Shown here: one piece after another, positions 1 to 64,000 of the stretch
Layout: the number at the start of each line of letters is the position of its first letter
Numbering within the stretch: the first letter of the stretch is position 1
Source of the DNA: Halovenus carboxidivorans
GTDB lineage: Archaea; Halobacteriota; Halobacteria; Halobacteriales; Haloarculaceae
NCBI RefSeq assembly: GCF_009831575.1
Contig: NZ_WUUT01000006.1
Location: forward strand, 124,001 to 188,000
Length of the DNA stretch: 64,000 nt
Direction: 5' to 3'
Made by a program: the position numbers and the translations under genes
The notes under the pieces: generated by a model
Told to the model about the DNA's origin: nothing
The model's database searches: none
The model's input: the letters and a program-made list of their open reading frames with translations, nothing else

Positions 1-647
1 ACATCGGAACGTTTCTCGGGGTGTTCTCGATCCCGCTCTTTCTGTACATCGACGCGTGGTGGGTGCTGCCGGCCTGTGGCATCGCCGTCGGCTATCTCAC
101 CAACTGGATCGCGCTGAACATCATCTTCCGCCCGATCAGGGAGTACCGGATCGGTCCCCTTCGCCTCCAGGGACTTTTTATCAAACGCCAACCAACTGCC
201 GCAGAGAAGTACGCCGAGATCGTCGCCGACGAGATCGTGACCATCGGAAACATCGCGGACAACCTCATGCACGGCAGCCAATCAGACCGGACCAGAAAGA
301 TGATCCGTGACGCGATTCGCCCGGAGGTCGACCGCTCGGTCGGCCTCGCGGCTCCGATCATCCGCATGACGACCGGCGACGAGCAGTACGAACGGCTCCG
401 GGAGGCCTTCGCGGAGGAGAGCGTCGAACAGACGATCGACCCGCTACAGGACCCCGAGTTCAACGCCGAGCGCAGCGAGGCCATCGAGGGGTGGATGGCC
501 GACCGGATCAAACGGCTCCCGCCGGAGGGCTTCGTCGAACTGCTCCGGCCCGCCTTCGAGGAGGACGAGTGGATGCTCATTCTGCTGGGTGCCGTGCTCG
601 GCTTCGTCGCCGGGTGGCTCCAACTGCTGGTGGTGAACGCCCTATGA
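1..647 (+). CDS. DUF445 family membrane protein, C-terminal part
   Basis: The reading frame is open from the window edge, so the N-terminus lies outside. The visible part has a hydrophobic segment with a GYLTNWIALN-type motif followed by an IFRP motif, which is typical of the DUF445 (YheB-like) family. A charged helical middle follows, then a C-terminal transmembrane segment of about 20 residues. The family is membrane-associated and its function is not known. The stop overlaps the start of the next gene (ATGA at 644-647), so the two genes are probably translated together. Family assignment rests on the motif near the N-terminal membrane segment; the function is unknown. Confidence 0.8.
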   Translation, partial: IGTFLGVFSIPLFLYIDAWWVLPACGIAVGYLTNWIALNIIFRPIREYRIGPLRLQGLFIKRQPTAAEKYAEIVADEIVTIGNIADNLMHGSQSDRTRKMIRDAIRPEVDRSVGLAAPIIRMTTGDEQYERLREAFAEESVEQTIDPLQDPEFNAERSEAIEGWMADRIKRLPPEGFVELLRPAFEEDEWMLILLGAVLGFVAGWLQLLVVNAL

Positions 648-2050
648 GCCGTGATCTCCCGGACGGCGACGACAGCGCGTCGGGGGACGACTGGCGGACG
701 GACGGCGCGGACGCTGACGAGGGACAACTCACCCTCCGTCTGGAAGAGATCGACCGCATCTTCTCCATCGTCGAGCAACTGCTCCGCGGCGACAGACTCG
801 ACCGCGAGCAGACCAACCGACTGATCGAACTCTTCGAGCGGGCGGTTGCCAATCCGGTCCAGACCGACCCGGAGACGATCGCGGAACTCGTCTCGATGGT
901 CGAGGAACTGATCGTCCGCCCGGACGACCTCGAAGACGCGACCGTCGAGCGCCTGCTGGCGGTCTTCGAGCAGGCGCTCGCCGGGACCGGAACTGACCGC
1001 GACCGAAGCGACGACATCCTCTCGGTCGTCGAGGCGGCGCTCCGCGATCCGGCGACGATCGACCCGGACGACATCGAGCGGTTTCGGACCGCTCTCACGG
1101 AGACGGTCACCGAGATGACCGATCCGTTCGACGGGCCACTCGGACAACTGTTCGGGATCGACGACGAGGAGCTCGATCTGGAGGCCGTCGACGACAGCGA
1201 GTTCGAGTCAGTTCGGTTGGCCCGCCTGGGTGCCGCGATGACACAGCGCGCGACCGGCTACTCGCTCGAATCCGGACTCCGGACCGGGACGCGGATGGGA
1301 TACGCCGCGTTGAACGCTCGCTCTCCCGCGGAGCTTCTGACCGAGATCCGTGCGATCACGCTCGACGAGCTCCAGCGCTCGGGAGTCGACATCGGCGAAC
1401 GCCGCTCGGAGTGGCTCGCGGCACACGAGGACGCCGTCGACGAACGCCCGGTGACGGCGGATCAACTCCGGAGGCGAGGCGAACGCCTCCTCTCGAAATC
1501 CGCCGACGTCGGCCGCGACGAGGCTTTTCACCCCTCGTACCCGTCGATTCTCGACGACCTGGCCGGCGACGAAGCCCGCATTCTCCGCCTGCTGGCCACC
1601 GACGGGATGCAGGCCTCCCTCGACGTGTACGACAGACAGTACATCCCGTTCAAGGCCCACCTGATCGCTCGTAACCTCTCGATGGTCGGGACCGACGCCG
1701 GCTGTCGCCACCCCGAACGCACACCCATCTACCTCCAGAATCTCCACCGCCTCGGTCTCGTTCGATTCAGTGACGAACCGGTCGAGAACCTCAAGCGCTA
1801 CCAGGTCCTCGACGCACAGCCACACATCGAAGCCGCAATCGAGACGGCGAACCGCCCGAGGACGGTCTACGGAAGTATCCAGCTCACAGAACTCGGAATC
1901 GACTTCTGTGAGAACTGTCTCCCCGTCACCGTCGATCACTCCCGACAGCGCCGCCGGTTTCGCACGGACTCTGCCCCCGATGACACGGCCGATACCCCGA
2001 AGGAAGCCGACGACAGCGACGCTCCCGGATCGACGGAACACACCGAGTGA
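644..2050 (+). CDS. DUF4393 (Abi-alpha-like) domain protein
   Basis: This is a 468-residue acidic protein. The start at 644 was chosen because it overlaps the stop of the DUF445 gene (ATGA) and removes a non-haloarchaeal basic leader present if an upstream start is used. The N-terminal half is helical and charged, with repeated short Leu-rich helices. The C-terminal half has the pattern of DUF4393: an ILDDLAGDEARILRLL-like helix, a YLQNLHRLGLVRF segment and a terminal LTELGIDFCENC stretch. DUF4393 includes proteins named Abi-alpha in bacteria, but nothing here shows a defence role. Coupling to a membrane protein suggests a joint envelope function, which is an inference. Confidence 0.65.
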   Translation: MSRDLPDGDDSASGDDWRTDGADADEGQLTLRLEEIDRIFSIVEQLLRGDRLDREQTNRLIELFERAVANPVQTDPETIAELVSMVEELIVRPDDLEDATVERLLAVFEQALAGTGTDRDRSDDILSVVEAALRDPATIDPDDIERFRTALTETVTEMTDPFDGPLGQLFGIDDEELDLEAVDDSEFESVRLARLGAAMTQRATGYSLESGLRTGTRMGYAALNARSPAELLTEIRAITLDELQRSGVDIGERRSEWLAAHEDAVDERPVTADQLRRRGERLLSKSADVGRDEAFHPSYPSILDDLAGDEARILRLLATDGMQASLDVYDRQYIPFKAHLIARNLSMVGTDAGCRHPERTPIYLQNLHRLGLVRFSDEPVENLKRYQVLDAQPHIEAAIETANRPRTVYGSIQLTELGIDFCENCLPVTVDHSRQRRRFRTDSAPDDTADTPKEADDSDAPGSTEHTE

Positions 2051-2056
2051 CGGCGG

Positions 2057-3487
2057 CTACGTCGCGTCGAGTTCGTCTTCGAGCATCCGGATCTCGGCCT
2101 CGAAGTGCTCGGCCAGCGACCCCGCGTCGGGCAGGACGTTCGCGTCGCCGGCGACGCCGATCCGGACGCTTCCGCCGTAGGTGATCAGGCTGATACCCAG
2201 CCCCTGATCGACCGCCTGCGGCACCCAGAAGACCATGTCGGTCACCTCGGTTCCGGCGAACTCGAACGTGTTCAGCGGTCCGGGGACGTTCGTGACGATG
2301 CCCGTCGCCCGGTCCTCGAACAGTTCCATGAGCTTCTGCTGGCCGGATTCGGGTAACAGCCCACCGAACTCGATCAGCCTGTACATCAGGTAGGCCTCGA
2401 TCCCGAGTTTCTCGACGCCGACGTTCTCGTTCATAAAGCGGATGCGCTCGCCGAGGTCCCGCTCTCCGACCGGGAGGGGGAGAAAGGCGATTCCGAACCC
2501 GTTGCCGAGTTGTTCGTCCCGGTCCGCCATCGGGACGAGATTCACCGGGACGGTGCAGCGCAACTGCAGGCCCTCGGTGTCCTCGCCGCGGGACTCCAGT
2601 TCCCGGCGGAGCGCACCGGCGGTCACCGCGAGCAACACGTCGTTGACCGTCGCGTCGTAGTGCCGTTTGACCGCTTTGATCCGGTCGAGATCGATCTCGT
2701 CCGTCCAGGAGGCCCGTTTTCGGGTGCCGAGATCGCCGCGGAGGGAGGTGTCGGCCTCGTCGGGCATCCTGAGCAGGTGATCGACCTCCTTGATCGTCGT
2801 CGCGGCCAGGCCGGCTTTCCCGAACCGGATCTCGCTCAGATCCGCGCTCTCGTCGGCGCTTCGGCCGCTGTCGCTGTTTGGATTTCCGCTCCCCGCCCGC
2901 GTCTCGCTCGATGCTGTCCCCTCTCTGTCGGCCGAAGTCGGACTCTCGTCCTCGCCCGGCGGTGACGGGACGTTTCCGATCGGTAGTTCGATCTCCTCGG
3001 GGTTGTCAGCCAGGCCGAGCAGGACGTACAGCAGCGCGAACCCGTCCCCGAGGCTGTGGTTGATCCGGAACGTGATAGCGTTGCCCTCGCCCTCGTTGAC
3101 GTCGTCGATCAGATAGGCTTCCCAGAGCGGGCGACGCTCGTCGAGCGGACGACTCATCAACCGGCCGATGAACGTCTGGAACGTCTCGTCGGTCGCGGGG
3201 TCGGGGAGTGAGATGTCGTAGACGTGGGCGTCGATATCGAACTCCTCGACGGTCTCCCAGTACGGCCGTCGAACTCGGCGTTTGCGCCCGCCGACCTTCT
3301 GTTTGAACCGGTCGAACTGGAGCAACCGCTCTTCGAGTCGGTCACAGACCTCATCGTAGCTGACGTGGTCGTCGAACCAGAGGATCCCGGTGATCGTCAT
3401 GAGGTTGTTCGTCTCTCCCATCCGCCGCCACGCGTTGTCCGCCCCCGAGAGTGGCTCTCGCTCTGGCATTGTCTCCTGGCTGACCAT
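2057..3487 (-). CDS. Wax ester synthase/diacylglycerol acyltransferase-like O-acyltransferase
   Basis: This 476-residue protein belongs to the WS/DGAT (condensation-domain) superfamily, which moves an acyl group from acyl-CoA to an alcohol. The active-site motif is NHSLGDG at about residue 141, matching the HHxxxDG consensus with the first His replaced by Asn and the catalytic second His and Asp kept. The C-terminal DUF1298-like half contains a TNVPGP motif and a conserved GxxISLITYGG segment. A Ser/Asp-rich linker of about 40 residues separates the halves near residue 180. It diverges from the neighbouring monooxygenase gene across 97 bp, so the two may share regulation. The substrate is unknown; archaeal membrane lipids are ether-linked, so storage or detoxification of fatty alcohols is only a guess. 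Confidence 0.85.
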   Translation of the reverse strand: MVSQETMPEREPLSGADNAWRRMGETNNLMTITGILWFDDHVSYDEVCDRLEERLLQFDRFKQKVGGRKRRVRRPYWETVEEFDIDAHVYDISLPDPATDETFQTFIGRLMSRPLDERRPLWEAYLIDDVNEGEGNAITFRINHSLGDGFALLYVLLGLADNPEEIELPIGNVPSPPGEDESPTSADREGTASSETRAGSGNPNSDSGRSADESADLSEIRFGKAGLAATTIKEVDHLLRMPDEADTSLRGDLGTRKRASWTDEIDLDRIKAVKRHYDATVNDVLLAVTAGALRRELESRGEDTEGLQLRCTVPVNLVPMADRDEQLGNGFGIAFLPLPVGERDLGERIRFMNENVGVEKLGIEAYLMYRLIEFGGLLPESGQQKLMELFEDRATGIVTNVPGPLNTFEFAGTEVTDMVFWVPQAVDQGLGISLITYGGSVRIGVAGDANVLPDAGSLAEHFEAEIRMLEDELDAT

Positions 3488-3584
3488 TCAGGCCAGCGGC
3501 TGATAAAACTTCTTCGTTTCCCCCGGTACAGGTCCTGGACCCGACGTTTATTGCGGGTCGGTCCGAACGTGGCCCTGAGCACAC

Positions 3585-5234
3585 ATGTGTGGGAGTGTCT
3601 CAAATGACGCGGGGGGAACAGACGTGGATGCCGTCGTCGTCGGAGCGGGCTTTTCGGGGCTGTACATGTCCCACCGGTTGCGGGAACTGGGGCTGTCGGT
3701 CCGGGTCTACGAGAAAGCCCCGGACGTCGGCGGAACGTGGTACTGGAATCGGTATCCGGGCGCGCGCTGTGACAGCGAGAGTCACATCTACTGTTACTCC
3801 TTCTCCGAGGAGATCCGCCGGGAGTGGCAGTGGACCGAACGCTACCCCGAACAGCCCGAGATCCTCGACTACCTCCGTTTCGTCGCCGATCGACTCGATC
3901 TGCGCCGGCTCATCGAGTTCGAGACGGAAGTCGAGTCCGCCGAGTTCGACGACGGGAACTGGACGGTCACGACCGACGACGGCGAGACCGTCGACAGCCA
4001 GTTTTTCATCAGCGCCGTCGGCTGTCTCTCCGAGCCGTATGTTCCCGAGTTCGAGAACCGGGACGCCTTCGACGGCGAGTGGTATCACACCGCCCGCTGG
4101 CCGCGAGAGGGGGTCGACCTCGACGGGAAACGGGTCGGCGTGATCGGCACGGGATCGACGGGGATCCAACTCGTTCCGGAGGTCGCCGAGCGAGCGGCCC
4201 ATCTGACGGTCTTCCAGCGGACGCCGAACTACGCGGTCCCCGCGAGAAACCGGCCACTCTCCGACGACGAGTGGGCGGAGATCACGGACAACTACGACGA
4301 GATCTGGGAGGACGCGCGGTTCTCCTGGCTGGGGATGCCCTTCGAGATGAAACACGCGACGACCGCCGGACTGTCCGACGAGGAGATCGAGGCGGCCCTC
4401 GAGGAGCGCTGGCAGGAGGGCGGCTTCCGCTTTCTACACACCTTCGAGGACACGCTGTTCAATCCCGAGACCAACGAAATCGTCTCGGAGTTTCTCCGCG
4501 AGAAGATCCGCGAGCGGGTCGAGGATCCGGAGACGGCCGAGAAACTGGTCCCGACAGATCATCCCTACGGCAGCAAACGGCCGCCGATGGATTACAACGG
4601 CTACTACGAGACGTTCAACCGCGAGGACGTGACTCTTGCCGACGTGGACGAGAACCCGATCACCGAGTTCGCTCCCGAGGGGATCCGGACGACGGCGTCG
4701 CTGTACGAACTCGATACCGTCATCTTCGCGACGGGGTTCGACGCGATGACCGGCGCGCTGATGGCGATGGACATCCGCGGTCGAGACGGCTCCGTCCTCT
4801 CCGAGGAGTGGGCCGACGGCCCCCGGACATATCTCGGCCTCGGCGTCGACGGCTTCCCGAATCTGTTCACGATCACCGGCCCGCAGAGTCCCGCGGTGTT
4901 GAGCAACATGCCGGTCTCCATCGAGCAACACGTCGACTGGATCGCCGACTGTATCGAGTACATGCGGGCGGAAGGCTACGAGTACATCGAGCCCCGGCCC
5001 GAAGCGGCCGAACGGTGGGTGAGTCAGACGAACGCCCTCGCCGACCAGATGCTGTTCTCCGAGGCGGAGTCGTGGTATCGCGGCGCGAACGTCCCCGGCA
5101 AACCGCGGGTGTTCACGCCGTTCCCCGGCGGTGTCGAGACGTACCGCCGCGAGTGCGAACGTGTCGTCGAGAACGGCTACGAGGGGTTCGAGCTCTCGGA
5201 GTCGCTCGATCCGCCGGCGCAGTCCGCGGACTGA
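3585..5234 (+). CDS. Flavin-containing (Baeyer-Villiger type) monooxygenase
   Basis: This 549-residue protein has an N-terminal FAD-binding GAGFSG motif at residues 20-25, a GTGSTG NADPH-binding motif near residue 187, and between them a FDGEWYHTARWP segment that fits the Baeyer-Villiger fingerprint FxGxxxHxxxW(P/D). Such enzymes insert oxygen next to a ketone carbonyl to make esters or lactones, using NADPH and O2. The length matches type I enzymes of the cyclohexanone or phenylacetone monooxygenase group. The start gives two to three residues of leader before an acidic stretch and the first beta strand; a GTG start slightly downstream is also possible. The divergent acyltransferase gene suggests linked lipid or hydrocarbon metabolism. 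Confidence 0.88.
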   Translation: MCGSVSNDAGGTDVDAVVVGAGFSGLYMSHRLRELGLSVRVYEKAPDVGGTWYWNRYPGARCDSESHIYCYSFSEEIRREWQWTERYPEQPEILDYLRFVADRLDLRRLIEFETEVESAEFDDGNWTVTTDDGETVDSQFFISAVGCLSEPYVPEFENRDAFDGEWYHTARWPREGVDLDGKRVGVIGTGSTGIQLVPEVAERAAHLTVFQRTPNYAVPARNRPLSDDEWAEITDNYDEIWEDARFSWLGMPFEMKHATTAGLSDEEIEAALEERWQEGGFRFLHTFEDTLFNPETNEIVSEFLREKIRERVEDPETAEKLVPTDHPYGSKRPPMDYNGYYETFNREDVTLADVDENPITEFAPEGIRTTASLYELDTVIFATGFDAMTGALMAMDIRGRDGSVLSEEWADGPRTYLGLGVDGFPNLFTITGPQSPAVLSNMPVSIEQHVDWIADCIEYMRAEGYEYIEPRPEAAERWVSQTNALADQMLFSEAESWYRGANVPGKPRVFTPFPGGVETYRRECERVVENGYEGFELSESLDPPAQSAD

Positions 5235-6050
5235 TCAGAGGCGGACCGGGATTCCGCGCTCGTCGAGATACCGTTTGGTCTCTTCGATCGAGTACTCGCC
5301 GAAGTGGAAAATCGAGGCCGCGAGCGCCGCGTCCGCGTTGGCTTCCGTGAACACCTCGTAGGCGTCCTCCGGGCCGCCACAGCCCGAAGAAGCGATCACC
5401 GGCGTCGAGACGGCGTCACAGACGGCTTTCATCAGCGGGATGTCGTAGCCGTCTTTCGTCCCGTCGGCGTCGATCGAGTTGATGAATAGCTCGCCCGCGC
5501 CGCGCTGTTCGGCCTCTTCGGCCCACTCGACGGCGTCCGTTCCGGTTCCCTCCCGGCCCCCTTTCACTGTGCACTCGAACCAGCAGGATTCCCCGTCGAC
5601 TTCGGCGTAGTACTCCCCGCCCTCGTCGAACCGGCGCCGGGCGTCGACGGAGATGACGATACACTGGCTCCCGAACGCTTCCGCGCCCTCACCGATCAGT
5701 GCCGGCCGTTCGAGCGCCCCGGTGTTGATCGAGACCTTGTCTGCCCCTGCGCGGAGCGTCTCTTTGATGTCTTCGCGCGTGCGGATTCCGCCGCCGACGG
5801 TCAGCGGGATGAACACCTCGTCAGCGACCGAACTGACGGTCTCGAGCATCGTCTCTCGGCCCTCCGCGGAGGCGGTGATATCCAGAAAGACGAACTCGTC
5901 GGCGCCGGCCTCGTTGTACCGCTTGGCCATCTCGACCGGGTCGCCGGTGTATTCGAGGTCCTCGAAGTTGACGCCCGTGTACACGGCGGCGTTGCCGTCG
6001 TCGTCGACATCGACGTCGATGCAGGGGATGATGCGCTTGGTGAGGGTCAT
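5235..6050 (-). CDS. hisF: Imidazole glycerol phosphate synthase, cyclase subunit HisF
   Basis: This 271-residue (beta/alpha)8 barrel catalyses the cyclase half of the IGP synthase reaction in histidine synthesis, paired with the glutaminase HisH (not in this window). The N-terminus has [10 protein letters not shown] with the first catalytic Asp, and the mid-barrel strand [10 protein letters not shown] carries the second. The phosphate-binding glycine-rich turns (VGGGIR and SSGCGG) are present. The start at 6050 was chosen because the family begins with an [12 protein letters not shown]-like sequence; the 65 further upstream codons look like non-coding DNA. It stands alone, with rest of the histidine genes elsewhere. 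It ends directly against the monooxygenase stop. Confidence 0.95.
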
Positions 6051-6141
6051 ATGGGCTGTCTTGGCGTAGGAGACTGGCCCACCTATGCGTTTCCATCGGC
6101 CAGTCGATACACCGAAGTACCAGCGGCGTCGACACCCGGAT

Positions 6142-6324
6142 ATGAGCGAGGAGACGGACTCGACGCCATATGACCCGACGGAGCCGACGCCGCCAGAACG
6201 CGAGCCACCGCGCCGGAGCACTGCCCCCCAAAGCGAGTACACCACCGGTCAGGTCGCAGTCGGCTTTGCGATCCTGCTGGTCGGTCTCGTCGTCGTGTTC
6301 GGGCTGTCTGCCCTGCTCGTGTAG
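6142..6324 (+). CDS. Small single-pass membrane protein (haloarchaeal)
   Basis: A 60-residue protein with a charged, Pro/Thr/Glu-rich N-terminal half and one C-terminal hydrophobic helix of about 24 residues (QVAVGFAILLVGLVVVFGLS). The start at 6142 was preferred over one 57 bp upstream because the upstream extension is basic and unlike haloarchaeal proteins. It is oriented away from hisF and precedes tRNA-Met. It resembles small tail-anchored proteins often found in haloarchaea, with no known function. Confidence 0.6.
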   Translation: MSEETDSTPYDPTEPTPPEREPPRRSTAPQSEYTTGQVAVGFAILLVGLVVVFGLSALLV

Positions 6325-6394
6325 GTGACAGTCGACTCACACTCTCGGGCAGAATGAGAATGTTAAAGACAACGACCCGATAATGAACGGATGC

Positions 6395-6530
6395 GCCCGG
6401 GTGGCTTAGCTGGACATAGCGCCGCACTCATAGGGTTTCAACGGACGCGGCACACTCCGGCACGTTCCCCCGAGGGTCTCCTCGGACCTGGGACATGCGG
6501 AGATCGAGGGTTCGGAGCCCTCCCCGGGCA
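6395..6530 (+). tRNA. tRNA-Met (CAU), elongator type, with intron
   Basis: The acceptor stem GCCCGGG/CCCGGGC with discriminator A, the D-arm (GCTT..AGC), and the T-arm GAGGG-TTCGGAG-CCCTC are all present. The anticodon stem is CCGCA (6422-6426) with TGCGG (6496-6500), and the loop reads CTCATA then A, giving anticodon CAT at 6429-6431. A 62-nt intron (6433-6494) interrupts the loop after position 37, the canonical archaeal site. Haloarchaeal elongator tRNA-Met genes are known to carry an intron here; the initiator tRNA has a different acceptor stem. Confidence 0.93.
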
Positions 6531-7336
6531 CTTCTCAACCTCATCATCCGTGAGCGACAGCACCGGAACTACACTGGGGAATCGAGAACCCGCACTGCGC
6601 GAACGCGGTGAGCGCAAGGCGAGGGACTCGTTCGTCCCGCGGTTCGGAGCCTCGCTGTTCTGAGGAAGAACGGTGAGTATCGACGCCGTGTATTACCCGA
6701 CTGCCGTATCGCAGTCGTATTTTCGCCAGCACGTCTCTGCGGCCAGACTGAGACCGAAAACGACAGACAGCGACGGCTCGTGCTCTGGGTCGGTCTCGAA
6801 GCATATACCAAATAACGATATATCGAATACTGTCTCGCCCAGATCACAGGGCTGTCCGCGACGGCTGAAATATCGCGTGAGCGTCGTCCGCGGACCGGCG
6901 TCGTGGGATTCTGAACAATTTCATGCCTCCTGCGTGTGCACGCGGGTCGATCCCCGAGATTATCGACAGGGTGTGGACTGGTAACCTGACACAATCACCG
7001 TCCAGTCGAACCTCGTCCACTGGGGCACCCAAACAACTCGTGACCGCAACCGCGGAGTCGTACTTGACTGATCCGGCTCTCCTGAACCGCTCCCGGCAGT
7101 TTCTCGCCGGTTGATTCGGCGCTGGTATTCTCGGTTCCCTGCGTTTCTATATAGCGTCAATTGGTATATGGCGACCTGCGACAGAGAGGCGTCTCTCAGT
7201 TGAAAGCTAACGAACTGCAGGTTGTACCTCCGGTTGAACGCCAGCAGAGCGTCTGTGATACGCACGGTTGGCAATAATACGGCACCTGCCTGTTCCGAGT
7301 CGAAGTTGTTTTTCCGGTTCACTTCGCTTCTCCGAT
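6531..7336. other. Gene-free interval after tRNA-Met
   Basis: About 800 bp without a convincing gene on either strand. Candidate frames here lack typical acidic haloarchaeal composition. An 11-bp copy of the tRNA-Met T-arm (GGTTCGGAGCC) occurs at 6641-6651. An AT-rich patch (6805-6830) and a TATA-like TATATAG (7149-7156) are visible. This could be a decayed integration scar. Confidence 0.5.
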
Positions 7337-7756
7337 ATGACCGACCCCAGCGCACACCACTTCGGCGTGACGGTGACCGACCTCGACCGATCGATCGAGT
7401 TCTATCGGGATGTCCTCGGACTCGACGTTCTATCCCGGTTTTCGGTGTCGGGCGAGGAGTTCGCGACGGGTGTCGGCGTCGAGGGCGCCGCTGGAACCTT
7501 CGCTCACCTCGATGCCGGCACCGCCCGCGTCGAACTCGTCGAGTACGACCCCGAAGGCGACGACGCTACCGGCGGTACGATCAATCAGCCCGGCGCGAAA
7601 CACCTGGGTCTGGAGGTCGACGACCTCGACGCGACCTGCGAGGCTCTTCCGGACGACATCGAGAGCCTGAGCGAGCCACAGACGACCGAAACCGGAACGC
7701 GGATCCTGTTCGTCCGGGACCCCGACGACAATCTGATCGAACTGCTCGAACCGTAA
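7337..7756 (+). CDS. VOC (glyoxalase/dioxygenase superfamily) protein
   Basis: A 139-residue protein made of one vicinal-oxygen-chelate module, with two beta-alpha-beta-beta-beta units. The first unit starts HHFGVTVTDLDRSIEFYRDVLGL, the second GAKHLGLEVDDLDATCEAL, and the C-terminus has the typical RDPDDNLIELLE strand whose Glu usually binds the metal. The starting His and this Glu are consistent with a metal site. The family includes glyoxalase I, extradiol dioxygenases and fosfomycin or bleomycin resistance proteins; the substrate cannot be told. The start at 7337 matches the family N-terminus; an upstream in-frame ATG adds a non-homologous leader. Confidence 0.85.
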   Translation: MTDPSAHHFGVTVTDLDRSIEFYRDVLGLDVLSRFSVSGEEFATGVGVEGAAGTFAHLDAGTARVELVEYDPEGDDATGGTINQPGAKHLGLEVDDLDATCEALPDDIESLSEPQTTETGTRILFVRDPDDNLIELLEP

Positions 7757-7882
7757 CGACTCGACCGGGCCTGGCCTCCCGACGGTCAGACAAAAACGTC
7801 AGTGGAGAGGATGGTGAACCACGGTCGAAGCCTCTCTCAAATCCCTCCGTTGCTTTCGCTGCTCACGTAGTTCGGAGAGAAG

Positions 7883-7956
7883 AGCCGGTGGAGGGATTTG
7901 AACCCTCGGCCTATTCCTTACGAAGGAATCGCTCTGCCAGTCTGAGCTACACCGGC
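7883..7956 (-). tRNA. tRNA-Thr (CGU)
   Basis: On the minus strand the acceptor stem GCCGGTG pairs with CACCGGC (discriminator T), the D-arm is GCTC..GAGC, the anticodon stem ATTCC/GGAAT encloses TTCGTAA with anticodon CGT, and the T-arm is GAGGG-TTCAAAT-CCCTC. It has 74 nt and no intron. Confidence 0.95.
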
Positions 7957-8010
7957 GCGCACACTCAAGTAGTGTCGATACGACCAATAAGCGTTGCGAA
8001 TCCGCGTGAC

Positions 8011-8994
8011 CTACGCCCGCGAGAGTTCGATGTCCAGTACGACGTTGTATTCGTGCGGTGCATACGAGCGCACGGTGTGGCGGTTCCGGACGGTGACCTC
8101 GTACTCCGGCTCTGCGGCCTCCCGAATTGCTCGCTCTCCGGCCCCGAACAGGTCGTCCTCCGGCTCGATGTCGTAATAGTGGACCACACACTCCTCGCCG
8201 GCCAGCCGCACTGCCGTCTCGACGAACTCGTCCGCGGAGTGTGGGAGGTTCATCACGAGCCGATCCGCCCACCCCTCGTACTCGCCGGCCACCTCTCGCA
8301 CGTCGCCACAGATTGCGGTCACGCGCTCGCTGACGCCGTTTCGCTCGGCGTTTTCCCGGAGGTACTCGATTGCCGTCTCGTTGATGTCGACGCCGACGGC
8401 GGCCGCGCCGCGTTTGGCGGCGGGAATCGTGAACGGGCCGACCCCCGCGAACATGTCGAGTACCTGCTCGTCGTCGCCGATCTGTTCGACCACGCGGTGG
8501 CGCTCGGTCGCCAGCCGCGGCGAGAAGTAGACTGCCGCCAGATCGAGCGCGAACTCACAGCCGTACTCCCGGTGGACGGCCTCGGTCTCCTCGCCGACGA
8601 GAATCTCCCAGTCCCGGACGCGCTGTTCGCCCCGGATCTTCGAGGCGCGGTTGAGCACCGTCTTGACCGGAAGATCGGAGTCGACGATGGCGTCGGCTAA
8701 CGCTCGCGCCCGGTCCGGGTCGTCCTCGTCGATGATGATCACCTCACCGAGCCGTTCGTAAGAGGCCGAGAAGTCGACCAGTTCGTCCGGCGTGGTCTGC
8801 AGTTCTCGCTCCGGGGCGTCGTAGTCGACGACGGGGTACCCCTCGGGCACCCTGTCCGGGTCGCTCACCGGGATGTAGAGCTGTCCGTCCTCGTGGGTGA
8901 TCTCGTGGCGCTGGTCGACGACCCCGACCTCTGCGAGTGCCTGTCTGGTCGCCTCACCGTCTTCGCGCGGGACCCGGACGCAGGGGACGGTCAT
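8011..8994 (-). CDS. trm5: tRNA (guanine-N1-)-methyltransferase, Trm5/TYW2 family
   Basis: This 327-residue class I SAM-dependent methyltransferase has the Trm5 layout: an N-terminal region, a middle domain with a KTVLNRASKIRGEQRVRDWEIL-like stretch, and a Rossmann MTase domain. SAM-binding motif I is VLDMFAGVGPFTIPAA, the acidic motif II is GVDINETAIEYL, and the catalytic motif is NLPHSA (NLPxxA, as NPPY-like). YFSPRLATER precedes motif I, as in archaeal Trm5. The enzyme methylates N1 of G37 in tRNA anticodon loops to prevent frameshifting; some archaeal paralogues instead act in wyosine synthesis. It lies next to tRNA-Thr but transcription linkage is not required. Confidence 0.88.
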   Translation of the reverse strand: MTVPCVRVPREDGEATRQALAEVGVVDQRHEITHEDGQLYIPVSDPDRVPEGYPVVDYDAPERELQTTPDELVDFSASYERLGEVIIIDEDDPDRARALADAIVDSDLPVKTVLNRASKIRGEQRVRDWEILVGEETEAVHREYGCEFALDLAAVYFSPRLATERHRVVEQIGDDEQVLDMFAGVGPFTIPAAKRGAAAVGVDINETAIEYLRENAERNGVSERVTAICGDVREVAGEYEGWADRLVMNLPHSADEFVETAVRLAGEECVVHYYDIEPEDDLFGAGERAIREAAEPEYEVTVRNRHTVRSYAPHEYNVVLDIELSRA

Positions 8995-9033
8995 GGTCGA
9001 GTCTCGGAGGCGCGTTGCGGTAAGTCTGCCGCT

Positions 9034-9276
9034 TCAGTGCGTGAGCAGGAGTAGTTGGCTCTCGGTCCGGGCGAGACAGAACGGTGCCGTCGGCTTGCCG
9101 AAACTACTCGTCCGCGCCTCGGTGACGAACAGTTTCTCGAAGGGCTCGCCACAGGCCGGACACGCGAAGTCGTCTCGGTTTTCGAGATGCATCGTCTCCC
9201 TGTCCTCCCGGAGGAGCTTGAGTCCGTGGCGGTACTCGTGGACATCGAACTCCCCGGAGATGTCCAGTTGTTCCAT
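9034..9276 (-). CDS. Small CxxC protein of unknown function
   Basis: An 80-residue protein with one CPACGEPF knuckle (residues 39-46) followed by an [15 protein letters not shown] segment and a hydrophobic end. A single later Cys does not complete a clear second zinc knuckle. Its N-terminal [17 protein letters not shown] helix looks like a conserved haloarchaeal family whose members are sometimes labelled flagella cluster proteins; I see nothing flagellar around it. It is in the same direction as, and 39 bp upstream of, the Trm5 gene, so cotranscription is possible. Confidence 0.6.
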
Positions 9277-9417
9277 ACCCGCCTTTCGGCGCGCCGGTCG
9301 AAAAGCCTTCAGCCTGTCCCGAGTGACAGTTCATCGCCCGGCCGACACGCTCGAACCCCGCGGTCGCTGGATTATCGAGTCGAAAGGTTGAGGTACGCGA
9401 CTGGCCGTAGACAGGGT

Positions 9418-9702
9418 ATGGAACTCCGGGTTATCGACAAGGAGGAGACCGAACTCGCCATCGAGATTGCCGGCGAGGACCACACGTTCATGAACGTCCT
9501 GAAGGGTGCACTGCTGGAGACAGAGGGTGTCACAGCGGCGACGTACGACGTGAACCCCGAGCAGTCGGGCGGACAGACCGAACCGGTGTTGACCATCAAG
9601 ACCGAGACGGATGTCGACGCCCTCGACGCGCTCGAAGACGGCGCGGACCGAGTCATCGAGAAAACCGAAGGGCTGCAGGACGCCTACGAAGCGGCTGTTT
9701 AA
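9418..9702 (+). CDS. rpo11: DNA-directed RNA polymerase subunit L (Rpo11)
   Basis: A 94-residue protein homologous to eukaryotic RPB11/AC19 and to part of bacterial alpha. It heterodimerises with Rpo3 and helps to nucleate polymerase assembly. The family motif [27 protein letters not shown] is at residues 22-48. The start at 9418 was chosen because it yields [17 protein letters not shown], the normal N-terminus; the long upstream frame is non-coding. Its stop overlaps by a few bases the end of the convergent zinc-ribbon gene (9699). Confidence 0.95.
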
Positions 9703-10694
9703 CTCGAGACGCAGAGGATCGTGTACACGTAGAGCCGGCCATCGGCGGCGTGGGTGTCCACGCCGATGGTATCGATATTTTCGTTTCCGAACAACGGATC
9801 TGCGAGGAACCCACCACCGACGAGCCGCTGCGTGAGTTGGCTCGCGTCGTCACCGCTTTCCACCGGAACAGTATTCTGCGCCGACCACGCGCTCTGACAC
9901 TCTCCACTCAGCAGCTCCTCGACCTGGGCCTCGTCGACCCCTCCCTCGCCGGTGACCGCCGCCTTCACCCGCTGTTGGTTGGCGAACGTCGCAATCTCGT
10001 CGAGTCGGTCCTCACGCGCGAGCGACCCGACGTTCTGTGAGTCGCGCTGGCTGTTCACCGCGTCGACGACGCCGCGTTCGACCTCCGCGAGTTCGACGCC
10101 GCTTTCTGTCTGGTCGGCACTCCCCGGCACGTTCTCGACATCGGGCACGTCGTTCGTGATGAACGGCACGTCGATCACGCCGGCAAATCCGAGTATCGCG
10201 ACGGCTGCGACCAACAGCACCGCACCGAGCGCGAGCGCGTACTGCGGCGTCACCAGATCCAGGTAGCTCGGAACTGCCGTCTCCGACTCGCTCACGCGCT
10301 TTTCGGTCTCCTCCAGGTCGGCGCTACCACACTCGTTACAGGAGGCGGTGTGTCTCGCGTGCTCGCGGCCACACCGGGCACACACCCAGACAGTCGTCGT
10401 CTCCATCGCGACGCGGTCGCCGCCGGAGCCCTCGCCCGGTCGCTGGGTGAGTTCGTCGTCGCTGATCGTCTTCTCTCGGCGCTCTAAGGTTCCGTTGTTA
10501 CAGCGGCTACACGGCGGGGAGTGTTTCGTGTGTTCCCGGCCGCAGTCCGTACAGACCCACACGACCGTCGAGTTCTCCTCGCCGGCGCTGCCCTGGCGGA
10601 CGACGGCTCTCTCGAAACTCCCGTGGCCGCAGTTGTCACAGGGCGGGTCGTCCTCCTCGTGAGGCTTCCCGCACCACTCACACCGCCATTCCAT
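9699..10694 (-). CDS. Membrane protein with three zinc ribbons and a CAP-like extracytoplasmic domain
   Basis: A 331-residue protein. The first 130 residues hold three C4 zinc ribbons with a recurring pattern (CEWCGKPH...[15 protein letters not shown]...[15 protein letters not shown]...CNECGS). A single transmembrane helix follows at about residues 157-178. The C-terminal 130 residues start [31 protein letters not shown], which resembles the start of CAP/SCP domains, and end [14 protein letters not shown]. The likely topology puts the zinc ribbons in the cytoplasm and the CAP-like domain outside. The start at 10694 (MEWRCEWCG) is preferred; an ATG two codons upstream also exists. Function is unknown. 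Confidence 0.72.
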
Positions 10695-10747
10695 CACCAC
10701 TACATTCGTGTTAGCGACGAAAAGTCTGCTGTTCCATCTGCCATGGC

Positions 10748-11617
10748 TTAGTCGTACAGGCTATCGACTCGCTCGTCGAACTGCCGCTGTAGCTCGCGGG
10801 TCACCGGCCCGAGTTCGTACTCCCAGTCGTCGACGCGGGTCACCGGACGAATCTCCCACGTCGAGTTAGTCACGAACACCTCCGTCGCGTCGGCCAACCG
10901 ATCCGGCTCGTACTCGCCCGTTTCCGTACTGATACCGGCGTCGTCGGCGATATCGACCACGACGTCACGGGTGATGCCGGGCAGAAGCGGCACGGAGTCG
11001 CCGGGGGTGTACAGCGTCTCGCCCGCGACGAAAAAGAGGTTGCTCGTCGCCCCCTCCGCGAGCACGCCGTCGACAGAGCGCATGATCGCCTCGTCGGCCT
11101 CTGTGTCCCGCAGTTCTAACCTGGCGAGGATGCTGTTGAGATAGCTGTGGGTCTTCGCGTCCGCGGGGAGCGCCGTCTTCGCGGGTTTTCGCTGCTCGAC
11201 GATACTGAGCGCCGCAGGCTCGTCCCAGACCCGCTGTCCGTCGGAGCCCCCCCGGGGGAGCGCTGCGGTGTAGACGACAACCGTCGGATCGACATCGGGC
11301 TCGGGGGTCAACTTTCCCGGCTGGACGCCGCGGGTGACCGACACCTTCGCGTACGCGTCGGTCAGTCCGTTCGCTTCGAGTGTCTCCTGAATCCGACCCT
11401 GTAGCGAGTCCCTGGACGGTAGCGCGTCGGCGAATCCGAGCGTCTCGCCGCTCCGGCGGAGCCGGTCGGCGTGAGCCTCCCACTCGAATATCTCGCCGCC
11501 GTAGACTCTGAGCGTCTCGAAGACGCCGTCGCCGTACATGAACCCCCTGTCGCGGACGCTAACCGTCGCTTCCGACGCGGAGACGAGCTCGCCGTCGACG
11601 TGGTACCGCTCGCTCAT
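10748..11617 (-). CDS. pabC: Class IV aminotransferase, probable aminodeoxychorismate lyase (PabC)
   Basis: A 289-residue fold-type IV PLP protein. Family marks are VRDRGFMYGDGVFETLRVYGG near the N-terminus, the PLP Lys in KTHSYLNSILARLE, the Glu in EGATSNLFFV, and LLPGITRDVV. PabC converts 4-amino-4-deoxychorismate to p-aminobenzoate plus pyruvate; D-amino acid and branched-chain aminotransferases share these motifs. The start overlaps the stop of the glutamine amidotransferase gene (ATGA at 11614-11617), and the PabB-like gene is next upstream, so the operon pabB-pabA-pabC is the main reason for the PabC name. Confidence 0.82.
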   Translation of the reverse strand: MSERYHVDGELVSASEATVSVRDRGFMYGDGVFETLRVYGGEIFEWEAHADRLRRSGETLGFADALPSRDSLQGRIQETLEANGLTDAYAKVSVTRGVQPGKLTPEPDVDPTVVVYTAALPRGGSDGQRVWDEPAALSIVEQRKPAKTALPADAKTHSYLNSILARLELRDTEADEAIMRSVDGVLAEGATSNLFFVAGETLYTPGDSVPLLPGITRDVVVDIADDAGISTETGEYEPDRLADATEVFVTNSTWEIRPVTRVDDWEYELGPVTRELQRQFDERVDSLYD

Positions 11618-12231
11618 GCGGGCCACTCCGTGGCGACGCTCAGGAAGTTCTCGACGATTCTGATACCCTCGTGTGTGAGAATGCTCTCGGGGTGGAACTG
11701 CACTCCGACGTGAGGCCGGGAGTCGTGGCGTACGCCCATCACGACCGTCCGCTCGTCTTCCGTCCGCGCCGTCTCGATCAGGTCGTCGGGGAGGTCCTCA
11801 CGGTCGACCGCCAGGGAGTGATACCGCCCGACCTCGAACTGCTCCGGTAACCCCCTGAAGATATCGCTCCCATCGTGGGAAATTATCGAGGGTTTGCCGT
11901 GGACGACGGCCTCGGCGTGGCCGATGGGGGCGCCGTGGGCGGCACAGAGCGCCTGGTGGCCGAGACAGACGCCGAGGGTCGGGTACTCTCGCTCTGTGAA
12001 CAGCGGAACCGAGATGCCGGCCTCCTGCGGCGTCCCGGGACCCGGCGAGACGACGACCGCGTCCGGCCGCAACTCGTCGACCTCCTCGAGCGTAATCTCG
12101 TCGTTTCGTCTGACGACGACCTCGCCGTCCTCGAACCCCGCTCCGGTTTCGCCGGTCACCACCGCGCCGACGTACTGGACGAGGTTGTACGCGAACGAGT
12201 CGTAGTTGTCGACGACCAGCACTCGGGTCAC
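11614..12231 (-). CDS. pabA: Glutamine amidotransferase subunit of aminodeoxychorismate/anthranilate synthase
   Basis: A 205-residue class I glutamine amidotransferase. The catalytic Cys is in [11 protein letters not shown], and the His-Glu pair is in FHPESI near the C-terminus; SPGPGTP forms the oxyanion strand. It supplies ammonia to the chorismate-binding partner encoded just upstream. The pair overlap by 4 bp (12228-12231), and the downstream pabC overlaps as well, giving a tight three-gene operon. TrpG of tryptophan synthesis is the alternative identity; operon content favours PabA. Confidence 0.85.
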
Positions 12232-13697
12232 GATCTGCTCACCTCTAACTCCGCTCGCTGACCGAGCGCGGCGTCGACGGCGTTGATCAGCCCGCGGGCC
12301 TTGTCGAGTGTCTCGTCGTACTCTTCGTCGGGGTCGGAGTCGTGGACGATTCCCGCCCCGACCCGGAGATGATACTCGTCGCCGTAGCGCACGAGCGTCC
12401 TGATGATGATGTTCAGCGTCGCGCGGTCGTCGAACCCGAACAGCCCGATACTCCCGGTGTAAGGGCCGCGCCGGGTCGCCTCCAGTTCGTCGATGATCTC
12501 CATCGTCCGCGGTTTCGGCGCGCCGGTGATCGTCCCGCCGGGAAAGACCGCCGCGATGGCGTCCGCGAGGTCGTGCTCCGGGCGCATCCGTCCCTCGACG
12601 AGCGAGACGAGATGCATCACCTCCGAGTATCGGTCGACGCGGCGGTACTCGGAGACCTCGACGCTGCCGTACTCACAGACCTTTCCGAGGTCGTTGCGTT
12701 CGAGGTCGACCAGCATCGCGTGCTCGGCCCGCTCTTTCTCGTCGCTCCGCAGTTCCGCCTCCAAGTCGTCGTCTCGCTCGCCGGTCTCGCCGCGGGGCCG
12801 CGTTCCGGCAATCGGTTCGGTGAGTAGCCGCTGGCCCTCCCGTTCGAGCAGTAACTCCGGGCTGGCGCTGACGAGGTCGACGCCGGGGAACTCGAGCAGC
12901 GCGGAGTACGGCGCGGGGTTGACCGACCTGAGGGCGTCGAACGCGGCGACGGGGTGGACGGCCGCCGGCGCGTGCAACCGCTGTGAGATGTTCGCCTGGA
13001 ACGTATCCCCGTCTCGGATGTACTCCTTGACCCGTCTGACCCGGTCGGTGAACGCCGACCGACCGCAGTCGCTCTCGAACTGCCCGCGCTGTGCCGCTGC
13101 GGGTGCGGCTCCCACGTCCGGTTCTCCGGCCCGGATTCGTTCCACAAGCTCCTGAATCTCCGTCCGGGCGCGTTCGTACGCCGCTTCGAGCGCGGATTCG
13201 TCGTCCGGGTCGTCGATCACCGGACAGCACGTCACTGAGAGGTCGACGGGTGCCTCGGACGGCCGCTCCCACGCCACCAGTGTCTCGTAGACGCCGACCT
13301 GCAGGCGAGGGAGCGTCCGATCCCGGCTCGCGTGCTCGGGGAGTGTTTCGAGTTCGCGGGCGATGTCGTAGGACAGCCAGCCGATGAGTCCACAGGGGTA
13401 CGGCACCGAGCAGTCTCCGCGGGTCAGCCCCCCGTCGAGGAGTTCGACGAGGCGCTCCAGCGTCGGCCCGTCTCCCGGGTCGACGCTGTGGATCTCGACG
13501 GGATCGACGCCGAAATAACCCCAGCCACGCTGCCCGCCGGTCGTGTCGAGATACGCGCCGCCGGTGCCGTCTCGGGCGCGCCTGTACGCCAGAAATGGGT
13601 CCTCGACGCTCAGACGCCCTTCGACGGGGACTCGGTCACCTGCCGCCGCGTCGCCGGCGGTCCTGACGAACTCGTTGCGAGTCGTCACCACGTCCAT
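12228..13697 (-). CDS. pabB: Chorismate-binding synthase component I (PabB, TrpE-like active site)
   Basis: A 489-residue chorismate-utilising enzyme. The chorismate-binding domain includes the [11 protein letters not shown] segment, the [12 protein letters not shown] strand, the PIAGTRPRG motif, the [10 protein letters not shown] segment and [16 protein letters not shown]. PabB makes 4-amino-4-deoxychorismate with PabA. The oddity is the PIAGT motif: in Escherichia coli PabB this position is Lys (PIKGT), which forms the covalent adduct, whereas anthranilate synthase (TrpE) has Ala. Motif alone would favour anthranilate synthase, while the adjacent pabC favours ADC synthase. The N-terminal region has a Leu/Trp-rich TrpE-type start. 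Confidence 0.8.
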
Positions 13698-13785
13698 GCT
13701 CTATTAGACGTGGTGGAGCTACTAACGGCTTTGCGATTGCTCACCGCCAGAACGTACCGCGGACGCCCCTCGACCGTCCGAGCGC

Positions 13786-14316
13786 TCAGAGCCGGTCGTT
13801 GGCGCTGTCGATCCAGTCCCGTGCGCGGGATTCGGAGGCCTGTGCGGCCTCGGCGACGGTCTCGGCGTCGCTCTCGGCCAGCGCCGCGACCGTCCCGAGT
13901 CCGGCCTCCTCCAGCCGTTCGCCGTAGGTCGGTCCGATCCCGGTTATCTCCTCGACGGATTCCGAGCCGGCGGCGTCCTCCGCCGACTCCTCGTCGGCGG
14001 CCTCGCCCGTTCCGTCTTCGGCCTCGGTTTCGCCTGATTCGGCCTCGTCGACGGAAGCGGCTTCTGTGGTTGGCTCGTCTTCCTCGACAGATTCCGCCTC
14101 CTCGACCGGTTCCTCGGGTTCGGCTGGCTCTTCGTCGGCCGGCTCCTCCGTACCCGTCGTGTCGGTCGCTGTGTCGGTGCCTTTGACCGCGTCCTCGGAC
14201 TCGGTGTCCGGCTCCCGCTCGACGGTAATGTCACTTTCCTGTTCCGACTCGCTCTCGGCAGAACTCGTGCTGGAGAGGCCGAACAGGCTTCGAATTATCC
14301 GCGATAGGACCTTCAT
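13786..14316 (-). CDS. Acidic protein with C-terminal helix-hairpin-helix domain
   Basis: A 176-residue protein with a short basic N-terminus (MKVLSRIIRSLFGL), a highly acidic low-complexity linker of about 100 residues rich in Glu, Asp, Ala, Ser and Thr, and a C-terminal 50-residue domain starting VEEITGIGPTYGERLEEAGL. This GIGPTYGERL turn is a helix-hairpin-helix of the kind found at the C-terminus of ribosomal and DNA-repair-associated proteins (DUF4332-like). The domain may bind nucleic acid or a protein partner. The amphipathic N-terminus may anchor it to a membrane. It has no obvious operon partner. Confidence 0.72.
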   Translation of the reverse strand: MKVLSRIIRSLFGLSSTSSAESESEQESDITVEREPDTESEDAVKGTDTATDTTGTEEPADEEPAEPEEPVEEAESVEEDEPTTEAASVDEAESGETEAEDGTGEAADEESAEDAAGSESVEEITGIGPTYGERLEEAGLGTVAALAESDAETVAEAAQASESRARDWIDSANDRL

Positions 14317-14427
14317 AGTGATATGTTGCGCGGGAGACTACTTAATTATTTCAAAATCGCGAGTCTCCCGGCCTCGCGACGCGCTCAGCCACAGAGCGGT
14401 TCTCCATCCTGTCTGGGGCCGGTCGGG

Positions 14428-15249
14428 CTACTCGAGGCCGCTCCGGAGCGCCTCGTTCATCGCCTCGACTGGCGCGGACTCGCCCGTCCAGCGCTCGAAC
14501 GCCTCGACGCCCTGATACAACAGCATCCACGCGCCGTCGATAGTCTCCGCACCGGCGGCCGCCGCGTCCCGAAGCAGGCGCGTTTCGAGGGGGGCGTAGA
14601 CCGCGTCGAGCACGGCCAGGTCGCCGTGTAACGCCTCGGCCGGGACGGGGGAGCGGTCCTCCTCCATGCCGACGCTGGTCGCGTTGATCAGCAGATCCGC
14701 GTCCGCGAGCAGCGCCGCCATGTCCTCCAGTCCCTGTCCGGTCGCGGTTCCCGCGACGGCCTCGGCTTCGGTCACCTCCTCCGCGAGAGCCGTCGCCTTC
14801 TCGACCGTCCGGTTCGCGATATCGACGGCGACGCCGCGGTCGGCGAGTCCGAAGGCCGCGGCGCGGCCCGCACCCCCGGCCCCGACGACGACCGCTCGCC
14901 CGCTGATCGAGATGTCGTGATGCTCCAGCGCCCGCACCACGCCGACCGCGTCGGTGTTGTATCCGGTCGGCGGATCGGTGCCGAAATCGACGGTGTTGAC
15001 CGCGCCGATCCGGGCGGCGAGCGGGTCCGGCTCGACCGCGTCGAGCACGTCCTGTTTGAACGGGATCGTCACGTTCAGGCCGTTCACGCCGAGGTGTGCG
15101 GCGCTTCGGACCGCCTGCGCGCCCTCGTCTTCGGCGGGCTCGAAGGTGACGTACCGGGCGTCGAGTCCGCACCGCTCGTATCCGGCCTCGTGCATCGGCG
15201 GCGACAGCGAGTGGCCGACTGGGTTGCCGATCAGTCCGTAGACGTCCAT
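14428..15249 (-). CDS. aroE: Shikimate dehydrogenase
   Basis: A 273-residue enzyme that reduces 3-dehydroshikimate to shikimate with NADPH in aromatic amino acid synthesis. The substrate-binding motif [12 protein letters not shown], the catalytic-site strand NVTIPFKQD (Lys), and the nucleotide-binding [17 protein letters not shown] are present, followed by INATSVGM. The start at 15249 ([11 protein letters not shown]) matches the family; an ATG three codons upstream is also possible. It diverges from fen1 across about 80 bp. Confidence 0.93.
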
Positions 15250-15330
15250 AGCCGACATCTCGGCCGCGGCGTACAAACATCGCCCGCTTTTTCCCGGGAG
15301 ATTCAAGCGCGTCTCTCCCCAACTCCGGGT

Positions 15331-16308
15331 ATGGGAAACGCAGATCTACGCGACCTCGCCGCCATCGAGGAGGTCTCTTTCGACGAGCTTTCGGGTTCGA
15401 CCGTCGCCGTCGACGCGCACAACTGGCTGTACCGGTATCTCACGACGACGGTGAAGTGGACTAACGACGAGGCGTACACCACCGCCGACGGGACGGAGGT
15501 CGCCAACCTGATCGGCGTCGTCCAGGGGCTTCCGAAGTTCTTCGAGCACGATCTCACGCCGATTTTCGTCTTCGACGGCGCGGTGACCGACCTCAAGGAC
15601 GACGAAATCGAGAAACGCCGCGAACAGCGCGAACAGTACGAGGACGACCTCGAAGCCGCCCGCGAACGCGGCGACTCCATCGCCGTCGCCCGGCTGGAGT
15701 CCCGGACACAGCGACTCACGGAGACGATCATCGAGACGACGCGGGATCTGCTCGGTCTGCTCGACGTGCCGGTGGTCGACGCCCCCGCCGAGGGCGAGGC
15801 CCAGTGTGCGCACATGGCCCGGCAGGGGGTCGTCGACTACGCCGGCACGGAGGATTACGACGCCTTGCTGTTCGGTTCGCCGCTGACGCTTCGACAACTG
15901 ACGAGCAAGGGCGACCCCGAGCGGATGGATCTGGACGCGACGCTCGCCCGTCACGACCTCACCTGGGAGCAACTCGTCGACGTGGCGATTCTCTGCGGGA
16001 CCGACTTCAACGACGGCATCTCCGGCATCGGCCCGAAGACGGCGGTCTCGCTCGTCACCGAACACGGCGACCTCTCCGGCGCGCTCGCGGCACGGGGCGA
16101 ACAGATCGAACACGCCGACCGCATCCAGCAACTCTTCCTCGACCCCGCCGTGGTCGAGACCGATCCCGACACCTCGATCGAACCCGACGTCGACGCGGCC
16201 CGGGAGTACGTCGTCGACCAGTGGGGGGTCGATCCCGACGAGGTCGACCGCGGCTTCGAGCGCATCGAGGACGCGCTCGTCCAGACCGGACTGGACAACT
16301 GGACCTGA
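15331..16308 (+). CDS. fen: Flap endonuclease FEN1
   Basis: A 325-residue structure-specific nuclease that removes 5' flaps during Okazaki fragment maturation and repair. The N-region shows [13 protein letters not shown] and FVFDG metal-site Asp residues, the internal region shows [13 protein letters not shown], and the C-region has a CGTDFND...GIGPKTA helix-hairpin-helix. The start at 15331 gives MGNADLRDL, the family start. The C-terminus ends QTGLDNWT, which resembles a PCNA-interacting QxxLxxWF box with the final aromatic replaced by Thr. Length is normal for archaeal FEN1. Confidence 0.95.
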
Positions 16309-16310
16309 CC

Positions 16311-16319
16311 GTTATATGG
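16311..16319 (+). promoter_or_regulatory. Candidate TATA box for the response regulator
   Basis: The AT stretch GTTATATGG lies about 33-40 nt upstream of the GTG start at 16352. This spacing fits an archaeal TATA element with a short or absent leader. No BRE was scored. Confidence 0.4.
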
Positions 16320-16351
16320 GTCCGTGCGTAACCGTAGGGTAGACCGACACC

Positions 16352-16927
16352 GTGACCGAAGAGCTAGCCGACCGACCGACCCAGCGAACCGAGCAGGCCC
16401 GGGTGCTGATCGTCGAGGACGAGAACGACCTCGCCGACATGTACGCCGAGTATCTCTTCGAGTACGAGACCGCGGTCGCCTACGGCGGCGAGGAAGCCCT
16501 CGATGCCCTCTCCTCGGAGTACGACGTGATCTTGCTCGACCGCCGGATGCCGGTGATCTCCGGCAACGAGGTGCTCGCGGCCATCGAAGAGCGGAAACTG
16601 GACTGCCGCGTCGCGATGGTGACGGCCGTCGACCCCGATTTCGACATCATCGACCTCCGGATCGACGACTACATCGTCAAACCGGTCACGCGGGCGGAAC
16701 TGCGCGAGACGGTCGACCGCCTACTGACACTGGACGCGTACAACGAGCGAATGCGTGACCTCACCTCGAAAAAACTCAAGCGCAACGTCCTCAAGTTGGA
16801 GAAGACCCGTGCGGAACTCTCCGAGAGCGAGGAGTTCGACCGCCTCCAGTCCGATATCTCCGAGTTGGAGGCAGAGATCGACTCGCTGGCCGAGGAACTC
16901 GATATCGAGGATCCCGACGGCGTTTAG
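16352..16927 (+). CDS. Response regulator with HalX domain
   Basis: A 191-residue protein beginning with GTG. Residues about 17-125 form a receiver domain: VLIVEDEN gives the acidic pocket, the phosphorylated Asp is in VILLDRRMP, and Lys is in IVKPVTR. The C-terminal 60 residues form a coiled-coil HalX domain (LTSKKLKRNVLKLEKTRAELSE...). It lacks a classical DNA-binding output, so it likely acts through protein interaction. It has its own candidate promoter and no adjacent histidine kinase. Confidence 0.9.
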   Translation: MTEELADRPTQRTEQARVLIVEDENDLADMYAEYLFEYETAVAYGGEEALDALSSEYDVILLDRRMPVISGNEVLAAIEERKLDCRVAMVTAVDPDFDIIDLRIDDYIVKPVTRAELRETVDRLLTLDAYNERMRDLTSKKLKRNVLKLEKTRAELSESEEFDRLQSDISELEAEIDSLAEELDIEDPDGV

Positions 16928-17475
16928 GAGTCTTTTCGTTCGACCACGTCACCGAGGGTGTACTCGCCGGTCGAGGAGTCGCTCTCCCAGTCGGTGTCGT
17001 CGGTGCTGCCGCCCGCTGAGAGGTCGACTCCGAGGCTCCGTTCGAGTTTCTCCTGGGTCTCGTCGGTCGGCAGCATCTCGCCCTGTTCGAGCTTTCGAAT
17101 CAGACTGGCCTTCTCGTTGAGATCCTGTGCGAGATCCTCCTGGCTCATGCCGGCCTTCTCGCGGGCCTGTCTGATCCGTTCGTCGTAATCCTGCGCGAGT
17201 TCCTCGATGTCGTCGAACATGTCCTGGCGGCGACCGCCACCGCCGCCGCCGGAACTCGCGGTCGAGGCGCCCGTGTTCGTCGCTCCTGCTCCGGAGGAAC
17301 TGCTCGAATCGGAGGAACTGCTCGTGGAGTACTTCGTCGAGGAACTCGACGACGACCCGGTGTCGATCTCCGTCCCGAAATCGGTGCACTCGTCGCAGAC
17401 ATCGAGCTCTGCACCCTCGATTTTGACGCGGTTTGGATTCGACGTCTCCGTCCCGCACATCTCACACTGGACCAT
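16924..17475 (-). CDS. Multiprotein-bridging factor 1-like HTH protein (MBF1)
   Basis: A 183-residue protein with an N-terminal zinc ribbon (CEMCGTET...CDECTDFG), a Ser/Gly-rich low-complexity linker of about 50 residues, and a Cro/C1-type HTH (KAGMSQEDLAQDLNEKASLIRKLEQGEMLPT), the MBF1 order. Archaeal MBF1 associates with ribosomes and transcription. The start at 17475 gives MVQCEMCGTE; the longer frame is a shadow of the divergent reductase gene. The linker is longer and more repetitive than in most MBF1 proteins. Confidence 0.9.
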   Translation of the reverse strand: MVQCEMCGTETSNPNRVKIEGAELDVCDECTDFGTEIDTGSSSSSSTKYSTSSSSDSSSSSGAGATNTGASTASSGGGGGGRRQDMFDDIEELAQDYDERIRQAREKAGMSQEDLAQDLNEKASLIRKLEQGEMLPTDETQEKLERSLGVDLSAGGSTDDTDWESDSSTGEYTLGDVVERKDS

Positions 17476-17559
17476 ATTCGACGTTTGGCTACCCCTCCGG
17501 ATAAAACGCACGCCACCCGAACGCGCAACGCTTATTCGCCGGTCGGCCAACCTACGAGT

Positions 17560-18225
17560 ATGCAGATCGCACTCCTTGGCGGCACCGGCGATATCGGCGA
17601 AGGGCTCGCGTTGCGAATCGCTCGCGACACCGACCACGAGGTCCGAATCGGCTCGCGCGAGACCGAGAAGGCCGAATCCGCGGCGGCGGAGTACCGCGAA
17701 GAACTCGACGACCGCGGTGTGGAGGCGACGATCACCGGCCACGAGAACCCCGAGGCCGCCGCGCCGGCCGATCTCGTCGTCGCGGCCGTCCCCGCCTACT
17801 ACCTCTCCGATACCATCGAGGCGGTCAGCGACCATCTCGACAACTCGGTTCTCGTCTCGCCGGCGGTCGGTATGCAGCGCGACGAGGACGGCCTCCACTA
17901 CAACCCGCCGGGCGTCGGCAGCGTCACCGCCCTGGCGGTCCAGGCCGCGCCCGACGACGTTCCCGTCGTCGGCGCCTTCCACAACCTCGCGGCGGCGAAA
18001 CTCGCGGATCTGGACGCCGAACTGAACTGGGACGTTCCGGTCGTCGGCGACGACGAGGAGGCGAAGGCGACGGTCATCGATCTGACGGCCGACCTGGAGA
18101 CGCTTCGCGCGCTCGACGCCGGCCCGCTCGCGAACGCTCCGGAAGTCGAGTCGCTCACCCCGCTTCTCATCAACCTCGCCGCGAACAACGAGGATCTGCA
18201 CGACCTCGGCGTCAAGTTCTGGTAG
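17560..18225 (+). CDS. npdG: NADPH-dependent F420 reductase (NpdG family)
   Basis: A 221-residue protein with the N-terminal dinucleotide-binding motif LLGGTGDIGEGLALR and a short GSR segment (IGSRETEKA) that prefers NADPH. It reduces coenzyme F420 with NADPH or the reverse. The rest follows the family: VVAAVPAYYL, VLVSPAVGMQ, VVGAFHNLAAAKL and a C-terminal LLINLAANNEDLHDLGVKFW. The start at 17560 removes a 25-codon spurious leader. Confidence 0.9.
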   Translation: MQIALLGGTGDIGEGLALRIARDTDHEVRIGSRETEKAESAAAEYREELDDRGVEATITGHENPEAAAPADLVVAAVPAYYLSDTIEAVSDHLDNSVLVSPAVGMQRDEDGLHYNPPGVGSVTALAVQAAPDDVPVVGAFHNLAAAKLADLDAELNWDVPVVGDDEEAKATVIDLTADLETLRALDAGPLANAPEVESLTPLLINLAANNEDLHDLGVKFW

Positions 18226-18226
18226 C

Positions 18227-18994
18227 TCACTCGAAGGCCGAAAAACTCGATTGCAGCGCCCGATCGGTCTCGCCCGCGCTCAGTTCGTGGCCGACCAGGT
18301 CCCGGAGGTCGACTGCGTAGACCGACCCCTCCCGGTCGAGCACGAGCAGCCGTCCTTTCGTCCCCCGGACCGTCCCCGAGGCGATCGTCTCGCCCATCGG
18401 CCGCTCGTCGAACTCCAGCCCGTACTCGAACTCGAAGGTCTCGACGGGATCGTATCCGTCCAGAAGCCGGTCCCACTTCTCGGAATCGACCGACCGGTGT
18501 AGCCCCCGCCGTTTCGTCGGGACGCGCACCCGATCACCGATCTCCGTCGCGATCTCGGCCTCGATCTGGCGGGCGATCCGCCCGTTGTCGACCGTGCGGA
18601 TGTGTGCCGCCCGGTCGGCTCCCTGCTCGCGGAGTCGAGTCTGGAGCCGCCACGACCGCGTCACGCCGACTTTGAACGTCGCCGGCGCGAACGCCGCGAG
18701 ATAGACGGCGTGGTCCTCCCGACAGCTCTCCAGCGGCAGGTCGCAGTCGCCGGTACACCGCGCGCACGCCCACCGCGTCGTGTGCCGGTCGCAGTACGGC
18801 GCCCGATCGCGCTCACACCGCGTGTGACGGCCGCTCTCGTACTCGATTGCTCCGGCACAGTGACGCCGGCCGAGGCGATACGATAGCTCCGTCCCCGGAC
18901 TGAGCGGCTCGGTCCGGACGTCCCCCGCTTCGGCGATCAACAGCCCCGCCTCGTCGTCGCTGACGGCCGCCGTCTCGTAGCCGACGATCTGCAC
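18227..18994 (-). CDS. DUF2797 family protein
   Basis: A protein of about 255 residues with the DUF2797 layout: RRHCAGAIEYE at the start, zinc-type Cys/His pairs (CERDRAPYCDRH, CARCTGDCD...C), and the signature FKVGVTRSWRLQTRLREQGAD, related to GIY-YIG-like nuclease folds. I chose a GTG start at 18994 (MQIVGYE) because the nine residues upstream (RRLRLL) are basic and untypical; an ATG at 19021 is the other option. Function is unknown. It converges with the F420 reductase gene. Confidence 0.82.
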   Translation of the reverse strand: MQIVGYETAAVSDDEAGLLIAEAGDVRTEPLSPGTELSYRLGRRHCAGAIEYESGRHTRCERDRAPYCDRHTTRWACARCTGDCDLPLESCREDHAVYLAAFAPATFKVGVTRSWRLQTRLREQGADRAAHIRTVDNGRIARQIEAEIATEIGDRVRVPTKRRGLHRSVDSEKWDRLLDGYDPVETFEFEYGLEFDERPMGETIASGTVRGTKGRLLVLDREGSVYAVDLRDLVGHELSAGETDRALQSSFSAFE

Positions 18995-19033
18995 GAGCAG
19001 ACGTAGGCGACGCTGGCGCAAAGATCTGACCGT

Positions 19034-19285
19034 TCACTCCTCGGTGGCGTACCGAGCGCCGAAGCCGACGACCAGCGCCACGAGCAGAGCCGTGCTCAAC
19101 ACGGTGCCGAGAATCAGTCCCACCGCGACCGGGTCGCCCCCGACCGCCCGGATCGGGTTCGCGACGAGACTCCGGGTGAACTCCGGAACCCGCGAGACGT
19201 ACAACTGACCGAGCAGTGCCACCGTGAGCCCGGCCACCCCCACGACGCCGACGAGATAGAGTACGACCCCCCGATTCCCGTCCAT
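19034..19285 (-). CDS. Small two-helix membrane protein
   Basis: An 83-residue protein with two hydrophobic segments (VVLYLVGVVGVAGLTVALL and VGLILGTVLSTALLVALVVGFG) and a short cytoplasmic tail. No recognised motif. It lies close to the DUF2797 gene in the same direction, so they may be cotranscribed. Confidence 0.6.
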   Translation of the reverse strand: MDGNRGVVLYLVGVVGVAGLTVALLGQLYVSRVPEFTRSLVANPIRAVGGDPVAVGLILGTVLSTALLVALVVGFGARYATEE

Positions 19286-19324
19286 CGGACTGCACTACGG
19301 CGCGCCCGGAAAAAGCCCGTCGTC

Positions 19325-19441
19325 TTACAGCGTCTTCGTCACCTTCGTCCCGCACTCGGGACACTTCCCGTGGTTTACCTGCGTGTTGAAGAGGCGGCCA
19401 CAGGCCGAACACTCCCGTAGCCGCTCTCTCGTCTCTGTCAT
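19325..19441 (-). CDS. Small zinc-ribbon protein (38 residues)
   Basis: MTETRERLRE is followed by CSACGRLF and CPECGTKV, giving a complete C4 ribbon in 38 residues. The codon use and two properly spaced CxxC pairs support a real gene. Such mini zinc ribbons are common in haloarchaea, with unknown role. It lies upstream of the membrane protein in the same direction. Confidence 0.65.
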   Translation of the reverse strand: MTETRERLRECSACGRLFNTQVNHGKCPECGTKVTKTL

Positions 19442-19570
19442 GCTATCTCATAACGATTCTCGGGCCATAATAAATCTTCCCATGCGTAACTCCCCCGTGC
19501 GGATCTGAACCGGCCGGAATCGATGGGCGAGCGCTGGGATTCATTTCGCTCGGGTTCGAACCTGCGCTCG

Positions 19571-19915
19571 ATGGGATACGACACGGCCCACAAGACGGAC
19601 GCGGAATCGGTCGTCCCCGAGGAGTTCGGCGGGATGTGGTTTCTGAAAGACGAACTCGACGCCAGTGACCTCGGGGTGAGCGTTCTGGAGTTAGAGCCCG
19701 GCGGGAAGGGGAAAGAACACGACGAGACGGACACCGGCCAGGAGGAGGTCTATTTCGTCGTGACCGGAACTGTCGATATTCACCTCGACGACGACACCGT
19801 CACGCTCGGTCCGGAGGAAGCGATCAGACTCGACCCGGACCAGAGACGACAGATCGAGAATAACGGCGGCGAGCGAGCCACGCTCGTCCTCGCCGGCGCA
19901 CCGCTCGACCGCTAA
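19571..19915 (+). CDS. Cupin domain protein
   Basis: A 114-residue single-domain cupin: the segments PGGKGKEHDETDTGQEEVYFVVTGTVDIHLDD and LGPEEAIRLDP correspond to cupin motifs 1 and 2, with the metal-binding His and Glu. The start at 19571 (MGYDTAHKTDAESV) is preferred over 19523 since the leader upstream is not conserved in similar haloarchaeal cupins. The substrate is not predictable. It converges with the ABC permease gene (overlap of stops at 19912-19915). Confidence 0.82.
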   Translation: MGYDTAHKTDAESVVPEEFGGMWFLKDELDASDLGVSVLELEPGGKGKEHDETDTGQEEVYFVVTGTVDIHLDDDTVTLGPEEAIRLDPDQRRQIENNGGERATLVLAGAPLDR

Positions 19916-20691
19916 TCGGTCTGTGGCAACAGGTGTGCCGCGAGCGCGAAGCCGACGACCGCGAAGCCGCTCAACACGAGCAGACCGAGGGTCGGCGTCC
20001 CGAGCGGCGCTCCGACGGCGCTCTCGACGGGTTCGGGGTAGGTAACCGCCCGAACCCCGCGGGTGAAGTACGTCAGCGGCGAGAGTTCGAGCGGCAGCCA
20101 CCCGGGGAGCAACTCCCGGGGGACGAAGGCCTCCGAGAGAAACACCAGCGGGATGGCGATGCCGTTGCTCGCGGCGATCACGCCGTCCTGGGAGTCGACG
20201 AGACTCCCAAGTAGCGCGCCGACCGCACAGAACAGCCCCACCCCGACGGCGACGAAGGGGACGACGAGCGCCAGTTCCGGCGACAGCCGTACGGTCGCGT
20301 CGGTCGCCCCGAACAACAGCCCGAGCAGCAAAATCGCCGCGAGGCCGATGACTACGACGTTGACCAGCGTCTGTGCGAGCAGCCACTCCCAGCGGCGCAG
20401 CGGCGTCGTCGCGAGCTTCTCGAACTGGCTGCCCGAGCGGTGTCGGGCCACCTCGCTGCCGACCCGTGACAGCGGGGTGAACAGGACGACGACGGCGAGA
20501 TAGCCGGCGATGTACCAGCCCGCCGGCTCGGTGAACAGCCCGCCGCTGGCCGGCTGGGTCTGGACCAGTACCCCGAAGATCAGGACGATGATCGCGGGGA
20601 AAAAGAACGTGAAAAAGACCGCCGTCCGCCGTCGGAGAAAGCTATGCCAGCCGGCCCGCGTCGCCGCGAACAGTCGACCCAGCCGACTCAT
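19912..20691 (-). CDS. ABC-2 type transporter permease
   Basis: A 259-residue protein with six hydrophobic segments in the ABC-2 membrane pattern, such as AVFFTFFFPAIIVLIFGVL near the start and the PLELSPLTYFTRGVRAV segment before the last helices. It starts within the stop of the ATPase gene (ATGA at 20688-20691), so the two form a transporter unit. These exporters handle drugs, lipids or polysaccharides; the substrate is unknown. Confidence 0.9.
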   Translation of the reverse strand: MSRLGRLFAATRAGWHSFLRRRTAVFFTFFFPAIIVLIFGVLVQTQPASGGLFTEPAGWYIAGYLAVVVLFTPLSRVGSEVARHRSGSQFEKLATTPLRRWEWLLAQTLVNVVVIGLAAILLLGLLFGATDATVRLSPELALVVPFVAVGVGLFCAVGALLGSLVDSQDGVIAASNGIAIPLVFLSEAFVPRELLPGWLPLELSPLTYFTRGVRAVTYPEPVESAVGAPLGTPTLGLLVLSGFAVVGFALAAHLLPQTD

Positions 20692-21602
20692 CGTTGTTCC
20701 TCCAGAATCTGGCCGCTCGCCGTCACCGTCTGGCCGGTCAGTTCGAGGTACACGTCTTCGAGGTCGGGCTCTGTCCAGGTCAACGACTCGTACTCGACGC
20801 CCGCCTCTTCGAGCGTGGCGGTGATCGAACCGATGGCTTCCGGTGAAACGTCGCGAACCGTCAGCCGGTCGTCGTCCAGGCTGGTCTCGTAGTCCAGTAG
20901 TGACGCGACAGAATCGTCGAACTCCCCGTCGATATACAGCAGGCTGTCGCCGCCGTACTCGTCGATCAGCGCCGTCGGCGTGTCCGATTCGACGAGTTCG
21001 CCGTCGGCGAGCAGTCCGACCCGGTCCGCGAGCTGTTGGGCCTCCTCCATGTAGTGAGTCGTGATGAAAATCGTCGTCCCCGCGTCGGCGAGGTCGGTCA
21101 GCAGCCGCCACAACTGCCGCCGGCCGGCGGGGTCGATTCCCGTGGTTGGCTCGTCGAGGATCAACAGTTCGGGGTCGTTGACGAGCGTCGCGGCCACGCA
21201 GGTCCGGCGTTTCTGCCCGCCCGAGAGGTTCTCGTAGTAGGTGTCCGCGCTGTCGTCCATGCCGACGTCGGCCAGCAGTTCCTCGACCGGTCGGCCGTCG
21301 TCGTACAGCCCGCGGTAGTACGAGATCAGCTCTCGGGCGGTGAGCCGGTCCGGCGGATCGAACTCCTGAGGGAGCAGCCCGATGCGCTCCTCCTCGACCG
21401 CCCGCGGGTCGGCCCCGAACAACGCCACCGTCCCCTCGGCGTCGGTTGTCCCGGTCAGCGCCCGCACGAGCGTCGTCTTCCCGGCTCCGTTGGGGCCGAC
21501 GAGCCCGAACACTTCGCCCTCCGAGACCGACAGCGAGACGCCGTCCAGCGCGACAGTCTCGCCGTACGTCCGGCGCAGATTCTCGGCGACGACCACGTCC
21601 AT
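20688..21602 (-). CDS. ABC transporter ATP-binding protein (export type)
   Basis: A 304-residue ATPase with Walker A GPNGAGKTT, signature LSGGQKRR, Walker B LLILDEPTTGID and the switch His in FITTHYMEE. The C-terminal 80 residues form the extra domain typical of DrrA/CcmA-type exporters. Its stop overlaps the permease start, which supports a two-gene operon. Confidence 0.93.
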   Translation of the reverse strand: MDVVVAENLRRTYGETVALDGVSLSVSEGEVFGLVGPNGAGKTTLVRALTGTTDAEGTVALFGADPRAVEEERIGLLPQEFDPPDRLTARELISYYRGLYDDGRPVEELLADVGMDDSADTYYENLSGGQKRRTCVAATLVNDPELLILDEPTTGIDPAGRRQLWRLLTDLADAGTTIFITTHYMEEAQQLADRVGLLADGELVESDTPTALIDEYGGDSLLYIDGEFDDSVASLLDYETSLDDDRLTVRDVSPEAIGSITATLEEAGVEYESLTWTEPDLEDVYLELTGQTVTASGQILEEQR

Positions 21603-21642
21603 ACCTCCCCTTCGTGTGCCCGCTAAAAGGCGGTTCGATGTG

Positions 21643-21876
21643 CTACCGCGCGTGCGCCCGGATCTCCCGGACGATCTCGTCCACGTCGAGGTCGTCTTCG
21701 GCCTTGTCGTAGATCACCTCGCCGTCGGCCCGCACCTGGAAAATTCCGTGATCGCCCATCACGAGCGACAACTCCTCGAGTTCCGTCTCCAGGCCGTTCA
21801 AAATCGCCTGCTGTACGTCGAGCGCGCGTTCGCGGAAGCCACAGGGCACGCAGTACTCGATTTCGACTGTCGTCAT
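21643..21876 (-). CDS. Rdx/SelW-type small thioredoxin-like protein
   Basis: A 77-residue protein with CVPCG near the N-terminus (residues 9-13) in the position of the CxxU/CxxC site of SelW-like proteins, and the family end GEVIYDKAEDDLDVDEIVREI. The family is linked with redox control. It is a Cys homologue, not a selenoprotein. It lies 40 bp upstream of the ABC operon in the same direction. Confidence 0.85.
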   Translation of the reverse strand: MTTVEIEYCVPCGFRERALDVQQAILNGLETELEELSLVMGDHGIFQVRADGEVIYDKAEDDLDVDEIVREIRAHAR

Positions 21877-21913
21877 GTGTGTCGGTTCTGGCTCCCCGGA
21901 GAAAACAGTTATC

Positions 21914-23311
21914 TCAGACGGCCAGCGTGTCGACGACGATAGCGATCAACAGCAGTCCGAGGTAGGCGTTCGAGGAGTGGAAGGCCCTGAACGCCGCCTG
22001 CTCGGTCTGCTCGCGGTGGAGGCGAATCGTCGCCCAGACGAACACCGCGCCGACGGAGACGGTCGTGAGGGCGGCGAGCCAGCCCAGTTCGGCCACCCAG
22101 ATCAAAAGCGTCGTCGTCGCCAGCGTCGCGCCGGCCCACAGCAGGATGTGTTTCCGGGTCGTCGTCTCCCCGCGGACGACCGGCATCATCGGGAAGCCGC
22201 CCCGCGCGTAATCCTCCTTGTACGCCAGCGCGAGGTTGTAGAAGTGCGCCGGCGTCCAGACGAAGATGACGCCCGCGAGCAACACGCCGGCGACGCCGAT
22301 CCGACCGGTGACGGCCGCCCAGCCGATCAGCGCGGGCAGCGAGCCGGCCGCGCCGCCGATGACGGTGTTCTGGACGGTGTTGGGCTTGAGAATCAGCGTG
22401 TAGACGACGCTGTAGAAGATGATCGCCGTCAGCCCGAGCATCGCCGTCAGCGGGTTCAACTGGAGGAAGGCCAGCACGGAGAGGACGGCCAGCGCCAGCC
22501 CGAACGCGACTGCGTTTCGTTTCGGGATCTGGTGGGTCGCTAGCGGTCGGTCGTTCGTCCGGGACATCTTCTTGTCTTTCTCCCGTTCGAGGACGTGATT
22601 GAAGGTGCCGCTCGCGCCGATAGCGAGCACGCCGCCGCCCAGCGTGAAGACGATCGTCCCGACCTGCAGGCTCGTCCCGGCCGCGAGCGCCATCGCGGCG
22701 GCGGCGACGAGACAGAGCAACCACATCAGCCGCGGCTTCATCAATCGGAAGTACGCCCCGGCGCGGGCTTTGAGTCGCGCCGACAGCGGCCGTTCGGAAA
22801 GCGGCGTGACCGGCTCACTCGGCCCCTCGGGCTCGACCGGGTCGACGTCTTCGTCCGTGAGCGGCTGGTCCGTGCTGCCGGTCTCGTGCTCCAGTTGCCA
22901 CGCCAGCGAGAGGACGAGCAGCCCGAAGATGCCGAGACCGACGCCGAGGTGCAGCCCCGGCGCGAGCGGGGCCGCGTCCGTCGCGAGCAGGGCACCGAAT
23001 CCGATCTGCGCCGGATAGATCAGCAGCGCGGCGAGCGCCGTCGCCCCGACTCGACGGGGGACCGTCGCGCGAGCCGTGATCACGACGGCGGCCAGCAGGA
23101 CGATGCCGGTCACGAGCGCGAGCGCGTGATGCGTGAGGGCGATAGCGACCGCCGGATCGGTCAGCGACCCGGTGCACAGCGGCCAACCGGAACAGCTCGC
23201 CGCCGCGTCCGCGAGCGAAGCGGTTGCACCGACGACTACCAGCAGGTAGACGAGGCCGGTCGCCGTCGCGAGGGCTGTTGACGGGCCGTCGACGAGCCGT
23301 CGGAAGCGCAT
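21914..23311 (-). CDS. ctaB: Heme o synthase (CtaB) fused to CtaA-like N-terminal domain
   Basis: A 465-residue membrane protein. The N-terminal third (residues 1-150) has four hydrophobic segments and resembles part of heme A synthase (CtaA): SCSGWPLCTG and LTHHALALVTG contain His that could bind heme. The C-terminal two thirds are a CtaB UbiA prenyltransferase, with the DRPLATHQIPKRNA segment, the Asp-rich pattern NHVLEREKDKKMSRTNDRP and the LILKPNTVQNTVIGGAAGSLPALIGW motif. It makes heme O by farnesylating protoheme, for the terminal oxidase. The start at 23311 gives MRFRRLVDG. CtaA/CtaB fusion also occurs in other haloarchaea. Confidence 0.9.
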   Translation of the reverse strand: MRFRRLVDGPSTALATATGLVYLLVVVGATASLADAAASCSGWPLCTGSLTDPAVAIALTHHALALVTGIVLLAAVVITARATVPRRVGATALAALLIYPAQIGFGALLATDAAPLAPGLHLGVGLGIFGLLVLSLAWQLEHETGSTDQPLTDEDVDPVEPEGPSEPVTPLSERPLSARLKARAGAYFRLMKPRLMWLLCLVAAAAMALAAGTSLQVGTIVFTLGGGVLAIGASGTFNHVLEREKDKKMSRTNDRPLATHQIPKRNAVAFGLALAVLSVLAFLQLNPLTAMLGLTAIIFYSVVYTLILKPNTVQNTVIGGAAGSLPALIGWAAVTGRIGVAGVLLAGVIFVWTPAHFYNLALAYKEDYARGGFPMMPVVRGETTTRKHILLWAGATLATTTLLIWVAELGWLAALTTVSVGAVFVWATIRLHREQTEQAAFRAFHSSNAYLGLLLIAIVVDTLAV

Positions 23312-23361
23312 GCCTGTTACTTTGGCCACGTGTACTTATTCTCCCCGCTTTTAGCGGGCGT

Positions 23362-24546
23362 CTACGGGTCGTCGAGACCCGACGACCGCTCGCCCGCGAG
23401 CGCCTCGACCGCGGCGATCAGTTCCGATTCGGTTCTCACGGTCCGCGCTGCTCCCCCGTCGCCGACGGCCGCGTTTGTCCCCTCGAAGGCGACTTCGACG
23501 CTCGCGGCCGCCGTCTCCCCGAACTCTCCGCTGGGTCCGGCCCGGAGGACGACGCCCGCCTCCCGACAGCACCGTTCGACCTCGCTCCGTACCTGGTCGT
23601 CCAGTTCACCGAACGCCGGGGCGGTGATCGCGCGACACCCCAACTCCTCCGCCAGCACCGCGGCGACATCGCCCTCGGGAACGGGCCCGACGGTCACCTC
23701 GTAACCGGCCCGCCAGCAGCGACCGAGCGCTCGCCGCGCGGGCGACCCGCGTCCGAGGACGTGAACGCGGCCGCTGGCCGACTCCGACTCGACGGCTGTC
23801 ACCCGGCCCGTCCCCGTCACCGGATCGTCGGTGACCGCCGTCCGCGTCCCGAACGCGATTTCCAGGGCGCCGTCGGACAGCACACGCCCCGGCGGTCCGC
23901 GCGCCTGGACCGCCCCGTCCCCGAGCAAGACGAGTCGATCGCAGAACCGAGCGGCCAGATCCAGGTCGTGAATCGCGGCGACGGCGGCTCTCCCCTCCTC
24001 GACGAGTTCCTCGACCAGCCCGAGTACCCGGATCTGGTGGTTGATATCCAGGTTCGCAGTCGGTTCGTCGAGCACGAGCACGTCGGGTTCCTGTGCCAGC
24101 GCGCGGGCGAGCAGGACGCGCTGGCGCTCTCCGCCCGAGAGGTCACTGACGTCGCGGTCCCGCAGACCGAGCATCTCCGTCCGTTCGAGGGCCTCCTCGA
24201 CGGGGTCGGCCTCGTCGCTCCAATCCAGCCGCGAGCGGTGCGGCGTCCGGCCCATCTCGACGATCTGTTCGGCGCTGAACGAGAACCCGATGGATCCGTC
24301 CTGTGGGACCGTTGCGACTCGCTGGCTCACCGCCTTCGAGGAGAGTTCCGCCAGGTCGGTTCCATCCAGCGTCACGCGACCCTCGTCCGGTTCGAGCAGG
24401 CCGTTCAGGAGTCGCAACAGGGTCGTCTTCCCGGCTCCGTTGGGGCCGACGAGTCCGACGAACTCCCCGCGGTCGACGGCGATATCGACCCCGTCGAGGA
24501 CCGATACGCCGCCGAAGGCGTGGCGAAGTCCCGCCCCCTCGATCAC
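23362..24546 (-). CDS. btuD: Cobalamin ABC transporter ATP-binding protein BtuD, with C-terminal extension
   Basis: A 394-residue protein. The first 250 residues are a full ABC ATPase: GPNGAGKTT, LSGGERQR, VLVLDEPTANLD and the conserved AAIHDLDLAARF. The C-terminal 135 residues are an extra domain of mixed alpha/beta type that begins after VTGTGRVTAVESES and includes GCRAITAPAFGELDDQVRSEVERCC. The gene overlaps the permease gene start (24543-24546) and the whole set is divergent from btuF. The substrate is likely cobalamin or heme, judged from the family. Confidence 0.88.
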   Translation of the reverse strand: MIEGAGLRHAFGGVSVLDGVDIAVDRGEFVGLVGPNGAGKTTLLRLLNGLLEPDEGRVTLDGTDLAELSSKAVSQRVATVPQDGSIGFSFSAEQIVEMGRTPHRSRLDWSDEADPVEEALERTEMLGLRDRDVSDLSGGERQRVLLARALAQEPDVLVLDEPTANLDINHQIRVLGLVEELVEEGRAAVAAIHDLDLAARFCDRLVLLGDGAVQARGPPGRVLSDGALEIAFGTRTAVTDDPVTGTGRVTAVESESASGRVHVLGRGSPARRALGRCWRAGYEVTVGPVPEGDVAAVLAEELGCRAITAPAFGELDDQVRSEVERCCREAGVVLRAGPSGEFGETAAASVEVAFEGTNAAVGDGGAARTVRTESELIAAVEALAGERSSGLDDP

Positions 24547-25643
24547 AGCGCGTGCACCTCCCTGCGACGGAGCAGAAACAGGAAAAACGGCGCGCCGACC
24601 GCGGCGGTGACGATTCCGACGGGCACCTCCGCCGGCCCGGACCGGGCGAGAGTGTCCGCCGCGACCAGAAAGATCGCCCCGGCGAGCGCGCTGGTCGGAA
24701 GCAGGATCCGGTGATCCGGCCCGACGATGAGCCGCATGATATGGGGGATGATCAGGCCGACGAAGCCGATCACCCCGGTCACGGCGACGCCGGCGGCGGT
24801 GATGATGCTGGCTCCGGCGAGCAGGATCCGTTTCGTCCGTTCGACTTCGATCCCGAGCGCGTCGGCGTCCTCCTCGCCCAGCAGCATGACGTTGAGATCA
24901 CGAGCGTAGACCAGCAGTACCGCGAACGTGACGACCGTGACCGGAAGCGTCGCCTCGACGTCACTCCAACTGCTGAACCGCAGGTGACCCATCAGCCAGA
25001 GAATCGCCTCTTCGAGGCTTTCGCCGGAGTACAGCAGCATGTAGGAGACGACCGCACCGAGGAAGGTCTGGATCGCGAGTCCGGCGAGCAGCAGCGTCGC
25101 GACCGGTGTCCGGCCGTCCTCGGTCGCGACGAGATAGACGCCGAAGGCCGCCACCAGCGCCCCGACGAACGCCGCGGTCTGGAGTCCGAACGGCAGCGCG
25201 AGCGGGAAGGCTATCGTCGCGACCGCACCCACGGCGGCCCCGGAGGAGACGCCGATGATCGACGGGTCGGCCATCGGATTCCGGAAAAACCCCTGCATGA
25301 CCGTCCCGGCGGTCGCCAGCGCGAACCCGACGATAGCGCCGAGCAGGATCCGGGGCAGCCGGATCTCCTGAACGATGATCTCGTCGGTCGGCGCCACGGC
25401 GAGATCGAACGGCTGCGCGTATGTTACGTCCGGCACGGGAACGCCGACCGTGTGACCGCCGACCCCGGCCTGGGACCACGCGAGGTCGAGTCCCGAAGGG
25501 TAGCTGACCGTGTTGACCAGCGCCTTCGCGACTGTCCAGGCGCCGATGTCGACCGGTCCGATCGTCGCGCTGACGACGACCGTCCCGACCAACACCGCCG
25601 ACAGCCCGGCCGACCAGGCGAGAACGCGAGCCCCGATCCGCAT
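24543..25643 (-). CDS. btuC: Cobalamin/iron-type ABC permease (FecCD family) BtuC
   Basis: A 366-residue protein with about ten transmembrane segments and the FecCD family motifs GAIVGFALATAGTVMQGFFRNPMADPSIIGVSSGA and FVGLIIPHIMRLIVGPDHR. It moves cobalamin or siderophores with BtuD (4-bp overlap) and a surface binding protein encoded divergently. The segment residues 45-80 (VNTVSYPSGLDLAWSQ...) is likely an extra outward loop. Confidence 0.9.
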   Translation of the reverse strand: MRIGARVLAWSAGLSAVLVGTVVVSATIGPVDIGAWTVAKALVNTVSYPSGLDLAWSQAGVGGHTVGVPVPDVTYAQPFDLAVAPTDEIIVQEIRLPRILLGAIVGFALATAGTVMQGFFRNPMADPSIIGVSSGAAVGAVATIAFPLALPFGLQTAAFVGALVAAFGVYLVATEDGRTPVATLLLAGLAIQTFLGAVVSYMLLYSGESLEEAILWLMGHLRFSSWSDVEATLPVTVVTFAVLLVYARDLNVMLLGEEDADALGIEVERTKRILLAGASIITAAGVAVTGVIGFVGLIIPHIMRLIVGPDHRILLPTSALAGAIFLVAADTLARSGPAEVPVGIVTAAVGAPFFLFLLRRREVHAL

Positions 25644-25702
25644 TGTTTTGCAAGTCGATTTTCTTTAGGCAAATACTTGTTGCACTATCTGCTTGGCTAC
25701 GT
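25644..25702. promoter_or_regulatory. Divergent btuC/btuF promoter region
   Basis: Only 59 bp separate the start codons. An AT-rich core (GCAAGTCGATTTTCTTTAGG then CAAATACTTG) is present, with a possible 5-bp inverted repeat CAAGT/ACTTG around it that could be an operator. No regulator gene is adjacent. The two promoters must overlap. Confidence 0.4.
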
Positions 25703-26827
25703 ATGAACGTTCGTGCAGTCGTTCTCACGTTAGTCGTCGTACTCGCGGCGGGGCCGGCACTCGTCGGTACCGCCGTCGCACAGCAGTCCGGTGATCTCGC
25801 CCACCCGAGCCACGGCGAGGGAAGCGTCGATCAGGACTCGGCGTGTGAGTTTCCCGTCGAGGTGACCGACGCGACGGGCCAGCAGGTCACAATCGAGGAA
25901 GAACCCCAGGAGGTCGTCGTCACCGCCCCGAACGTCGCCCAGCACATGTGGGAGATCGGCGCACAGGAGAAAGTCATCAGCATGCCGGCGTCGAACACCG
26001 GCTATCTGAACGGCAGCGAGGCCGCCGCCGACGAGGATCTGCTGGTCGAAGGGAACAACGGCTTCGACGTGGTGAACACCGAACACGTCGTCGACCTGAA
26101 TCCGGATCTCGTCCTCGCCCCGAACACTACCTCCGCAGGCGCAATTCAGGAGCTCCGCAACGCGGGACTGACCGTCTATCACTACCCCATCGCGGGGAGT
26201 TTTCGCGACATCATGACGCTGGTCAACCGGACCGGTCGGCTCGTCGGCGCCTGTGAGGCGGCGGCCGAGCGCACCGCGACGATGGCCGAACGAATCGACG
26301 CCGTCTCCCGAGCGACTGCGGACGTCGAGGAGCCGCGGGTGTTCTACGACCTCGGCCAGGGTGACACGCTGTACTCGGCTAACGCCGCGACCTTCGAGCA
26401 CGAACTGCTCGACCTCGCCGGGGCCGAAAACATCGCCGCGGATGTCGAAAGCGAGTTCGGGACGGGCTACCCGCAGATCAGCGAGGAGACGGTGCTCGAA
26501 GCCAACCCCGAAATCGTCGTCTCGCCGGGGCCGCTGAGCGACTTCGCCCAACAGCGGCTGGTCGACGAACTCGGCGCGGAGGTAATCCAACTCGACGCGA
26601 ACCTGATCAGCCAGCACGCACCGCGGACCGTCGACGTGCTCGTGAGCCTCGCGGAGCAACTCCACCCCGAGGCGATGGAGACCGTCGAGTTCCAGGCCGA
26701 CGAGGAGGTCGTCGAGGACCAGCAGAACAGCACTGACAACTCGGACGGCTCCGGGCCCGGCTTCGCGGTCGGCGGGGCCGTCGCGGCGCTGCTCGCGGTG
26801 GCGCTGGTCGCCGCCCGCCGGCAGTGA
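25703..26827 (+). CDS. btuF: Cobalamin-binding surface protein BtuF with PGF-CTERM-like tail
   Basis: A 374-residue protein with a signal peptide (VVLTLVVVLAAGPALVGTAVA), a class III periplasmic-binding-protein fold (VVVTAPNVAQHMWEIGA and LNPDLVLAP) and a C-terminal GSGPGFAVGGAVAALLAVALVAARR tail. This tail carries PGF followed by a hydrophobic stretch and Arg residues, the pattern of PGF-CTERM proteins cut and lipid-anchored by archaeosortase. The start at 25703 gives the signal peptide. Linkage with btuC and btuD supports the BtuF name. Confidence 0.87.
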   Translation: MNVRAVVLTLVVVLAAGPALVGTAVAQQSGDLAHPSHGEGSVDQDSACEFPVEVTDATGQQVTIEEEPQEVVVTAPNVAQHMWEIGAQEKVISMPASNTGYLNGSEAAADEDLLVEGNNGFDVVNTEHVVDLNPDLVLAPNTTSAGAIQELRNAGLTVYHYPIAGSFRDIMTLVNRTGRLVGACEAAAERTATMAERIDAVSRATADVEEPRVFYDLGQGDTLYSANAATFEHELLDLAGAENIAADVESEFGTGYPQISEETVLEANPEIVVSPGPLSDFAQQRLVDELGAEVIQLDANLISQHAPRTVDVLVSLAEQLHPEAMETVEFQADEEVVEDQQNSTDNSDGSGPGFAVGGAVAALLAVALVAARRQ

Positions 26828-26869
26828 TTCCGTAAGTACTTAGCCCGTGACCTCCCAACGAGTATCCGA

Positions 26870-26943
26870 GGGCCGGTAGCTCAGTTAGGGAGAGCGTCTG
26901 GCTTTTAACCAGATGGTCGGGGGTTCAACTCCCTCCCGGCCCG
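26870..26943 (+). tRNA. tRNA-Lys (UUU)
   Basis: The acceptor GGGCCGG/CCGGCCC with discriminator G, D-arm GCTC..GAGC, anticodon stem TCTGG/CCAGA with loop CTTTTAA (anticodon TTT), and T-arm GGGGG-TTCAACT-CCCTC are present. It has 74 nt. Confidence 0.95.
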
Positions 26944-27437
26944 TTTTTCTGCGAACAACCGTGAGCAGTAAAAACGCCACGGAGAGCGTTGAACTAGACC
27001 GAGGTTCTGCGAGCAACGCGAGCAGGTTCTCGGGCGTGGTTCAACTCCCGGAAGACGCGAGGCGTCTGCCGACCCTCGCAAACGCGGAAGCCTTTGCTCG
27101 GTCCCTCCCGGCCCGCTGAACTTTTCCCGTCGGCCTTCCTCGTTCGCTTCGCTCGCTGCGGAGCCACTCTCTGCTCACGGGCGCGGAGCGCCCGTTCGCA
27201 CGGTCAGCGAAACCTTCGATCTCGCTCGACTCGAAAACGCTAGCAACAAAAACCGGGCGCTCGCTCTCGCGCCCGGTGAGTCGCCTCGCTATCGCTCGGC
27301 GTATCCTAACCCAGTAAATCCGGCGAAACGACCCGTCCGCTCTCGTTTCATCGAATCGTACAAAAGAACGGATACGAACGCTCTCGGGGGCGGAAACGCT
27401 CCGTCAGCATTTTTGCGTCTCGGTCGCACAGGCAGGT
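26944..27437. other. Interval with tRNA-Lys 3' remnants
   Basis: No gene is convincing here. Two short copies of the tRNA-Lys 3' part are present: GGTTCAACTCCC at 27038-27049 and TCCCTCCCGGCCCG at 27102-27115. They look like relics of earlier insertions. The stretch before the peptidase gene (27120-27437) has no visible feature beyond a possible promoter. Confidence 0.55.
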
Positions 27438-29522
27438 ATGGACCGGATCGAGGCTGCGGACTTTCACGAGTTAGACCAGGTAGCGTCACCGCGACTCTCG
27501 CCGGACGGGAGTCAGGTGGCGTACGTCCACCGGCGGCCGGCGGACGACACCGAGTACGAGGCGACGATCCACATCGTCGACACCGACGGCGGGAACCCCC
27601 GCCGATTCACGCTCGCGGAGGGGGTCGACGCCGAGCCACGGTGGAGCCCCAGCGGCGACCGCCTCGCCTTCACCTCCACCCGCGGGGCCGACGACGACCG
27701 CCAGCAACTGTGGGTGCTCCCGACCGACGGCGGCGAAGCGACACAGGTGACCGATGTCGTCGGCGGCGTCAGTGAGATCGCGTGGTCGCCCGACGGCGGC
27801 CGGATCGCGTTCGTCCAGCGGATCACCTCGGAGGACCGTGAGGAGGACCGTGATCTGGCGGTGCCCGAGGAGTACGAACCGGAGACGCCGGACCCCCGCG
27901 TCGAGGACCGGACGGTCTACCGCACCGGACAGCAGTACCACGACGGCAAGCGAAGTCAGGTGTATCTCGTCGAACTGGACGGCGAGGACATCGAGCGAGT
28001 GACGACCGCCGACCGCGATCACGCCAGCCCGGTCTGGGGCGACGCCGAGACCCTGTATTTCGCCTGCGACGCGGACGTGCCCGACCCCGACGACTCGCTG
28101 GCGACGGAGATCCGGCGGTACGACCTCGACAGCGGCGACGCCGAGGTCGTCCACGAGACGGCGACGTTCCAGCCGCAACTGGCCGCAAGCGGCGACCGGA
28201 TCGCCTTCTCCTACACCGACCCCGACGAGGGAACGATGGCGCAGACCGAGTTGCATCTGCTCGACGAGGAGGGCGGCGTTCACGTCCTGACTGCCGCGCT
28301 CGACCGCTCGCTCGGTCTCGAAGCCGCGCCCGTGTGGGGCGACGACACCGTCTACTTCAGCACGCCCGACGAGGGGGCGACGGCGGTGTGGGGGATCGAC
28401 GCCCCCGAACAGACCGCAGACCCCGATTCGGAACCGCAAGCCGTCGAGACAGAGCCCGAACGAATCGCCCGCGACGAGTGGTCCGCAATCGCCGGCTTTC
28501 ACGTCCAGAACGGCCGCGCCGCCTACGTCCAGAGTAGCTGGGACCACCCCGGTGACCTGTTCGCGGCCGACCTCGATACCGGCGACCAGCGCCGGCTGAC
28601 CGAGTGCAACGCGGAGTACCTCTCCGAGCACGCCGTCCAGGAGCCGGAGGAGCTTCGGTATCCGGTGGGCGATGCCGGCGAGAGAGCGAGCGAGGCGACC
28701 GCCCAGGGGTGGCTGCTGACGCCGCCGGAGTTCGACCCCGACGAACAGTATCCGATGGTCGTCGAAGTCCACGGTGGCCCGCACGCGATGTGGACCACCA
28801 GCGGGACGATGTGGCACGAGTTCCAGACGCTGGCCGCCCGCGGGTACGTCGTCTTCTGGTCGAATCCGCGCGGCTCGACAGGTTACGGCGAGGAGTACAT
28901 GCAGGCAATCGAGCGCGACTGGGGCGCGGTGACGACTAGCGACGTGCTCGCGGGCATCGAGGAGGCCGCCGAGCGGTCGTTCGTCGACGAGGAGCGACTC
29001 TTCCTCACCGGCGGCAGTTTCGGCGGCTACATGACCGCCTGGCTGGTCGGCCAGACCGACCGCTTCACCGCCGCGGTCTCCCAGCGCGGCGTCTACGACC
29101 TGACCGGCTTCTACGGCTCGACGGACTGGGCGTACAAACTGGTCGAAGACGAGTTCGACACGACGCCGTGGGAGGATCCCGAGTTCCTGTGGGAGCACTC
29201 CCCGACGGGACACGCCCACGAGGTCGACACCCCGACGCTGGTCATGCACAGCGAAGACGACTACCGGACGCCGATCTGTACGGCGGAGCTGTTCTACCGA
29301 ATCCTCCGAAAGCACGGCGTCGACACTCGTCTCGTCCGGTACCCCGACGAGGGCCACGAACTCTCGCGGAGCGGCCAGCCGGGACACATCGTCGACCGGA
29401 TCGAGCGGATCGCCCGCTGGTTCGACGGCTACGCCGACCGGGACGTACCGCCGGCGCTCGAACGCGACCCGGACGCGGGGCTGAGCGCAGCCGACGCCGC
29501 CGACTCGACCACCGAAGAGTAG
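27438..29522 (+). CDS. S9 family serine peptidase (acylaminoacyl-peptidase/prolyl oligopeptidase type)
   Basis: A 694-residue peptidase. Residues 1-420 form a beta-propeller with TolB/WD-like repeats (LSPDGSQVAYV, WSPSGDRLAFTS, WSPDGGRIAFV). The last 260 residues are an alpha/beta hydrolase with the Ser in GGSFGGYMT (S527), Asp in SEDDYRTP (D608) and His in DEGHELSR (H640). The catalytic triad is complete. The substrate is likely peptides with blocked or ordinary N-termini; the exact specificity is unknown. No signal peptide is visible, so it is cytoplasmic. Confidence 0.93.
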   Translation: MDRIEAADFHELDQVASPRLSPDGSQVAYVHRRPADDTEYEATIHIVDTDGGNPRRFTLAEGVDAEPRWSPSGDRLAFTSTRGADDDRQQLWVLPTDGGEATQVTDVVGGVSEIAWSPDGGRIAFVQRITSEDREEDRDLAVPEEYEPETPDPRVEDRTVYRTGQQYHDGKRSQVYLVELDGEDIERVTTADRDHASPVWGDAETLYFACDADVPDPDDSLATEIRRYDLDSGDAEVVHETATFQPQLAASGDRIAFSYTDPDEGTMAQTELHLLDEEGGVHVLTAALDRSLGLEAAPVWGDDTVYFSTPDEGATAVWGIDAPEQTADPDSEPQAVETEPERIARDEWSAIAGFHVQNGRAAYVQSSWDHPGDLFAADLDTGDQRRLTECNAEYLSEHAVQEPEELRYPVGDAGERASEATAQGWLLTPPEFDPDEQYPMVVEVHGGPHAMWTTSGTMWHEFQTLAARGYVVFWSNPRGSTGYGEEYMQAIERDWGAVTTSDVLAGIEEAAERSFVDEERLFLTGGSFGGYMTAWLVGQTDRFTAAVSQRGVYDLTGFYGSTDWAYKLVEDEFDTTPWEDPEFLWEHSPTGHAHEVDTPTLVMHSEDDYRTPICTAELFYRILRKHGVDTRLVRYPDEGHELSRSGQPGHIVDRIERIARWFDGYADRDVPPALERDPDAGLSAADAADSTTEE

Positions 29523-30167
29523 CTACTGGCGTTCCCGCTCGATCGCCTCCGCGACCGGCTGGACGGCGATCTCCTCGCCCCACTCGACGGTCGTTCCGTT
29601 GACGACGACAGTCGGCGTACTATTTACCCCGTTGTCCTCGGCCTCGGAGGTGTAGTGTGACACCGTCTCGTCGTATGCCTGCTCGGTCGCGTCCGTCCGG
29701 ACGGTCTCTCCGTCGACATCCAACTCCGCGGCCAACTCCTGGTAGGTGTCCGGACCCAGCTCGCTCTGGTTCTCGAACAGGGCGTCGAGATACTGCCAGA
29801 ACGCCTCCTCTCCCGCGTGGTCCTGCACCGAGCGGGCGGCGTTTGCACCCTCCCAGGACACCTGTTTGTCGACCGGCAGTACCATGTCGTAGAACTCGTA
29901 GCGGACCGTACCCGGGTCGAGATACTCCCGTTCGATTTCGGGGACGACCGTCGTCTGATACGTCGCACAGTGCGGACAGGCGATGTCCTCGTAGGCTCTG
30001 ACCGTTATGTCCGCCTCGGGGTCGCCCTTCGTCGGGACCGCGAGCGGCTGACCGGGGGCCTGCTCGCCCGGGTCTCGCCCGTTCGAGAGACAGCCAGCCA
30101 GCGCGCCGACGGCACCCGCCGTCAGTGCCGTTACGAATCCGCGTCGCGACAGTTTCTGCGGTGTCAT
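29523..30167 (-). CDS. DsbA-like thioredoxin-fold lipoprotein (Tat)
   Basis: A 214-residue protein with a Tat-type lipobox signal (SRRGFVTALTAGAVGALAGC) and a thioredoxin-fold domain with CPHC near residue 65 and the cis-Pro segment STPTVVVNG. It is likely an oxidoreductase outside the membrane, anchored by lipid on the Cys of the lipobox. I chose 30167 as the start; an ATG one codon upstream is equally possible. Converges with the S9 peptidase gene (no gap). Confidence 0.87.
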   Translation of the reverse strand: MTPQKLSRRGFVTALTAGAVGALAGCLSNGRDPGEQAPGQPLAVPTKGDPEADITVRAYEDIACPHCATYQTTVVPEIEREYLDPGTVRYEFYDMVLPVDKQVSWEGANAARSVQDHAGEEAFWQYLDALFENQSELGPDTYQELAAELDVDGETVRTDATEQAYDETVSHYTSEAEDNGVNSTPTVVVNGTTVEWGEEIAVQPVAEAIERERQ

Positions 30168-30174
30168 CACTCGA

Positions 30175-30855
30175 TCACTCCCGTCGCTCCCGGAACTGTG
30201 CGAGCAGCGCGTCGGTGACGATCTCGCCGGGCGGAACGTCCTCGATGGAGCTCCGGCGGCGTAGTTCGCCGTACACGTCCCGATCCAGCGTTACCGTGAG
30301 TTCACCGAGCGTGATCCCGCGGGAGGCGAGGGCGTCGGCGATGTCGGTGCCGTCGTTCACTTCGCTCGCGATCGATCGCACCTCTCGGACGGTCAGATCG
30401 TGATCGAGGACCGCCCACGCGAGATGCAGTCGTGCGGCCCCGGAGACGCGGGCGATGTGTTTCGCCGCTGTCGGGGCGATCCGGCCCCGGGCGACCTGCC
30501 GGCGGATCGACTGCGGCAGATCGTGGACCCGCGACCACTTCCGGATGAACGATACCGTCACGTCGTCGCCAGCCCGTTCGGCGGCGGCCTTGTACGACCC
30601 CTCGCCGCGCACGAGCGCAGCACAGGCTGCCGCTCCGCGGAGCATGAAGACGTTATCGTCGGCCCCCGCCGTGTTAGAGGCGAAGGCCGCGACCGTCTCC
30701 GCGGCGAGTGCCAGGCTCTCCGGGTCGTTGGGATCGAACTGGACCGCTTCCTCGGAGTCCTGTCCAGTGATCGATGGGTCGCCGCGGATGACCGGTTTTC
30801 CGACAGGTGACTGTCGGTCTGTTTTGAAAAACTCCCGCGAACCGTCGTCAGTCAT
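30175..30855 (-). CDS. ParB/RepB-type HTH-like protein of unknown function
   Basis: A 226-residue protein. The middle region (AAERAGDDVTVSFIRKWSRVHDLPQSIRRQVARGRIAPTAAKHIARVSGAA) follows the ParB/KorB HTH pattern, with GRIAPTAAKHIA as the recognition part. The C-terminal 60 residues look like a ribbon-helix-helix or a helical dimerisation domain (ITLGELTVTLDRDVYGELRRRSSIEDV). No partner ParA is seen. It may be a DNA-binding regulator. The gene ends 7 bp before the lipoprotein start and may be cotranscribed with it. Confidence 0.6.
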   Translation of the reverse strand: MTDDGSREFFKTDRQSPVGKPVIRGDPSITGQDSEEAVQFDPNDPESLALAAETVAAFASNTAGADDNVFMLRGAAACAALVRGEGSYKAAAERAGDDVTVSFIRKWSRVHDLPQSIRRQVARGRIAPTAAKHIARVSGAARLHLAWAVLDHDLTVREVRSIASEVNDGTDIADALASRGITLGELTVTLDRDVYGELRRRSSIEDVPPGEIVTDALLAQFRERRE

Positions 30856-30919
30856 TGGGTAGACAAACGGGACGAGGGATCAAAAACGTCCCGCGTCCGG
30901 CGGCCGAACGCGACTCCGC

Positions 30920-31051
30920 TCACGCGTCGTCGCGTTCCTCGGACATGTGCTCCCAGATTTCGGCGCAACCGCATCCGTCGTCGACGTCCTGCAGATGCTC
31001 TCTGATCTCCTCTTCTTCCTCGTCGTTGTGTTGTTTTGAACTCGCTGTCAT
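30920..31051 (-). CDS. Small acidic Cys-rich protein (43 residues)
   Basis: A 43-residue protein with five Glu in a row and a GCGCAEIWEHMSEE tail with two Cys two residues apart. The composition is strongly haloarchaeal (acidic), and the frame has a clean ATG and stop. It resembles small acidic proteins with a CxC pair found elsewhere in haloarchaea. No function is known. Too few Cys are present for a zinc ribbon. Confidence 0.55.
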   Translation of the reverse strand: MTASSKQHNDEEEEEIREHLQDVDDGCGCAEIWEHMSEERDDA

Positions 31052-31469
31052 GATTGTGCTGTTTGTGTGACCGCACCTGGCCGCTACGACCAGGGAGTCT
31101 GCACTTCCTACCCCACTATAGACGCCGGACCCTCTTAACTACGTCTCCGCCCGTAAACCCTACCATTACTCCCTAATACCAGCAACCGCTTCCGCTATCT
31201 CCGACACTATCGCTTCTCGCTCCCCGACCTCGGATCTCAATTTCGGCAACTTCAGGACGTGTTCGTCGGTATTTCGGGCCGTTCTTCAGCATCCGTGCCG
31301 TTCCCGGTACGACCCCACGGCTTCGGTAGGCTCTCCCCGTTCCCGGCCCGTCGGAGGTCACGTTCCGCTCAGCGGCCGCCCGCGACGCCGGTCGTCATAC
31401 TGTCCGTCGATAATGAGGCAACAATTTCTGATACCGCGGTGTGAGAGGCGATCGCGTAGATGCGCGTCT
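31052..31469. other. Gene-free interval
   Basis: About 420 bp between the small acidic protein and the dephospho-CoA kinase gene. Open frames are short and mostly basic. I see only a pyrimidine-rich stretch near 31140-31200 and nothing else that I can name. Confidence 0.4.
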
Positions 31470-32021
31470 TCACTCGATACCGAGCAGCGTCAGGAGGCGC
31501 TCGGTGTCGCCGTCCATTTGCGAGAGAATACGCCGACACCGTTCTCTGGTCTCGGCGTCGACCGTCGCCAGCACCATCCCTTCGCCGGGCTGGCCGTAGA
31601 CGACACTCGCCCCGTCGGGCGCGAGCAGCACCGCCGGCAGCGTGGCGAGGTCCTCCTCGCCGTCGACATCGAGCAGTGTGGTTCCGGTGCCTTCGATTGC
31701 CTCCCGGAGCGCGGTGAGTAACTCGGCGCTGAGCGTCCCGGCCGGATTCGTGATCTCTCTGACCGTCTCGAAGCCGTCGAAGCCGCTGATCGTCTCGGCA
31801 ATCTCGCTGCTCACCGCGGAGCGTTCCGTTCGCTCGTCGACCATCGCCACTGCCGGTGGCTCACCGGCGTCGATCAGGTGATGTGTCACGACGTCACCGA
31901 TGGCAATCACCGGCGCACCGGCGTCGGCGAGCAACGAGTGGGTATCAGTGTAGACGGGTCCGAGCGGCGTTTTCAGTTCCGAGCGCAGCTCCGGCTGCAG
32001 TTCGAGAACGATGTCGGCCAT
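31470..32021 (-). CDS. GTP-dependent dephospho-CoA kinase
   Basis: A 183-residue DUF359-family protein, which in archaea phosphorylates dephospho-CoA to CoA using GTP. Motifs seen are GPVYTDTHSLLA, IGDVVTHHLI, VDERTER and NPAGTLSAELLTAL. It follows Spt4 in the same direction with a 1-bp gap (stop and start nearly touching), in the cluster eIF2-gamma, PIN, Rpo7, Spt4, DPCK. This gene order is widely conserved in haloarchaea. Confidence 0.9.
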   Translation of the reverse strand: MADIVLELQPELRSELKTPLGPVYTDTHSLLADAGAPVIAIGDVVTHHLIDAGEPPAVAMVDERTERSAVSSEIAETISGFDGFETVREITNPAGTLSAELLTALREAIEGTGTTLLDVDGEEDLATLPAVLLAPDGASVVYGQPGEGMVLATVDAETRERCRRILSQMDGDTERLLTLLGIE

Positions 32022-32022
32022 C

Positions 32023-32220
32023 TCACCGGACCTTCAGCGCGTACTGCCCGGGCTCGGTCACTTCCATCTCCTCTGCGATGTCGGACTCCTCGGGGTGGGA
32101 GATGACCACGTACCCCGCCCAGTCCTCCGTGAGCGACGTCGAGCCGCAGGCGACGCAGGCTTCGATCTCTTCGCTGTCCTGAATCCGATGACAGTCGCGG
32201 CAGACGAGTCGATCCGCCAT
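32023..32220 (-). CDS. spt4: Transcription elongation factor Spt4
   Basis: A 65-residue zinc-binding protein (CRDCHRIQ...CVACGSTSL) that binds Spt5 to clamp the elongating RNA polymerase. The mid-part DWAGYVVISHPEESDIAEEM is the Spt4 fingerprint. Its start overlaps the Rpo7 stop by one base, so translation is coupled. Confidence 0.93.
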   Translation of the reverse strand: MADRLVCRDCHRIQDSEEIEACVACGSTSLTEDWAGYVVISHPEESDIAEEMEVTEPGQYALKVR

Positions 32221-32798
32221 CAGTTCTCACCGGCTTCCGCCTGTGTTTTGCGCTTCTCGCGTTCCTCCTGCAGCCAGCCGTGTTTGCCGAGGCCGATCTG
32301 TTTGGCTGTCAGCCCGATCTTCGAGTCACGGGGGTTGCGTTCGTCGATGCTCTTGGTGACGATTCGGGCGCGGACGGCGTCGCCGGTTCCGATCGTCCGG
32401 TTGGTATCGCGCGAGGCGAGTTGCTGGTTCTCGCCGTCGTAAGCCAGATACTCGTCGGAGATCTGCGAGACGTGCAGCAGCCCGTCGACCGGCCCGATAC
32501 CCACGAAGGCACCGAACTCGACGACCTCGACAATCTCGCCGTCGACGACCTCCTGCATCTGCGGATCGAAGGTGACGGCGTCGAACTCGGCCTCGTAGTA
32601 GACGCCCGGTTCGTTCGGCACGACGGCTCCTTCGCCGATGTCGTGGACATCGATCACGGAGACGACGGAGCCGACGTCCTCGTCGACTCGGCCTTCGAGT
32701 TTGTCCTGGAGTAGTTTCTTGACGAGATCCGGCGTGACCTCCGCCAGATGCTCCGGCGGTACCTCGACTGTATCGCGTAGTGTGACCCGTTTGTACAT
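32220..32798 (-). CDS. rpo7: DNA-directed RNA polymerase subunit E' (Rpo7)
   Basis: A 192-residue homologue of RPB7. It has the N-terminal tip domain (MYKRVTLRDTVEVPPEHLAE) and a C-terminal S1/OB domain (EFGAFVGIGPVDGLLHVSQIS). With Rpo4 it forms the polymerase stalk. Adjacent to Spt4 as usual in archaea. Confidence 0.95.
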   Translation of the reverse strand: MYKRVTLRDTVEVPPEHLAEVTPDLVKKLLQDKLEGRVDEDVGSVVSVIDVHDIGEGAVVPNEPGVYYEAEFDAVTFDPQMQEVVDGEIVEVVEFGAFVGIGPVDGLLHVSQISDEYLAYDGENQQLASRDTNRTIGTGDAVRARIVTKSIDERNPRDSKIGLTAKQIGLGKHGWLQEEREKRKTQAEAGEN

Positions 32799-32819
32799 AT
32801 CTGATACCCGTTGAGACGA

Positions 32820-33194
32820 TTACTGAGTGATACCTAGTTTATTCTTCCCGCGTAAACTAATTACCGATACGCCCGTTTCGCGTGCTCGTTCGGCCAGCGG
32901 CTTGTCGTTCGTGAGGACGTGTGTCCCCGATTCGGCGGCGAGTTCGAGTACGGCGTCGTCGGCGTACTCCGCCGCGGTCGAGCGGATCTCACAGCGGTCG
33001 GTCGCCAGATCGTAGCCCACGCTCGCCGCCTTGGCCTCCTCGCCCGCCCCGTCCGAGAGCTTCTCCAGTTCCGCGACAACCGGCTGTGGCACCAGACACT
33101 CCGGCTCGTCGAGCAACCGGTCGAGTTCGTCGAAGATACGGACATCGCATTCGACGGGCATCATGAGCGCGTTCGTGTCCAGCACGACCGTCAC
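32820..33194 (-). CDS. PIN domain ribonuclease-like protein
   Basis: A 124-residue PIN domain with the acidic residues in [27 protein letters not shown] and [13 protein letters not shown] chose a GTG start at 33194 because it overlaps the eIF2-gamma stop as GTGA (33191-33194) and begins directly at the first beta strand. Related archaeal PIN proteins in this cluster resemble the rRNA-processing Fcf1/FAF1 family. It lies in the operon with translation factors. Confidence 0.82.
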
Positions 33195-34423
33195 TGTAGC
33201 GTTCCGTAGCCGATCAACCGCCACCGCGCGCCGACGCGACGGTTGATCGCGATCTTATCGCCCGGCTCGGCGCAGACCGGTCGCTTCAGCTGTACCTCAC
33301 ACTCCCCGTCGCGGGCGCTGGTGACCGACCCGACGGTCGTCGCCGTCCCGATGGTGAGCATGAGCGGTTCGCCCGTCGAGATCTCCTCGATCTCTCCGGC
33401 GCCCTCCTCGCTGCCGACCAACCGGTCGAGCAGATTGACGCCCATCGTGAACGACTCCTGGACCGGCGGCAGCGTCCCCGGCGGCCCGGCGACCTGCCCG
33501 GCCAGGGCGTCGCCTTTGGTGATCGCGGGGTCGAGGCCGGTTCCGACGCCGAGCAGTCCGCCCGGCGTGGCCGTCTCGACGTCGTCACCGCCGGCCTGCA
33601 GCGAGCGCACCGTCGTCTGGAGCGGCTGCCACTCGCTCTGGCCGCCCTCCTCGACTTCCCGGCCCGGTCGGAGTTCGATCTCCTCGCCCGCGGAGAGCTG
33701 TCCCTGTGAGAGCGACCCGCCGAGGACGCCGCCGACCAGCGAGTCCCACGTCGTTCCCGGCCGATTGATGTCGAAACTCCGCGCGACCAGCAACTCGGCG
33801 TCGGCGTCTGGATCGCGGTCCGGCGTCGGGATCTCCTCCTCGATTGCCTGCATCAGCAGATCCATGTTGACGCCCTGCTGTGCGCTGATCGGCACGACCG
33901 GCGCGTCCTCGGCGACGGTCCCGGCGACGAACTCCTTGATCTGCTGGTAGTTCTGCTCGGCCTGCTCGCGGTCGACCAGATCGATCTTGTTCTGCGCGAT
34001 GACGATGTTCTCGATGCCGATGATATCAAGCGCCATCAGGTGCTCTTCGGTCTGTGCCTGGGGCACCTCCTCGCTCGCCGAGATGACCAAAACTGCGCCG
34101 TCCATCAGCGACGCGCCCGAGAGCATCGTCGCCATCAGCGTCTCGTGGCCCGGGGCGTCGACGAAGGAGACGGTTCGCAGGTGCTCGCTCTCCGACCCGT
34201 CAGGGCACTCCTCCTCGACAGTGTAACAGTCCGGTTCGTCCATCCCCGGACACTGTCTGAAGGTCGCGTCGGCGTAGCCGAGTCGGATCGAAATCCCCCG
34301 CTTCATCTCCTCGGAGTGCTGATCCGTCCACTCTCCACTCAACGCCTGGACGAGTGTCGTCTTTCCATGATCGACGTGACCGACGAGTCCGATATTTACC
34401 TCCGGTCGCTTGTTCGGTGTCAT
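33191..34423 (-). CDS. eif2g: Translation initiation factor 2 gamma subunit
   Basis: A 410-residue GTPase. G1 [10 protein letters not shown], the switch I threonine region, G3 DAPGHE, G4 AQNKIDL and domain-II/III patterns are present. A zinc-binding insertion ([21 protein letters not shown]) sits between G2 and G3 as in archaeal aIF2-gamma. It delivers initiator Met-tRNA with alpha and beta subunits. It heads the operon. Confidence 0.96.
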
Positions 34424-34474
34424 CTCGGGAGTAATCTCGATGAATTTTGGCCTCCTACGAGTGATAAAGCTACT

Positions 34475-34484
34475 GTTTTATATC
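34475..34484 (-). promoter_or_regulatory. Candidate TATA box for eif2g
   Basis: On the minus strand the sequence GGATATAAAA lies about 52-61 nt upstream of the eif2g start. That spacing allows a short leader of about 25 nt. The distance to the plus-strand zinc-ribbon gene would also be too long for a leaderless transcript. Confidence 0.4.
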
Positions 34485-34596
34485 CGACCTCGATCAGTCC
34501 GCTCGCTCGACACCTCGATTTCCACTCCTCAGGCACCGTCTTCCCGCGGGAAACTGTACAGAAGGCTTATGACCGGGGAGCATAGCCTATGAAAGA

Positions 34597-34752
34597 ATGC
34601 CACAGTGCCAGAACTGCGAGTCGTTCGTGACAGAGCGGTACGTCAGGGTATTCACGCCGGAGCAGTTCGACCGGCCACGGGTCTGCCCGAACTGCGAGGA
34701 CAAACTCCGGGAAGGGGCGGAGATCAGAGAGGCGCGCTCGACGCGCGGATAA
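34597..34752 (+). CDS. Small zinc-ribbon protein (51 residues)
   Basis: A 51-residue protein with CQNCESF near the N-terminus and CPNCEDKL near the middle, a complete C4 ribbon with a spacer of about 22 residues including FTPEQFDRPRV. This is a common haloarchaeal small zinc-ribbon family with no known function. The gene starts about 170 bp from the divergent eif2g start. Confidence 0.65.
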   Translation: MPQCQNCESFVTERYVRVFTPEQFDRPRVCPNCEDKLREGAEIREARSTRG

Positions 34753-34848
34753 CTCGTTACTGCGGGGGGGTTTCGTCAACTGAGTCGTTGTACAGACAGC
34801 CTCGGCCCGGTCCCCTCTCGGTGGAATCCGGAGTCGGACCGTCGTCGG

Positions 34849-35067
34849 CTAACCGAGGAAAATATCGATTGCGTTGCCCGAGGACTGGCCCTTGTACAGT
34901 TCGGAGTAGCCGCAGTGCGTACAGGAGATCACGGTGAACTGCCTGTTCTGTACGTCGAACATCTTCGAGAGCCCGGAACCGCTCGTCGAGATTTCGTCGA
35001 CTTCGGTCTCCTCGTGTCCGCACTTCGGACAGCCGCGTTGGTCGCGGTTGGGGTCGGGACGGCTCAT
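34849..35067 (-). CDS. Zinc-ribbon protein of the YpzJ/COG3478 type
   Basis: A 72-residue protein with the pattern CPKCGHEETEVDEISTSGSGLSKMFDVQNRQFTVISCTHCGYSELYKG and a C-terminal GNAIDIFLG. COG3478 proteins show the same C4 ribbon and the same GLSK-FDVQN segment. They are predicted to bind nucleic acid. The start at 35067 (MSRPDPN) is one of two; an ATG at 35076 is possible. Confidence 0.8.
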   Translation of the reverse strand: MSRPDPNRDQRGCPKCGHEETEVDEISTSGSGLSKMFDVQNRQFTVISCTHCGYSELYKGQSSGNAIDIFLG

Positions 35068-35127
35068 ACTACTCATTCTTCACTCCTTCGATAAATTATT
35101 TGTGTTTGACTATACAAGGTCGAAATA

Positions 35128-35361
35128 ATGTCGGGAGTCGCGTTCCTCCTGCTGGTGGTCGTCTTGGGTGTCGTCCCGCTGTTCGTCCTGTACGTCCTCA
35201 TAGAAGGCGAGACGAATGATCCGACGGTGGTCGACCGAGCCGAAGCCGAGAAAATCGCACAAGGGCGCGGTGGTCGCCGGGCTGACAATTCCACAGGGGG
35301 CGGGTCGAAATCCGACGACGACACCGAGTGCGGCGTCGACACCGGCGACCGCAACCGCTGA
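35128..35361 (+). CDS. Small membrane protein with polar tail
   Basis: A 77-residue protein with one N-terminal hydrophobic helix (VAFLLLVVVLGVVPLFVLYVLI) and a charged, disordered, Gly/Asp-rich C-terminal tail of about 45 residues. It looks like a single-pass protein with a cytoplasmic tail. No function can be named. It diverges from the YpzJ-like zinc-ribbon gene. Confidence 0.6.
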   Translation: MSGVAFLLLVVVLGVVPLFVLYVLIEGETNDPTVVDRAEAEKIAQGRGGRRADNSTGGGSKSDDDTECGVDTGDRNR

Positions 35362-35403
35362 CTCGCCCTCGGGACTTTAGTGTGCGACCGTCGTTGTTCT
35401 CGT

Positions 35404-35571
35404 ATGCGCGTCGCCCGAACCGAACGGTCCGAGACGTGGCACCTCCTCGGTGCGCGTGGTTGTGGCGCCAGTCCAGACGGCGAACAGATCGATGCCCCGT
35501 GGCCGAAGATCCGCGACCGCGTCGAGCGTAGCGAGGCGAGCAAGTGCGCGAACTGCAACTGGCCGCGGTGA
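35404..35571 (+). CDS. Small Cys protein (55 residues)
   Basis: A 55-residue protein beginning MRVARTERSETWHLLG, with a CGAS segment and a C-terminal CANCNWPR. The two terminal Cys residues (CANC) plus an earlier Cys suggest a metal-binding site. I chose ATG at 35404, since the upstream start adds a basic leader. It ends directly at the convergent MscS gene. Confidence 0.5.
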   Translation: MRVARTERSETWHLLGARGCGASPDGEQIDAPWPKIRDRVERSEASKCANCNWPR

Positions 35572-36126
35572 TTACTCCCCGGCCGTGCTGTCGGCCCGCT
35601 TGGTCCACTCGGCCTCGACGTCCCGGTTGGCGAGGACGACCGTATCGCCGTTGTCGAGAGTGAACCTGCTCTTTCGGAGTTCGATCGCCGCGACCGTCCC
35701 CTCCATCTTGTCGACGACGACCCGGTCCCCGACCTCGAAGTCCGGATCCTGCAACAGGTAGACGCCAGCGACGGTATCCTCGATCATCTCCGACAGCGCG
35801 TACGAGACACCGAGCGCGATGAACCCCACCGCTGTCCCGAGACTCGCCGCGATACCGCCGAGGCCGACAATCGAGAGAAACGCCAGCGCCGCGCCGAACC
35901 ACAGGAACATGCCGATCACCGTCACCAGCAACTGCACGACAAGCGCCTGTCTCGACGAGTAATACCGCCGTAAGACTCCGCCGATCACGCTCAGCACGAT
36001 CTTAATGAGCGCGTACGCGACGACCCCGAAGATCAGCCCCGAGACGAGCCGCGGTATCGCGGCCTCGACGCCGCCAGCGACCTGGTCGAGGGTCTGCTGG
36101 ACTGTCAGTACCGCCGTCTGTCTCAT
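35572..36126 (-). CDS. Short MscS-type mechanosensitive channel protein
   Basis: A 184-residue protein with three hydrophobic segments and the MscS pore-lining helix pattern (ASLGTAVGFIALGVSYALSEMIEDTVAG) followed by the beta-domain (FEVGDRVVVDKMEGTVAAIELRKSRFTLDNGDTVVLANRDV). MscS proteins open under membrane tension to release solutes. It is short because it lacks most of the C-terminal cytoplasmic vestibule. Confidence 0.87.
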   Translation of the reverse strand: MRQTAVLTVQQTLDQVAGGVEAAIPRLVSGLIFGVVAYALIKIVLSVIGGVLRRYYSSRQALVVQLLVTVIGMFLWFGAALAFLSIVGLGGIAASLGTAVGFIALGVSYALSEMIEDTVAGVYLLQDPDFEVGDRVVVDKMEGTVAAIELRKSRFTLDNGDTVVLANRDVEAEWTKRADSTAGE

Positions 36127-36252
36127 ACCGGAGTCGCGCCCGGGACCCTCAAAAGGATTGTGTCACCGGCTACTGCCACCGCGATACCCGACGGCTCCGG
36201 CGTCGTGGTCACCCGTCACAACCGTTTAGAGAACGGCCGCCTACCTATTGCT

Positions 36253-36477
36253 ATGGTGGAGATTCCAGCGGACGCTCCGGCGGTCTGTCCCGTCTGTGAG
36301 AAGCCATACGAATCCGTCACCGTCCACACCGACGGCGTGATGGTCGCGCTCAACGACAACGAGCGGTACCGTCGCGTCTGTTTCGATCCCGAGCGACACG
36401 ACGGCGACCCCGGGCTGTACTTCTACCACCACACCCACGAGCAGGCCGACCTCGAACGGGCCGACGCCACTCCCTGA
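36253..36477 (+). CDS. Small zinc-binding-like protein (74 residues)
   Basis: A 74-residue protein beginning MVEIPADAPAVCPVCEKPYESVTVHTDGVMVAL, with a CPVC knuckle and a later Cys and a C-terminal HHTHE segment; these could bind a metal. The start at 36253 matches the first beta strand. No family name is certain. It is in the same direction as the downstream cupin gene. Confidence 0.55.
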   Translation: MVEIPADAPAVCPVCEKPYESVTVHTDGVMVALNDNERYRRVCFDPERHDGDPGLYFYHHTHEQADLERADATP

Positions 36478-36520
36478 CACCGAACCGAAGACTTTCACTC
36501 TCGAACCACAACTGAAAGCT

Positions 36521-37189
36521 ATGTCGGCCTACGTCACCGGACGGACATTGGACGAAGAGGGTCGACCGATCCCCGGGACCGGATTCGAGGTCACCGAGGG
36601 AAGTTGGCTCGAAGACCGGCTCCGCCAGCGGGCCGGCCCGATCACCTCTCACCCGAACCGGGCGGTCTGGGGAGTCCCGCTCACCGACGGCGAGGACCCG
36701 ATCCGAACACTGAGCGTCTTCGGTCCCGGCTACGACGGACCACCGGCGCACTACCACGAACAGAGCGTCGAACTGTTCGACGTCGAGTCGGGAGCGCTGA
36801 CGATGCGTCTCGACGGTGACACCCGAACGGCGGCGACCGGCGACACGCTCAGAGTCGAACCGGGTGTCGTTCACACCTTCAGCAACGATACCGACGAGCG
36901 TGCGCTGGTCACGACAGAGATCCACTCCCCCGGACGGCTCCGTCAGGTGCTCCCGACGCTCGGTGGGCTCGCTCACGACCGTCGGCGCAGTCCGAACGAT
37001 CCGCTCCAGCAGCTCGTCATCGCCGATGCACTGGACGACAACACGGTGTTTACTCGCGGCGAGCGGCTCGGCAACGCCGCCGCGAGTGCGCTCGCACCAC
37101 TGGCCCGTCTGGCCGGCTACCGGGGCGCGTACGCGACGTACACACAGCCGGCGTTCTGGCGCGAGCACGTCGAACAGCCGCCGGTGTGA
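36521..37189 (+). CDS. Cupin domain protein
   Basis: A 222-residue protein. The central cupin has PPAHYHEQSVELFDVESGALTMRLDGD and TLRVEPGVVHTFSNDTDERA, the two motifs with two His, Glu and one later His. The C-terminal 90 residues are helical and include a HDRRRSPNDPLQQLVIADAL segment. The substrate is unknown. It converges with the epimerase gene. Confidence 0.83.
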   Translation: MSAYVTGRTLDEEGRPIPGTGFEVTEGSWLEDRLRQRAGPITSHPNRAVWGVPLTDGEDPIRTLSVFGPGYDGPPAHYHEQSVELFDVESGALTMRLDGDTRTAATGDTLRVEPGVVHTFSNDTDERALVTTEIHSPGRLRQVLPTLGGLAHDRRRSPNDPLQQLVIADALDDNTVFTRGERLGNAAASALAPLARLAGYRGAYATYTQPAFWREHVEQPPV

Positions 37190-37219
37190 TCGCTCGCTGC
37201 TCTCGAGCACCGGCTTGGG

Positions 37220-38125
37220 TCACAGCCACTCCGGACCGGAAACGTCGGCTTCCGAACGTGGAGAGGTGTACGTCGGCTCCCAGCCGAGGAGGTCGGCGGC
37301 TTTCGCGTTCGAGAGCGCGGCCTGTCTCCCCTCCAGTTCGCACTGGTCGGGGAGCGTGCCACACACCGCCTCGACGATCTCCGCGGTCGGCTGGCCGAGA
37401 TAGTTCTCGTCGGCGACACAGAGGACGGTCTCGTGGCCCCCGTGATCCGTCGCCAGCGCGGCCTCGACCATCCGGGCCACGTCGCGGACGTCCACGAACG
37501 AGCCGAAGTTCCTCCCGGCGGCATCGCTCGTCAGATCGGTTCCGTCGGCGTGCGGCCGTCGTCTCGTCCTGCCGGGACCGAAAATCGTCGCCGGCCGGAT
37601 CGTCGTCACCGACACGTCGTGACGGCGAACCACCGTCCGTGCGATCTCCTCGCCGCAGACTTTCGAGAGGCCGTAGGCGTCTTCCGGACGGCACTCGTGG
37701 GCCTCGTCGATCGGCAGGTAGGCCGGCGTCCACGTCGACTCAGCAAACAGTGCGCCGTACGCCGCCTGTGAGGATGTCCAGACCACGTCGATTCCGGCCT
37801 GACCCGCCGCGGAGAGGACGTTATACGTACTCGCGACGTTGTTGTCGAACACGCGACTGTCGGGGTTGCAGACCGGATCCGAGACCGCCGCCAGGTGGAC
37901 GACGGCGTCGGGAGCCACCTCGTCGATCGTCTCGCGAGCGAGCCCCTTCTCGGTGAGATCGACCGCCCAGAACTCGGTGTTCGACCGGGTTCCCTCCGGC
38001 CGGTCGAGATCGACTCCGACGACGTGTGTCCCGCTGTCGGCCAGTCGGTCGACGACCCACCGGCCGACCCCTCCGAGCGCCCCCGTCACGAGCACCGTAT
38101 CGTGGTCGTAGTCGGTCGTTGTCAT
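37220..38125 (-). CDS. NAD-dependent epimerase/dehydratase (SDR) family protein
   Basis: A 301-residue extended SDR with the Rossmann motif VTGALGGVGRWVVDRL, a catalytic YxxxK (YGLSKVCGEE) and the Ser/Thr in WTSSQAA. Acts probably on a nucleotide sugar or similar; the exact substrate is unknown. Length is normal. Confidence 0.9.
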   Translation of the reverse strand: MTTTDYDHDTVLVTGALGGVGRWVVDRLADSGTHVVGVDLDRPEGTRSNTEFWAVDLTEKGLARETIDEVAPDAVVHLAAVSDPVCNPDSRVFDNNVASTYNVLSAAGQAGIDVVWTSSQAAYGALFAESTWTPAYLPIDEAHECRPEDAYGLSKVCGEEIARTVVRRHDVSVTTIRPATIFGPGRTRRRPHADGTDLTSDAAGRNFGSFVDVRDVARMVEAALATDHGGHETVLCVADENYLGQPTAEIVEAVCGTLPDQCELEGRQAALSNAKAADLLGWEPTYTSPRSEADVSGPEWL

Positions 38126-38329
38126 GATTCACGCTCGTCTGCAATTGTCGCGCATTCCCACAAAAGTATGTGGGTCGTTAGCATACATAAACCACCGCAG
38201 AGTCGCGGTATCTCGTCAGCCAGCCGTCGGCGGATCCGTCGTCCCGGAGCTATCGAGGTGGCCAATAGATTAAGAACGTTCAGTGAAGAACTGTACCGTA
38301 TCCGGTTACAAATACGGGGATACTGACAA

Positions 38330-40036
38330 ATGAGTACAATAAAAACGATCGGGGTGGTTCTGCTGGCGGTGTTGATGACGACGACGGTCGTCGGGGCGAG
38401 CGCCGTCGTCGCCGTCGACCGGACTATTCTCGACGCCGACAAGGTGTCGACGACCTTCGAGAACGAAGGGATTCAAGAGGAGATGACGGCCCGGGCGCGC
38501 GAACAGGTCGAAACGGAGGTCAACAACAGCCTCCAGGGCGAGGAACTTCCGCCGGGGATCAGCATCGATGCCAACAGCGAGACGGTCGCGCGGCAAGCGA
38601 TCACGGAGTCCTACGTGAACGGGCAACTCACCCGGAACATCGAGGCGATCATCGCGTTTCTCGAAGGGGACACCGAGAACCTCACGCTGCAGATGAACAC
38701 CGAACCGGTCAAGCAGTCGCTGATCGACCAGTTCGACGAGGAGGCTGTGACGGTCGATACGGTCACCCTCACACAGCAACGCGACCTCAGCACGGCGGAC
38801 GGGAGCATCGAAATCACGGACACGATGGTCCGACGGCTCAACGAGGATCAGGCCGGCTACACCAGCGTCCGGCGCGACCTCAGGGCACAACAGGTGACAG
38901 ACCTCCCGATCCGGATCCGTCAGGACGAGTCCGTCGCCGTCAACACGGTCGAACTCGCGACCGCAATCGACCTCCAGTCCGCACAGGGCGACATCGACGT
39001 GAGCGATCGGATGATCGAGGATCTCAACCGCGACGCCGCCGGTTACTCGAGCACTCGCTCGGACATCCGACAGCAGATCCAGAGCGCGTCGAGCCGGGAA
39101 CTCTCCTCTACGGAAATCGACCAGCGTCTCCGGCTGATCAACGAGCAAGCCAAGGCCGATGCCGCCGAGCAGGCCCGAGCGGAGTACGGCGACCAGGTCA
39201 GCGAGGAGTCGCTGCAGAACATCATCGCCCTCCAGAACACCGTCATCGACGGGCTCACTGATCCCGACCTCGACAGTTTCGAGGCGTACGCCGACCGGCG
39301 GGACTCGGACAAACGAGCGCTGGAGGAATCGCTGACGGCCGATCTCAACCAGCGACTCCGGGAGATCAGCGCCGACGTTCAGGCCGACGCTGCCGCACAG
39401 GCTGAAACCCAGTACAGCGACCAGGTCGGAAACGAAACTCTCCAAGCGATCGTCGATCTCCAGTCGACGGTGATCCGTGGGTTCATCGACCCCGACCTGA
39501 CGGAGTACTCGGCGTACGAGAGCCAGCGCGACGCCAACGAGACGGCCCTGGAGTCGGCTATCGCCTCCGAGATCCAGCAGCGCATCGACGGCCAGGTCGA
39601 CGACCAGATCAGCCTCGGAAACGACCTCGACGAGAACACCGGACAGCTCGAGACGGTCCAGTCCGGACTCGGACTGATCGGCACGCTCGTGTTCGTCCTC
39701 CCGCTTCTGTTTCTCGGTCTGGCGGCGCTCGTCTACGCCGTCACGCGGTCGATCAGGCGGACGGTCTCGACGGCCGGCTACTCCCTGCTCGTCGGTGGCG
39801 GTATCGGCGCAGTCCTCGGGTTCGTCCTCGTCGGCCGGGTCGTCGGTGCGCTCGAATCCAGCGGCGGTGGCGGCTCCGCGGCCGAGGAGGCGTTTATCGA
39901 CGCCTTCGCCGCACTCGCCAGAACGCTGTTCAACGCCCACATCACGCAGTCTGCCGTGCTCGCGGTTCTCGGCGTGATCCTGATCGTCGGCGTCTACGTC
40001 GAATCGAGACGGGGATCCTCCCCGGTCCGCGAGTAG
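38330..40036 (+). CDS. Membrane protein with tandem repeats
   Basis: A 568-residue protein with an N-terminal hydrophobic segment (TIGVVLLAVLMTTTVVGASAVVAV), a long Gln/Asp-rich extracytoplasmic region and three or four C-terminal hydrophobic segments beginning LIGTLVFVLPLLFLGLAALV. The extracytoplasmic region contains two similar modules of about 85 residues, the first with ADAAEQARAEYGDQVSEESLQNIIALQNTVIDG, the second with ADAAAQAETQYSDQVGNETLQAIVDLQSTVIRG, plus two shorter related units earlier (DMVRRLNEDQAGYTS and DRMIEDLNRDAAGYSS). The likely topology is outward repeats held by membrane helices. Function unknown. Confidence 0.8.
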   Translation: MSTIKTIGVVLLAVLMTTTVVGASAVVAVDRTILDADKVSTTFENEGIQEEMTARAREQVETEVNNSLQGEELPPGISIDANSETVARQAITESYVNGQLTRNIEAIIAFLEGDTENLTLQMNTEPVKQSLIDQFDEEAVTVDTVTLTQQRDLSTADGSIEITDTMVRRLNEDQAGYTSVRRDLRAQQVTDLPIRIRQDESVAVNTVELATAIDLQSAQGDIDVSDRMIEDLNRDAAGYSSTRSDIRQQIQSASSRELSSTEIDQRLRLINEQAKADAAEQARAEYGDQVSEESLQNIIALQNTVIDGLTDPDLDSFEAYADRRDSDKRALEESLTADLNQRLREISADVQADAAAQAETQYSDQVGNETLQAIVDLQSTVIRGFIDPDLTEYSAYESQRDANETALESAIASEIQQRIDGQVDDQISLGNDLDENTGQLETVQSGLGLIGTLVFVLPLLFLGLAALVYAVTRSIRRTVSTAGYSLLVGGGIGAVLGFVLVGRVVGALESSGGGGSAAEEAFIDAFAALARTLFNAHITQSAVLAVLGVILIVGVYVESRRGSSPVRE

Positions 40037-40387
40037 CGACCGTCGACGCGTTTTGCGGTCTGGAACAGACGAGGCGGCGTGACTGACGATACTCGACCTC
40101 ACGCGCACCCGAACGGACCCGACATATTCACTCGCTCGAACGCCGGGTTCGAGCGGCACACCTCGGACCGACGCCCGGGGGCGCTCTTCTACGCACGGTT
40201 CACTGAACCCACTGCTCTCGCGTGATTTCGCCTCCTGGGTCCACGCCAGCGCCGGTCCACCTCGAACGGATCACTCCCCGAACGGGAGCCGCGCAAACTG
40301 AATGCCGCCTCCCGAACTGTGGAGTTCACCAGCCAACAGCGCATTGGCGCGAAACGTATAACGCCTGTCTCGCTGAAACGTAGTGGC
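40037..40387. other. Interval with possible old tRNA-Phe remnant
   Basis: About 350 bp without a clear gene. The 12-mer TGCCGCCTCCCG at 40303-40314 equals the tRNA-Phe 3' end seen at 42110, 51006 and 63676 (all reading in the same direction). Otherwise I see no feature. Confidence 0.45.
40303..40314. repeat. Possible tRNA-Phe 3'-end remnant (12 bp)
   Basis: A 12-bp exact match to the start of the 33-bp att core, followed by divergence. It is close enough to the tandem elements to be a relic of an earlier insertion, but 12 bp is short. Confidence 0.35.
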
Positions 40388-40723
40388 ATGTACGTCGTTC
40401 ACACGACTATCCCCCTGGACCCGGACTGCGGAGACGAACTGGTAGACCGCGTCGACGACCTGGTCGAGCGATCCCGAAACGAGGACGGGACAGTCCGGTA
40501 CAGAGCGATGCGAGACCTGACTGAGGGGAACCTGCTCCGGTTCTTCGAGCAGTACGAAGACGCCGACGCGGCCGAGGCCCACACTAACTCGGAAGAGTAC
40601 CGCCGATTCAACGAGCTACTCCCCGAGGTGGTCGACGGGAAGATCGAGACCCTCCAGTTCGAGACGGACGAGGTACACGCTGTCGAGTTCACGGCCGCCG
40701 ATGCGGTAGACGCACTCGAGTAG
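40388..40723 (+). CDS. Antibiotic biosynthesis monooxygenase (ABM/YgiN) domain protein
   Basis: A 111-residue single-domain ferredoxin-like ABM protein: MYVVHTTIPLDP, a helix with ELVDRVDDLVERS, RYRAMRDLTEGNLLRFFEQYEDADAAEAHTNSEEYRRFNELLPEVV and VHAVEFT. The start at 40388 gives the family N-terminus; the longer frame upstream is non-coding. The family includes quinol monooxygenases and heme-degrading enzymes; function here is unknown. Confidence 0.83.
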   Translation: MYVVHTTIPLDPDCGDELVDRVDDLVERSRNEDGTVRYRAMRDLTEGNLLRFFEQYEDADAAEAHTNSEEYRRFNELLPEVVDGKIETLQFETDEVHAVEFTAADAVDALE

Positions 40724-41080
40724 CCGCGCGCTCGATCCGCTCCCCGGACTGTGGCCCTCGCCGGGACGTTCGCGTCAGCCTGCGGGTCGTGACTCGCCCG
40801 GTTCAGCATCCAGCCGGTGTCGTTCCCTCGGCTGCTCGCTTCGCTCTCAGTCGCAGAACACGCCGCCCCCGAACAGCGTCGACGCCTGGCGAGTGGTCTA
40901 TCCCGTGGGAGAATGACTCGCCAGTTTGCCCGCTGTTTGGGCTAATGGTCAAACTGCAACGGCCCCTCGACAACAGACCAGTGCGCGTCACGGAACTGCT
41001 CTCCGATAATGTTAGCGGATTTTCACGTGTCACACACAGCCGCCGATAATTGATAACTCAGAAACTATATCTGTCCTGGT
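40724..41080. other. Gene-free interval
   Basis: About 360 bp with no clear gene. An AT-rich stretch near 41046-41070 (GATAATTGATAACTCAG, then ACTATATC) may be the promoter of the lipoprotein gene. Confidence 0.4.
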
Positions 41081-41948
41081 ATGTCGATGCAAACACGACG
41101 GTCATTTCTTGGACTGGTTGCGAGTGCGAGCGCGCTGGGACTTGCCGGTTGTGGAAGCCGGACCGCTCCAGACGACGCCCGGTACCCAAAAGAAGTGACG
41201 GTGAGTGGTGGCGACGACACGCTGGCGGCGTGGGTTCTCCCGGGGAAGCGTCGTCTCGATGAGGCAATCTTCGGTACCCCCGCCCAGCCAAAAGGTTTGG
41301 AAGAGGACATCGGCGTCCCCCTGGATGCACGCGAGACGAACGCCGACGGGACGGAGTTCACACAGACAGCTATGCCGACACCGTTCTCCGACGAGATCCG
41401 CGAAATAACCGGCTCGTTCGAGTACACCGTCACGGATACTGTTCCGTACGACACGCCAGATTCTGACGACACCGGCTGAGGGGAGTTTCGAGTTCACCTC
41501 GCCTGACGGCGCCCACGAGTACGAAGTTGAGACACAGAGCGTGATTCCAGTCGGGCCGGACCACCCGTTCCGCGGCGGTACGATGGTCGATTCGACGATG
41601 CACGGCAAGACCGGCGTCGGGACACGGATGCAGCCAACGCAGTACGTCTACACGGCATTGTGGGCGGTGGCAAGCTACGCGGTCGACGGCGAAACCGTCA
41701 GCGAGAACCGCCTGCTGCACGTGATGACCAGTGAGAAGGTGCGCACGACAGACGGACGACTGATGTTCGACGACGAGCTGCCCCACGAGGGCGCACAGAC
41801 TCACGTCGTCCTCCCGCCGGTTGAGGTGACCGACTCCGGACCGACCGAATCACCGTTGCCCTCGGAGTTCGGTGCCGGAGATAGCCAGCAGCCCTTTATT
41901 CATCTCAATCTGTACGATTCCTCGCTACGGGGGATCGACCGAATATGA
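41081..41948 (+). pseudogene. Tat lipoprotein gene broken by a frameshift
   Basis: The first frame encodes a Tat-type lipobox signal (TRRSFLGLVASASALGLAGCGS) and ends TVPYDTPDSDDTG followed by a stop at 41477-41479. A second frame, 1 nt shifted, is open from about 41460 to 41948 and continues with TPAEGSFEFTSPDGAHEYEVETQS and SEKVRTTDGRLMFDDELP, without a good start of its own. The two frames together read as one protein of about 289 residues. A single indel near 41465-41475 would explain this. Sequencing error is an alternative. The gene may be inactive. Confidence 0.6.
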
Positions 41949-42109
41949 GTTTTCGGCTGGTCGGACGACCGGCGCGGGATGCTGTCTTCCGGACTGTGAC
42001 TCGTGCGAGACCCACTCCGTTCGTCTCGCGCGATTCAAAACCCGTCTATCGTCGGGGTCTACTGCTCACGGACGACTCGCTACGCTCGTCGTTGTGTCCA
42101 CAGTAGAAG

Positions 42110-42142
42110 TGCCGCCTCCCGGATTTGAACCGGGGACAGCTC
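42110..42142. repeat. attachment site copy of tRNA-Phe 3' end (33 bp, left end of element 1)
   Basis: This 33-bp sequence is identical to positions 63676-63708, the 3' part of tRNA-Phe (read from the other side). It marks the far end of the first integrative element. Downstream a degenerate continuation, TTGAGCGGGGGCGGC (42165-42180), resembles the 5' end of the tRNA gene. Confidence 0.85.
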
Positions 42143-42216
42143 TCCCGTCCGGCGGTTTCACCGCCTTGAGCGGGGGCGGCTCACACCCTCGCAGGTGGGG
42201 CGTTTCGGTGGTCGAA

Positions 42217-43236
42217 ATGAGTCAAGAACTCCAACCAATCTCACCGGAACGCGCAAAGGAAATGTACCTCGACGCTCGCAAGCGCGAGGTATCGCAATCG
42301 ACCCTCGATGGCTACCACTACCGGCTGAAGCACTTCATTCGGTGGTGCAACGAGGTAGCCGACATAGACAACATGAACGACCTCACCGGGCGGAAACTCC
42401 AAGAGTTCCGAACGTGGCGGCGCGACGACGGCGACCTCAAGCCTGTCACCTTGGAAGGGAACCTCGACGCACTCCGCGTCTTCATCCGCTGGTGTGAGTC
42501 TATCGACGCCGTGCAACAGGGCCTTCACGAGAAAATCATCATGCCCACGCTCTCGAAGGAGGACGAACAGAGCGAGAGCATTCTGCCAGCCGAACAGGCC
42601 GAGGCTGTGTTAGAATATCTCCGACAGTACGAGTACGCCACGCGAGGCCACGTTATCATCGAAATCCTGTGGCACACGGGGATTCGTCTCGGGGCATTCC
42701 ACTCGCTTGACCTCGGAGACTACGATTCGGAACGCGAAACCCTCGAAATCCGTCACCGGCCCGAAACCGGCACCGCGCTCAAGAACGGGAAAGAAGGCGA
42801 GCGAATCGTCGCATTGAGCGGCACGGTGTGTAGCGTTATCGACGGCTACATCGAACACAACCGACCGGATACGCGGGACGACTACGGTCGGAAGCCGCTC
42901 GTGACGAGTCGGTACGGTCGCCTCTCGCGGGGCAATGTCCGGGAAACGGTCTACAAGGTCACTCGGCCCTGTTACTACGGCGTGGACTGTCCTCGGAACC
43001 GCGACCCGGAATCCTGTGAGGGAACGCACTATAACGGGTACAGCAAGTGTCCGGTCAACGTCTCACCACACGATATTCGGCGTGGCAGTATCACGGAACA
43101 TCTCTCGAAAGATGTGCCGGAAAAGGTCGTGAGCGACCGCATGAACGTCGGCCCGGACGTGTTGGACAAGCACTACGACAAGCGAAGTGAGGAACAGAAG
43201 GTAGAACAGCGCCGTGGCTATCTCGAAGGAGTCTAA
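42217..43236 (+). CDS. Tyrosine recombinase (integrase) of element 1
   Basis: A 339-residue integrase. It has an N-terminal core-binding SAM-like domain (residues about 15-115) and a C-terminal catalytic domain with Arg in HTGIRLGA, the HxxR motif in SPHDIRRGS, and the Tyr in VLDKHYDK. Before HxxR there is a Cys cluster (CYYGVDCPRNRDPESCEGTHY...KCP) that may bind zinc. The ATG at 42217 follows the att copy by 75 bp. It is homologous along its length to the integrase of element 2. Confidence 0.92.
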   Translation: MSQELQPISPERAKEMYLDARKREVSQSTLDGYHYRLKHFIRWCNEVADIDNMNDLTGRKLQEFRTWRRDDGDLKPVTLEGNLDALRVFIRWCESIDAVQQGLHEKIIMPTLSKEDEQSESILPAEQAEAVLEYLRQYEYATRGHVIIEILWHTGIRLGAFHSLDLGDYDSERETLEIRHRPETGTALKNGKEGERIVALSGTVCSVIDGYIEHNRPDTRDDYGRKPLVTSRYGRLSRGNVRETVYKVTRPCYYGVDCPRNRDPESCEGTHYNGYSKCPVNVSPHDIRRGSITEHLSKDVPEKVVSDRMNVGPDVLDKHYDKRSEEQKVEQRRGYLEGV

Positions 43237-43277
43237 CCACCCAAAGGGATTCACCCTTCGCGGGTTTTGGTACTGGT

Positions 43278-43415
43278 ATGAGTGACGAACAGAACCAGAA
43301 TGAGATTCGCCTACCAGACGACGAAGAGGAAGTAATCGACATGGCTGGCGCGGAAACAGACGAAGAAAAGAATCTCGCGGTCGCGCAGGCCCGGTTGATT
43401 GGCGATATTGACTGA
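43278..43415 (+). CDS. Small acidic protein (45 residues)
   Basis: MSDEQNQNEIRLPDDEEEVIDMAGAET is the first part of a 45-residue acidic, helical protein. It begins 41 bp after the integrase stop, in the same direction, so it may be the excisionase-like partner or just an element-specific protein. No DNA-binding motif is visible. It is supported by clean ATG and stop and acidic composition. Confidence 0.5.
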   Translation: MSDEQNQNEIRLPDDEEEVIDMAGAETDEEKNLAVAQARLIGDID

Positions 43416-43468
43416 TGGCTTGCTCTATTCCACGGCTGGTTTAGGTATCCGGTCGCAACCTCTTTCCA

Positions 43469-44470
43469 ATGCTCTCGAAGGACTGGCTTCAATATCATCA
43501 GGTTGCGGTTTACGCTGTGGCTGTACTCCTTGCGGTGGTGGTCGGAGTCGGATGGGAGAGCGCTACATCCACGTTTCAGCAGTTCATTAACCCGGTACTG
43601 GCCGTCCTGCTGTATGTGACCTTTCTCGAAATCCCGCTCACTCGTCTTCGCCAAGCGTTCACGAATCTCCGATTCATGACAGCCGCGCTCGGGATGAATT
43701 TCCTCGTTGTTCCGGTCGTTGTCTACGGGCTGACTCGGTTACTACCCGAAGAGCCGGTGCTACTCGTTGGGGCGTTCATGGTGCTGTTGACGCCCTGTAT
43801 CGACTACGTAATTGCGTTTACCGACATTGCCGATGGGAACGCCGAACAGATTACAGCCGCGACACCTGCCCTTATGCTCGTTCAACTGGCGCTTCTCCCG
43901 GTGTACCTCTGGTTATTCATGGGTCAGCAAGTTGCCGAGGCTATCGAGCCGGGGCCGTTCGTGGAAGCGTTCGTATTGTTGATTGCGCTCCCGCTCACCC
44001 TCGCATGGGTCACTGAAGCGTGGGCTGAACGCTCACAGGCTGGTCAGCAGTGGCAAGAAGCGATGGGGTGGCTTCCCGTTCCAATGATGGGCGCGACCTT
44101 GCTTGTTGTAATCGGCTCACAACTCCCGAGAGTCCGAGAGTCCATCGAGCAAATCGCCGCTGTTGTTCCTGTTTACGTGGCGTTTCTGGTTATCATGCCG
44201 CTTCTCGCACGACTCGTTGCCGGGCTGTTACAGATGGACAGCGGCGACAGTCGCGCACTCGTTTTTACCTCGGTGACCCGCAATTCGCTGGTCGTTCTCC
44301 CGTTAGCGCTCGCGCTCCCGTCCGGCTACGAACTGGCTCCGGCAGTCGTAGTCACGCAGACCCTCGTTGAACTGATGGGAATGGTCGTTCTCACGCGGGT
44401 CGTTCCGACGTTGCTCGTTCCTGACTCACCGAAATCTACCCCGCTCTCCGGCGACGTAGACGAGGGGTGA
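43469..44470 (+). CDS. ACR3/bile acid:sodium symporter family transporter (arsenite efflux-like)
   Basis: A 333-residue membrane protein with ten hydrophobic segments. The fourth has LLTPCIDYVIAFTDIADGN, with a Cys in the position of the ACR3 permease Cys, and TSVTRNSLVVLPLALALP matches the conserved late segment. ACR3 exports arsenite; other members carry bile acids or pyruvate. No arsR is adjacent, so arsenite specificity is only likely. It is cargo of element 1. Confidence 0.75.
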   Translation: MLSKDWLQYHQVAVYAVAVLLAVVVGVGWESATSTFQQFINPVLAVLLYVTFLEIPLTRLRQAFTNLRFMTAALGMNFLVVPVVVYGLTRLLPEEPVLLVGAFMVLLTPCIDYVIAFTDIADGNAEQITAATPALMLVQLALLPVYLWLFMGQQVAEAIEPGPFVEAFVLLIALPLTLAWVTEAWAERSQAGQQWQEAMGWLPVPMMGATLLVVIGSQLPRVRESIEQIAAVVPVYVAFLVIMPLLARLVAGLLQMDSGDSRALVFTSVTRNSLVVLPLALALPSGYELAPAVVVTQTLVELMGMVVLTRVVPTLLVPDSPKSTPLSGDVDEG

Positions 44471-44740
44471 AGACACTCGAAATCGGACTTCGCAGGTAGG
44501 ATAGGTCATGTTAGGATTGTGAGGAGTTACGACCATGAGCGTGTTGCCCGTCCCTCTGAAGACAGCCAAATTTCGAGAGTCGTGAGTATGCGTGTGACGT
44601 ATAAAACTTAAGACAACGTGGTCATGTTCACTGCGGCAAAACAGGGGTAGCGACCACCGCAATCTAACCCTCTCTCGGCCACCAGTTCACTACTCTCGGC
44701 TATCAGACACGACGCCGACCGCGACTAACGAGAGAACCGA

Positions 44741-44962
44741 TTAGCAACAGTCGCTTTCGCCGGGCGTCCACTCACACGCATTGCCGGTCGTAAGGTCGTT
44801 CTCGTCAATATACGCCGAAAGGCAGGCGTAGTTACAGAAGTACGCAGGCGACCCACAGTCGTCGTCGCAGTCGCGGACACAGATAGGGTCGTGGTCGAAT
44901 ATACGTGACTCGCAGTACGCACACGTCTCGTCCGCCTTCGGTGTCGAAACAGTCGTGGACAT
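44741..44962 (-). CDS. Small Cys-rich zinc-binding protein (73 residues)
   Basis: A 73-residue protein with CAYCESRIFDHDPICVRDCDDDCGSPAYFCNYACLSAYIDENDL, a dense Cys pattern that includes CxxC and CxxxC, and a C-terminal CEWTPGESDCC. It looks like a treble-clef zinc protein seen in haloarchaeal genomes and plasmids. Start ATG at 44962 leaves a short N-terminal polar leader. Confidence 0.65.
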   Translation of the reverse strand: MSTTVSTPKADETCAYCESRIFDHDPICVRDCDDDCGSPAYFCNYACLSAYIDENDLTTGNACEWTPGESDCC

Positions 44963-45718
44963 ATCTGTGATACGAAGGTGCCGACAGAAAGCGTTTCGCC
45001 GGGAAGGTATCGGGCCAGCAAAAGCGGTGGATGGTTTCACAGCACTGTGAAAATCGGTTGGTTCGACCACCGCTGATACGGACATTCAGAGAGCCGGAGA
45101 GCACTTGAGAGAAAATCGACCCATCTCGAACTCCCCACCCCCGACTGTCCCGGCCCGACCGACGCCAATAACCCCACCCACGTCCCCCACCGGGGGCCAG
45201 TCCCCCCGGTGTCCCACACCCTCACTCGGCCCACCCGGTCTACGGGTACCCACCCGACCCCTGCCTCTCTACGCTCTTCTGGTTCCTGTATCTGATATGT
45301 GCGTGTGTAGCAGGGTGGGATACAGGTGGCGCTGGCCCACCATAGAGACAGCCCCCGTGGCCCGTAGAGTGGTGCTACGACCCACTCACGCCGTCTAAAA
45401 CGCTGTTGGAACTCTTTAGAACCGGTTTTCTCCTGTTTCGGGGGTCATTCCGAAATGGGGGATAACCGTAGAGAGAATCAACCCACTTCAGGGGGTTCGG
45501 GGTTCGTTCATCTCCTAACTTGGAATGATACCGGGGAACTTCGCTCACCAGCGCCGAAGGGATTCCGACACCTCAATCCGACAGTCGTCACCGTTTAATG
45601 AGCAGTAGTAATCCAAACTACGAATTTTATTAACGAAGTCGAACGCACCCTCTAATAACAACTATGAGTGGGGTGGTTCGACCTGTATAATAATATCTGA
45701 TACGAGTATCACTGTGAG
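44963..45718. other. Long non-coding region of element 1 with C-tract block
   Basis: About 750 bp with no gene. From about 45125 to 45265 the plus strand has many runs of three or more C, so the minus strand could form G-quadruplexes. A perfect 9-bp inverted repeat lies within it. The AT-rich part (45580-45690), with GATACGAGTATC near 45694-45705, is near the end of the P-loop gene. An origin region is possible but not shown. Confidence 0.45.
45188..45211. repeat. Perfect hairpin CACCGGGGG/CCCCCGGTG
   Basis: CACCGGGGG (45188-45196), a 6-nt loop CCAGTC, and CCCCCGGTG (45203-45211) form a perfect 9-bp stem of high GC content. It lies in the C-tract block. It could be a terminator, a replication structure or an operator. 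Confidence 0.5.
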
Positions 45719-47515
45719 TTATTCGTCCACGTCCCACATATACGCCGCCGCGTCGGGAAGGTCGTCGTACTTCGTCACGAATCCGTTCTCTGCGAGCGCT
45801 TCGGCCTTCTTCCGGGCGCTTCGCTCGTTAACCTTCGTCCCATTTTCGATTTCGGTCACTGTGCCACCTTTACCACCACTTTCCTGAAGGTACTCGGCTA
45901 CCTCTCGGGCGTCTTCGCTGAACAGAACGAGGTGCGCCGCTTCGCTCGGCACCCATTCGGGGAACGCCGCCGTGTTCACGTAGACCGTCGTGGGTTCGCT
46001 GTCTCGTCCGAACCGAAGCACGTCCTGAAGCGTCTGCCGCTTCATGTGTCGGTGAACCTTGTCCCCGAACTCACCGTAACTCTTCGCCGTCCCACGCTTC
46101 CCGTTTGACGTGACTGCTTCGCCCGCATACGCCCCCCACTTCTTGATGTAGGGGTCGCCGTAGTGCCGAGAGCCGGAGACGAACCCGAGGTACTTGTCTG
46201 CGAAGCCTTGGTAACTCAAGACGTTGCTGAAGTTCCGAGAGGTACCAACGTAGTTGAACAACTCACCGTCGTTGTACTCCGGGTACACGTTGTCAATCGC
46301 CTTCTTGCTCGTGATTAAGCCCGGTTTCTCGCCTTCTTTCCGGTGTATCCAATGCGCGATTTTGGTGTCTTTCTTTGCGGTGATACGCCCTTTTGCGTCG
46401 TTCTGGTATGGCTTCAGGTCGTCATTCGTCCGAATGATGGTCTGGTTCAGCACGTCCGAGACGTACTTTCGCTTCTCGCGGTCTTCGAGAACGTCGCGGT
46501 GCGTAAGGTCAAGGCCGGTCGCTATTCGCCACATCGCGGGCGTCGGAGTCCCGTCTAAACCAAGGAAGCCGTCGGCAATATCGAAGTTCGGTGGATTGAG
46601 AAGGTATATCGTATCTTCGTCTCGGTCGCGCACGCAGATGGCGTTCGAGTTGATACCCGAGGGGTCGATACCATGCAAGTCAGCCCAATCCGAGACGGGT
46701 AGCCGTTCCCACCCATTCCCTAACTCATGCCCGGCCAGTAGCGCGAATGTCAGGGTTGGGGCGAGTGCATGATACTCTTCGTTCGGAGATTTGAGAACGT
46801 TGCTGGTGTCCTGATAGAGGCCGTGTTCTCGGAACCAATCGAGGGCTTCAGCATACCGGTCGTTGTCAGGCTGTGCGTTCAGCACGTCCTGATAACTGTC
46901 GTAGCGTAGGGTGACATTCTGAAGGAAGCGGTCAACGACCTGTTCCGGGTTCTCGAACTCGGTTTCAAACTCACTCACCGAGAACTCGTCTTTAACCACG
47001 AAGCGCCCCTTCAGGTACTCGTCCCGGTAGGCATGGCTCGGGTCGCCAATTAGAACGTCAGGTGCCGACGGGTCGAAGTCAAGCAGTTCGAGATACCTAC
47101 AGTCCCCACCACACCGTATATCGTCAAGTCGGTCATGGATTTCACGGCCACCGACGCCGTTCTCGTATGCCTTCACGGCCCGACCGTCGTAGTGGTCTTG
47201 GTCGCTCTTATCGAACGCAGGACAGTCCTTGTACGGTGTCGGTATGCGCTTGTAAGTGAGTCCGAACTGGTCGCACAACTCTTCAGCGTCTCTCTTCAGG
47301 TAGTCTCGGGACGCAAGGTAGAGTAACAACGTTTCTGTCTCACTGGCGGCGTTCAGGGACGAATATGACTTGCCCGAAGCGGGCAGTGCTTCGAGTAGCA
47401 CATTCCCGTGTCCATTGTAGATTCCTCTGATTGCTTGTTCCACGCGGCGTCGAACGCCGTCCAAAGTGGGGGGCCTATACGGTGGATTCTTACTGATAGC
47501 GTTCGTACTTTGCAT
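45719..47515 (-). CDS. P-loop NTPase with C-terminal winged-helix-like region
   Basis: A 598-residue protein that I cannot place in a known family. Residues 43-50 read ALPASGKS, a Walker A motif, and VVKDEFS near residue 173 could act as Walker B. A middle Cys-rich stretch (CDQFGL, CPAFD and DDIRCGGDCRYLELL) is present. The C-terminal 60 residues (EIENGTKVNERSARKKAEALAENGFVTKYDD) resemble a winged helix. This order fits plasmid or virus replication helicases or recombination ATPases. It lies near the long non-coding region, which is suggestive of a replication module. Function is not proven. Confidence 0.55.
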   Translation of the reverse strand: MQSTNAISKNPPYRPPTLDGVRRRVEQAIRGIYNGHGNVLLEALPASGKSYSSLNAASETETLLLYLASRDYLKRDAEELCDQFGLTYKRIPTPYKDCPAFDKSDQDHYDGRAVKAYENGVGGREIHDRLDDIRCGGDCRYLELLDFDPSAPDVLIGDPSHAYRDEYLKGRFVVKDEFSVSEFETEFENPEQVVDRFLQNVTLRYDSYQDVLNAQPDNDRYAEALDWFREHGLYQDTSNVLKSPNEEYHALAPTLTFALLAGHELGNGWERLPVSDWADLHGIDPSGINSNAICVRDRDEDTIYLLNPPNFDIADGFLGLDGTPTPAMWRIATGLDLTHRDVLEDREKRKYVSDVLNQTIIRTNDDLKPYQNDAKGRITAKKDTKIAHWIHRKEGEKPGLITSKKAIDNVYPEYNDGELFNYVGTSRNFSNVLSYQGFADKYLGFVSGSRHYGDPYIKKWGAYAGEAVTSNGKRGTAKSYGEFGDKVHRHMKRQTLQDVLRFGRDSEPTTVYVNTAAFPEWVPSEAAHLVLFSEDAREVAEYLQESGGKGGTVTEIENGTKVNERSARKKAEALAENGFVTKYDDLPDAAAYMWDVDE

Positions 47516-47713
47516 TGTCGTTCACATCCACGACAGGGGAACGGGCCAGCCCGCCAAGGTCGCCCTTCCCTCTTCCTCGCAACCGAACGGATAGCGGTGC
47601 GTGTCGTGTGGTTGGTTCACCTACTTTCTTGGGACACTAAAAGTGTCGTACAGGCGTACCTCAAGGCTTCACGCGAGCGCATAGGATTTCTCTGATAGGG
47701 CTATTGAGAGCGA

Positions 47714-49939
47714 CTACACTTCAGAACGGACTTGATATAGGGGAGCAGTCAATTCAGAATTACATTCCGCACATCGTACTTCCCCGCTATCTGTTTGGAT
47801 TTTCATTGATAACGAACCGCAGTCACACTCTCTCACTTCTGTCCACTCGCCATCATTGAATGTCTGATTCCGAATTCCAACACTTGCGATAGACTGTCCA
47901 TTTCTTTTATGATAGTTGTCACGAACAGACTGGGAAATTCTATTTTGAAGGTCTTGCCTCTGTTCCGTACTAAACTCGTGGTATCCCTCTATACAAACAG
48001 AGGCCTCACTCACACCTGACCACCATTTGAGAACAAAATCAACGAGTTCTTCGGTACGGTTTTCGATTGCCTCTCTACCCCATTCAACATCATCAGGGTG
48101 CGGAAGTTCTCTCAAGTGCTGTTGGTTTGAATTATCATAGGTCTCTTCCCACTTTTGTCGATAAGGTTTGTTGCTTGCGTGTGGATTATCATCAGGACTA
48201 ATGAGAGCAAGATTACCCAAGGAATTCACACATTCTTCATGCTCTTCAATGCGTTCTTCCGGTAACTCTCTCGGGTTTTGCGGCCAAATGTGTTCGAGTT
48301 GTACCCGTCGACTTCCCATACCAACACCTGTGAACTCACGGAAATCGGCAATTGGCGACTCGCCACTGTTCTGCATTCTCAAATATCTTTCATATTCATA
48401 CAGCAGGTAAACAATTGAGGTCTCGCCAATTCCGCCCCACCTATCATTACCGTTGACAACATCTGGTTGGCGAAGATAGTCTGCGATAAGATAATCTGGA
48501 CAGTATCGACCAAGGTCATCCTCAATTTCCTTTACAACGTATTCATAAGCGGCTTCCGCTGTCTCAAAGACTTCTTCCGGGGGAGTATGGCCTTCGCCAA
48601 AAATATCCTTTGCAGTCTCACTTCGTCCGACCCATGAGACCGGGTATGACATTTTTCGCACATGGGCACGCCTCTTATCCGCCCGAGAGTTAGATATTTG
48701 ATATAATCGAAACGCATGAGTTCGGCACAACTGTATCGTTCTCAAAAACTCTTCACTATGCCCAAACGTCCTGCCTGCACTCATTAGCAAAGACAGATAG
48801 TTGGTCTGTTTCCCTATAGCGTTGAAACTTTTTAGTGCAGATACTATTTCTCTTTCAATCTTTGTTGGATTATTGGCTTCCCGAATTATAACGTCTGGAT
48901 TCGTGATTTTGCGGAATTCTTCCGCCGCTGTTCTCATATCTTGCATATACGCCTCAATCCAAACCTTCTGTTCTTCGGGTGGACGGGATTGTGGTATATG
49001 AGCCGGAATCCGCTTCACTCGACGGTGTATATCTGTGATTGTACTTGTCTCGAAACTGTATTCGCCGGAGAATAATCGCCAGTGTTCTCGTACAAATCTA
49101 TCAACAGACTCTTCGCCACCGTTTTGTGAAACTTTCTCAATTACAGCCCCAATCTTTTGATAAATATCTTCAGCGAGCGACTCGTCATTTTGTCGGTCTG
49201 CACAGAAAATCAAGTAACTTTTTATTTTATCAATAGTTGTCAGGTCTCGCCCTCTATCGTTTAGTACCTCGAAAAAGCGACCTGCTTCGCTTGTCTGTTC
49301 GATAGTGTATGTTGTAACTTGAATATTCGAAAATAACACCTCTGACAATCCGGATAAGAATTCAAGGAAATCGTCTTCTTCATCTTCTTTTTCGTCTAAC
49401 CAATCATGTATAACATCTTTGGCATTAAGAAGATATCCTTGCGAAGGGATACTCGCAGATACACTATCCGTGTCTTCGCTATTAATAATTATCAAGTCGT
49501 AGACTTCTTTTGTCTTTTCTTGTGGCCGAATCCGGGCTTCCCCACGGAAATCAATAAATGTCTCTTGATTATCCTCAATGATTTTCACTACTGGTTCATC
49601 ATCAATCTCTTCATCCTCATACTCTTTCAATCGTTCATTGACACATTGCAATAATATAGTGACAGTAGTAAGTCGTTGCTGGCCGTCGATAACGTTATAT
49701 TGGCTTAATTTCCGTCGTGAAACCGTCTTTGTCCCAACATTTTGAAGAACAATCGTTCCAAAATAGTGGAAACCTTCAAAATCTGCGTTTCTTCTTCTGT
49801 CTCGGTGAAGATGTTCAATATCAGAAAGTAAGTCTTGCACCTCTGAAGTAGTCCATGAATATCCACGTTGGTATTTTGGAACAGTAAATAGTCCGTTTTC
49901 AAATAAAAGTCCTAAATCCTGTTGTTCCGCATCTGCCAT
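47714..49939 (-). CDS. DUF262/DUF1524 (GmrSD-like) restriction protein with zinc ribbon
   Basis: A 741-residue protein. The N-terminal DUF262 domain shows YQRGYSW at residues 23-29 and IDGQQRLTT at 84-92, motifs of the ParB-like nucleotidase fold. The region FEVLNDRGRDLTTIDKIKSYL belongs to the same domain. DUF1524 shows the LEHIWPQNP His-Asn metal motif at about residues 545-553 and NSLGNLALIS. A C4 zinc ribbon (CDCGSLSM...CAECNSEL) ends the protein. DUF262/DUF1524 proteins include GmrSD type IV enzymes that cut modified DNA. It is AT-rich compared with neighbouring genes and stands as defence cargo of element 1. Confidence 0.88.
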   Translation of the reverse strand: MADAEQQDLGLLFENGLFTVPKYQRGYSWTTSEVQDLLSDIEHLHRDRRRNADFEGFHYFGTIVLQNVGTKTVSRRKLSQYNVIDGQQRLTTVTILLQCVNERLKEYEDEEIDDEPVVKIIEDNQETFIDFRGEARIRPQEKTKEVYDLIIINSEDTDSVSASIPSQGYLLNAKDVIHDWLDEKEDEEDDFLEFLSGLSEVLFSNIQVTTYTIEQTSEAGRFFEVLNDRGRDLTTIDKIKSYLIFCADRQNDESLAEDIYQKIGAVIEKVSQNGGEESVDRFVREHWRLFSGEYSFETSTITDIHRRVKRIPAHIPQSRPPEEQKVWIEAYMQDMRTAAEEFRKITNPDVIIREANNPTKIEREIVSALKSFNAIGKQTNYLSLLMSAGRTFGHSEEFLRTIQLCRTHAFRLYQISNSRADKRRAHVRKMSYPVSWVGRSETAKDIFGEGHTPPEEVFETAEAAYEYVVKEIEDDLGRYCPDYLIADYLRQPDVVNGNDRWGGIGETSIVYLLYEYERYLRMQNSGESPIADFREFTGVGMGSRRVQLEHIWPQNPRELPEERIEEHEECVNSLGNLALISPDDNPHASNKPYRQKWEETYDNSNQQHLRELPHPDDVEWGREAIENRTEELVDFVLKWWSGVSEASVCIEGYHEFSTEQRQDLQNRISQSVRDNYHKRNGQSIASVGIRNQTFNDGEWTEVRECDCGSLSMKIQTDSGEVRCAECNSELTAPLYQVRSEV

Positions 49940-50011
49940 GCTAATGCCCTAATGACGGACGGTTAAAAACTGTAAGGGTCAACCTAATAGTATAGATGTC
50001 TCGATAGTCGG

Positions 50012-50497
50012 TTATTCGTCGTCACCCACGTTCGGGTTCGGCGTCTCGAAGCCGTCCCTGTAGCAAGGCCAGCAGGGCAGGTCTTCGAAGAGCGGGCTAC
50101 AGTCGCAGTCTTCGGGACGGTCGTCGTCGCGGTCGTCGGCACCGAACTCTTCGAGGGTCATGCCCCCGTCGGTCGCGGCGAACTTCGGCGTCCCTTCGAC
50201 GTGCTGACCGAGTTGGGCGTCTACCTCGTCGGCGTCAACCCATGCCGGAATCGGTCGCTTGCCCGTAGCGAACGCCACCCGGCGGATGTGTTTGCACTCG
50301 ACGCTCCGGTACTCGTGGTCAGGGCAGGTACACCTGCCTTCACGGGCGTCCACACGATACTCTCCGTTCTCGTTCTGTCCGACGACAGTGTAAATGTCGC
50401 CGCCTTCAGGTAGAACGGCCATGTACTCGGTGAGCGCTCGCACGTCGCGCTCTTCGAGGTCGTTACTCTCATGCCTCTCGGCGGTCGTAGTTTGCAT
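50012..50497 (-). CDS. SWIM zinc-finger protein
   Basis: A 161-residue protein with the SWIM motif CTCPDHEYRSVECKHIRRV (CxCxnCxH) at residues 57-75, followed by a charged tail with more Cys (CDCSPLFEDLPCWPC). SWIM modules bind DNA or protein partners. Such genes are common in haloarchaeal plasmids and near transposons. The protein follows the DUF262 gene in the same direction. Confidence 0.87.
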   Translation of the reverse strand: MQTTTAERHESNDLEERDVRALTEYMAVLPEGGDIYTVVGQNENGEYRVDAREGRCTCPDHEYRSVECKHIRRVAFATGKRPIPAWVDADEVDAQLGQHVEGTPKFAATDGGMTLEEFGADDRDDDRPEDCDCSPLFEDLPCWPCYRDGFETPNPNVGDDE

Positions 50498-51005
50498 TGG
50501 TCTTCACTCCCGAAGACCCACTGCCTGCCTGTCTTCAGCAGGCGGGCTTTTACCGAAATCGCCCCATAGAGACAGTGCGTCTACTATATGCTACGTTCTA
50601 TAATCTTATTATTCTTGGGTATTAATAAGTCATTCAAGATTACCTTGGTGAATTAGAGCGCATTCACACAGCCGCACAGAGCCGCAGAGCGCACGTCAGA
50701 AACGACGCCCCAATCTACTCGGTTGCGGCTCGACTGCGCTCACGCGCCACTCTCGCCGTCTCTCGGCCCACGCACAGTACACCGGCACACGAATCGGGCG
50801 AAAACTGTACGCTGAAGCCTCAATACCCACAGATCCATCCCCAAATGAGGGAAGGACTGAAAGGGCCTCGGTACGTACAATGTAATGAAACGCCCGACGG
50901 CGAAGGGTGCGTTCGTGAGCCGGTTCAAATCTCCCCGCAATTCGCAGGGGCGTACCTGCCGAAATCCGGCGCTATACGGTCAATGCGCAACGAACCGCAA
51001 AATCA
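50498..51005. other. Right end of element 1, non-coding
   Basis: No gene is visible. The segment GTGAGCCGGTTCAAATCTC (50915-50933), followed by AATTCGCAGGGGCG (50939-50952), is repeated in similar form before the att copy of element 2, so it may hold integrase arm sites. The rest has no recognised features. Confidence 0.5.
50915..50952. repeat. Candidate integrase arm-site motif, element 1 right end
   Basis: It resembles 63596-63639 (shared CCGGTTxAAATCTC and AATxCGCAGGxGxG), at 85 and 78 bp from the corresponding att copies. Confidence 0.5.
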
Positions 51006-51023
51006 TGCCGCCTCCCGGATTTG
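51006..51023. repeat. Middle attachment copy of tRNA-Phe 3' end (18 bp)
   Basis: An 18-bp exact match to the tRNA-Phe 3' end (63676-63693). The sequence that follows up to about 51080 keeps only pieces of the tRNA, such as CTGAGCTAAG near 51067-51077. This fits an att site between two tandem elements. Confidence 0.8.
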
Positions 51024-51105
51024 GCCCCTCGGGGCTGCTGTTGCCCCTGAGTCAAGCTTTCCGGCCTGAGCTAAGCTGCGTCGGGCGTTCTGCGGAGAGC
51101 AAACA

Positions 51106-52116
51106 ATGGAACTCGAACCAATCGCTCCCGCAGACGCAAAGGAAATGTTCCTCGCACAACGGCGTGACGAGGTTTCAGAAGCAACGTTGCAGGGCTATCA
51201 CTACCGCCTCAAGCCCTTCGTGCAGTGGTGTGACCAAGAGGGCATTAGGAATCTTAACGACCTAACGGCCCGCTCGCTTCACGAATACCGCTTGTGGCGG
51301 AAAGAAGACGGAGACCTGAAGACGATTACTTTGAAGGGGCAGCTATCGACCCTTCGCGTGTTCCTGAAGTTCCTCGAATCAATCGACGGAGTAGAGCAGG
51401 GTCTACACGACAAGCTGCTCGTTCCCTCGGTCGAAGACGAAGAAGCAGTTAGTAACAGTATGCTTGAGGCAGAGCGGAGTGAACACATTCTCCGCTACCT
51501 CAGCAAGTACGAATACGCCTCGAAGCGTCACACGCTCTTTGCGGTGTTGTGGCACACCGGCTGTCGGATGGGTGCTGCTCACTCTATGGATGTTTCCGAT
51601 TTCGACCGGGAGAGCCAAGCGTTGAAAATCCGGCATCGTCCCGACACTGGAACGCACCTGAAGAACAAGCAGGCTGGCGAGCGTATCTGTGCCCTCTCCC
51701 AAGAGGTATGCGAAGTGCTGGAGGACTACATCAACGTGACCCGTGACGAGGTGACCGATGAACACGGACGGGAACCCCTCTTCACGACTCAATACGGACG
51801 GATGCACAGGTCGAAAATTCGGGAGATGGTGTATGCTGTTTCCCGCCCCTGTGCCTACGGGAAGGAATGTCCACACGGTCGAGAGCCTGACTCGTGTGAG
51901 GCAGGAAACTACACGCAGGCAAGTAAGTGCCCTTCCAGTGTCTCGCCTCACGACATTCGGAGAGGTGCTATTACTCATCTCCTCAGGAACGAAGTTCCGA
52001 AGCAGGTTGTGTCTGACCGGGTGAACTCTTCCCCTGAAACGCTTGAAAAGCATTACTCGCAGTTGACCGAGGAGGAGAAGATGGAGCAACGAAGAGACTA
52101 TCTTGAGGAACTGTGA
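51106..52116 (+). CDS. Tyrosine recombinase (integrase) of element 2
   Basis: A 336-residue integrase homologous to that of element 1 (same residues GYHYRLK, LRVF, SPHDIRRG). The catalytic Arg is in HTGCRMGA, HxxR is in SPHDIRRGA and Tyr is in TLEKHYSQ. The Cys cluster CAYGKECPHGREPDSCEAGNY...KCP is kept. It begins 83 bp from the att copy, like its homologue. Its stop is followed by a hairpin. Confidence 0.92.
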   Translation: MELEPIAPADAKEMFLAQRRDEVSEATLQGYHYRLKPFVQWCDQEGIRNLNDLTARSLHEYRLWRKEDGDLKTITLKGQLSTLRVFLKFLESIDGVEQGLHDKLLVPSVEDEEAVSNSMLEAERSEHILRYLSKYEYASKRHTLFAVLWHTGCRMGAAHSMDVSDFDRESQALKIRHRPDTGTHLKNKQAGERICALSQEVCEVLEDYINVTRDEVTDEHGREPLFTTQYGRMHRSKIREMVYAVSRPCAYGKECPHGREPDSCEAGNYTQASKCPSSVSPHDIRRGAITHLLRNEVPKQVVSDRVNSSPETLEKHYSQLTEEEKMEQRRDYLEEL

Positions 52117-52121
52117 CCACT

Positions 52122-52149
52122 TGAGGCGATAAACACATCCTCCGCCTCA
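52122..52149 (+). terminator. Hairpin after integrase 2, candidate terminator
   Basis: TGAGGCG (52122-52128) pairs with CGCCTCA (52143-52149) around a 14-nt loop that includes AAACACATCCTC. It begins 5 bp after the integrase stop. Archaeal terminators are mostly T-rich, so this is uncertain. The loop text resembles the start of the 84-bp repeats at 61915 and 63292. Confidence 0.35.
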
Positions 52150-52338
52150 GGTTTCTAAATCACCTGTCGTTAGCTTTTGTTACCCTACGGAGCCGAGTGA
52201 TGACTATACGGAATAATCCGGGTACGGCGTAGCTGTACAATAGCCTCTTTCGGATTGTATTGGCTCTTGCCCACAAACAGGGAAAGCCTGTGTTCATCCC
52301 CCGAAGAGGGTGCTTGTGGTTCGAGATTTCTTAATGGC

Positions 52339-52899
52339 TCAGGATGGTTGATTTCGTCGGAACTTTTCAACGCCATCACTACATCGTTCCCAGAACTCTA
52401 TCCAAGTCTCTCTGTCCCAGTGCCTATGGGTATTGCTCAAGAGGTAGTGGTCCAAGCCCTTGTGATTCCAGTCAAGTTTCAGTCCCTCAATATTCCGTCT
52501 GTCCGTTTTATGACCCGAAGCTTGAGAGTGAGTTATCTCCCTGTCGTTGATGTAGCGGTAGTACCACGTTGCAGCATTTTTGCCAACAAACGCAATTCGG
52601 TTTGGATTGTGAGCATCAATCCGGTCCATCAGACTCTCAAGACCACTCAATACTTGGTGCGCTTCAATATCGCTGTCCTTGGCTACCCTGAACTCCTCAG
52701 GGTCAACAATCTCGGTGAGATAAATACCGTACTCTTTGCCAAGTTGTCGGTAATCTTCGGGGGCTATCTGTTCGTCCGTTATCCCCGCATCCCGAAGCGT
52801 TCCCCAGAACCGATTATTGTGATAGATGTAGTATGCATCTTGTTCCTTGCTCTTCGAACTCCCACAGACAAACGTATGATGCTTCATATCAAGGTTCAC
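52339..52899 (-). CDS. Uracil-DNA glycosylase superfamily protein (MUG/TDG-like) with altered motifs
   Basis: A 186-residue protein with the MUG/TDG layout: N-terminal TFVCGSSKS (where GxNPG is usual), NNRFWGTLRDAGITDEQ at 28-42, GIYLTEIV, the NPNRIAFVGKNAATWYY strand, and a C-terminal YLLSNTHRHWDRETWIEFWE that corresponds to motif 2. The catalytic Asn of GxNPG is not visible, and the second motif differs. It may act on another base or have lost activity. A start at 52887 (MKHH) is also possible. It is cargo of element 2. Confidence 0.68.
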   Translation of the reverse strand: MNLDMKHHTFVCGSSKSKEQDAYYIYHNNRFWGTLRDAGITDEQIAPEDYRQLGKEYGIYLTEIVDPEEFRVAKDSDIEAHQVLSGLESLMDRIDAHNPNRIAFVGKNAATWYYRYINDREITHSQASGHKTDRRNIEGLKLDWNHKGLDHYLLSNTHRHWDRETWIEFWERCSDGVEKFRRNQPS

Positions 52900-52992
52900 A
52901 GACCAGTGTCCAATATCTATTTTGCTGCTAAGGGGCGGTTAGAGAGGTAACTGGTCAAGGGACTTGGGGCGGTCAGGTGCTTACAGAAGTCG

Positions 52993-54759
52993 TTAGAAGT
53001 CTGGGAAGTCAAGCAGGTCCGGCCACTCGAACTTTTCTCTTTGTTCGACGACCTTCGTTCCCCTGTCGTCCACCTCCTTACACTCAGCTATACCCAGAGT
53101 TTCGAGTAATTCCATCCGTTTCAGTACGGTTGGTTCTGTGTAGGGCGTCTGTTTCGTCAGGTCGGAAGTGGACAGGCTTCCATCGTTTTTGGGATTCAAC
53201 ACAGCCCGAACGACCGGACGACGTTCCTTCGGCATCGTACTCAGGGCGATGCGGGCACAGACTTGAGCATCCTCTATCTCAATCTGCTTTCGGCCACAGA
53301 GCAATGCGTGACCACGGGCAATATCCCGAAGAGTCGTTGCAATCCGGTGAGGGCCTTCTTTCTTTGTGGTTCCATCCTCGACGGGTGCGCGAGCGTGAAC
53401 GACAAGCATTGTCAGGTACTCGAACACCTGTTGAAGCTCGTTGGAAAGGGAACTCTCCCATTCTACACTCCCGTAGCCGCCGTGTTCACTCCAAAGGTCG
53501 TTGAGCAATGTCTGAACAGCCTTTTGACACCGAGCTACCTTCTTGCCGTACTCGTCGTCGTCAAACACATCCGAGACTGCCTGCGACATATCCGTCATTT
53601 TGCTCTTCTCGTGGAACACCAGCCGATTACCAGTGTGACCCATCACGTCCCACGCTCTTCGAGGGAGTGGGGTAGTCGCACCGAGGAAACCGAAGCGGTA
53701 ATCTCCCTCATATCCACGCTGACCGTGTGAACCCGTGTCCCTCACGTAGCCGTCTCCGTCCATCACATTCGCAACGACGGCCATCCACTTCTTGATGGAA
53801 GCTTGGTCTCCGGCGAACCAACTACTCATATCCTTACACGTCATCAGTTTGTGCTGGATTCGAGGGAGCAGGTCCAGCTTTTCTAGCTCTTCCTCGTCTT
53901 TCGAGGGTTCGGCACTCACGAAAGAGGCGGGAGTTGCATCGTCGCTTCTCTCCACTAAATTATCTAACCCATCGTTGAAGAACCGGATTACAGTTGATTT
54001 GCCCGCTCCAGTTTCTCCAACAATAACAAGCCCGGTGCAACTTTGCAAACCTTCGAGGAGGAGTGAAGCCGGAACGCATAGGGACGCCTCGGTTACTTCC
54101 CACGTTTGTTTGTCGAACTCTTCGAGAACCGTTTCCCGAACATCAGAAAGAGGGTTATCGGATTCTAAGCCAGCGGTGTCACTACTATCGCCGTTAGTGT
54201 GTTCATCTGCAATGTACTCCTTGTGAAGCTCCTTCAGGGCGCTCTCTCGCTCTTCCACGCTTGCGGGAGCCTGTTCAAGTCTATCCCCCGTAACAGGGAA
54301 CACACGCTCTTTGCCCGTCATCTCAACGTCGCTGTTACGTTCTCCATCATCGGGGAGTGGTCCCTTTACAAAGAGGAGGATGTGCGTTTGTTCAGGTCCG
54401 TATTCTGCGTATGAGTCTACTGTGTCGATAATCTCCTCAGCCCATTCTTCAGGTTCTCCATCGCTAACTGCGTTTTCCAACCGAATCCCGACAAGAGAGT
54501 CGTCTTCAGTTAGTGTAAACCCGAGTCCATCCATCTCAGCAGACGGTGCATCTGAGAACACCTCAGCCGCTTCATACCCGACAAACGTATTCGGGTCAGA
54601 TGGGTTTACCCGGCTGTCTGTTTTCGGGTTGGCTGGATACCTCTGCCCGTTTTCATCGGTTGACCAACATACCCACTGGTCACGGGACTGCAACGCTTCG
54701 GGAATGTGGTTGGCAAGTTGTTCGTCGCCGTCGTTCGATGATTTGGTATTCGTTGACAT
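52993..54759 (-). CDS. PrimPol/helicase-like replication protein with degenerate primase motif
   Basis: A 588-residue protein. Residues 18-180 resemble the N-terminal domain of archaeal and viral primase-polymerase proteins (IPEALQSRDQWVCWSTDENG; PANPKTDSRVNPSDPNTFVGYEAA; GFTLTEDDSLVGIRLENAV; and VFPVTGDRLE). Where active PrimPols read VGVDLDD, this protein has VGIRLEN (residues 90-96), so two metal-binding Asp appear lost. A P-loop GETGAGKST at about residue 245 starts an ATPase domain. The C-terminal 60 residues look like a winged helix (SLSTSDLTKQTPYTEPTVLKRMELL). Likely replication or maintenance ATPase of element 2. Confidence 0.65.
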   Translation of the reverse strand: MSTNTKSSNDGDEQLANHIPEALQSRDQWVCWSTDENGQRYPANPKTDSRVNPSDPNTFVGYEAAEVFSDAPSAEMDGLGFTLTEDDSLVGIRLENAVSDGEPEEWAEEIIDTVDSYAEYGPEQTHILLFVKGPLPDDGERNSDVEMTGKERVFPVTGDRLEQAPASVEERESALKELHKEYIADEHTNGDSSDTAGLESDNPLSDVRETVLEEFDKQTWEVTEASLCVPASLLLEGLQSCTGLVIVGETGAGKSTVIRFFNDGLDNLVERSDDATPASFVSAEPSKDEEELEKLDLLPRIQHKLMTCKDMSSWFAGDQASIKKWMAVVANVMDGDGYVRDTGSHGQRGYEGDYRFGFLGATTPLPRRAWDVMGHTGNRLVFHEKSKMTDMSQAVSDVFDDDEYGKKVARCQKAVQTLLNDLWSEHGGYGSVEWESSLSNELQQVFEYLTMLVVHARAPVEDGTTKKEGPHRIATTLRDIARGHALLCGRKQIEIEDAQVCARIALSTMPKERRPVVRAVLNPKNDGSLSTSDLTKQTPYTEPTVLKRMELLETLGIAECKEVDDRGTKVVEQREKFEWPDLLDFPDF

Positions 54760-55153
54760 TGTTTTCCCTTCTCATAAGCGAGACCCGTAGCTGTTCATCG
54801 GCAGTAGCACTCTTGAATCCGCTACCGATTGCTGGTGAGGCGTGCAATCCTATCAGCAATCAGGTGCATTACGGCCTCTGTGTGCTGATAGCAGCCTCTC
54901 GTCAGGGGTCTCGCCTTACTCTATCCATAGTGCCCGAGCCACTTATTTCTTGTCAAAATTCTGTCAGGGTAGAGGCGGTATATATATTATTGCTTCCGTC
55001 GAGCATATCTCTCTACTCAAGCTCGCTACATACCATCAAACATCACCCCAGTTCGCATTTATATTCTACGTGGGGCCATCATTAGCATAAGAATCAGAGC
55101 CAACGCACATCTATCGCCAAACTTGATATGTGAGAGGGGGAAAGTGCCCTACA
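54760..55153. other. Divergent region between PrimPol-like gene and RM gene
   Basis: About 390 bp without a gene. Two AT-rich patches (54978-54990 and 55058-55065) may be promoters for the downstream RM gene or the PrimPol-like gene. The rest shows no clear feature. Confidence 0.45.
54978..54990 (+). promoter_or_regulatory. AT-rich TATA-like run upstream of RM gene
   Basis: GTATATATATTAT at 54979-54990 is a strong TATA-like run. It is about 165 nt from the RM start. A second candidate, TTTATATT, lies at 55058-55065, about 90 nt from the start. Confidence 0.35.
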
Positions 55154-58100
55154 ATGAGTAGTGAAGCAGATGTTATCTCGGAATTTGACCACCGTCTACG
55201 CTCTGCCATCGAAGAACAAGATGAGTACTATAACACTACGTTCACAGGTATAAGCAGGGAACTGTACGCTGATTCGACTCAAGGATATGCAGATTTGGTT
55301 CTTGAAGTCGGAAACGAGGAACCATTTTTAGTCATTGAAGCAAAGCGCGAGCCTGAGGAGGAACCCGACCGTTCTATTGACCCATACTCACAGGAAGTGA
55401 TTTCTCAAGCCGCTAACTACGCATTCCATCTCGGGGCCGAATATTTTGCAACGTACAATCGAAACCGGCTGGTACTCTTCCGCACGATGGAGCGAGGAAC
55501 CAACCTTTTGGACAGGAAGACTCTGGCCTACGAAATTGATGACTTGGCAGCATTTGTCCCCGAGTTTCTTGAAGACCTTGCCGGTTTAGAGGTTGATGAA
55601 GTTGAATGGGACCCCCATCAAGATGCTTTCATCAAACGTCTCGGTTCGTTCCACGACTTGATGAAAGAGCAGTTTGACACGCTGCTGCGAGAACGGTTAG
55701 AGAATGATTCCGAATTCGAAAGCCGATACGAGGAATGGGTAGAGGAACAGGGTTGGCAGGAGCGATACGAAGACAACCCTGACGAGATACACGCCAGCTA
55801 CGCTTCACAATCTGCCTACCTCTTGATGAACAAGCTGGTCTTCTACAAATTGCTTGACGAAGCAGATGCCTACGTTAATGTTCCCGACATAAATATAGAG
55901 CAACTGGTTGACGCACAGACAAGGCGGGAAACGTTCGATAGGTTGATTGAACAGGTAGACTTCGAAGCGGTTTATGAGCAGAGTGATATTTTTGATTCTC
56001 TCCGTCTTACAGAAAGGGCGCAACGAGAAGTTTCCAGTCTACTTGAAGACCTTGAAGACTACAATTTGGACCAGTTTGACCACGACGTTATCGGTCAGAT
56101 ATACGAGGAAATTATCCCCCCGGACGAACGCCACAGTCTCGGGCAATACTACACCCCAAAGGAGATTGTAGAGCTAATCATCGGGCTTACAGTTGAATCC
56201 AGTGACGATACGATTCTTGACCCAGGCTGTGGCAGTGGCGGCTTCTTGGTAGGTGGTTACAACGAAATTGAATCACGTTCCGAAGACAAGGACCACGAAG
56301 AGATACTCGAACAAATCTATGGAGTTGACATTAACCGATTCCCGGCACACCTCTCTGCTATTAACCTCGCACTCCGTGACCTTTCGACAGAAACTCACGA
56401 CACCCATATTGTTGTTGAGGACTTTTTCAATCTAATCGAATCACAGGGTCGGGTTGTCTCAGCTCAAAAGGCTGATGTTGGTGACAGTGAAGAAGAATCA
56501 GAAGATGAAGACGACTACGGAGTAGAGATACCATCAACCATTGACGTAGCTGTTGCCAATCCACCATATATTCGTAATGAGAATATCGCTGACGAAGAAA
56601 GAGTCAGAAGCCACCTGAGTAACCTCGGTATCGACCTCAGCGAACGGTCCGATATTTTCTGCTATTTCTTCACCCACGCATATGAGTTCCTTCGTAAGGG
56701 AGACAACGACAAGCCTCCCGGTCGAATGGGCTATCTCACCTCAAACCGTTGGCTGACAGCAGGATACGGTGAGGACCTTCAAGAATTCCTTCTTGAGAAT
56801 ACAAAAATCAATGCAATCATAGATTTCCAAACACAACAATTCGAGGTCCCTCTCATTAGTACCTGTGTGACTATCCTCGAAAGATGCGATGACGAGGAAG
56901 AACGCAACGAGAATCTCACTGAACTTCTACACGTCAAAGAAGAACTTTCCCCGACGGAGATTATTGATATTCTGGAATCTGACCACGAACCAGGAACGCT
57001 CGAAGATGAGGGGCAGGGCCGTTATCGCCGGGTAACGTTCCGGCAGGGAGACTTACACGATATTGAACGATGGGACCGCTATCTCTACGCACCTGGGATA
57101 TATTGGGACCTTCTTGACCACGAACAAATCTGCCAATTTGGAGAGATAGCAGACCCCAACTTCGGGACAAAAACTGGGAATAACAGCTACTTCTATTTCG
57201 AGTCTGAAGAAGAATACCAAGAGTTTGGTCTTGACGAGCGGTTTGTGACCCCTATCCTCAAACATATTGCCCAAACAGAATATATTCGACTGACTGATGA
57301 AGACCCAACGTGGTACGTTCTGGACCTGCACGACATAGTAGGTGAGATTCTGAATAATAAGGAGAACAGTATTATGGAACAGCGGTCTGACGAGGAAATT
57401 CTACTGGAAGAATTTGAAGAGCGTGGGTGGGACAACCTGATACAGTATCTCGAACTCGGGAAGGAGCAAGACGTCCACGAAGGAACGAGCGTCCAGAATA
57501 TCGGAAAAGTATGGTTTGATGTGGGGGAACTGCCAGTTGCAGAAATCATTCTGCCTAAAGAGTACTGGCGAGATTCTCGCGTGTTGTGGAATGAAGCCGG
57601 TATTCCTCTTGACCAGCGGAATATGGAAGTGGATGTAACAGACGACAACGTTGACCCCCTTGTCCTACTCGGGATTATGAATTCCTCTGTCTTTCCGTTA
57701 ATCCGGGAAATCGAAGGCCAGAGAGAACAAGGGCAGGCAATGGACCGTAACGAATTGAAAGTTGAGCAAGCCGAAGAATTGCATATTCCAGACCCCCGAA
57801 CATTCAGTGATGAAGAATGTGAGGCAATTAAGAGTACAATCGTGGAGTGGATGGAGAACGAGCGAGCTATTGACGCTGAGGGGGATGAAATCGAGGACTG
57901 GAGCGACCCTGAAGAGATAGAAGAGGACCCTCAAAAATACCAGGACCGACTTGATGAAGCAGTCTTGGGTGCGATGGGGATGGAGGAAAAAGTTGAGCCG
58001 ATTCAGTCTGCTGTTGAACAACTGATAAAGGACCGTGAGGCTGGAGGAGGAGAGAGTACGGCTGTCTTGGTCGAAAGCGATAGCACAGATGACGATGATG

Positions 58101-58183
58101 AAGACGGTGGACGAGAAATTGAAATTCCTGGTGCCCGACGAGTGGACGATGGCGGAGGACAATCAAGTCTTAATTCATTCTAA
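55154..58183 (+). CDS. Single-chain type IIG-like restriction-modification enzyme
   Basis: A 1009-residue protein. The N-terminal 140 residues hold a PD-(D/E)xK-type nuclease motif, YADLVLE then FLVIEAKRE (D47, E62 and K64). The central N6-adenine methyltransferase has DPGCGSGGF at about 356-364 and NPPYI at 469-473, preceded by GQYYTPKEIVELI. The C-terminal third (TGNNSYFYFESEEEYQEFGLDERFVTPIL) is a TaqI-like specificity domain. One polypeptide holds cleavage, methylation and target recognition, as in type IIG enzymes. The start at 55154 gives MSSEADV. Only 2 bp separate its stop from the PLD gene. It is notably AT-rich. Confidence 0.85.
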   Translation: MSSEADVISEFDHRLRSAIEEQDEYYNTTFTGISRELYADSTQGYADLVLEVGNEEPFLVIEAKREPEEEPDRSIDPYSQEVISQAANYAFHLGAEYFATYNRNRLVLFRTMERGTNLLDRKTLAYEIDDLAAFVPEFLEDLAGLEVDEVEWDPHQDAFIKRLGSFHDLMKEQFDTLLRERLENDSEFESRYEEWVEEQGWQERYEDNPDEIHASYASQSAYLLMNKLVFYKLLDEADAYVNVPDINIEQLVDAQTRRETFDRLIEQVDFEAVYEQSDIFDSLRLTERAQREVSSLLEDLEDYNLDQFDHDVIGQIYEEIIPPDERHSLGQYYTPKEIVELIIGLTVESSDDTILDPGCGSGGFLVGGYNEIESRSEDKDHEEILEQIYGVDINRFPAHLSAINLALRDLSTETHDTHIVVEDFFNLIESQGRVVSAQKADVGDSEEESEDEDDYGVEIPSTIDVAVANPPYIRNENIADEERVRSHLSNLGIDLSERSDIFCYFFTHAYEFLRKGDNDKPPGRMGYLTSNRWLTAGYGEDLQEFLLENTKINAIIDFQTQQFEVPLISTCVTILERCDDEEERNENLTELLHVKEELSPTEIIDILESDHEPGTLEDEGQGRYRRVTFRQGDLHDIERWDRYLYAPGIYWDLLDHEQICQFGEIADPNFGTKTGNNSYFYFESEEEYQEFGLDERFVTPILKHIAQTEYIRLTDEDPTWYVLDLHDIVGEILNNKENSIMEQRSDEEILLEEFEERGWDNLIQYLELGKEQDVHEGTSVQNIGKVWFDVGELPVAEIILPKEYWRDSRVLWNEAGIPLDQRNMEVDVTDDNVDPLVLLGIMNSSVFPLIREIEGQREQGQAMDRNELKVEQAEELHIPDPRTFSDEECEAIKSTIVEWMENERAIDAEGDEIEDWSDPEEIEEDPQKYQDRLDEAVLGAMGMEEKVEPIQSAVEQLIKDREAGGGESTAVLVESDSTDDDDEDGGREIEIPGARRVDDGGGQSSLNSF

Positions 58184-58185
58184 AT

Positions 58186-59223
58186 ATGTCCGATGAGACA
58201 TTCCTTTCTGGCACTGGGGAAACAACGACACAAGCCAAGCTATCCCAACTACTGGATGAAACGGACGCTCAGGCACTCTACTTTGCGTCAGCATACGTTA
58301 CACAGAGTGGGGTAAACCGCATTAAAGAGTTGCTTGAAGAGCATCAGATTGAGACGTGTGTGGCTGTCTTCGGTCTCAATGGAAATATTACGCAACCAAG
58401 CGCGATAGATACAGCCTTGGACCTTGGTTGGGGTCTGCGCCTAATAGAAGGTGGAAGCCACCAATTTCATCCGAAGATTGCTTTGGTTGGAGGAGTGGAG
58501 CCGAAGCCTCTTTCGGAAGTGTACGGTGGATATATCGGTTCTGCGAATATCACGAAAGGAGGCTTGGTAGACAATATTGAGGCTGGTCTCCTTGTGAGGG
58601 ATGAAGAAACTATTGACAGTCTTAGTGAAACCGCTGGAGAGATTTGGGAATTGGCTAACCCGGCTGAAGATGTGGATTTGGAAGCCTATGCAGAACGATA
58701 TGCGGAAACTGCGAGAGAGCGACCTACAAGTTCGCAACCCCCCGGTGTAGGTGCTTCTCCGGCGAGCGAGACCGAAACAGAGGAGGAATCTGAACCACCA
58801 GAAAAACCGTCTTATCAACCTGAACACGCCAAAGCTGGTTGGGCAGGATTAGAGTCGTTTACAGGAGACTATCGGTTCCAGGTAGAATTCCCAGGAACCG
58901 CAGGAGAAGTCATCAATGAAATGGTTGGTGCGGAAGAAGAAGTAGATGTTCTGTGTTCAGATGGAGAGACACGAGAAATGCTATACGATTTCTACGAAGA
59001 CAATGGAATGTTCAGGTTGAACATTCCGAACGAAGTTCCCGGCGTTCAACAGGCACGAAGGGAAGAATCAGGCATTGCGATTGTAAGGGAATGTGACGAG
59101 CCTGATGCATCCTTGGAACTAGAGATTATCAATGAGGATGAACGGGTTGATGAATTCGTTAGTCGCTCTAAGAGGGAGGGGTCGTGGGATGAAACCCCAA
59201 CGCGACTATACGGGTGGTTCTGA
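58186..59223 (+). CDS. PLD-family (HKD) nuclease-like protein
   Basis: A 345-residue protein with an HKD motif in FHPKIALVGG (H95, K97) and GSANITKGGL (G118, S119 and N121). One HKD copy is visible, so the protein would act as a dimer, as BfiI-like restriction enzymes do. Residues about 185-215 are a low-complexity linker rich in Ser, Pro and Glu (ASETETEEESEPPEKPS). The C-terminal 130 residues are unassigned. The gene starts 2 bp after the RM stop, so it is almost surely cotranscribed and may act with it. It could also be a phospholipase-like accessory protein. Confidence 0.75.
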   Translation: MSDETFLSGTGETTTQAKLSQLLDETDAQALYFASAYVTQSGVNRIKELLEEHQIETCVAVFGLNGNITQPSAIDTALDLGWGLRLIEGGSHQFHPKIALVGGVEPKPLSEVYGGYIGSANITKGGLVDNIEAGLLVRDEETIDSLSETAGEIWELANPAEDVDLEAYAERYAETARERPTSSQPPGVGASPASETETEEESEPPEKPSYQPEHAKAGWAGLESFTGDYRFQVEFPGTAGEVINEMVGAEEEVDVLCSDGETREMLYDFYEDNGMFRLNIPNEVPGVQQARREESGIAIVRECDEPDASLELEIINEDERVDEFVSRSKREGSWDETPTRLYGWF

Positions 59224-59265
59224 ATTTTTCTGCAATTCTACAACGTTAGCCTTCAACCCAGCTAA

Positions 59266-61794
59266 TTATACTGGAATTATATCTTTTTCCAAGAATTCTC
59301 TCAATTCCGTGATTTCAAGCCCGCTTTCTGCTATCTCTTCATCAATATTTTTGAATAACGTTTCTGCGTCCTGTTTAGTGACGTGTACGAAGAATTCATT
59401 ATCTACGTCTTGATGGTACATTTTCCCACCATTCATCGTCTTGTACAACTGCTCATAGAAGGTATGGATATTGTCCCGTATGATTTCAGAATTCTCATTA
59501 AATCCGATGTGGAGTGCCAGTAAGAAACCAGAATGCATTAGCACCGGAACGCCATCCCAACTTTGCATCCGATTAAGCTTCTTTGCCCCAACTGACCCGA
59601 AATTCCCGGGCTGCGCGTTGGTAATCACAACGAAATTCTGGAATTTGGTGTCGGATTTCTGTACTTCCTCGCTCTTGTAGATTCGAAGAGCGTAATCACT
59701 CAGCGTGTTCGCCTCTTTAGTTGGCATACTCAGTTCGTCCGAAGTAGTAAATTTACCATCGTAGGCGAATGAGCGGAAGTAGTTTCTATCCCCCTTGAAG
59801 AAGAAAAGTTCCCCAAATCCATCTGGCTGGTTTCCTGTTCGCTTAGTTCCCCACTGCTCAAGGCTTGAAACAGTCTGTTTTAAGATATGGAAGGCATCTT
59901 GTTCAAATTCTTCTCCCCTATGGTCTTCCGGGTTTGAACATACCTCCTGTATATGGTCAAACGCATCAACAGCGTTGTCTGTAATTCTCTGTTGCGTGTT
60001 TCGGGCAACCCTCTCAACTTTCTCTGTAATGTAATCCTCTGGCAATGAGTCCTTCAAGTCTCTATCTATCATCTCACTCAAATCTACTACTTCAGATGTG
60101 ACTTCTTCAATCAGAGACTCGTCAATGACCGTCCCCGGGTTCAGCACCAAAACCGGTTGGATACTTTTTCGGAGATGGTCTGCACTTCCAGAGGTGAGAT
60201 TTGATTCTGGTGTGTTGAGGAAAACGCGAACAATGTCACTCCCAGTCCCGACTTGCAAGAATTCGTACTCCTTGCCGTAGATTTTCTCCCTTTTCACACC
60301 ATAATAGACCAGTCCTTCGCTCTTCACTTTCTCCCGGAAGTAGCTCCTCACTCCCTTCTTTGAAAGGTCCAACTCGAATGAGGTATCGAATATTCTTAGG
60401 TCATTTCCACAGTTGGGGCAGTCATCATAATTTCGGTTGTAGAAGCGTTCACAGCCCTCACACTGTGTTCTATTAATTTCTGTTCGATTGAGTACTCCAA
60501 GGTCGTTAACAAGGGCATCGGTTAACTCATCATCTTGAATATAGCGGGTTCCCCAGTATGAGACACCTTTCAGCATCCTCGAAATCAGGTCAGTACGAGC
60601 CTTCGTAATCCAGTGGAGAGGTATCTTCTTGTCCAGTGGGATTCCAAATTGGTCTTCGAATTTTTCTCGAATTCGGTTACTCTTTCGCTCAGAACGAGTC
60701 TTGATGATAGAGTTGAGACGTAGATACCCGTTTTCCACGTTCTCCTCAATCGTAACACGAACATCAACACCTTCACACCGGAACCAGAAACGTCGTATAT
60801 TTGTTAATTCGATATTGATGATTTCCTCAGAGAGTGCCGATAGAACCGGTCTGATTTCCCGCTCAGTTGATTTCTTTGAGACAGAAATCGGTAATGACGG
60901 TTGAACATTCGTGTTTCTGAACTCCGTATTTAGTAGCGTGATTTCCTCGTCATCATCTACATTATGTCTTGAGAATTCTTTCTCGAACCGTGACCGAGAG
61001 ACGTTATCCTCATCGTCAACTAAATCTGCTTCAGCTGTAAGTATCGAAAATATCTCCTCAACCTTGGTCAGAAGTGTATCTCTGATTCCTTTGCTTTTAG
61101 TGTCAATAGTGATTTGCTCTGCTTCAGTATCAACCTCTAAAAACACATTTCGAACGTCTCGCCGCCTCTGAGCGCCAGTCACGTCTAACTTTTCAGTATC
61201 GGAAGTCTGACGTGAGATAGCAAAGATAGTAGACTCTGAGGAGGACAGTTTATTTTTGCTACTATACCTGAAATTCTCTGCTCTCGTTCCTTGTGAAAGA
61301 CTTAGTTGGATACCCCGGATGTTGTCCTCAAACCGATTCTCGTAGTCATCGGGGATTTCATTTCGAACATTATATCGAGTTTTGTTGTTACTATCAAGCC
61401 ACCCGCTGTAAAGCAAAATCTGGTAGACTATATCCTCATCTCCATCAAGGATTTTTTCTATGACGTATCGATATTCGGTTCCCTTGGTAATCTGGTCGCC
61501 CCTCTTATGTGCTAACTCGCGTGCAGAGAGTCGTTTATCATTAAGAAAGCGATAAAGGGTGAAGAGAAACACAGATTCTTCGCTCTTTTTCACAAGCTCC
61601 GAAAAAATACCACCTTCAGACATATCAACACCAGCAAATTCACAGACCGCTTCGAGCGCATCTCTATCTAAATCACTCAGGACATTACTGAATTTGTCGC
61701 TGTATGTCTCACTCCACTTGTCTTCGTATTTGGAGTAATCGGAGGGCACGTCTTCAAGTAGTGAGTGAACATCTCTCTCAGCCGCGTCTGACAT
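59266..61794 (-). CDS. Large protein with zinc ribbon and C-terminal FokI-like nuclease motif
   Basis: An 842-residue protein that I cannot match to a named family. The N-terminal 430 residues are mostly helical and charged. A zinc ribbon CEGCERFYNRNYDDCPNCG is at about 443-462. The C-terminal third has a nuclease-like pattern: QPDGFG then FAYDGKF (about 657-682), PD followed 20 residues later by DGK, as FokI has PD...DTK, with a preceding conserved EDHRGEEFEQDAFHIL. It is convergent with the PLD gene (42 bp between stops), AT-rich, and its start is 250 bp from the bPH gene. Probably a second restriction-type effector; function is inferred. Confidence 0.55.
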   Translation of the reverse strand: MSDAAERDVHSLLEDVPSDYSKYEDKWSETYSDKFSNVLSDLDRDALEAVCEFAGVDMSEGGIFSELVKKSEESVFLFTLYRFLNDKRLSARELAHKRGDQITKGTEYRYVIEKILDGDEDIVYQILLYSGWLDSNNKTRYNVRNEIPDDYENRFEDNIRGIQLSLSQGTRAENFRYSSKNKLSSSESTIFAISRQTSDTEKLDVTGAQRRRDVRNVFLEVDTEAEQITIDTKSKGIRDTLLTKVEEIFSILTAEADLVDDEDNVSRSRFEKEFSRHNVDDDEEITLLNTEFRNTNVQPSLPISVSKKSTEREIRPVLSALSEEIINIELTNIRRFWFRCEGVDVRVTIEENVENGYLRLNSIIKTRSERKSNRIREKFEDQFGIPLDKKIPLHWITKARTDLISRMLKGVSYWGTRYIQDDELTDALVNDLGVLNRTEINRTQCEGCERFYNRNYDDCPNCGNDLRIFDTSFELDLSKKGVRSYFREKVKSEGLVYYGVKREKIYGKEYEFLQVGTGSDIVRVFLNTPESNLTSGSADHLRKSIQPVLVLNPGTVIDESLIEEVTSEVVDLSEMIDRDLKDSLPEDYITEKVERVARNTQQRITDNAVDAFDHIQEVCSNPEDHRGEEFEQDAFHILKQTVSSLEQWGTKRTGNQPDGFGELFFFKGDRNYFRSFAYDGKFTTSDELSMPTKEANTLSDYALRIYKSEEVQKSDTKFQNFVVITNAQPGNFGSVGAKKLNRMQSWDGVPVLMHSGFLLALHIGFNENSEIIRDNIHTFYEQLYKTMNGGKMYHQDVDNEFFVHVTKQDAETLFKNIDEEIAESGLEITELREFLEKDIIPV

Positions 61795-61914
61795 ATGTCA
61801 TCGGACAGTCGCTTCGTACTTATCAGTTGCGTGCAGGAAGGGTAAGATAGTGTGCAGATTAGCTAATTTAGGGTGGTCATTTGATACTGCTCTTGAAAAG
61901 TTCAGATACGGGTG

Positions 61915-61998
61915 TTTCTGCGGGACGGGTAAACACACTCCTCCCTCAGAGAGGTTCAGCAATCAGCCCGGAGGCGGTGTGTTCACTTCTCTTTACGA
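61915..61998. repeat. 84-bp hairpin repeat, copy 1
   Basis: It begins near TTTCTGCG and has TAAACACACTCCTCC...GGAGGCGGTGTGTTCAC, which can pair as a stem with a small internal loop. It ends near CTTTACGA. It lies between the divergent 842-residue gene and the bPH gene. A copy of the same length is at 63292-63375. Confidence 0.7.
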
Positions 61999-62044
61999 TG
62001 AAGTCACACAACCAATATGTATATGAATGGCTATTAAATCGCAT

Positions 62045-63199
62045 ATGGGACTGTTCAGTAGTGGACCAGATGAAGAGACACAGGACCTAATTGATGGCGC
62101 AAAGGGTGGTTCTGTCACCGCTGATAAACTAACCAAAGCAGAGACGGGCCGGATGGCGTGGGACCGGCTGAATGATGGGCCACTGATTGACCATTTCTCT
62201 GACGACGAGCAACCCCACTATATATTCTCTCAGCAAAGCAAATCGGGGGTTCGAGTTTCGGATGGACAGAGTATCCAGCCAGATGGAAAGTACCGGACGA
62301 TGATGGCTGTAACTGATGACCGCGTTCTGTTCACTGCTGGCGGGGACAATGGAGACTCTATGCTCTCTATAGATTACGAGTCAATAACGGATATAGAAGC
62401 ACGGAGTGGTCCAGAGAAGAGTGATGGAAGTGGGAAGGTCACTGTGTCCCTGAACACGGAAGATACGTCGGTTACCTTTCCCATCAAGACCGCAGGCTCA
62501 GTGAACTTGGCAGATGTACATTCTGACGGCGATGAGGTACAGGAAGCAGTTGATTACATTTCCTCACAGGCAGCCGCAGATGTAGACCGGACAGAGAAAG
62601 AGAAGTCGTCTATACGTAGTGCCCGAAGACGAATCTCAGACGAGGAGAGTGGGGATTACGTCACACCCGAGCGGGTGAACAAGGTGAAAGATATTCTCGA
62701 TAGCGGAGAGGAGGTTTATTATCTGACCCGAGGCTCAACGGTTGATGTAGAAGGGTCATCGGCAGGGGAATCACTGTGGGGAGACGACAGAAGCCGGAAA
62801 ACCGGAACGAAAGGATACGTGAGAGCGGTAATCACGGACAAAAGAGTAGCAGTCAAGGTCCCACAGCTAACCGGGAATGACGAGCGTTCTGTGCCCTATG
62901 AGAGCATTACAAGTGTGGACTTGGATACTGGTCTGGTCAACAAGCGCCTCTCCCTACAGACACCGGGACAGACATACCATATTGAGGCTCACGAACCCGG
63001 AAAAGACGAGGTACGGCGAGCGGTCAAATTCATTCGGAACAAGATTACCGAATCTAATGAGGAGACTGTCGTAGTTGAGGATTCATCTGAGCCAGACCCA
63101 ACGGAGCAATTGAAGAACCTCAAGGAACTCCACGAACAGGGTGTATTGACTGACGAGGAATTTGAGGAGAAAAAATCAGACTTACTCGATAAAATATGA
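62045..63199 (+). CDS. Protein with two bPH-like domains and a C-terminal SHOCT domain
   Basis: A 384-residue protein. The first half has the pattern KYRTMMAVTDDRVLFTAGG and YESITDIEARSG; the second has EVYYLTRGSTVD and RAVITDKRVAVKVPQ with VPYESITSVDLDTG. This is the alternating strand pattern of bacterial PH (DUF2510-type) domains. The C-terminal 30 residues (TEQLKNLKELHEQGVLTDEEFEEKKSDLLDKI) are a SHOCT domain. Such proteins may sense or scaffold at the membrane. The start at 62045 (MGLFSS) is preferred; an ATG six codons upstream is possible. It is flanked by the 84-bp repeats. Confidence 0.78.
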   Translation: MGLFSSGPDEETQDLIDGAKGGSVTADKLTKAETGRMAWDRLNDGPLIDHFSDDEQPHYIFSQQSKSGVRVSDGQSIQPDGKYRTMMAVTDDRVLFTAGGDNGDSMLSIDYESITDIEARSGPEKSDGSGKVTVSLNTEDTSVTFPIKTAGSVNLADVHSDGDEVQEAVDYISSQAAADVDRTEKEKSSIRSARRRISDEESGDYVTPERVNKVKDILDSGEEVYYLTRGSTVDVEGSSAGESLWGDDRSRKTGTKGYVRAVITDKRVAVKVPQLTGNDERSVPYESITSVDLDTGLVNKRLSLQTPGQTYHIEAHEPGKDEVRRAVKFIRNKITESNEETVVVEDSSEPDPTEQLKNLKELHEQGVLTDEEFEEKKSDLLDKI

Positions 63200-63291
63200 G
63201 TTTCGTTAAAATTCCTCACCCCACGTAGGTCGGTTGTTGAGACAGTGTATTCAGAGAGTGGTCTATCATCAATGAGCCAGTATACAATTGC

Positions 63292-63375
63292 CTTCTGCGA
63301 AGGCGAGTAAACACACTCCTTCCTCAGAGAGCTTCAGCCGGAAACCGGGGGGAGTGTGTTCACTTTCCTTTACGA
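63292..63375. repeat. 84-bp hairpin repeat, copy 2
   Basis: It begins near CTTCTGCG and has AACACACTCCTTCC pairing with GGGGGGAGTGTGTT through 14 positions, including two G-T pairs. The loop starts CTCAGAGAGCTTCAGC. Compared with copy 1, several stem positions differ while pairing is mostly kept. It ends near TTTACGA. Confidence 0.7.
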
Positions 63376-63595
63376 CCAGAGAAATGGGTCGGAAAATCCC
63401 GCTAATCTGGTTGCATCTGGTTCCAATTTCCAAAGCGGGGTGGGCCGGTCTTCCAGTTGGATTCCAACAGCGCGTTATAAAAAAGACGAGCCTCAGACGC
63501 TCAGACGAGCAAAATCAGGCACACCGAAAGTTTCTAGGAGTTACAGCGCGTTTCGATTATTGCAGAACGCCAGACGTGAGCCGGTGCGTCCGGGG

Positions 63596-63639
63596 ACCGG
63601 TTGAAATCTCACAGGGAAAGCGCGAATCGCAGGAGGGCG
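63596..63639. repeat. Candidate integrase arm-site motif, element 2 right end
   Basis: ACCGGTTGAAATCTC (63596-63610) and GAATCGCAGGAGGGCG (63624-63639) resemble 50915-50952 at the right end of element 1. Confidence 0.5.
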
Positions 63640-63675
63640 CGGATGCTCTCGGCTAAGGTTCGTGCGGCCGCAGGA

Positions 63676-63749
63676 TGCCGCCTCCCGGATTTGAACCGGG
63701 GACAGCTCGATCTTCAGTCGAGTGCTCTCCCAGTCTGAGCTAAGGCGGC
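63676..63749 (-). tRNA. tRNA-Phe (GAA), integration target
   Basis: On the minus strand the acceptor is GCCGCCT/AGGCGGC (discriminator A), D-arm GCTC..GAGC, anticodon stem CTCGA/TCGAG with loop CTGAAGA (anticodon GAA), and T-arm CCCGG-TTCAAAT-CCGGG. It has 74 nt. Its 3' end faces element 2, and the same 3' sequence is repeated at 42110 and 51006. Confidence 0.95.
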
Positions 63750-63856
63750 GCGCATTCGACCCGAAGGTGAGCCACACAAAAAGGATTACGATACCCGACC
63801 GGAATCCCTCGATTCGCTTCCACGTCTCTCTCTCCTGCCGCCGGCCCGTCGTTCGT

Positions 63857-64000
63857 TCACCGCTCGCTCATCCACTCTTTCGCCTCCTCCATGCTGTCGG
63901 TCCACAGCGCGTCGTACGGCAGTGCTTCGAGGCGGTCCTGCATCCGGTCGCGGTCCATCTGTGCGATTGCACTCTCCGGGTAGACGACGCAGTTGTACTC
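63857..64000 (-). CDS. C-terminal end of an unidentified protein
   Basis: A 47-residue tail of a minus-strand gene that continues beyond the right edge. It reads ...VVYPESAIAQMDRDRMQDRLEALPYDALWTDSMEEAKEWMSER. The acidic, Leu- and Met-rich composition fits a haloarchaeal protein. I cannot name a family from this part. Confidence 0.55.
   Translation of the reverse strand, partial: EYNCVVYPESAIAQMDRDRMQDRLEALPYDALWTDSMEEAKEWMSER

Follow-up and report, generated by a model that had tools for sequence, protein, structure and literature searches.

Two similar repeats of 84 bp flank a single gene in the haloarchaeon Halovenus carboxidivorans, and the question that they raise is what such a pair is for. 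The original prediction, made from the letters alone, proposed that the repeats might be the ends of a small mobile cassette, recombination sites or regulatory RNAs. The answer has some bearing beyond this locus, as haloarchaeal chromosomes hold many small elements that are integrated at tRNA genes and carry defence genes, and to our knowledge the replication and cargo exchange of these elements are largely untested. Below, the window is the whole 64-kb stretch of H. carboxidivorans DNA that was analysed, all coordinates are positions in the window, and the integrated element that it contains is called the Halovenus element.

The integrative element and its repeat pair

Both repeats are present as predicted, at 61915-61998 (hairpin 1) and 63292-63375 (hairpin 2), in equal orientation on the plus strand and with 84 nt each, and they are 80% identical (E=5e-13). 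Hairpin 1 contains the dyad GTAAACACACTCC...GTGTGTTCAC, and hairpin 2 a complete dyad with 14-nt arms. A search of the whole Halovenus genome with copy 1 returned only copy 2 besides chance matches, and thus no further full copy. The prediction that one gene lies between the repeats also holds. This gene of 384 codons is read from the plus strand, with its ATG at 62045, 46 bp beyond the end of hairpin 1, and its stop at 63199. It encodes bPH_3 (PH-like) domains and a SHOCT domain (Pfam E=1.4e-24 and E=6e-10), its structure model likewise yields PH-like matches, and the protein is perhaps membrane-associated.

The repeats reside in an element of 12.7 kb that is integrated in a tRNA-Phe gene (63676-63749, minus strand). 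The attL core ATGCCGCCTCCCGGATTTG (51005-51023, plus strand) duplicates the tRNA-Phe 3′ end as an exact 19-bp direct repeat of the attR core, which is located at 63675-63693 (plus strand) inside the 3′ end of the tRNA gene at the far end of the element. A tyrosine integrase gene (51106-52116, plus strand; Phage_integrase E=8e-13) begins 82 bp from attL, and its product is 81-99% identical to the integrases of sister tRNA-Phe elements, in which the attL layout recurs. Other genomes carry elements with variable cargo at the same tRNA, namely the sister elements of genomes labelled here G026 and G071 and the related elements of G099, G180 and G203. A Halobacterium hubeiense plasmid has a truncated, 90% identical integrase but no intact element.

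Next to the integrase module are two minus-strand genes. The first (52339-52899; PF03167 E=2e-5) is uracil-DNA-glycosylase-like (UDG-like) and, on a tblastn map, present in the Halovenus and G071 elements and absent from that of G026. The second (52993-54759) encodes a replication protein with a PrimPol-like N-terminus, an MCM-like AAA+ region and a winged helix. Its assignment comes from phmmer matches to primases (7rr3/6a9w/7ola), a match to the PHROG DNA primase/helicase family (E=2.5e-31) and a structure model of moderate confidence that resembles MCM AAA+ proteins (mean pLDDT 64, with residues 201-588 mostly at about 60-90). The adjoining interval, 54989-61923, holds variable cargo that is unrelated in the sister elements and is of defence type, with an IIG-like methylase and a DrmC-like PLD protein. 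Beside these two genes is a third, at 59266-61794, whose 842-aa product has no match in Pfam or PADLOC and is a candidate for an undescribed defence protein.

At the right end, a conserved attachment arm of 127 bp (63549-63675, plus strand) adjoins tRNA-Phe. This arm is common to many tRNA-Phe elements and a handy marker of them; its counterparts beside tRNA-Phe in other haloarchaeal genomes show 70-82% identity. It is present in only 9 of 146 family genomes. A second integrase gene lies to the left, at about 42226-43227 and beside tRNA-Leu; its product is 55% identical to the first, and an 18-bp att-like match links the tRNA-Leu with attL of the Halovenus element. The region 42110-51023 is possibly a second element in tandem.

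The hairpin pair itself was found in only two more of the 146 family genomes, G026 and G071. Both belong to other genera and both carry it at tRNA-Phe, so that the predicted search for copies elsewhere was positive. The order of hairpin, gene and hairpin is constant in the three genera, with spacings of 1377, 1377 and 1356 bp. A covariance model run over 391 genomes of the class recovered these three carriers plus a weak match in G160, and hence no convincing locus outside the three elements. We judged the G160 match (L095, about 1490-1560) to be due to chance as regards the repeat family; it resembles an ORB-type origin, with TTCCACACGAAACGAAGGGGTGGGGGGG and an AT-rich flank. Exact-pattern scans for the repeat in genome contigs and viral contigs gave no match.

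The three carriers show where cargo is exchanged. The Halovenus, G026 and G071 elements share homology on both flanks, one stretch running from att to about 54988 and the other from 61924-61926 to the tRNA, and everything in between differs (for G071 the compared stretch begins inside the integrase). Homology thus ends within about 10 bp of hairpin 1. Because homology resumes at 61924-61926 and the cargo to the left differs, hairpin 1 is the sharp right border of the exchanged cargo. No such site is found at the left border near 54988.

To the left of hairpin 1, the G026 element retains what is left of a second bPH gene, a decayed 3′ end together with the 3′ flank, at 75-78% identity over 233 bp; in the Halovenus element this flank is the stretch between the gene and hairpin 2 (63200-63291, plus strand). 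Because of this remnant, we think that a tandem duplication of gene plus repeat as one unit probably gave rise to the pair. The remnants to the left of hairpin 1 end at different points in the Halovenus, G026 and G071 elements, and such ragged ends fit homologous exchange or decay better than the action of a precise recombinase.

A mobile cassette should carry its repeats along with its gene, and this is not what we found: bPH/SHOCT homologues outside these elements are without the repeats. Since this is so, and since the G099 and G180 elements keep their own sites around unrelated terminal cargo, the sites are, on this comparison, a property of the element and not of the bPH gene, and the repeats cannot well be the ends of a cassette built around that gene. 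In G094, 93-bp repeats around a bPH gene were set aside as they are not hairpins but the duplicated 3′ end of a dehydrogenase-like gene. There a lone bPH/SHOCT gene lies between direct repeats that are 97% identical (L088, 9044-9136 and 10573-10665), and the locus has the appearance of a minimal integrated element that lacks an integrase.

A third site and a layout in three places

A shorter related piece had been noted after the integrase, and it proves to be genuine. This copy, site 1 (52124-52150, plus strand), consists of the left arm only and starts 8 bp 3′ of the integrase stop. It matches AGGCGAGTAAACACACTCCTCCCTCAG in 25 letters with small gaps, and its Smith-Waterman score of 18 was reached in 1 of 1000 shuffles of that region and in none of 200 shuffles of the element. 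Site 1 is kept in both sister elements, and the Halovenus element holds three sites in all, with hairpins 1 and 2 as sites 2 and 3. Of the three places, one immediately follows the integrase stop, another is an internal border, and the last lies some 100-400 bp in from the far end.

This arrangement returns, with another site sequence, in four more elements, which brings the base for this comparison to seven elements, with sites of roughly four types; all seven were found through sequence related to the Halovenus integrase, attachment arm or bPH gene. Three of them (G099, G180 and G203) lie at tRNA-Phe, have intact ends and encode integrases that are 81-85% identical to the Halovenus integrase. 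In G099 and G180, near-perfect site copies of 24-29 bp follow the integrase stop, follow a primase-like gene and precede the arm. The G203 element, whose arms are related to those of the Halovenus element, has AGTAATCACAC after the integrase, the inverted pair CAGTAATCACACTGG...CCGGTGTGATTAATCG in mid-element and an inverted single arm at its right end. The fourth, in G123 (L086, 8018-19188), is integrated at tRNA-Arg, has an unrelated integrase and carries a bPH/SHOCT gene; of its three long hairpin repeats of about 80-90 nt (E=3e-15 and 2e-9), one follows the integrase, one is central and one lies about 300 bp short of the distal att. G074 offers a weaker match of like kind, 22 bp long (E=0.001) and some 230 bp short of att.

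The match between the post-integrase site and the right-end region exceeds shuffles in all six elements compared in this way, with 0, 0, 12, 16, 30 and 53 of 2000 shuffles scoring as high. Most of about 20 other elements tested, with integrases of 44-57% identity, lack a detectable layout. Scans of viral contigs for the G099-type site and for the attachment arm found no match.

What lies between the sites is exchanged from one element to another. The Halovenus element has only the integrase-att module and the arm in common with G099 and G203, that is, the parts outside sites 1 and 3, and in G099 and G180 the sites alone are conserved around swapped terminal cargo. One explanation is that the sites are dedicated recombination ends, where a recombinase would insert or exchange payload modules at terminal and internal repeats. 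Cargo borders do coincide with sites, the shared parts lie where this explanation would place them, and sites 1 and 3 are mutually inverted in G099, G180 and G203. However, the remnants beside hairpin 1 stop unevenly, as fits decay or homologous recombination, the sites contain no target-site duplication or att-core-like sequence that we could see, and the left cargo border lacks a site. We consider dedicated ends improbable. The prediction of recombination sites survives in a weaker sense, given the break in homology at hairpin 1 and the swapped cargo of G099 and G180, whereas ends cut precisely by a recombinase are less favoured. Whatever the primary role of the repeats, recombination at them is visible in the cargo borders.

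Positions relative to genes bear on another explanation, in which an element-wide transcription regulator would use the sites as its operators, with hairpin 1 immediately upstream of the likely bPH/SHOCT promoter and the others at the integrase and right ends. The 46 bp between hairpin 1 and the bPH ATG include an AT-rich stretch, in G099 and G180 the terminal cargo gene is on the minus strand and has site 3 upstream, site 2 is upstream of a plus-strand gene in G203, and single half-sites exist, one of them ahead of the first G071 cargo gene. Yet site 1 is at the 3′ end of the integrase gene, and in the Halovenus and G203 elements it lies between convergent genes; of the two sites that flank the terminal cargo, one is beyond the 3′ end of this cargo in the Halovenus, G099 and G180 elements; and no obvious regulator gene is common to the Halovenus, G026 and G071 elements. 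Operators therefore seem unlikely to us, if a contender to be kept in mind. Regulation of bPH genes as a general feature we reject, as bPH homologues occur without the dyad.

Sequence and structure of the arms

The original prediction took both repeats for hairpins and saw selection for structure in stem bases that differ yet stay paired. The consensus is a stem of 20 pairs (5+4+11, with 1x1 mismatches). Copy 2 forms a long hairpin that is more stable than dinucleotide shuffles (z -3.3 on the plus strand and z -4.5 on the minus strand), and to this extent the hairpin claim stands. Copy 1 does not exceed its shuffles (z about -1.1), and its predicted plus-strand fold differs from the long hairpin. 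Across the six hairpins, a number that gives low power, the covariation score is 0.120 compared to 0.121 in shuffles, with 343 of 500 shuffles as high. Twelve of the 20 stem pairs never vary in the six copies, and one pair has changed on both sides. Paired changes consequently give no sign of selection for structure, and the proposal of regulatory RNAs loses the covariation that would have supported it.

The sites might nonetheless be the source of structured or antisense RNAs, such as a small RNA able to base-pair with the integrase mRNA at its 3′ end. The fold of copy 2, the invariance of most stem pairs the location of site 1 at the integrase 3′ end and its complementarity, in G099 and G180, to sites 2 and 3 are all in keeping with such RNAs. 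Several observations oppose them: covariation is at the level of shuffles, copy 1 is a poor hairpin, G071 copy 1 has lost its apical loop, the sites of G099 and G180 are not hairpin-like in predicted folds, and an Rfam search over 45000-64000 found only the tRNA and weak chance matches. An RNA function accordingly strikes us as quite unlikely.

The arm core is invariant in the six copies, while loops and left flank diverge. This pattern also speaks against the view that the pair is a mere by-product of a tandem bPH/SHOCT duplication and has no function of its own. The bPH remnant in G026 is what that view would predict, but it leaves unexplained both the third copy after the integrase and the like layout in unrelated elements, and we give it very little credence.

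The arm letters read AAACACA or GAACACA in the Halovenus clade and AATCACAC at all four arms of G203. They change together within an element, and unpaired single arms take part in this. Because the letters co-change even where there is only a single arm, the comparison points to arms whose sequence is recognised in trans, either by a protein or through base pairing to a second copy, and not to a local RNA fold.

Candidate replication sites and their counterparts

Our preferred explanation, which we hold to be quite plausible though somewhat short of probable, is that the repeats are cis-acting DNA sites of the tRNA-Phe element that serve its replication and also form borders of cargo exchange. 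The arms would be read for their sequence by an element-specific DNA-binding protein, either singly or as inverted pairs, and the latter could also extrude as hairpins. The likeliest reader would be the replication protein of the element, and the sites would start or organise replication of the excised circle by a logic comparable to that of satellite-island iterons. As modules that are otherwise unrelated resemble each other most at the sites, homologous recombination would also exchange or duplicate cargo there. The bPH/SHOCT repeat pair would stem from one such tandem duplication of gene plus site, after which the first gene decayed.

We favour the replication protein as reader because several elements have a site near the 3′ end of their replication gene and because site sequence differs between elements with different replication proteins. 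Site 1 is about 230 bp from the end of the primase gene in G026 and about 120 bp 3′ of the replication gene in G203, site 2 is about 80-100 bp 3′ of the replication gene in G099 and G180, and in G123 a gene of 1024 aa, called primase-like by eye only, terminates 14 bp from site 1. An origin 3′ of the initiator gene is moreover known from satellite islands, the phage-inducible PICIs (PMC6092414), which adds to the case for this reader, as do the MCM-like AAA+ region and winged helix of the Halovenus replication protein. Against a replication function, a UDG-like gene lies between site 1 and the replication gene in the Halovenus and G071 elements. Nor does this reader explain everything, because the G203 arms resemble those of the Halovenus element (AGTAAWCACAC) although the two elements have replication proteins of different types and share only the integrase. 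We judged the integrase unlikely as the reader of the sites: the integrases of G099 and G180 are the closest outside the clade (84-85%), yet their sites are unrelated.

Among known systems, PICI/SaPI iterons offer several likenesses, including an integrated element with an integrase and a primase-like replication protein, short repeats specific to the element and a site lying near the replication gene's 3′ end. Unlike the PICI origin, in which two sets of iterons surround one AT-rich stretch 3′ of the initiator, the Halovenus element has single or dyad sites that are kilobases apart. No AT-rich melting stretch was found at the sites, whose regions have 43-55% GC compared to 49% for the element, and we identified no helper virus or packaging gene for it.

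The P4 satellite is also targeted to a tRNA gene, and its primase-helicase binds ori and crr, separate cis regions that are both needed for replication. This is a resemblance only, as protein family, iterons and host domain all differ from those of the Halovenus element. Integron attC sites are hairpins with imperfect pairing that close a gene cassette, and the elements that hold them have a tyrosine recombinase; the Halovenus element has these features as well. It differs from an integron in that its arms are conserved in sequence and not only in structure, its cargo is far from the integrase and forms no array, and a copy of the site is located at the integrase end itself.

The origin recognition boxes (ORBs) described in haloarchaea (PMC3528665, PMC3936714), which have a G-string and belong to orc1/cdc6 origins, also occur as inverted pairs, and the loop of some hairpin copies is ORB-like (TTCAGCCGGAAACCGGGGGG). 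This part is the variable loop, however, which is degraded in Halovenus copy 1 and deleted in G071 copy 1, and no orc1/cdc6 gene was seen in the Halovenus element. We rejected an Orc1/Cdc6 ORB origin because the resemblance is confined to a loop that is not conserved.

More broadly, haloarchaeal elements with several types of integrase might share an undescribed three-site system of element-specific repeats, located after the integrase, at the border of the cargo and just within the far attachment site, that runs replication and sets the joints at which defence and other cargo is swapped, a generalisation that we regard as possible but doubtful. If the three-site layout is true, it would give a simple sequence mark for finding such elements and the borders of their cargo, and it would permit a direct plasmid test of element replication. 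Finally, the 222 bp that follow the integrase gene (52117-52338) are 82-89% conserved in the sister elements despite differing neighbour genes, and contain site 1 and another TGTGTTCAT half-site. This stretch is possibly the replication origin itself.
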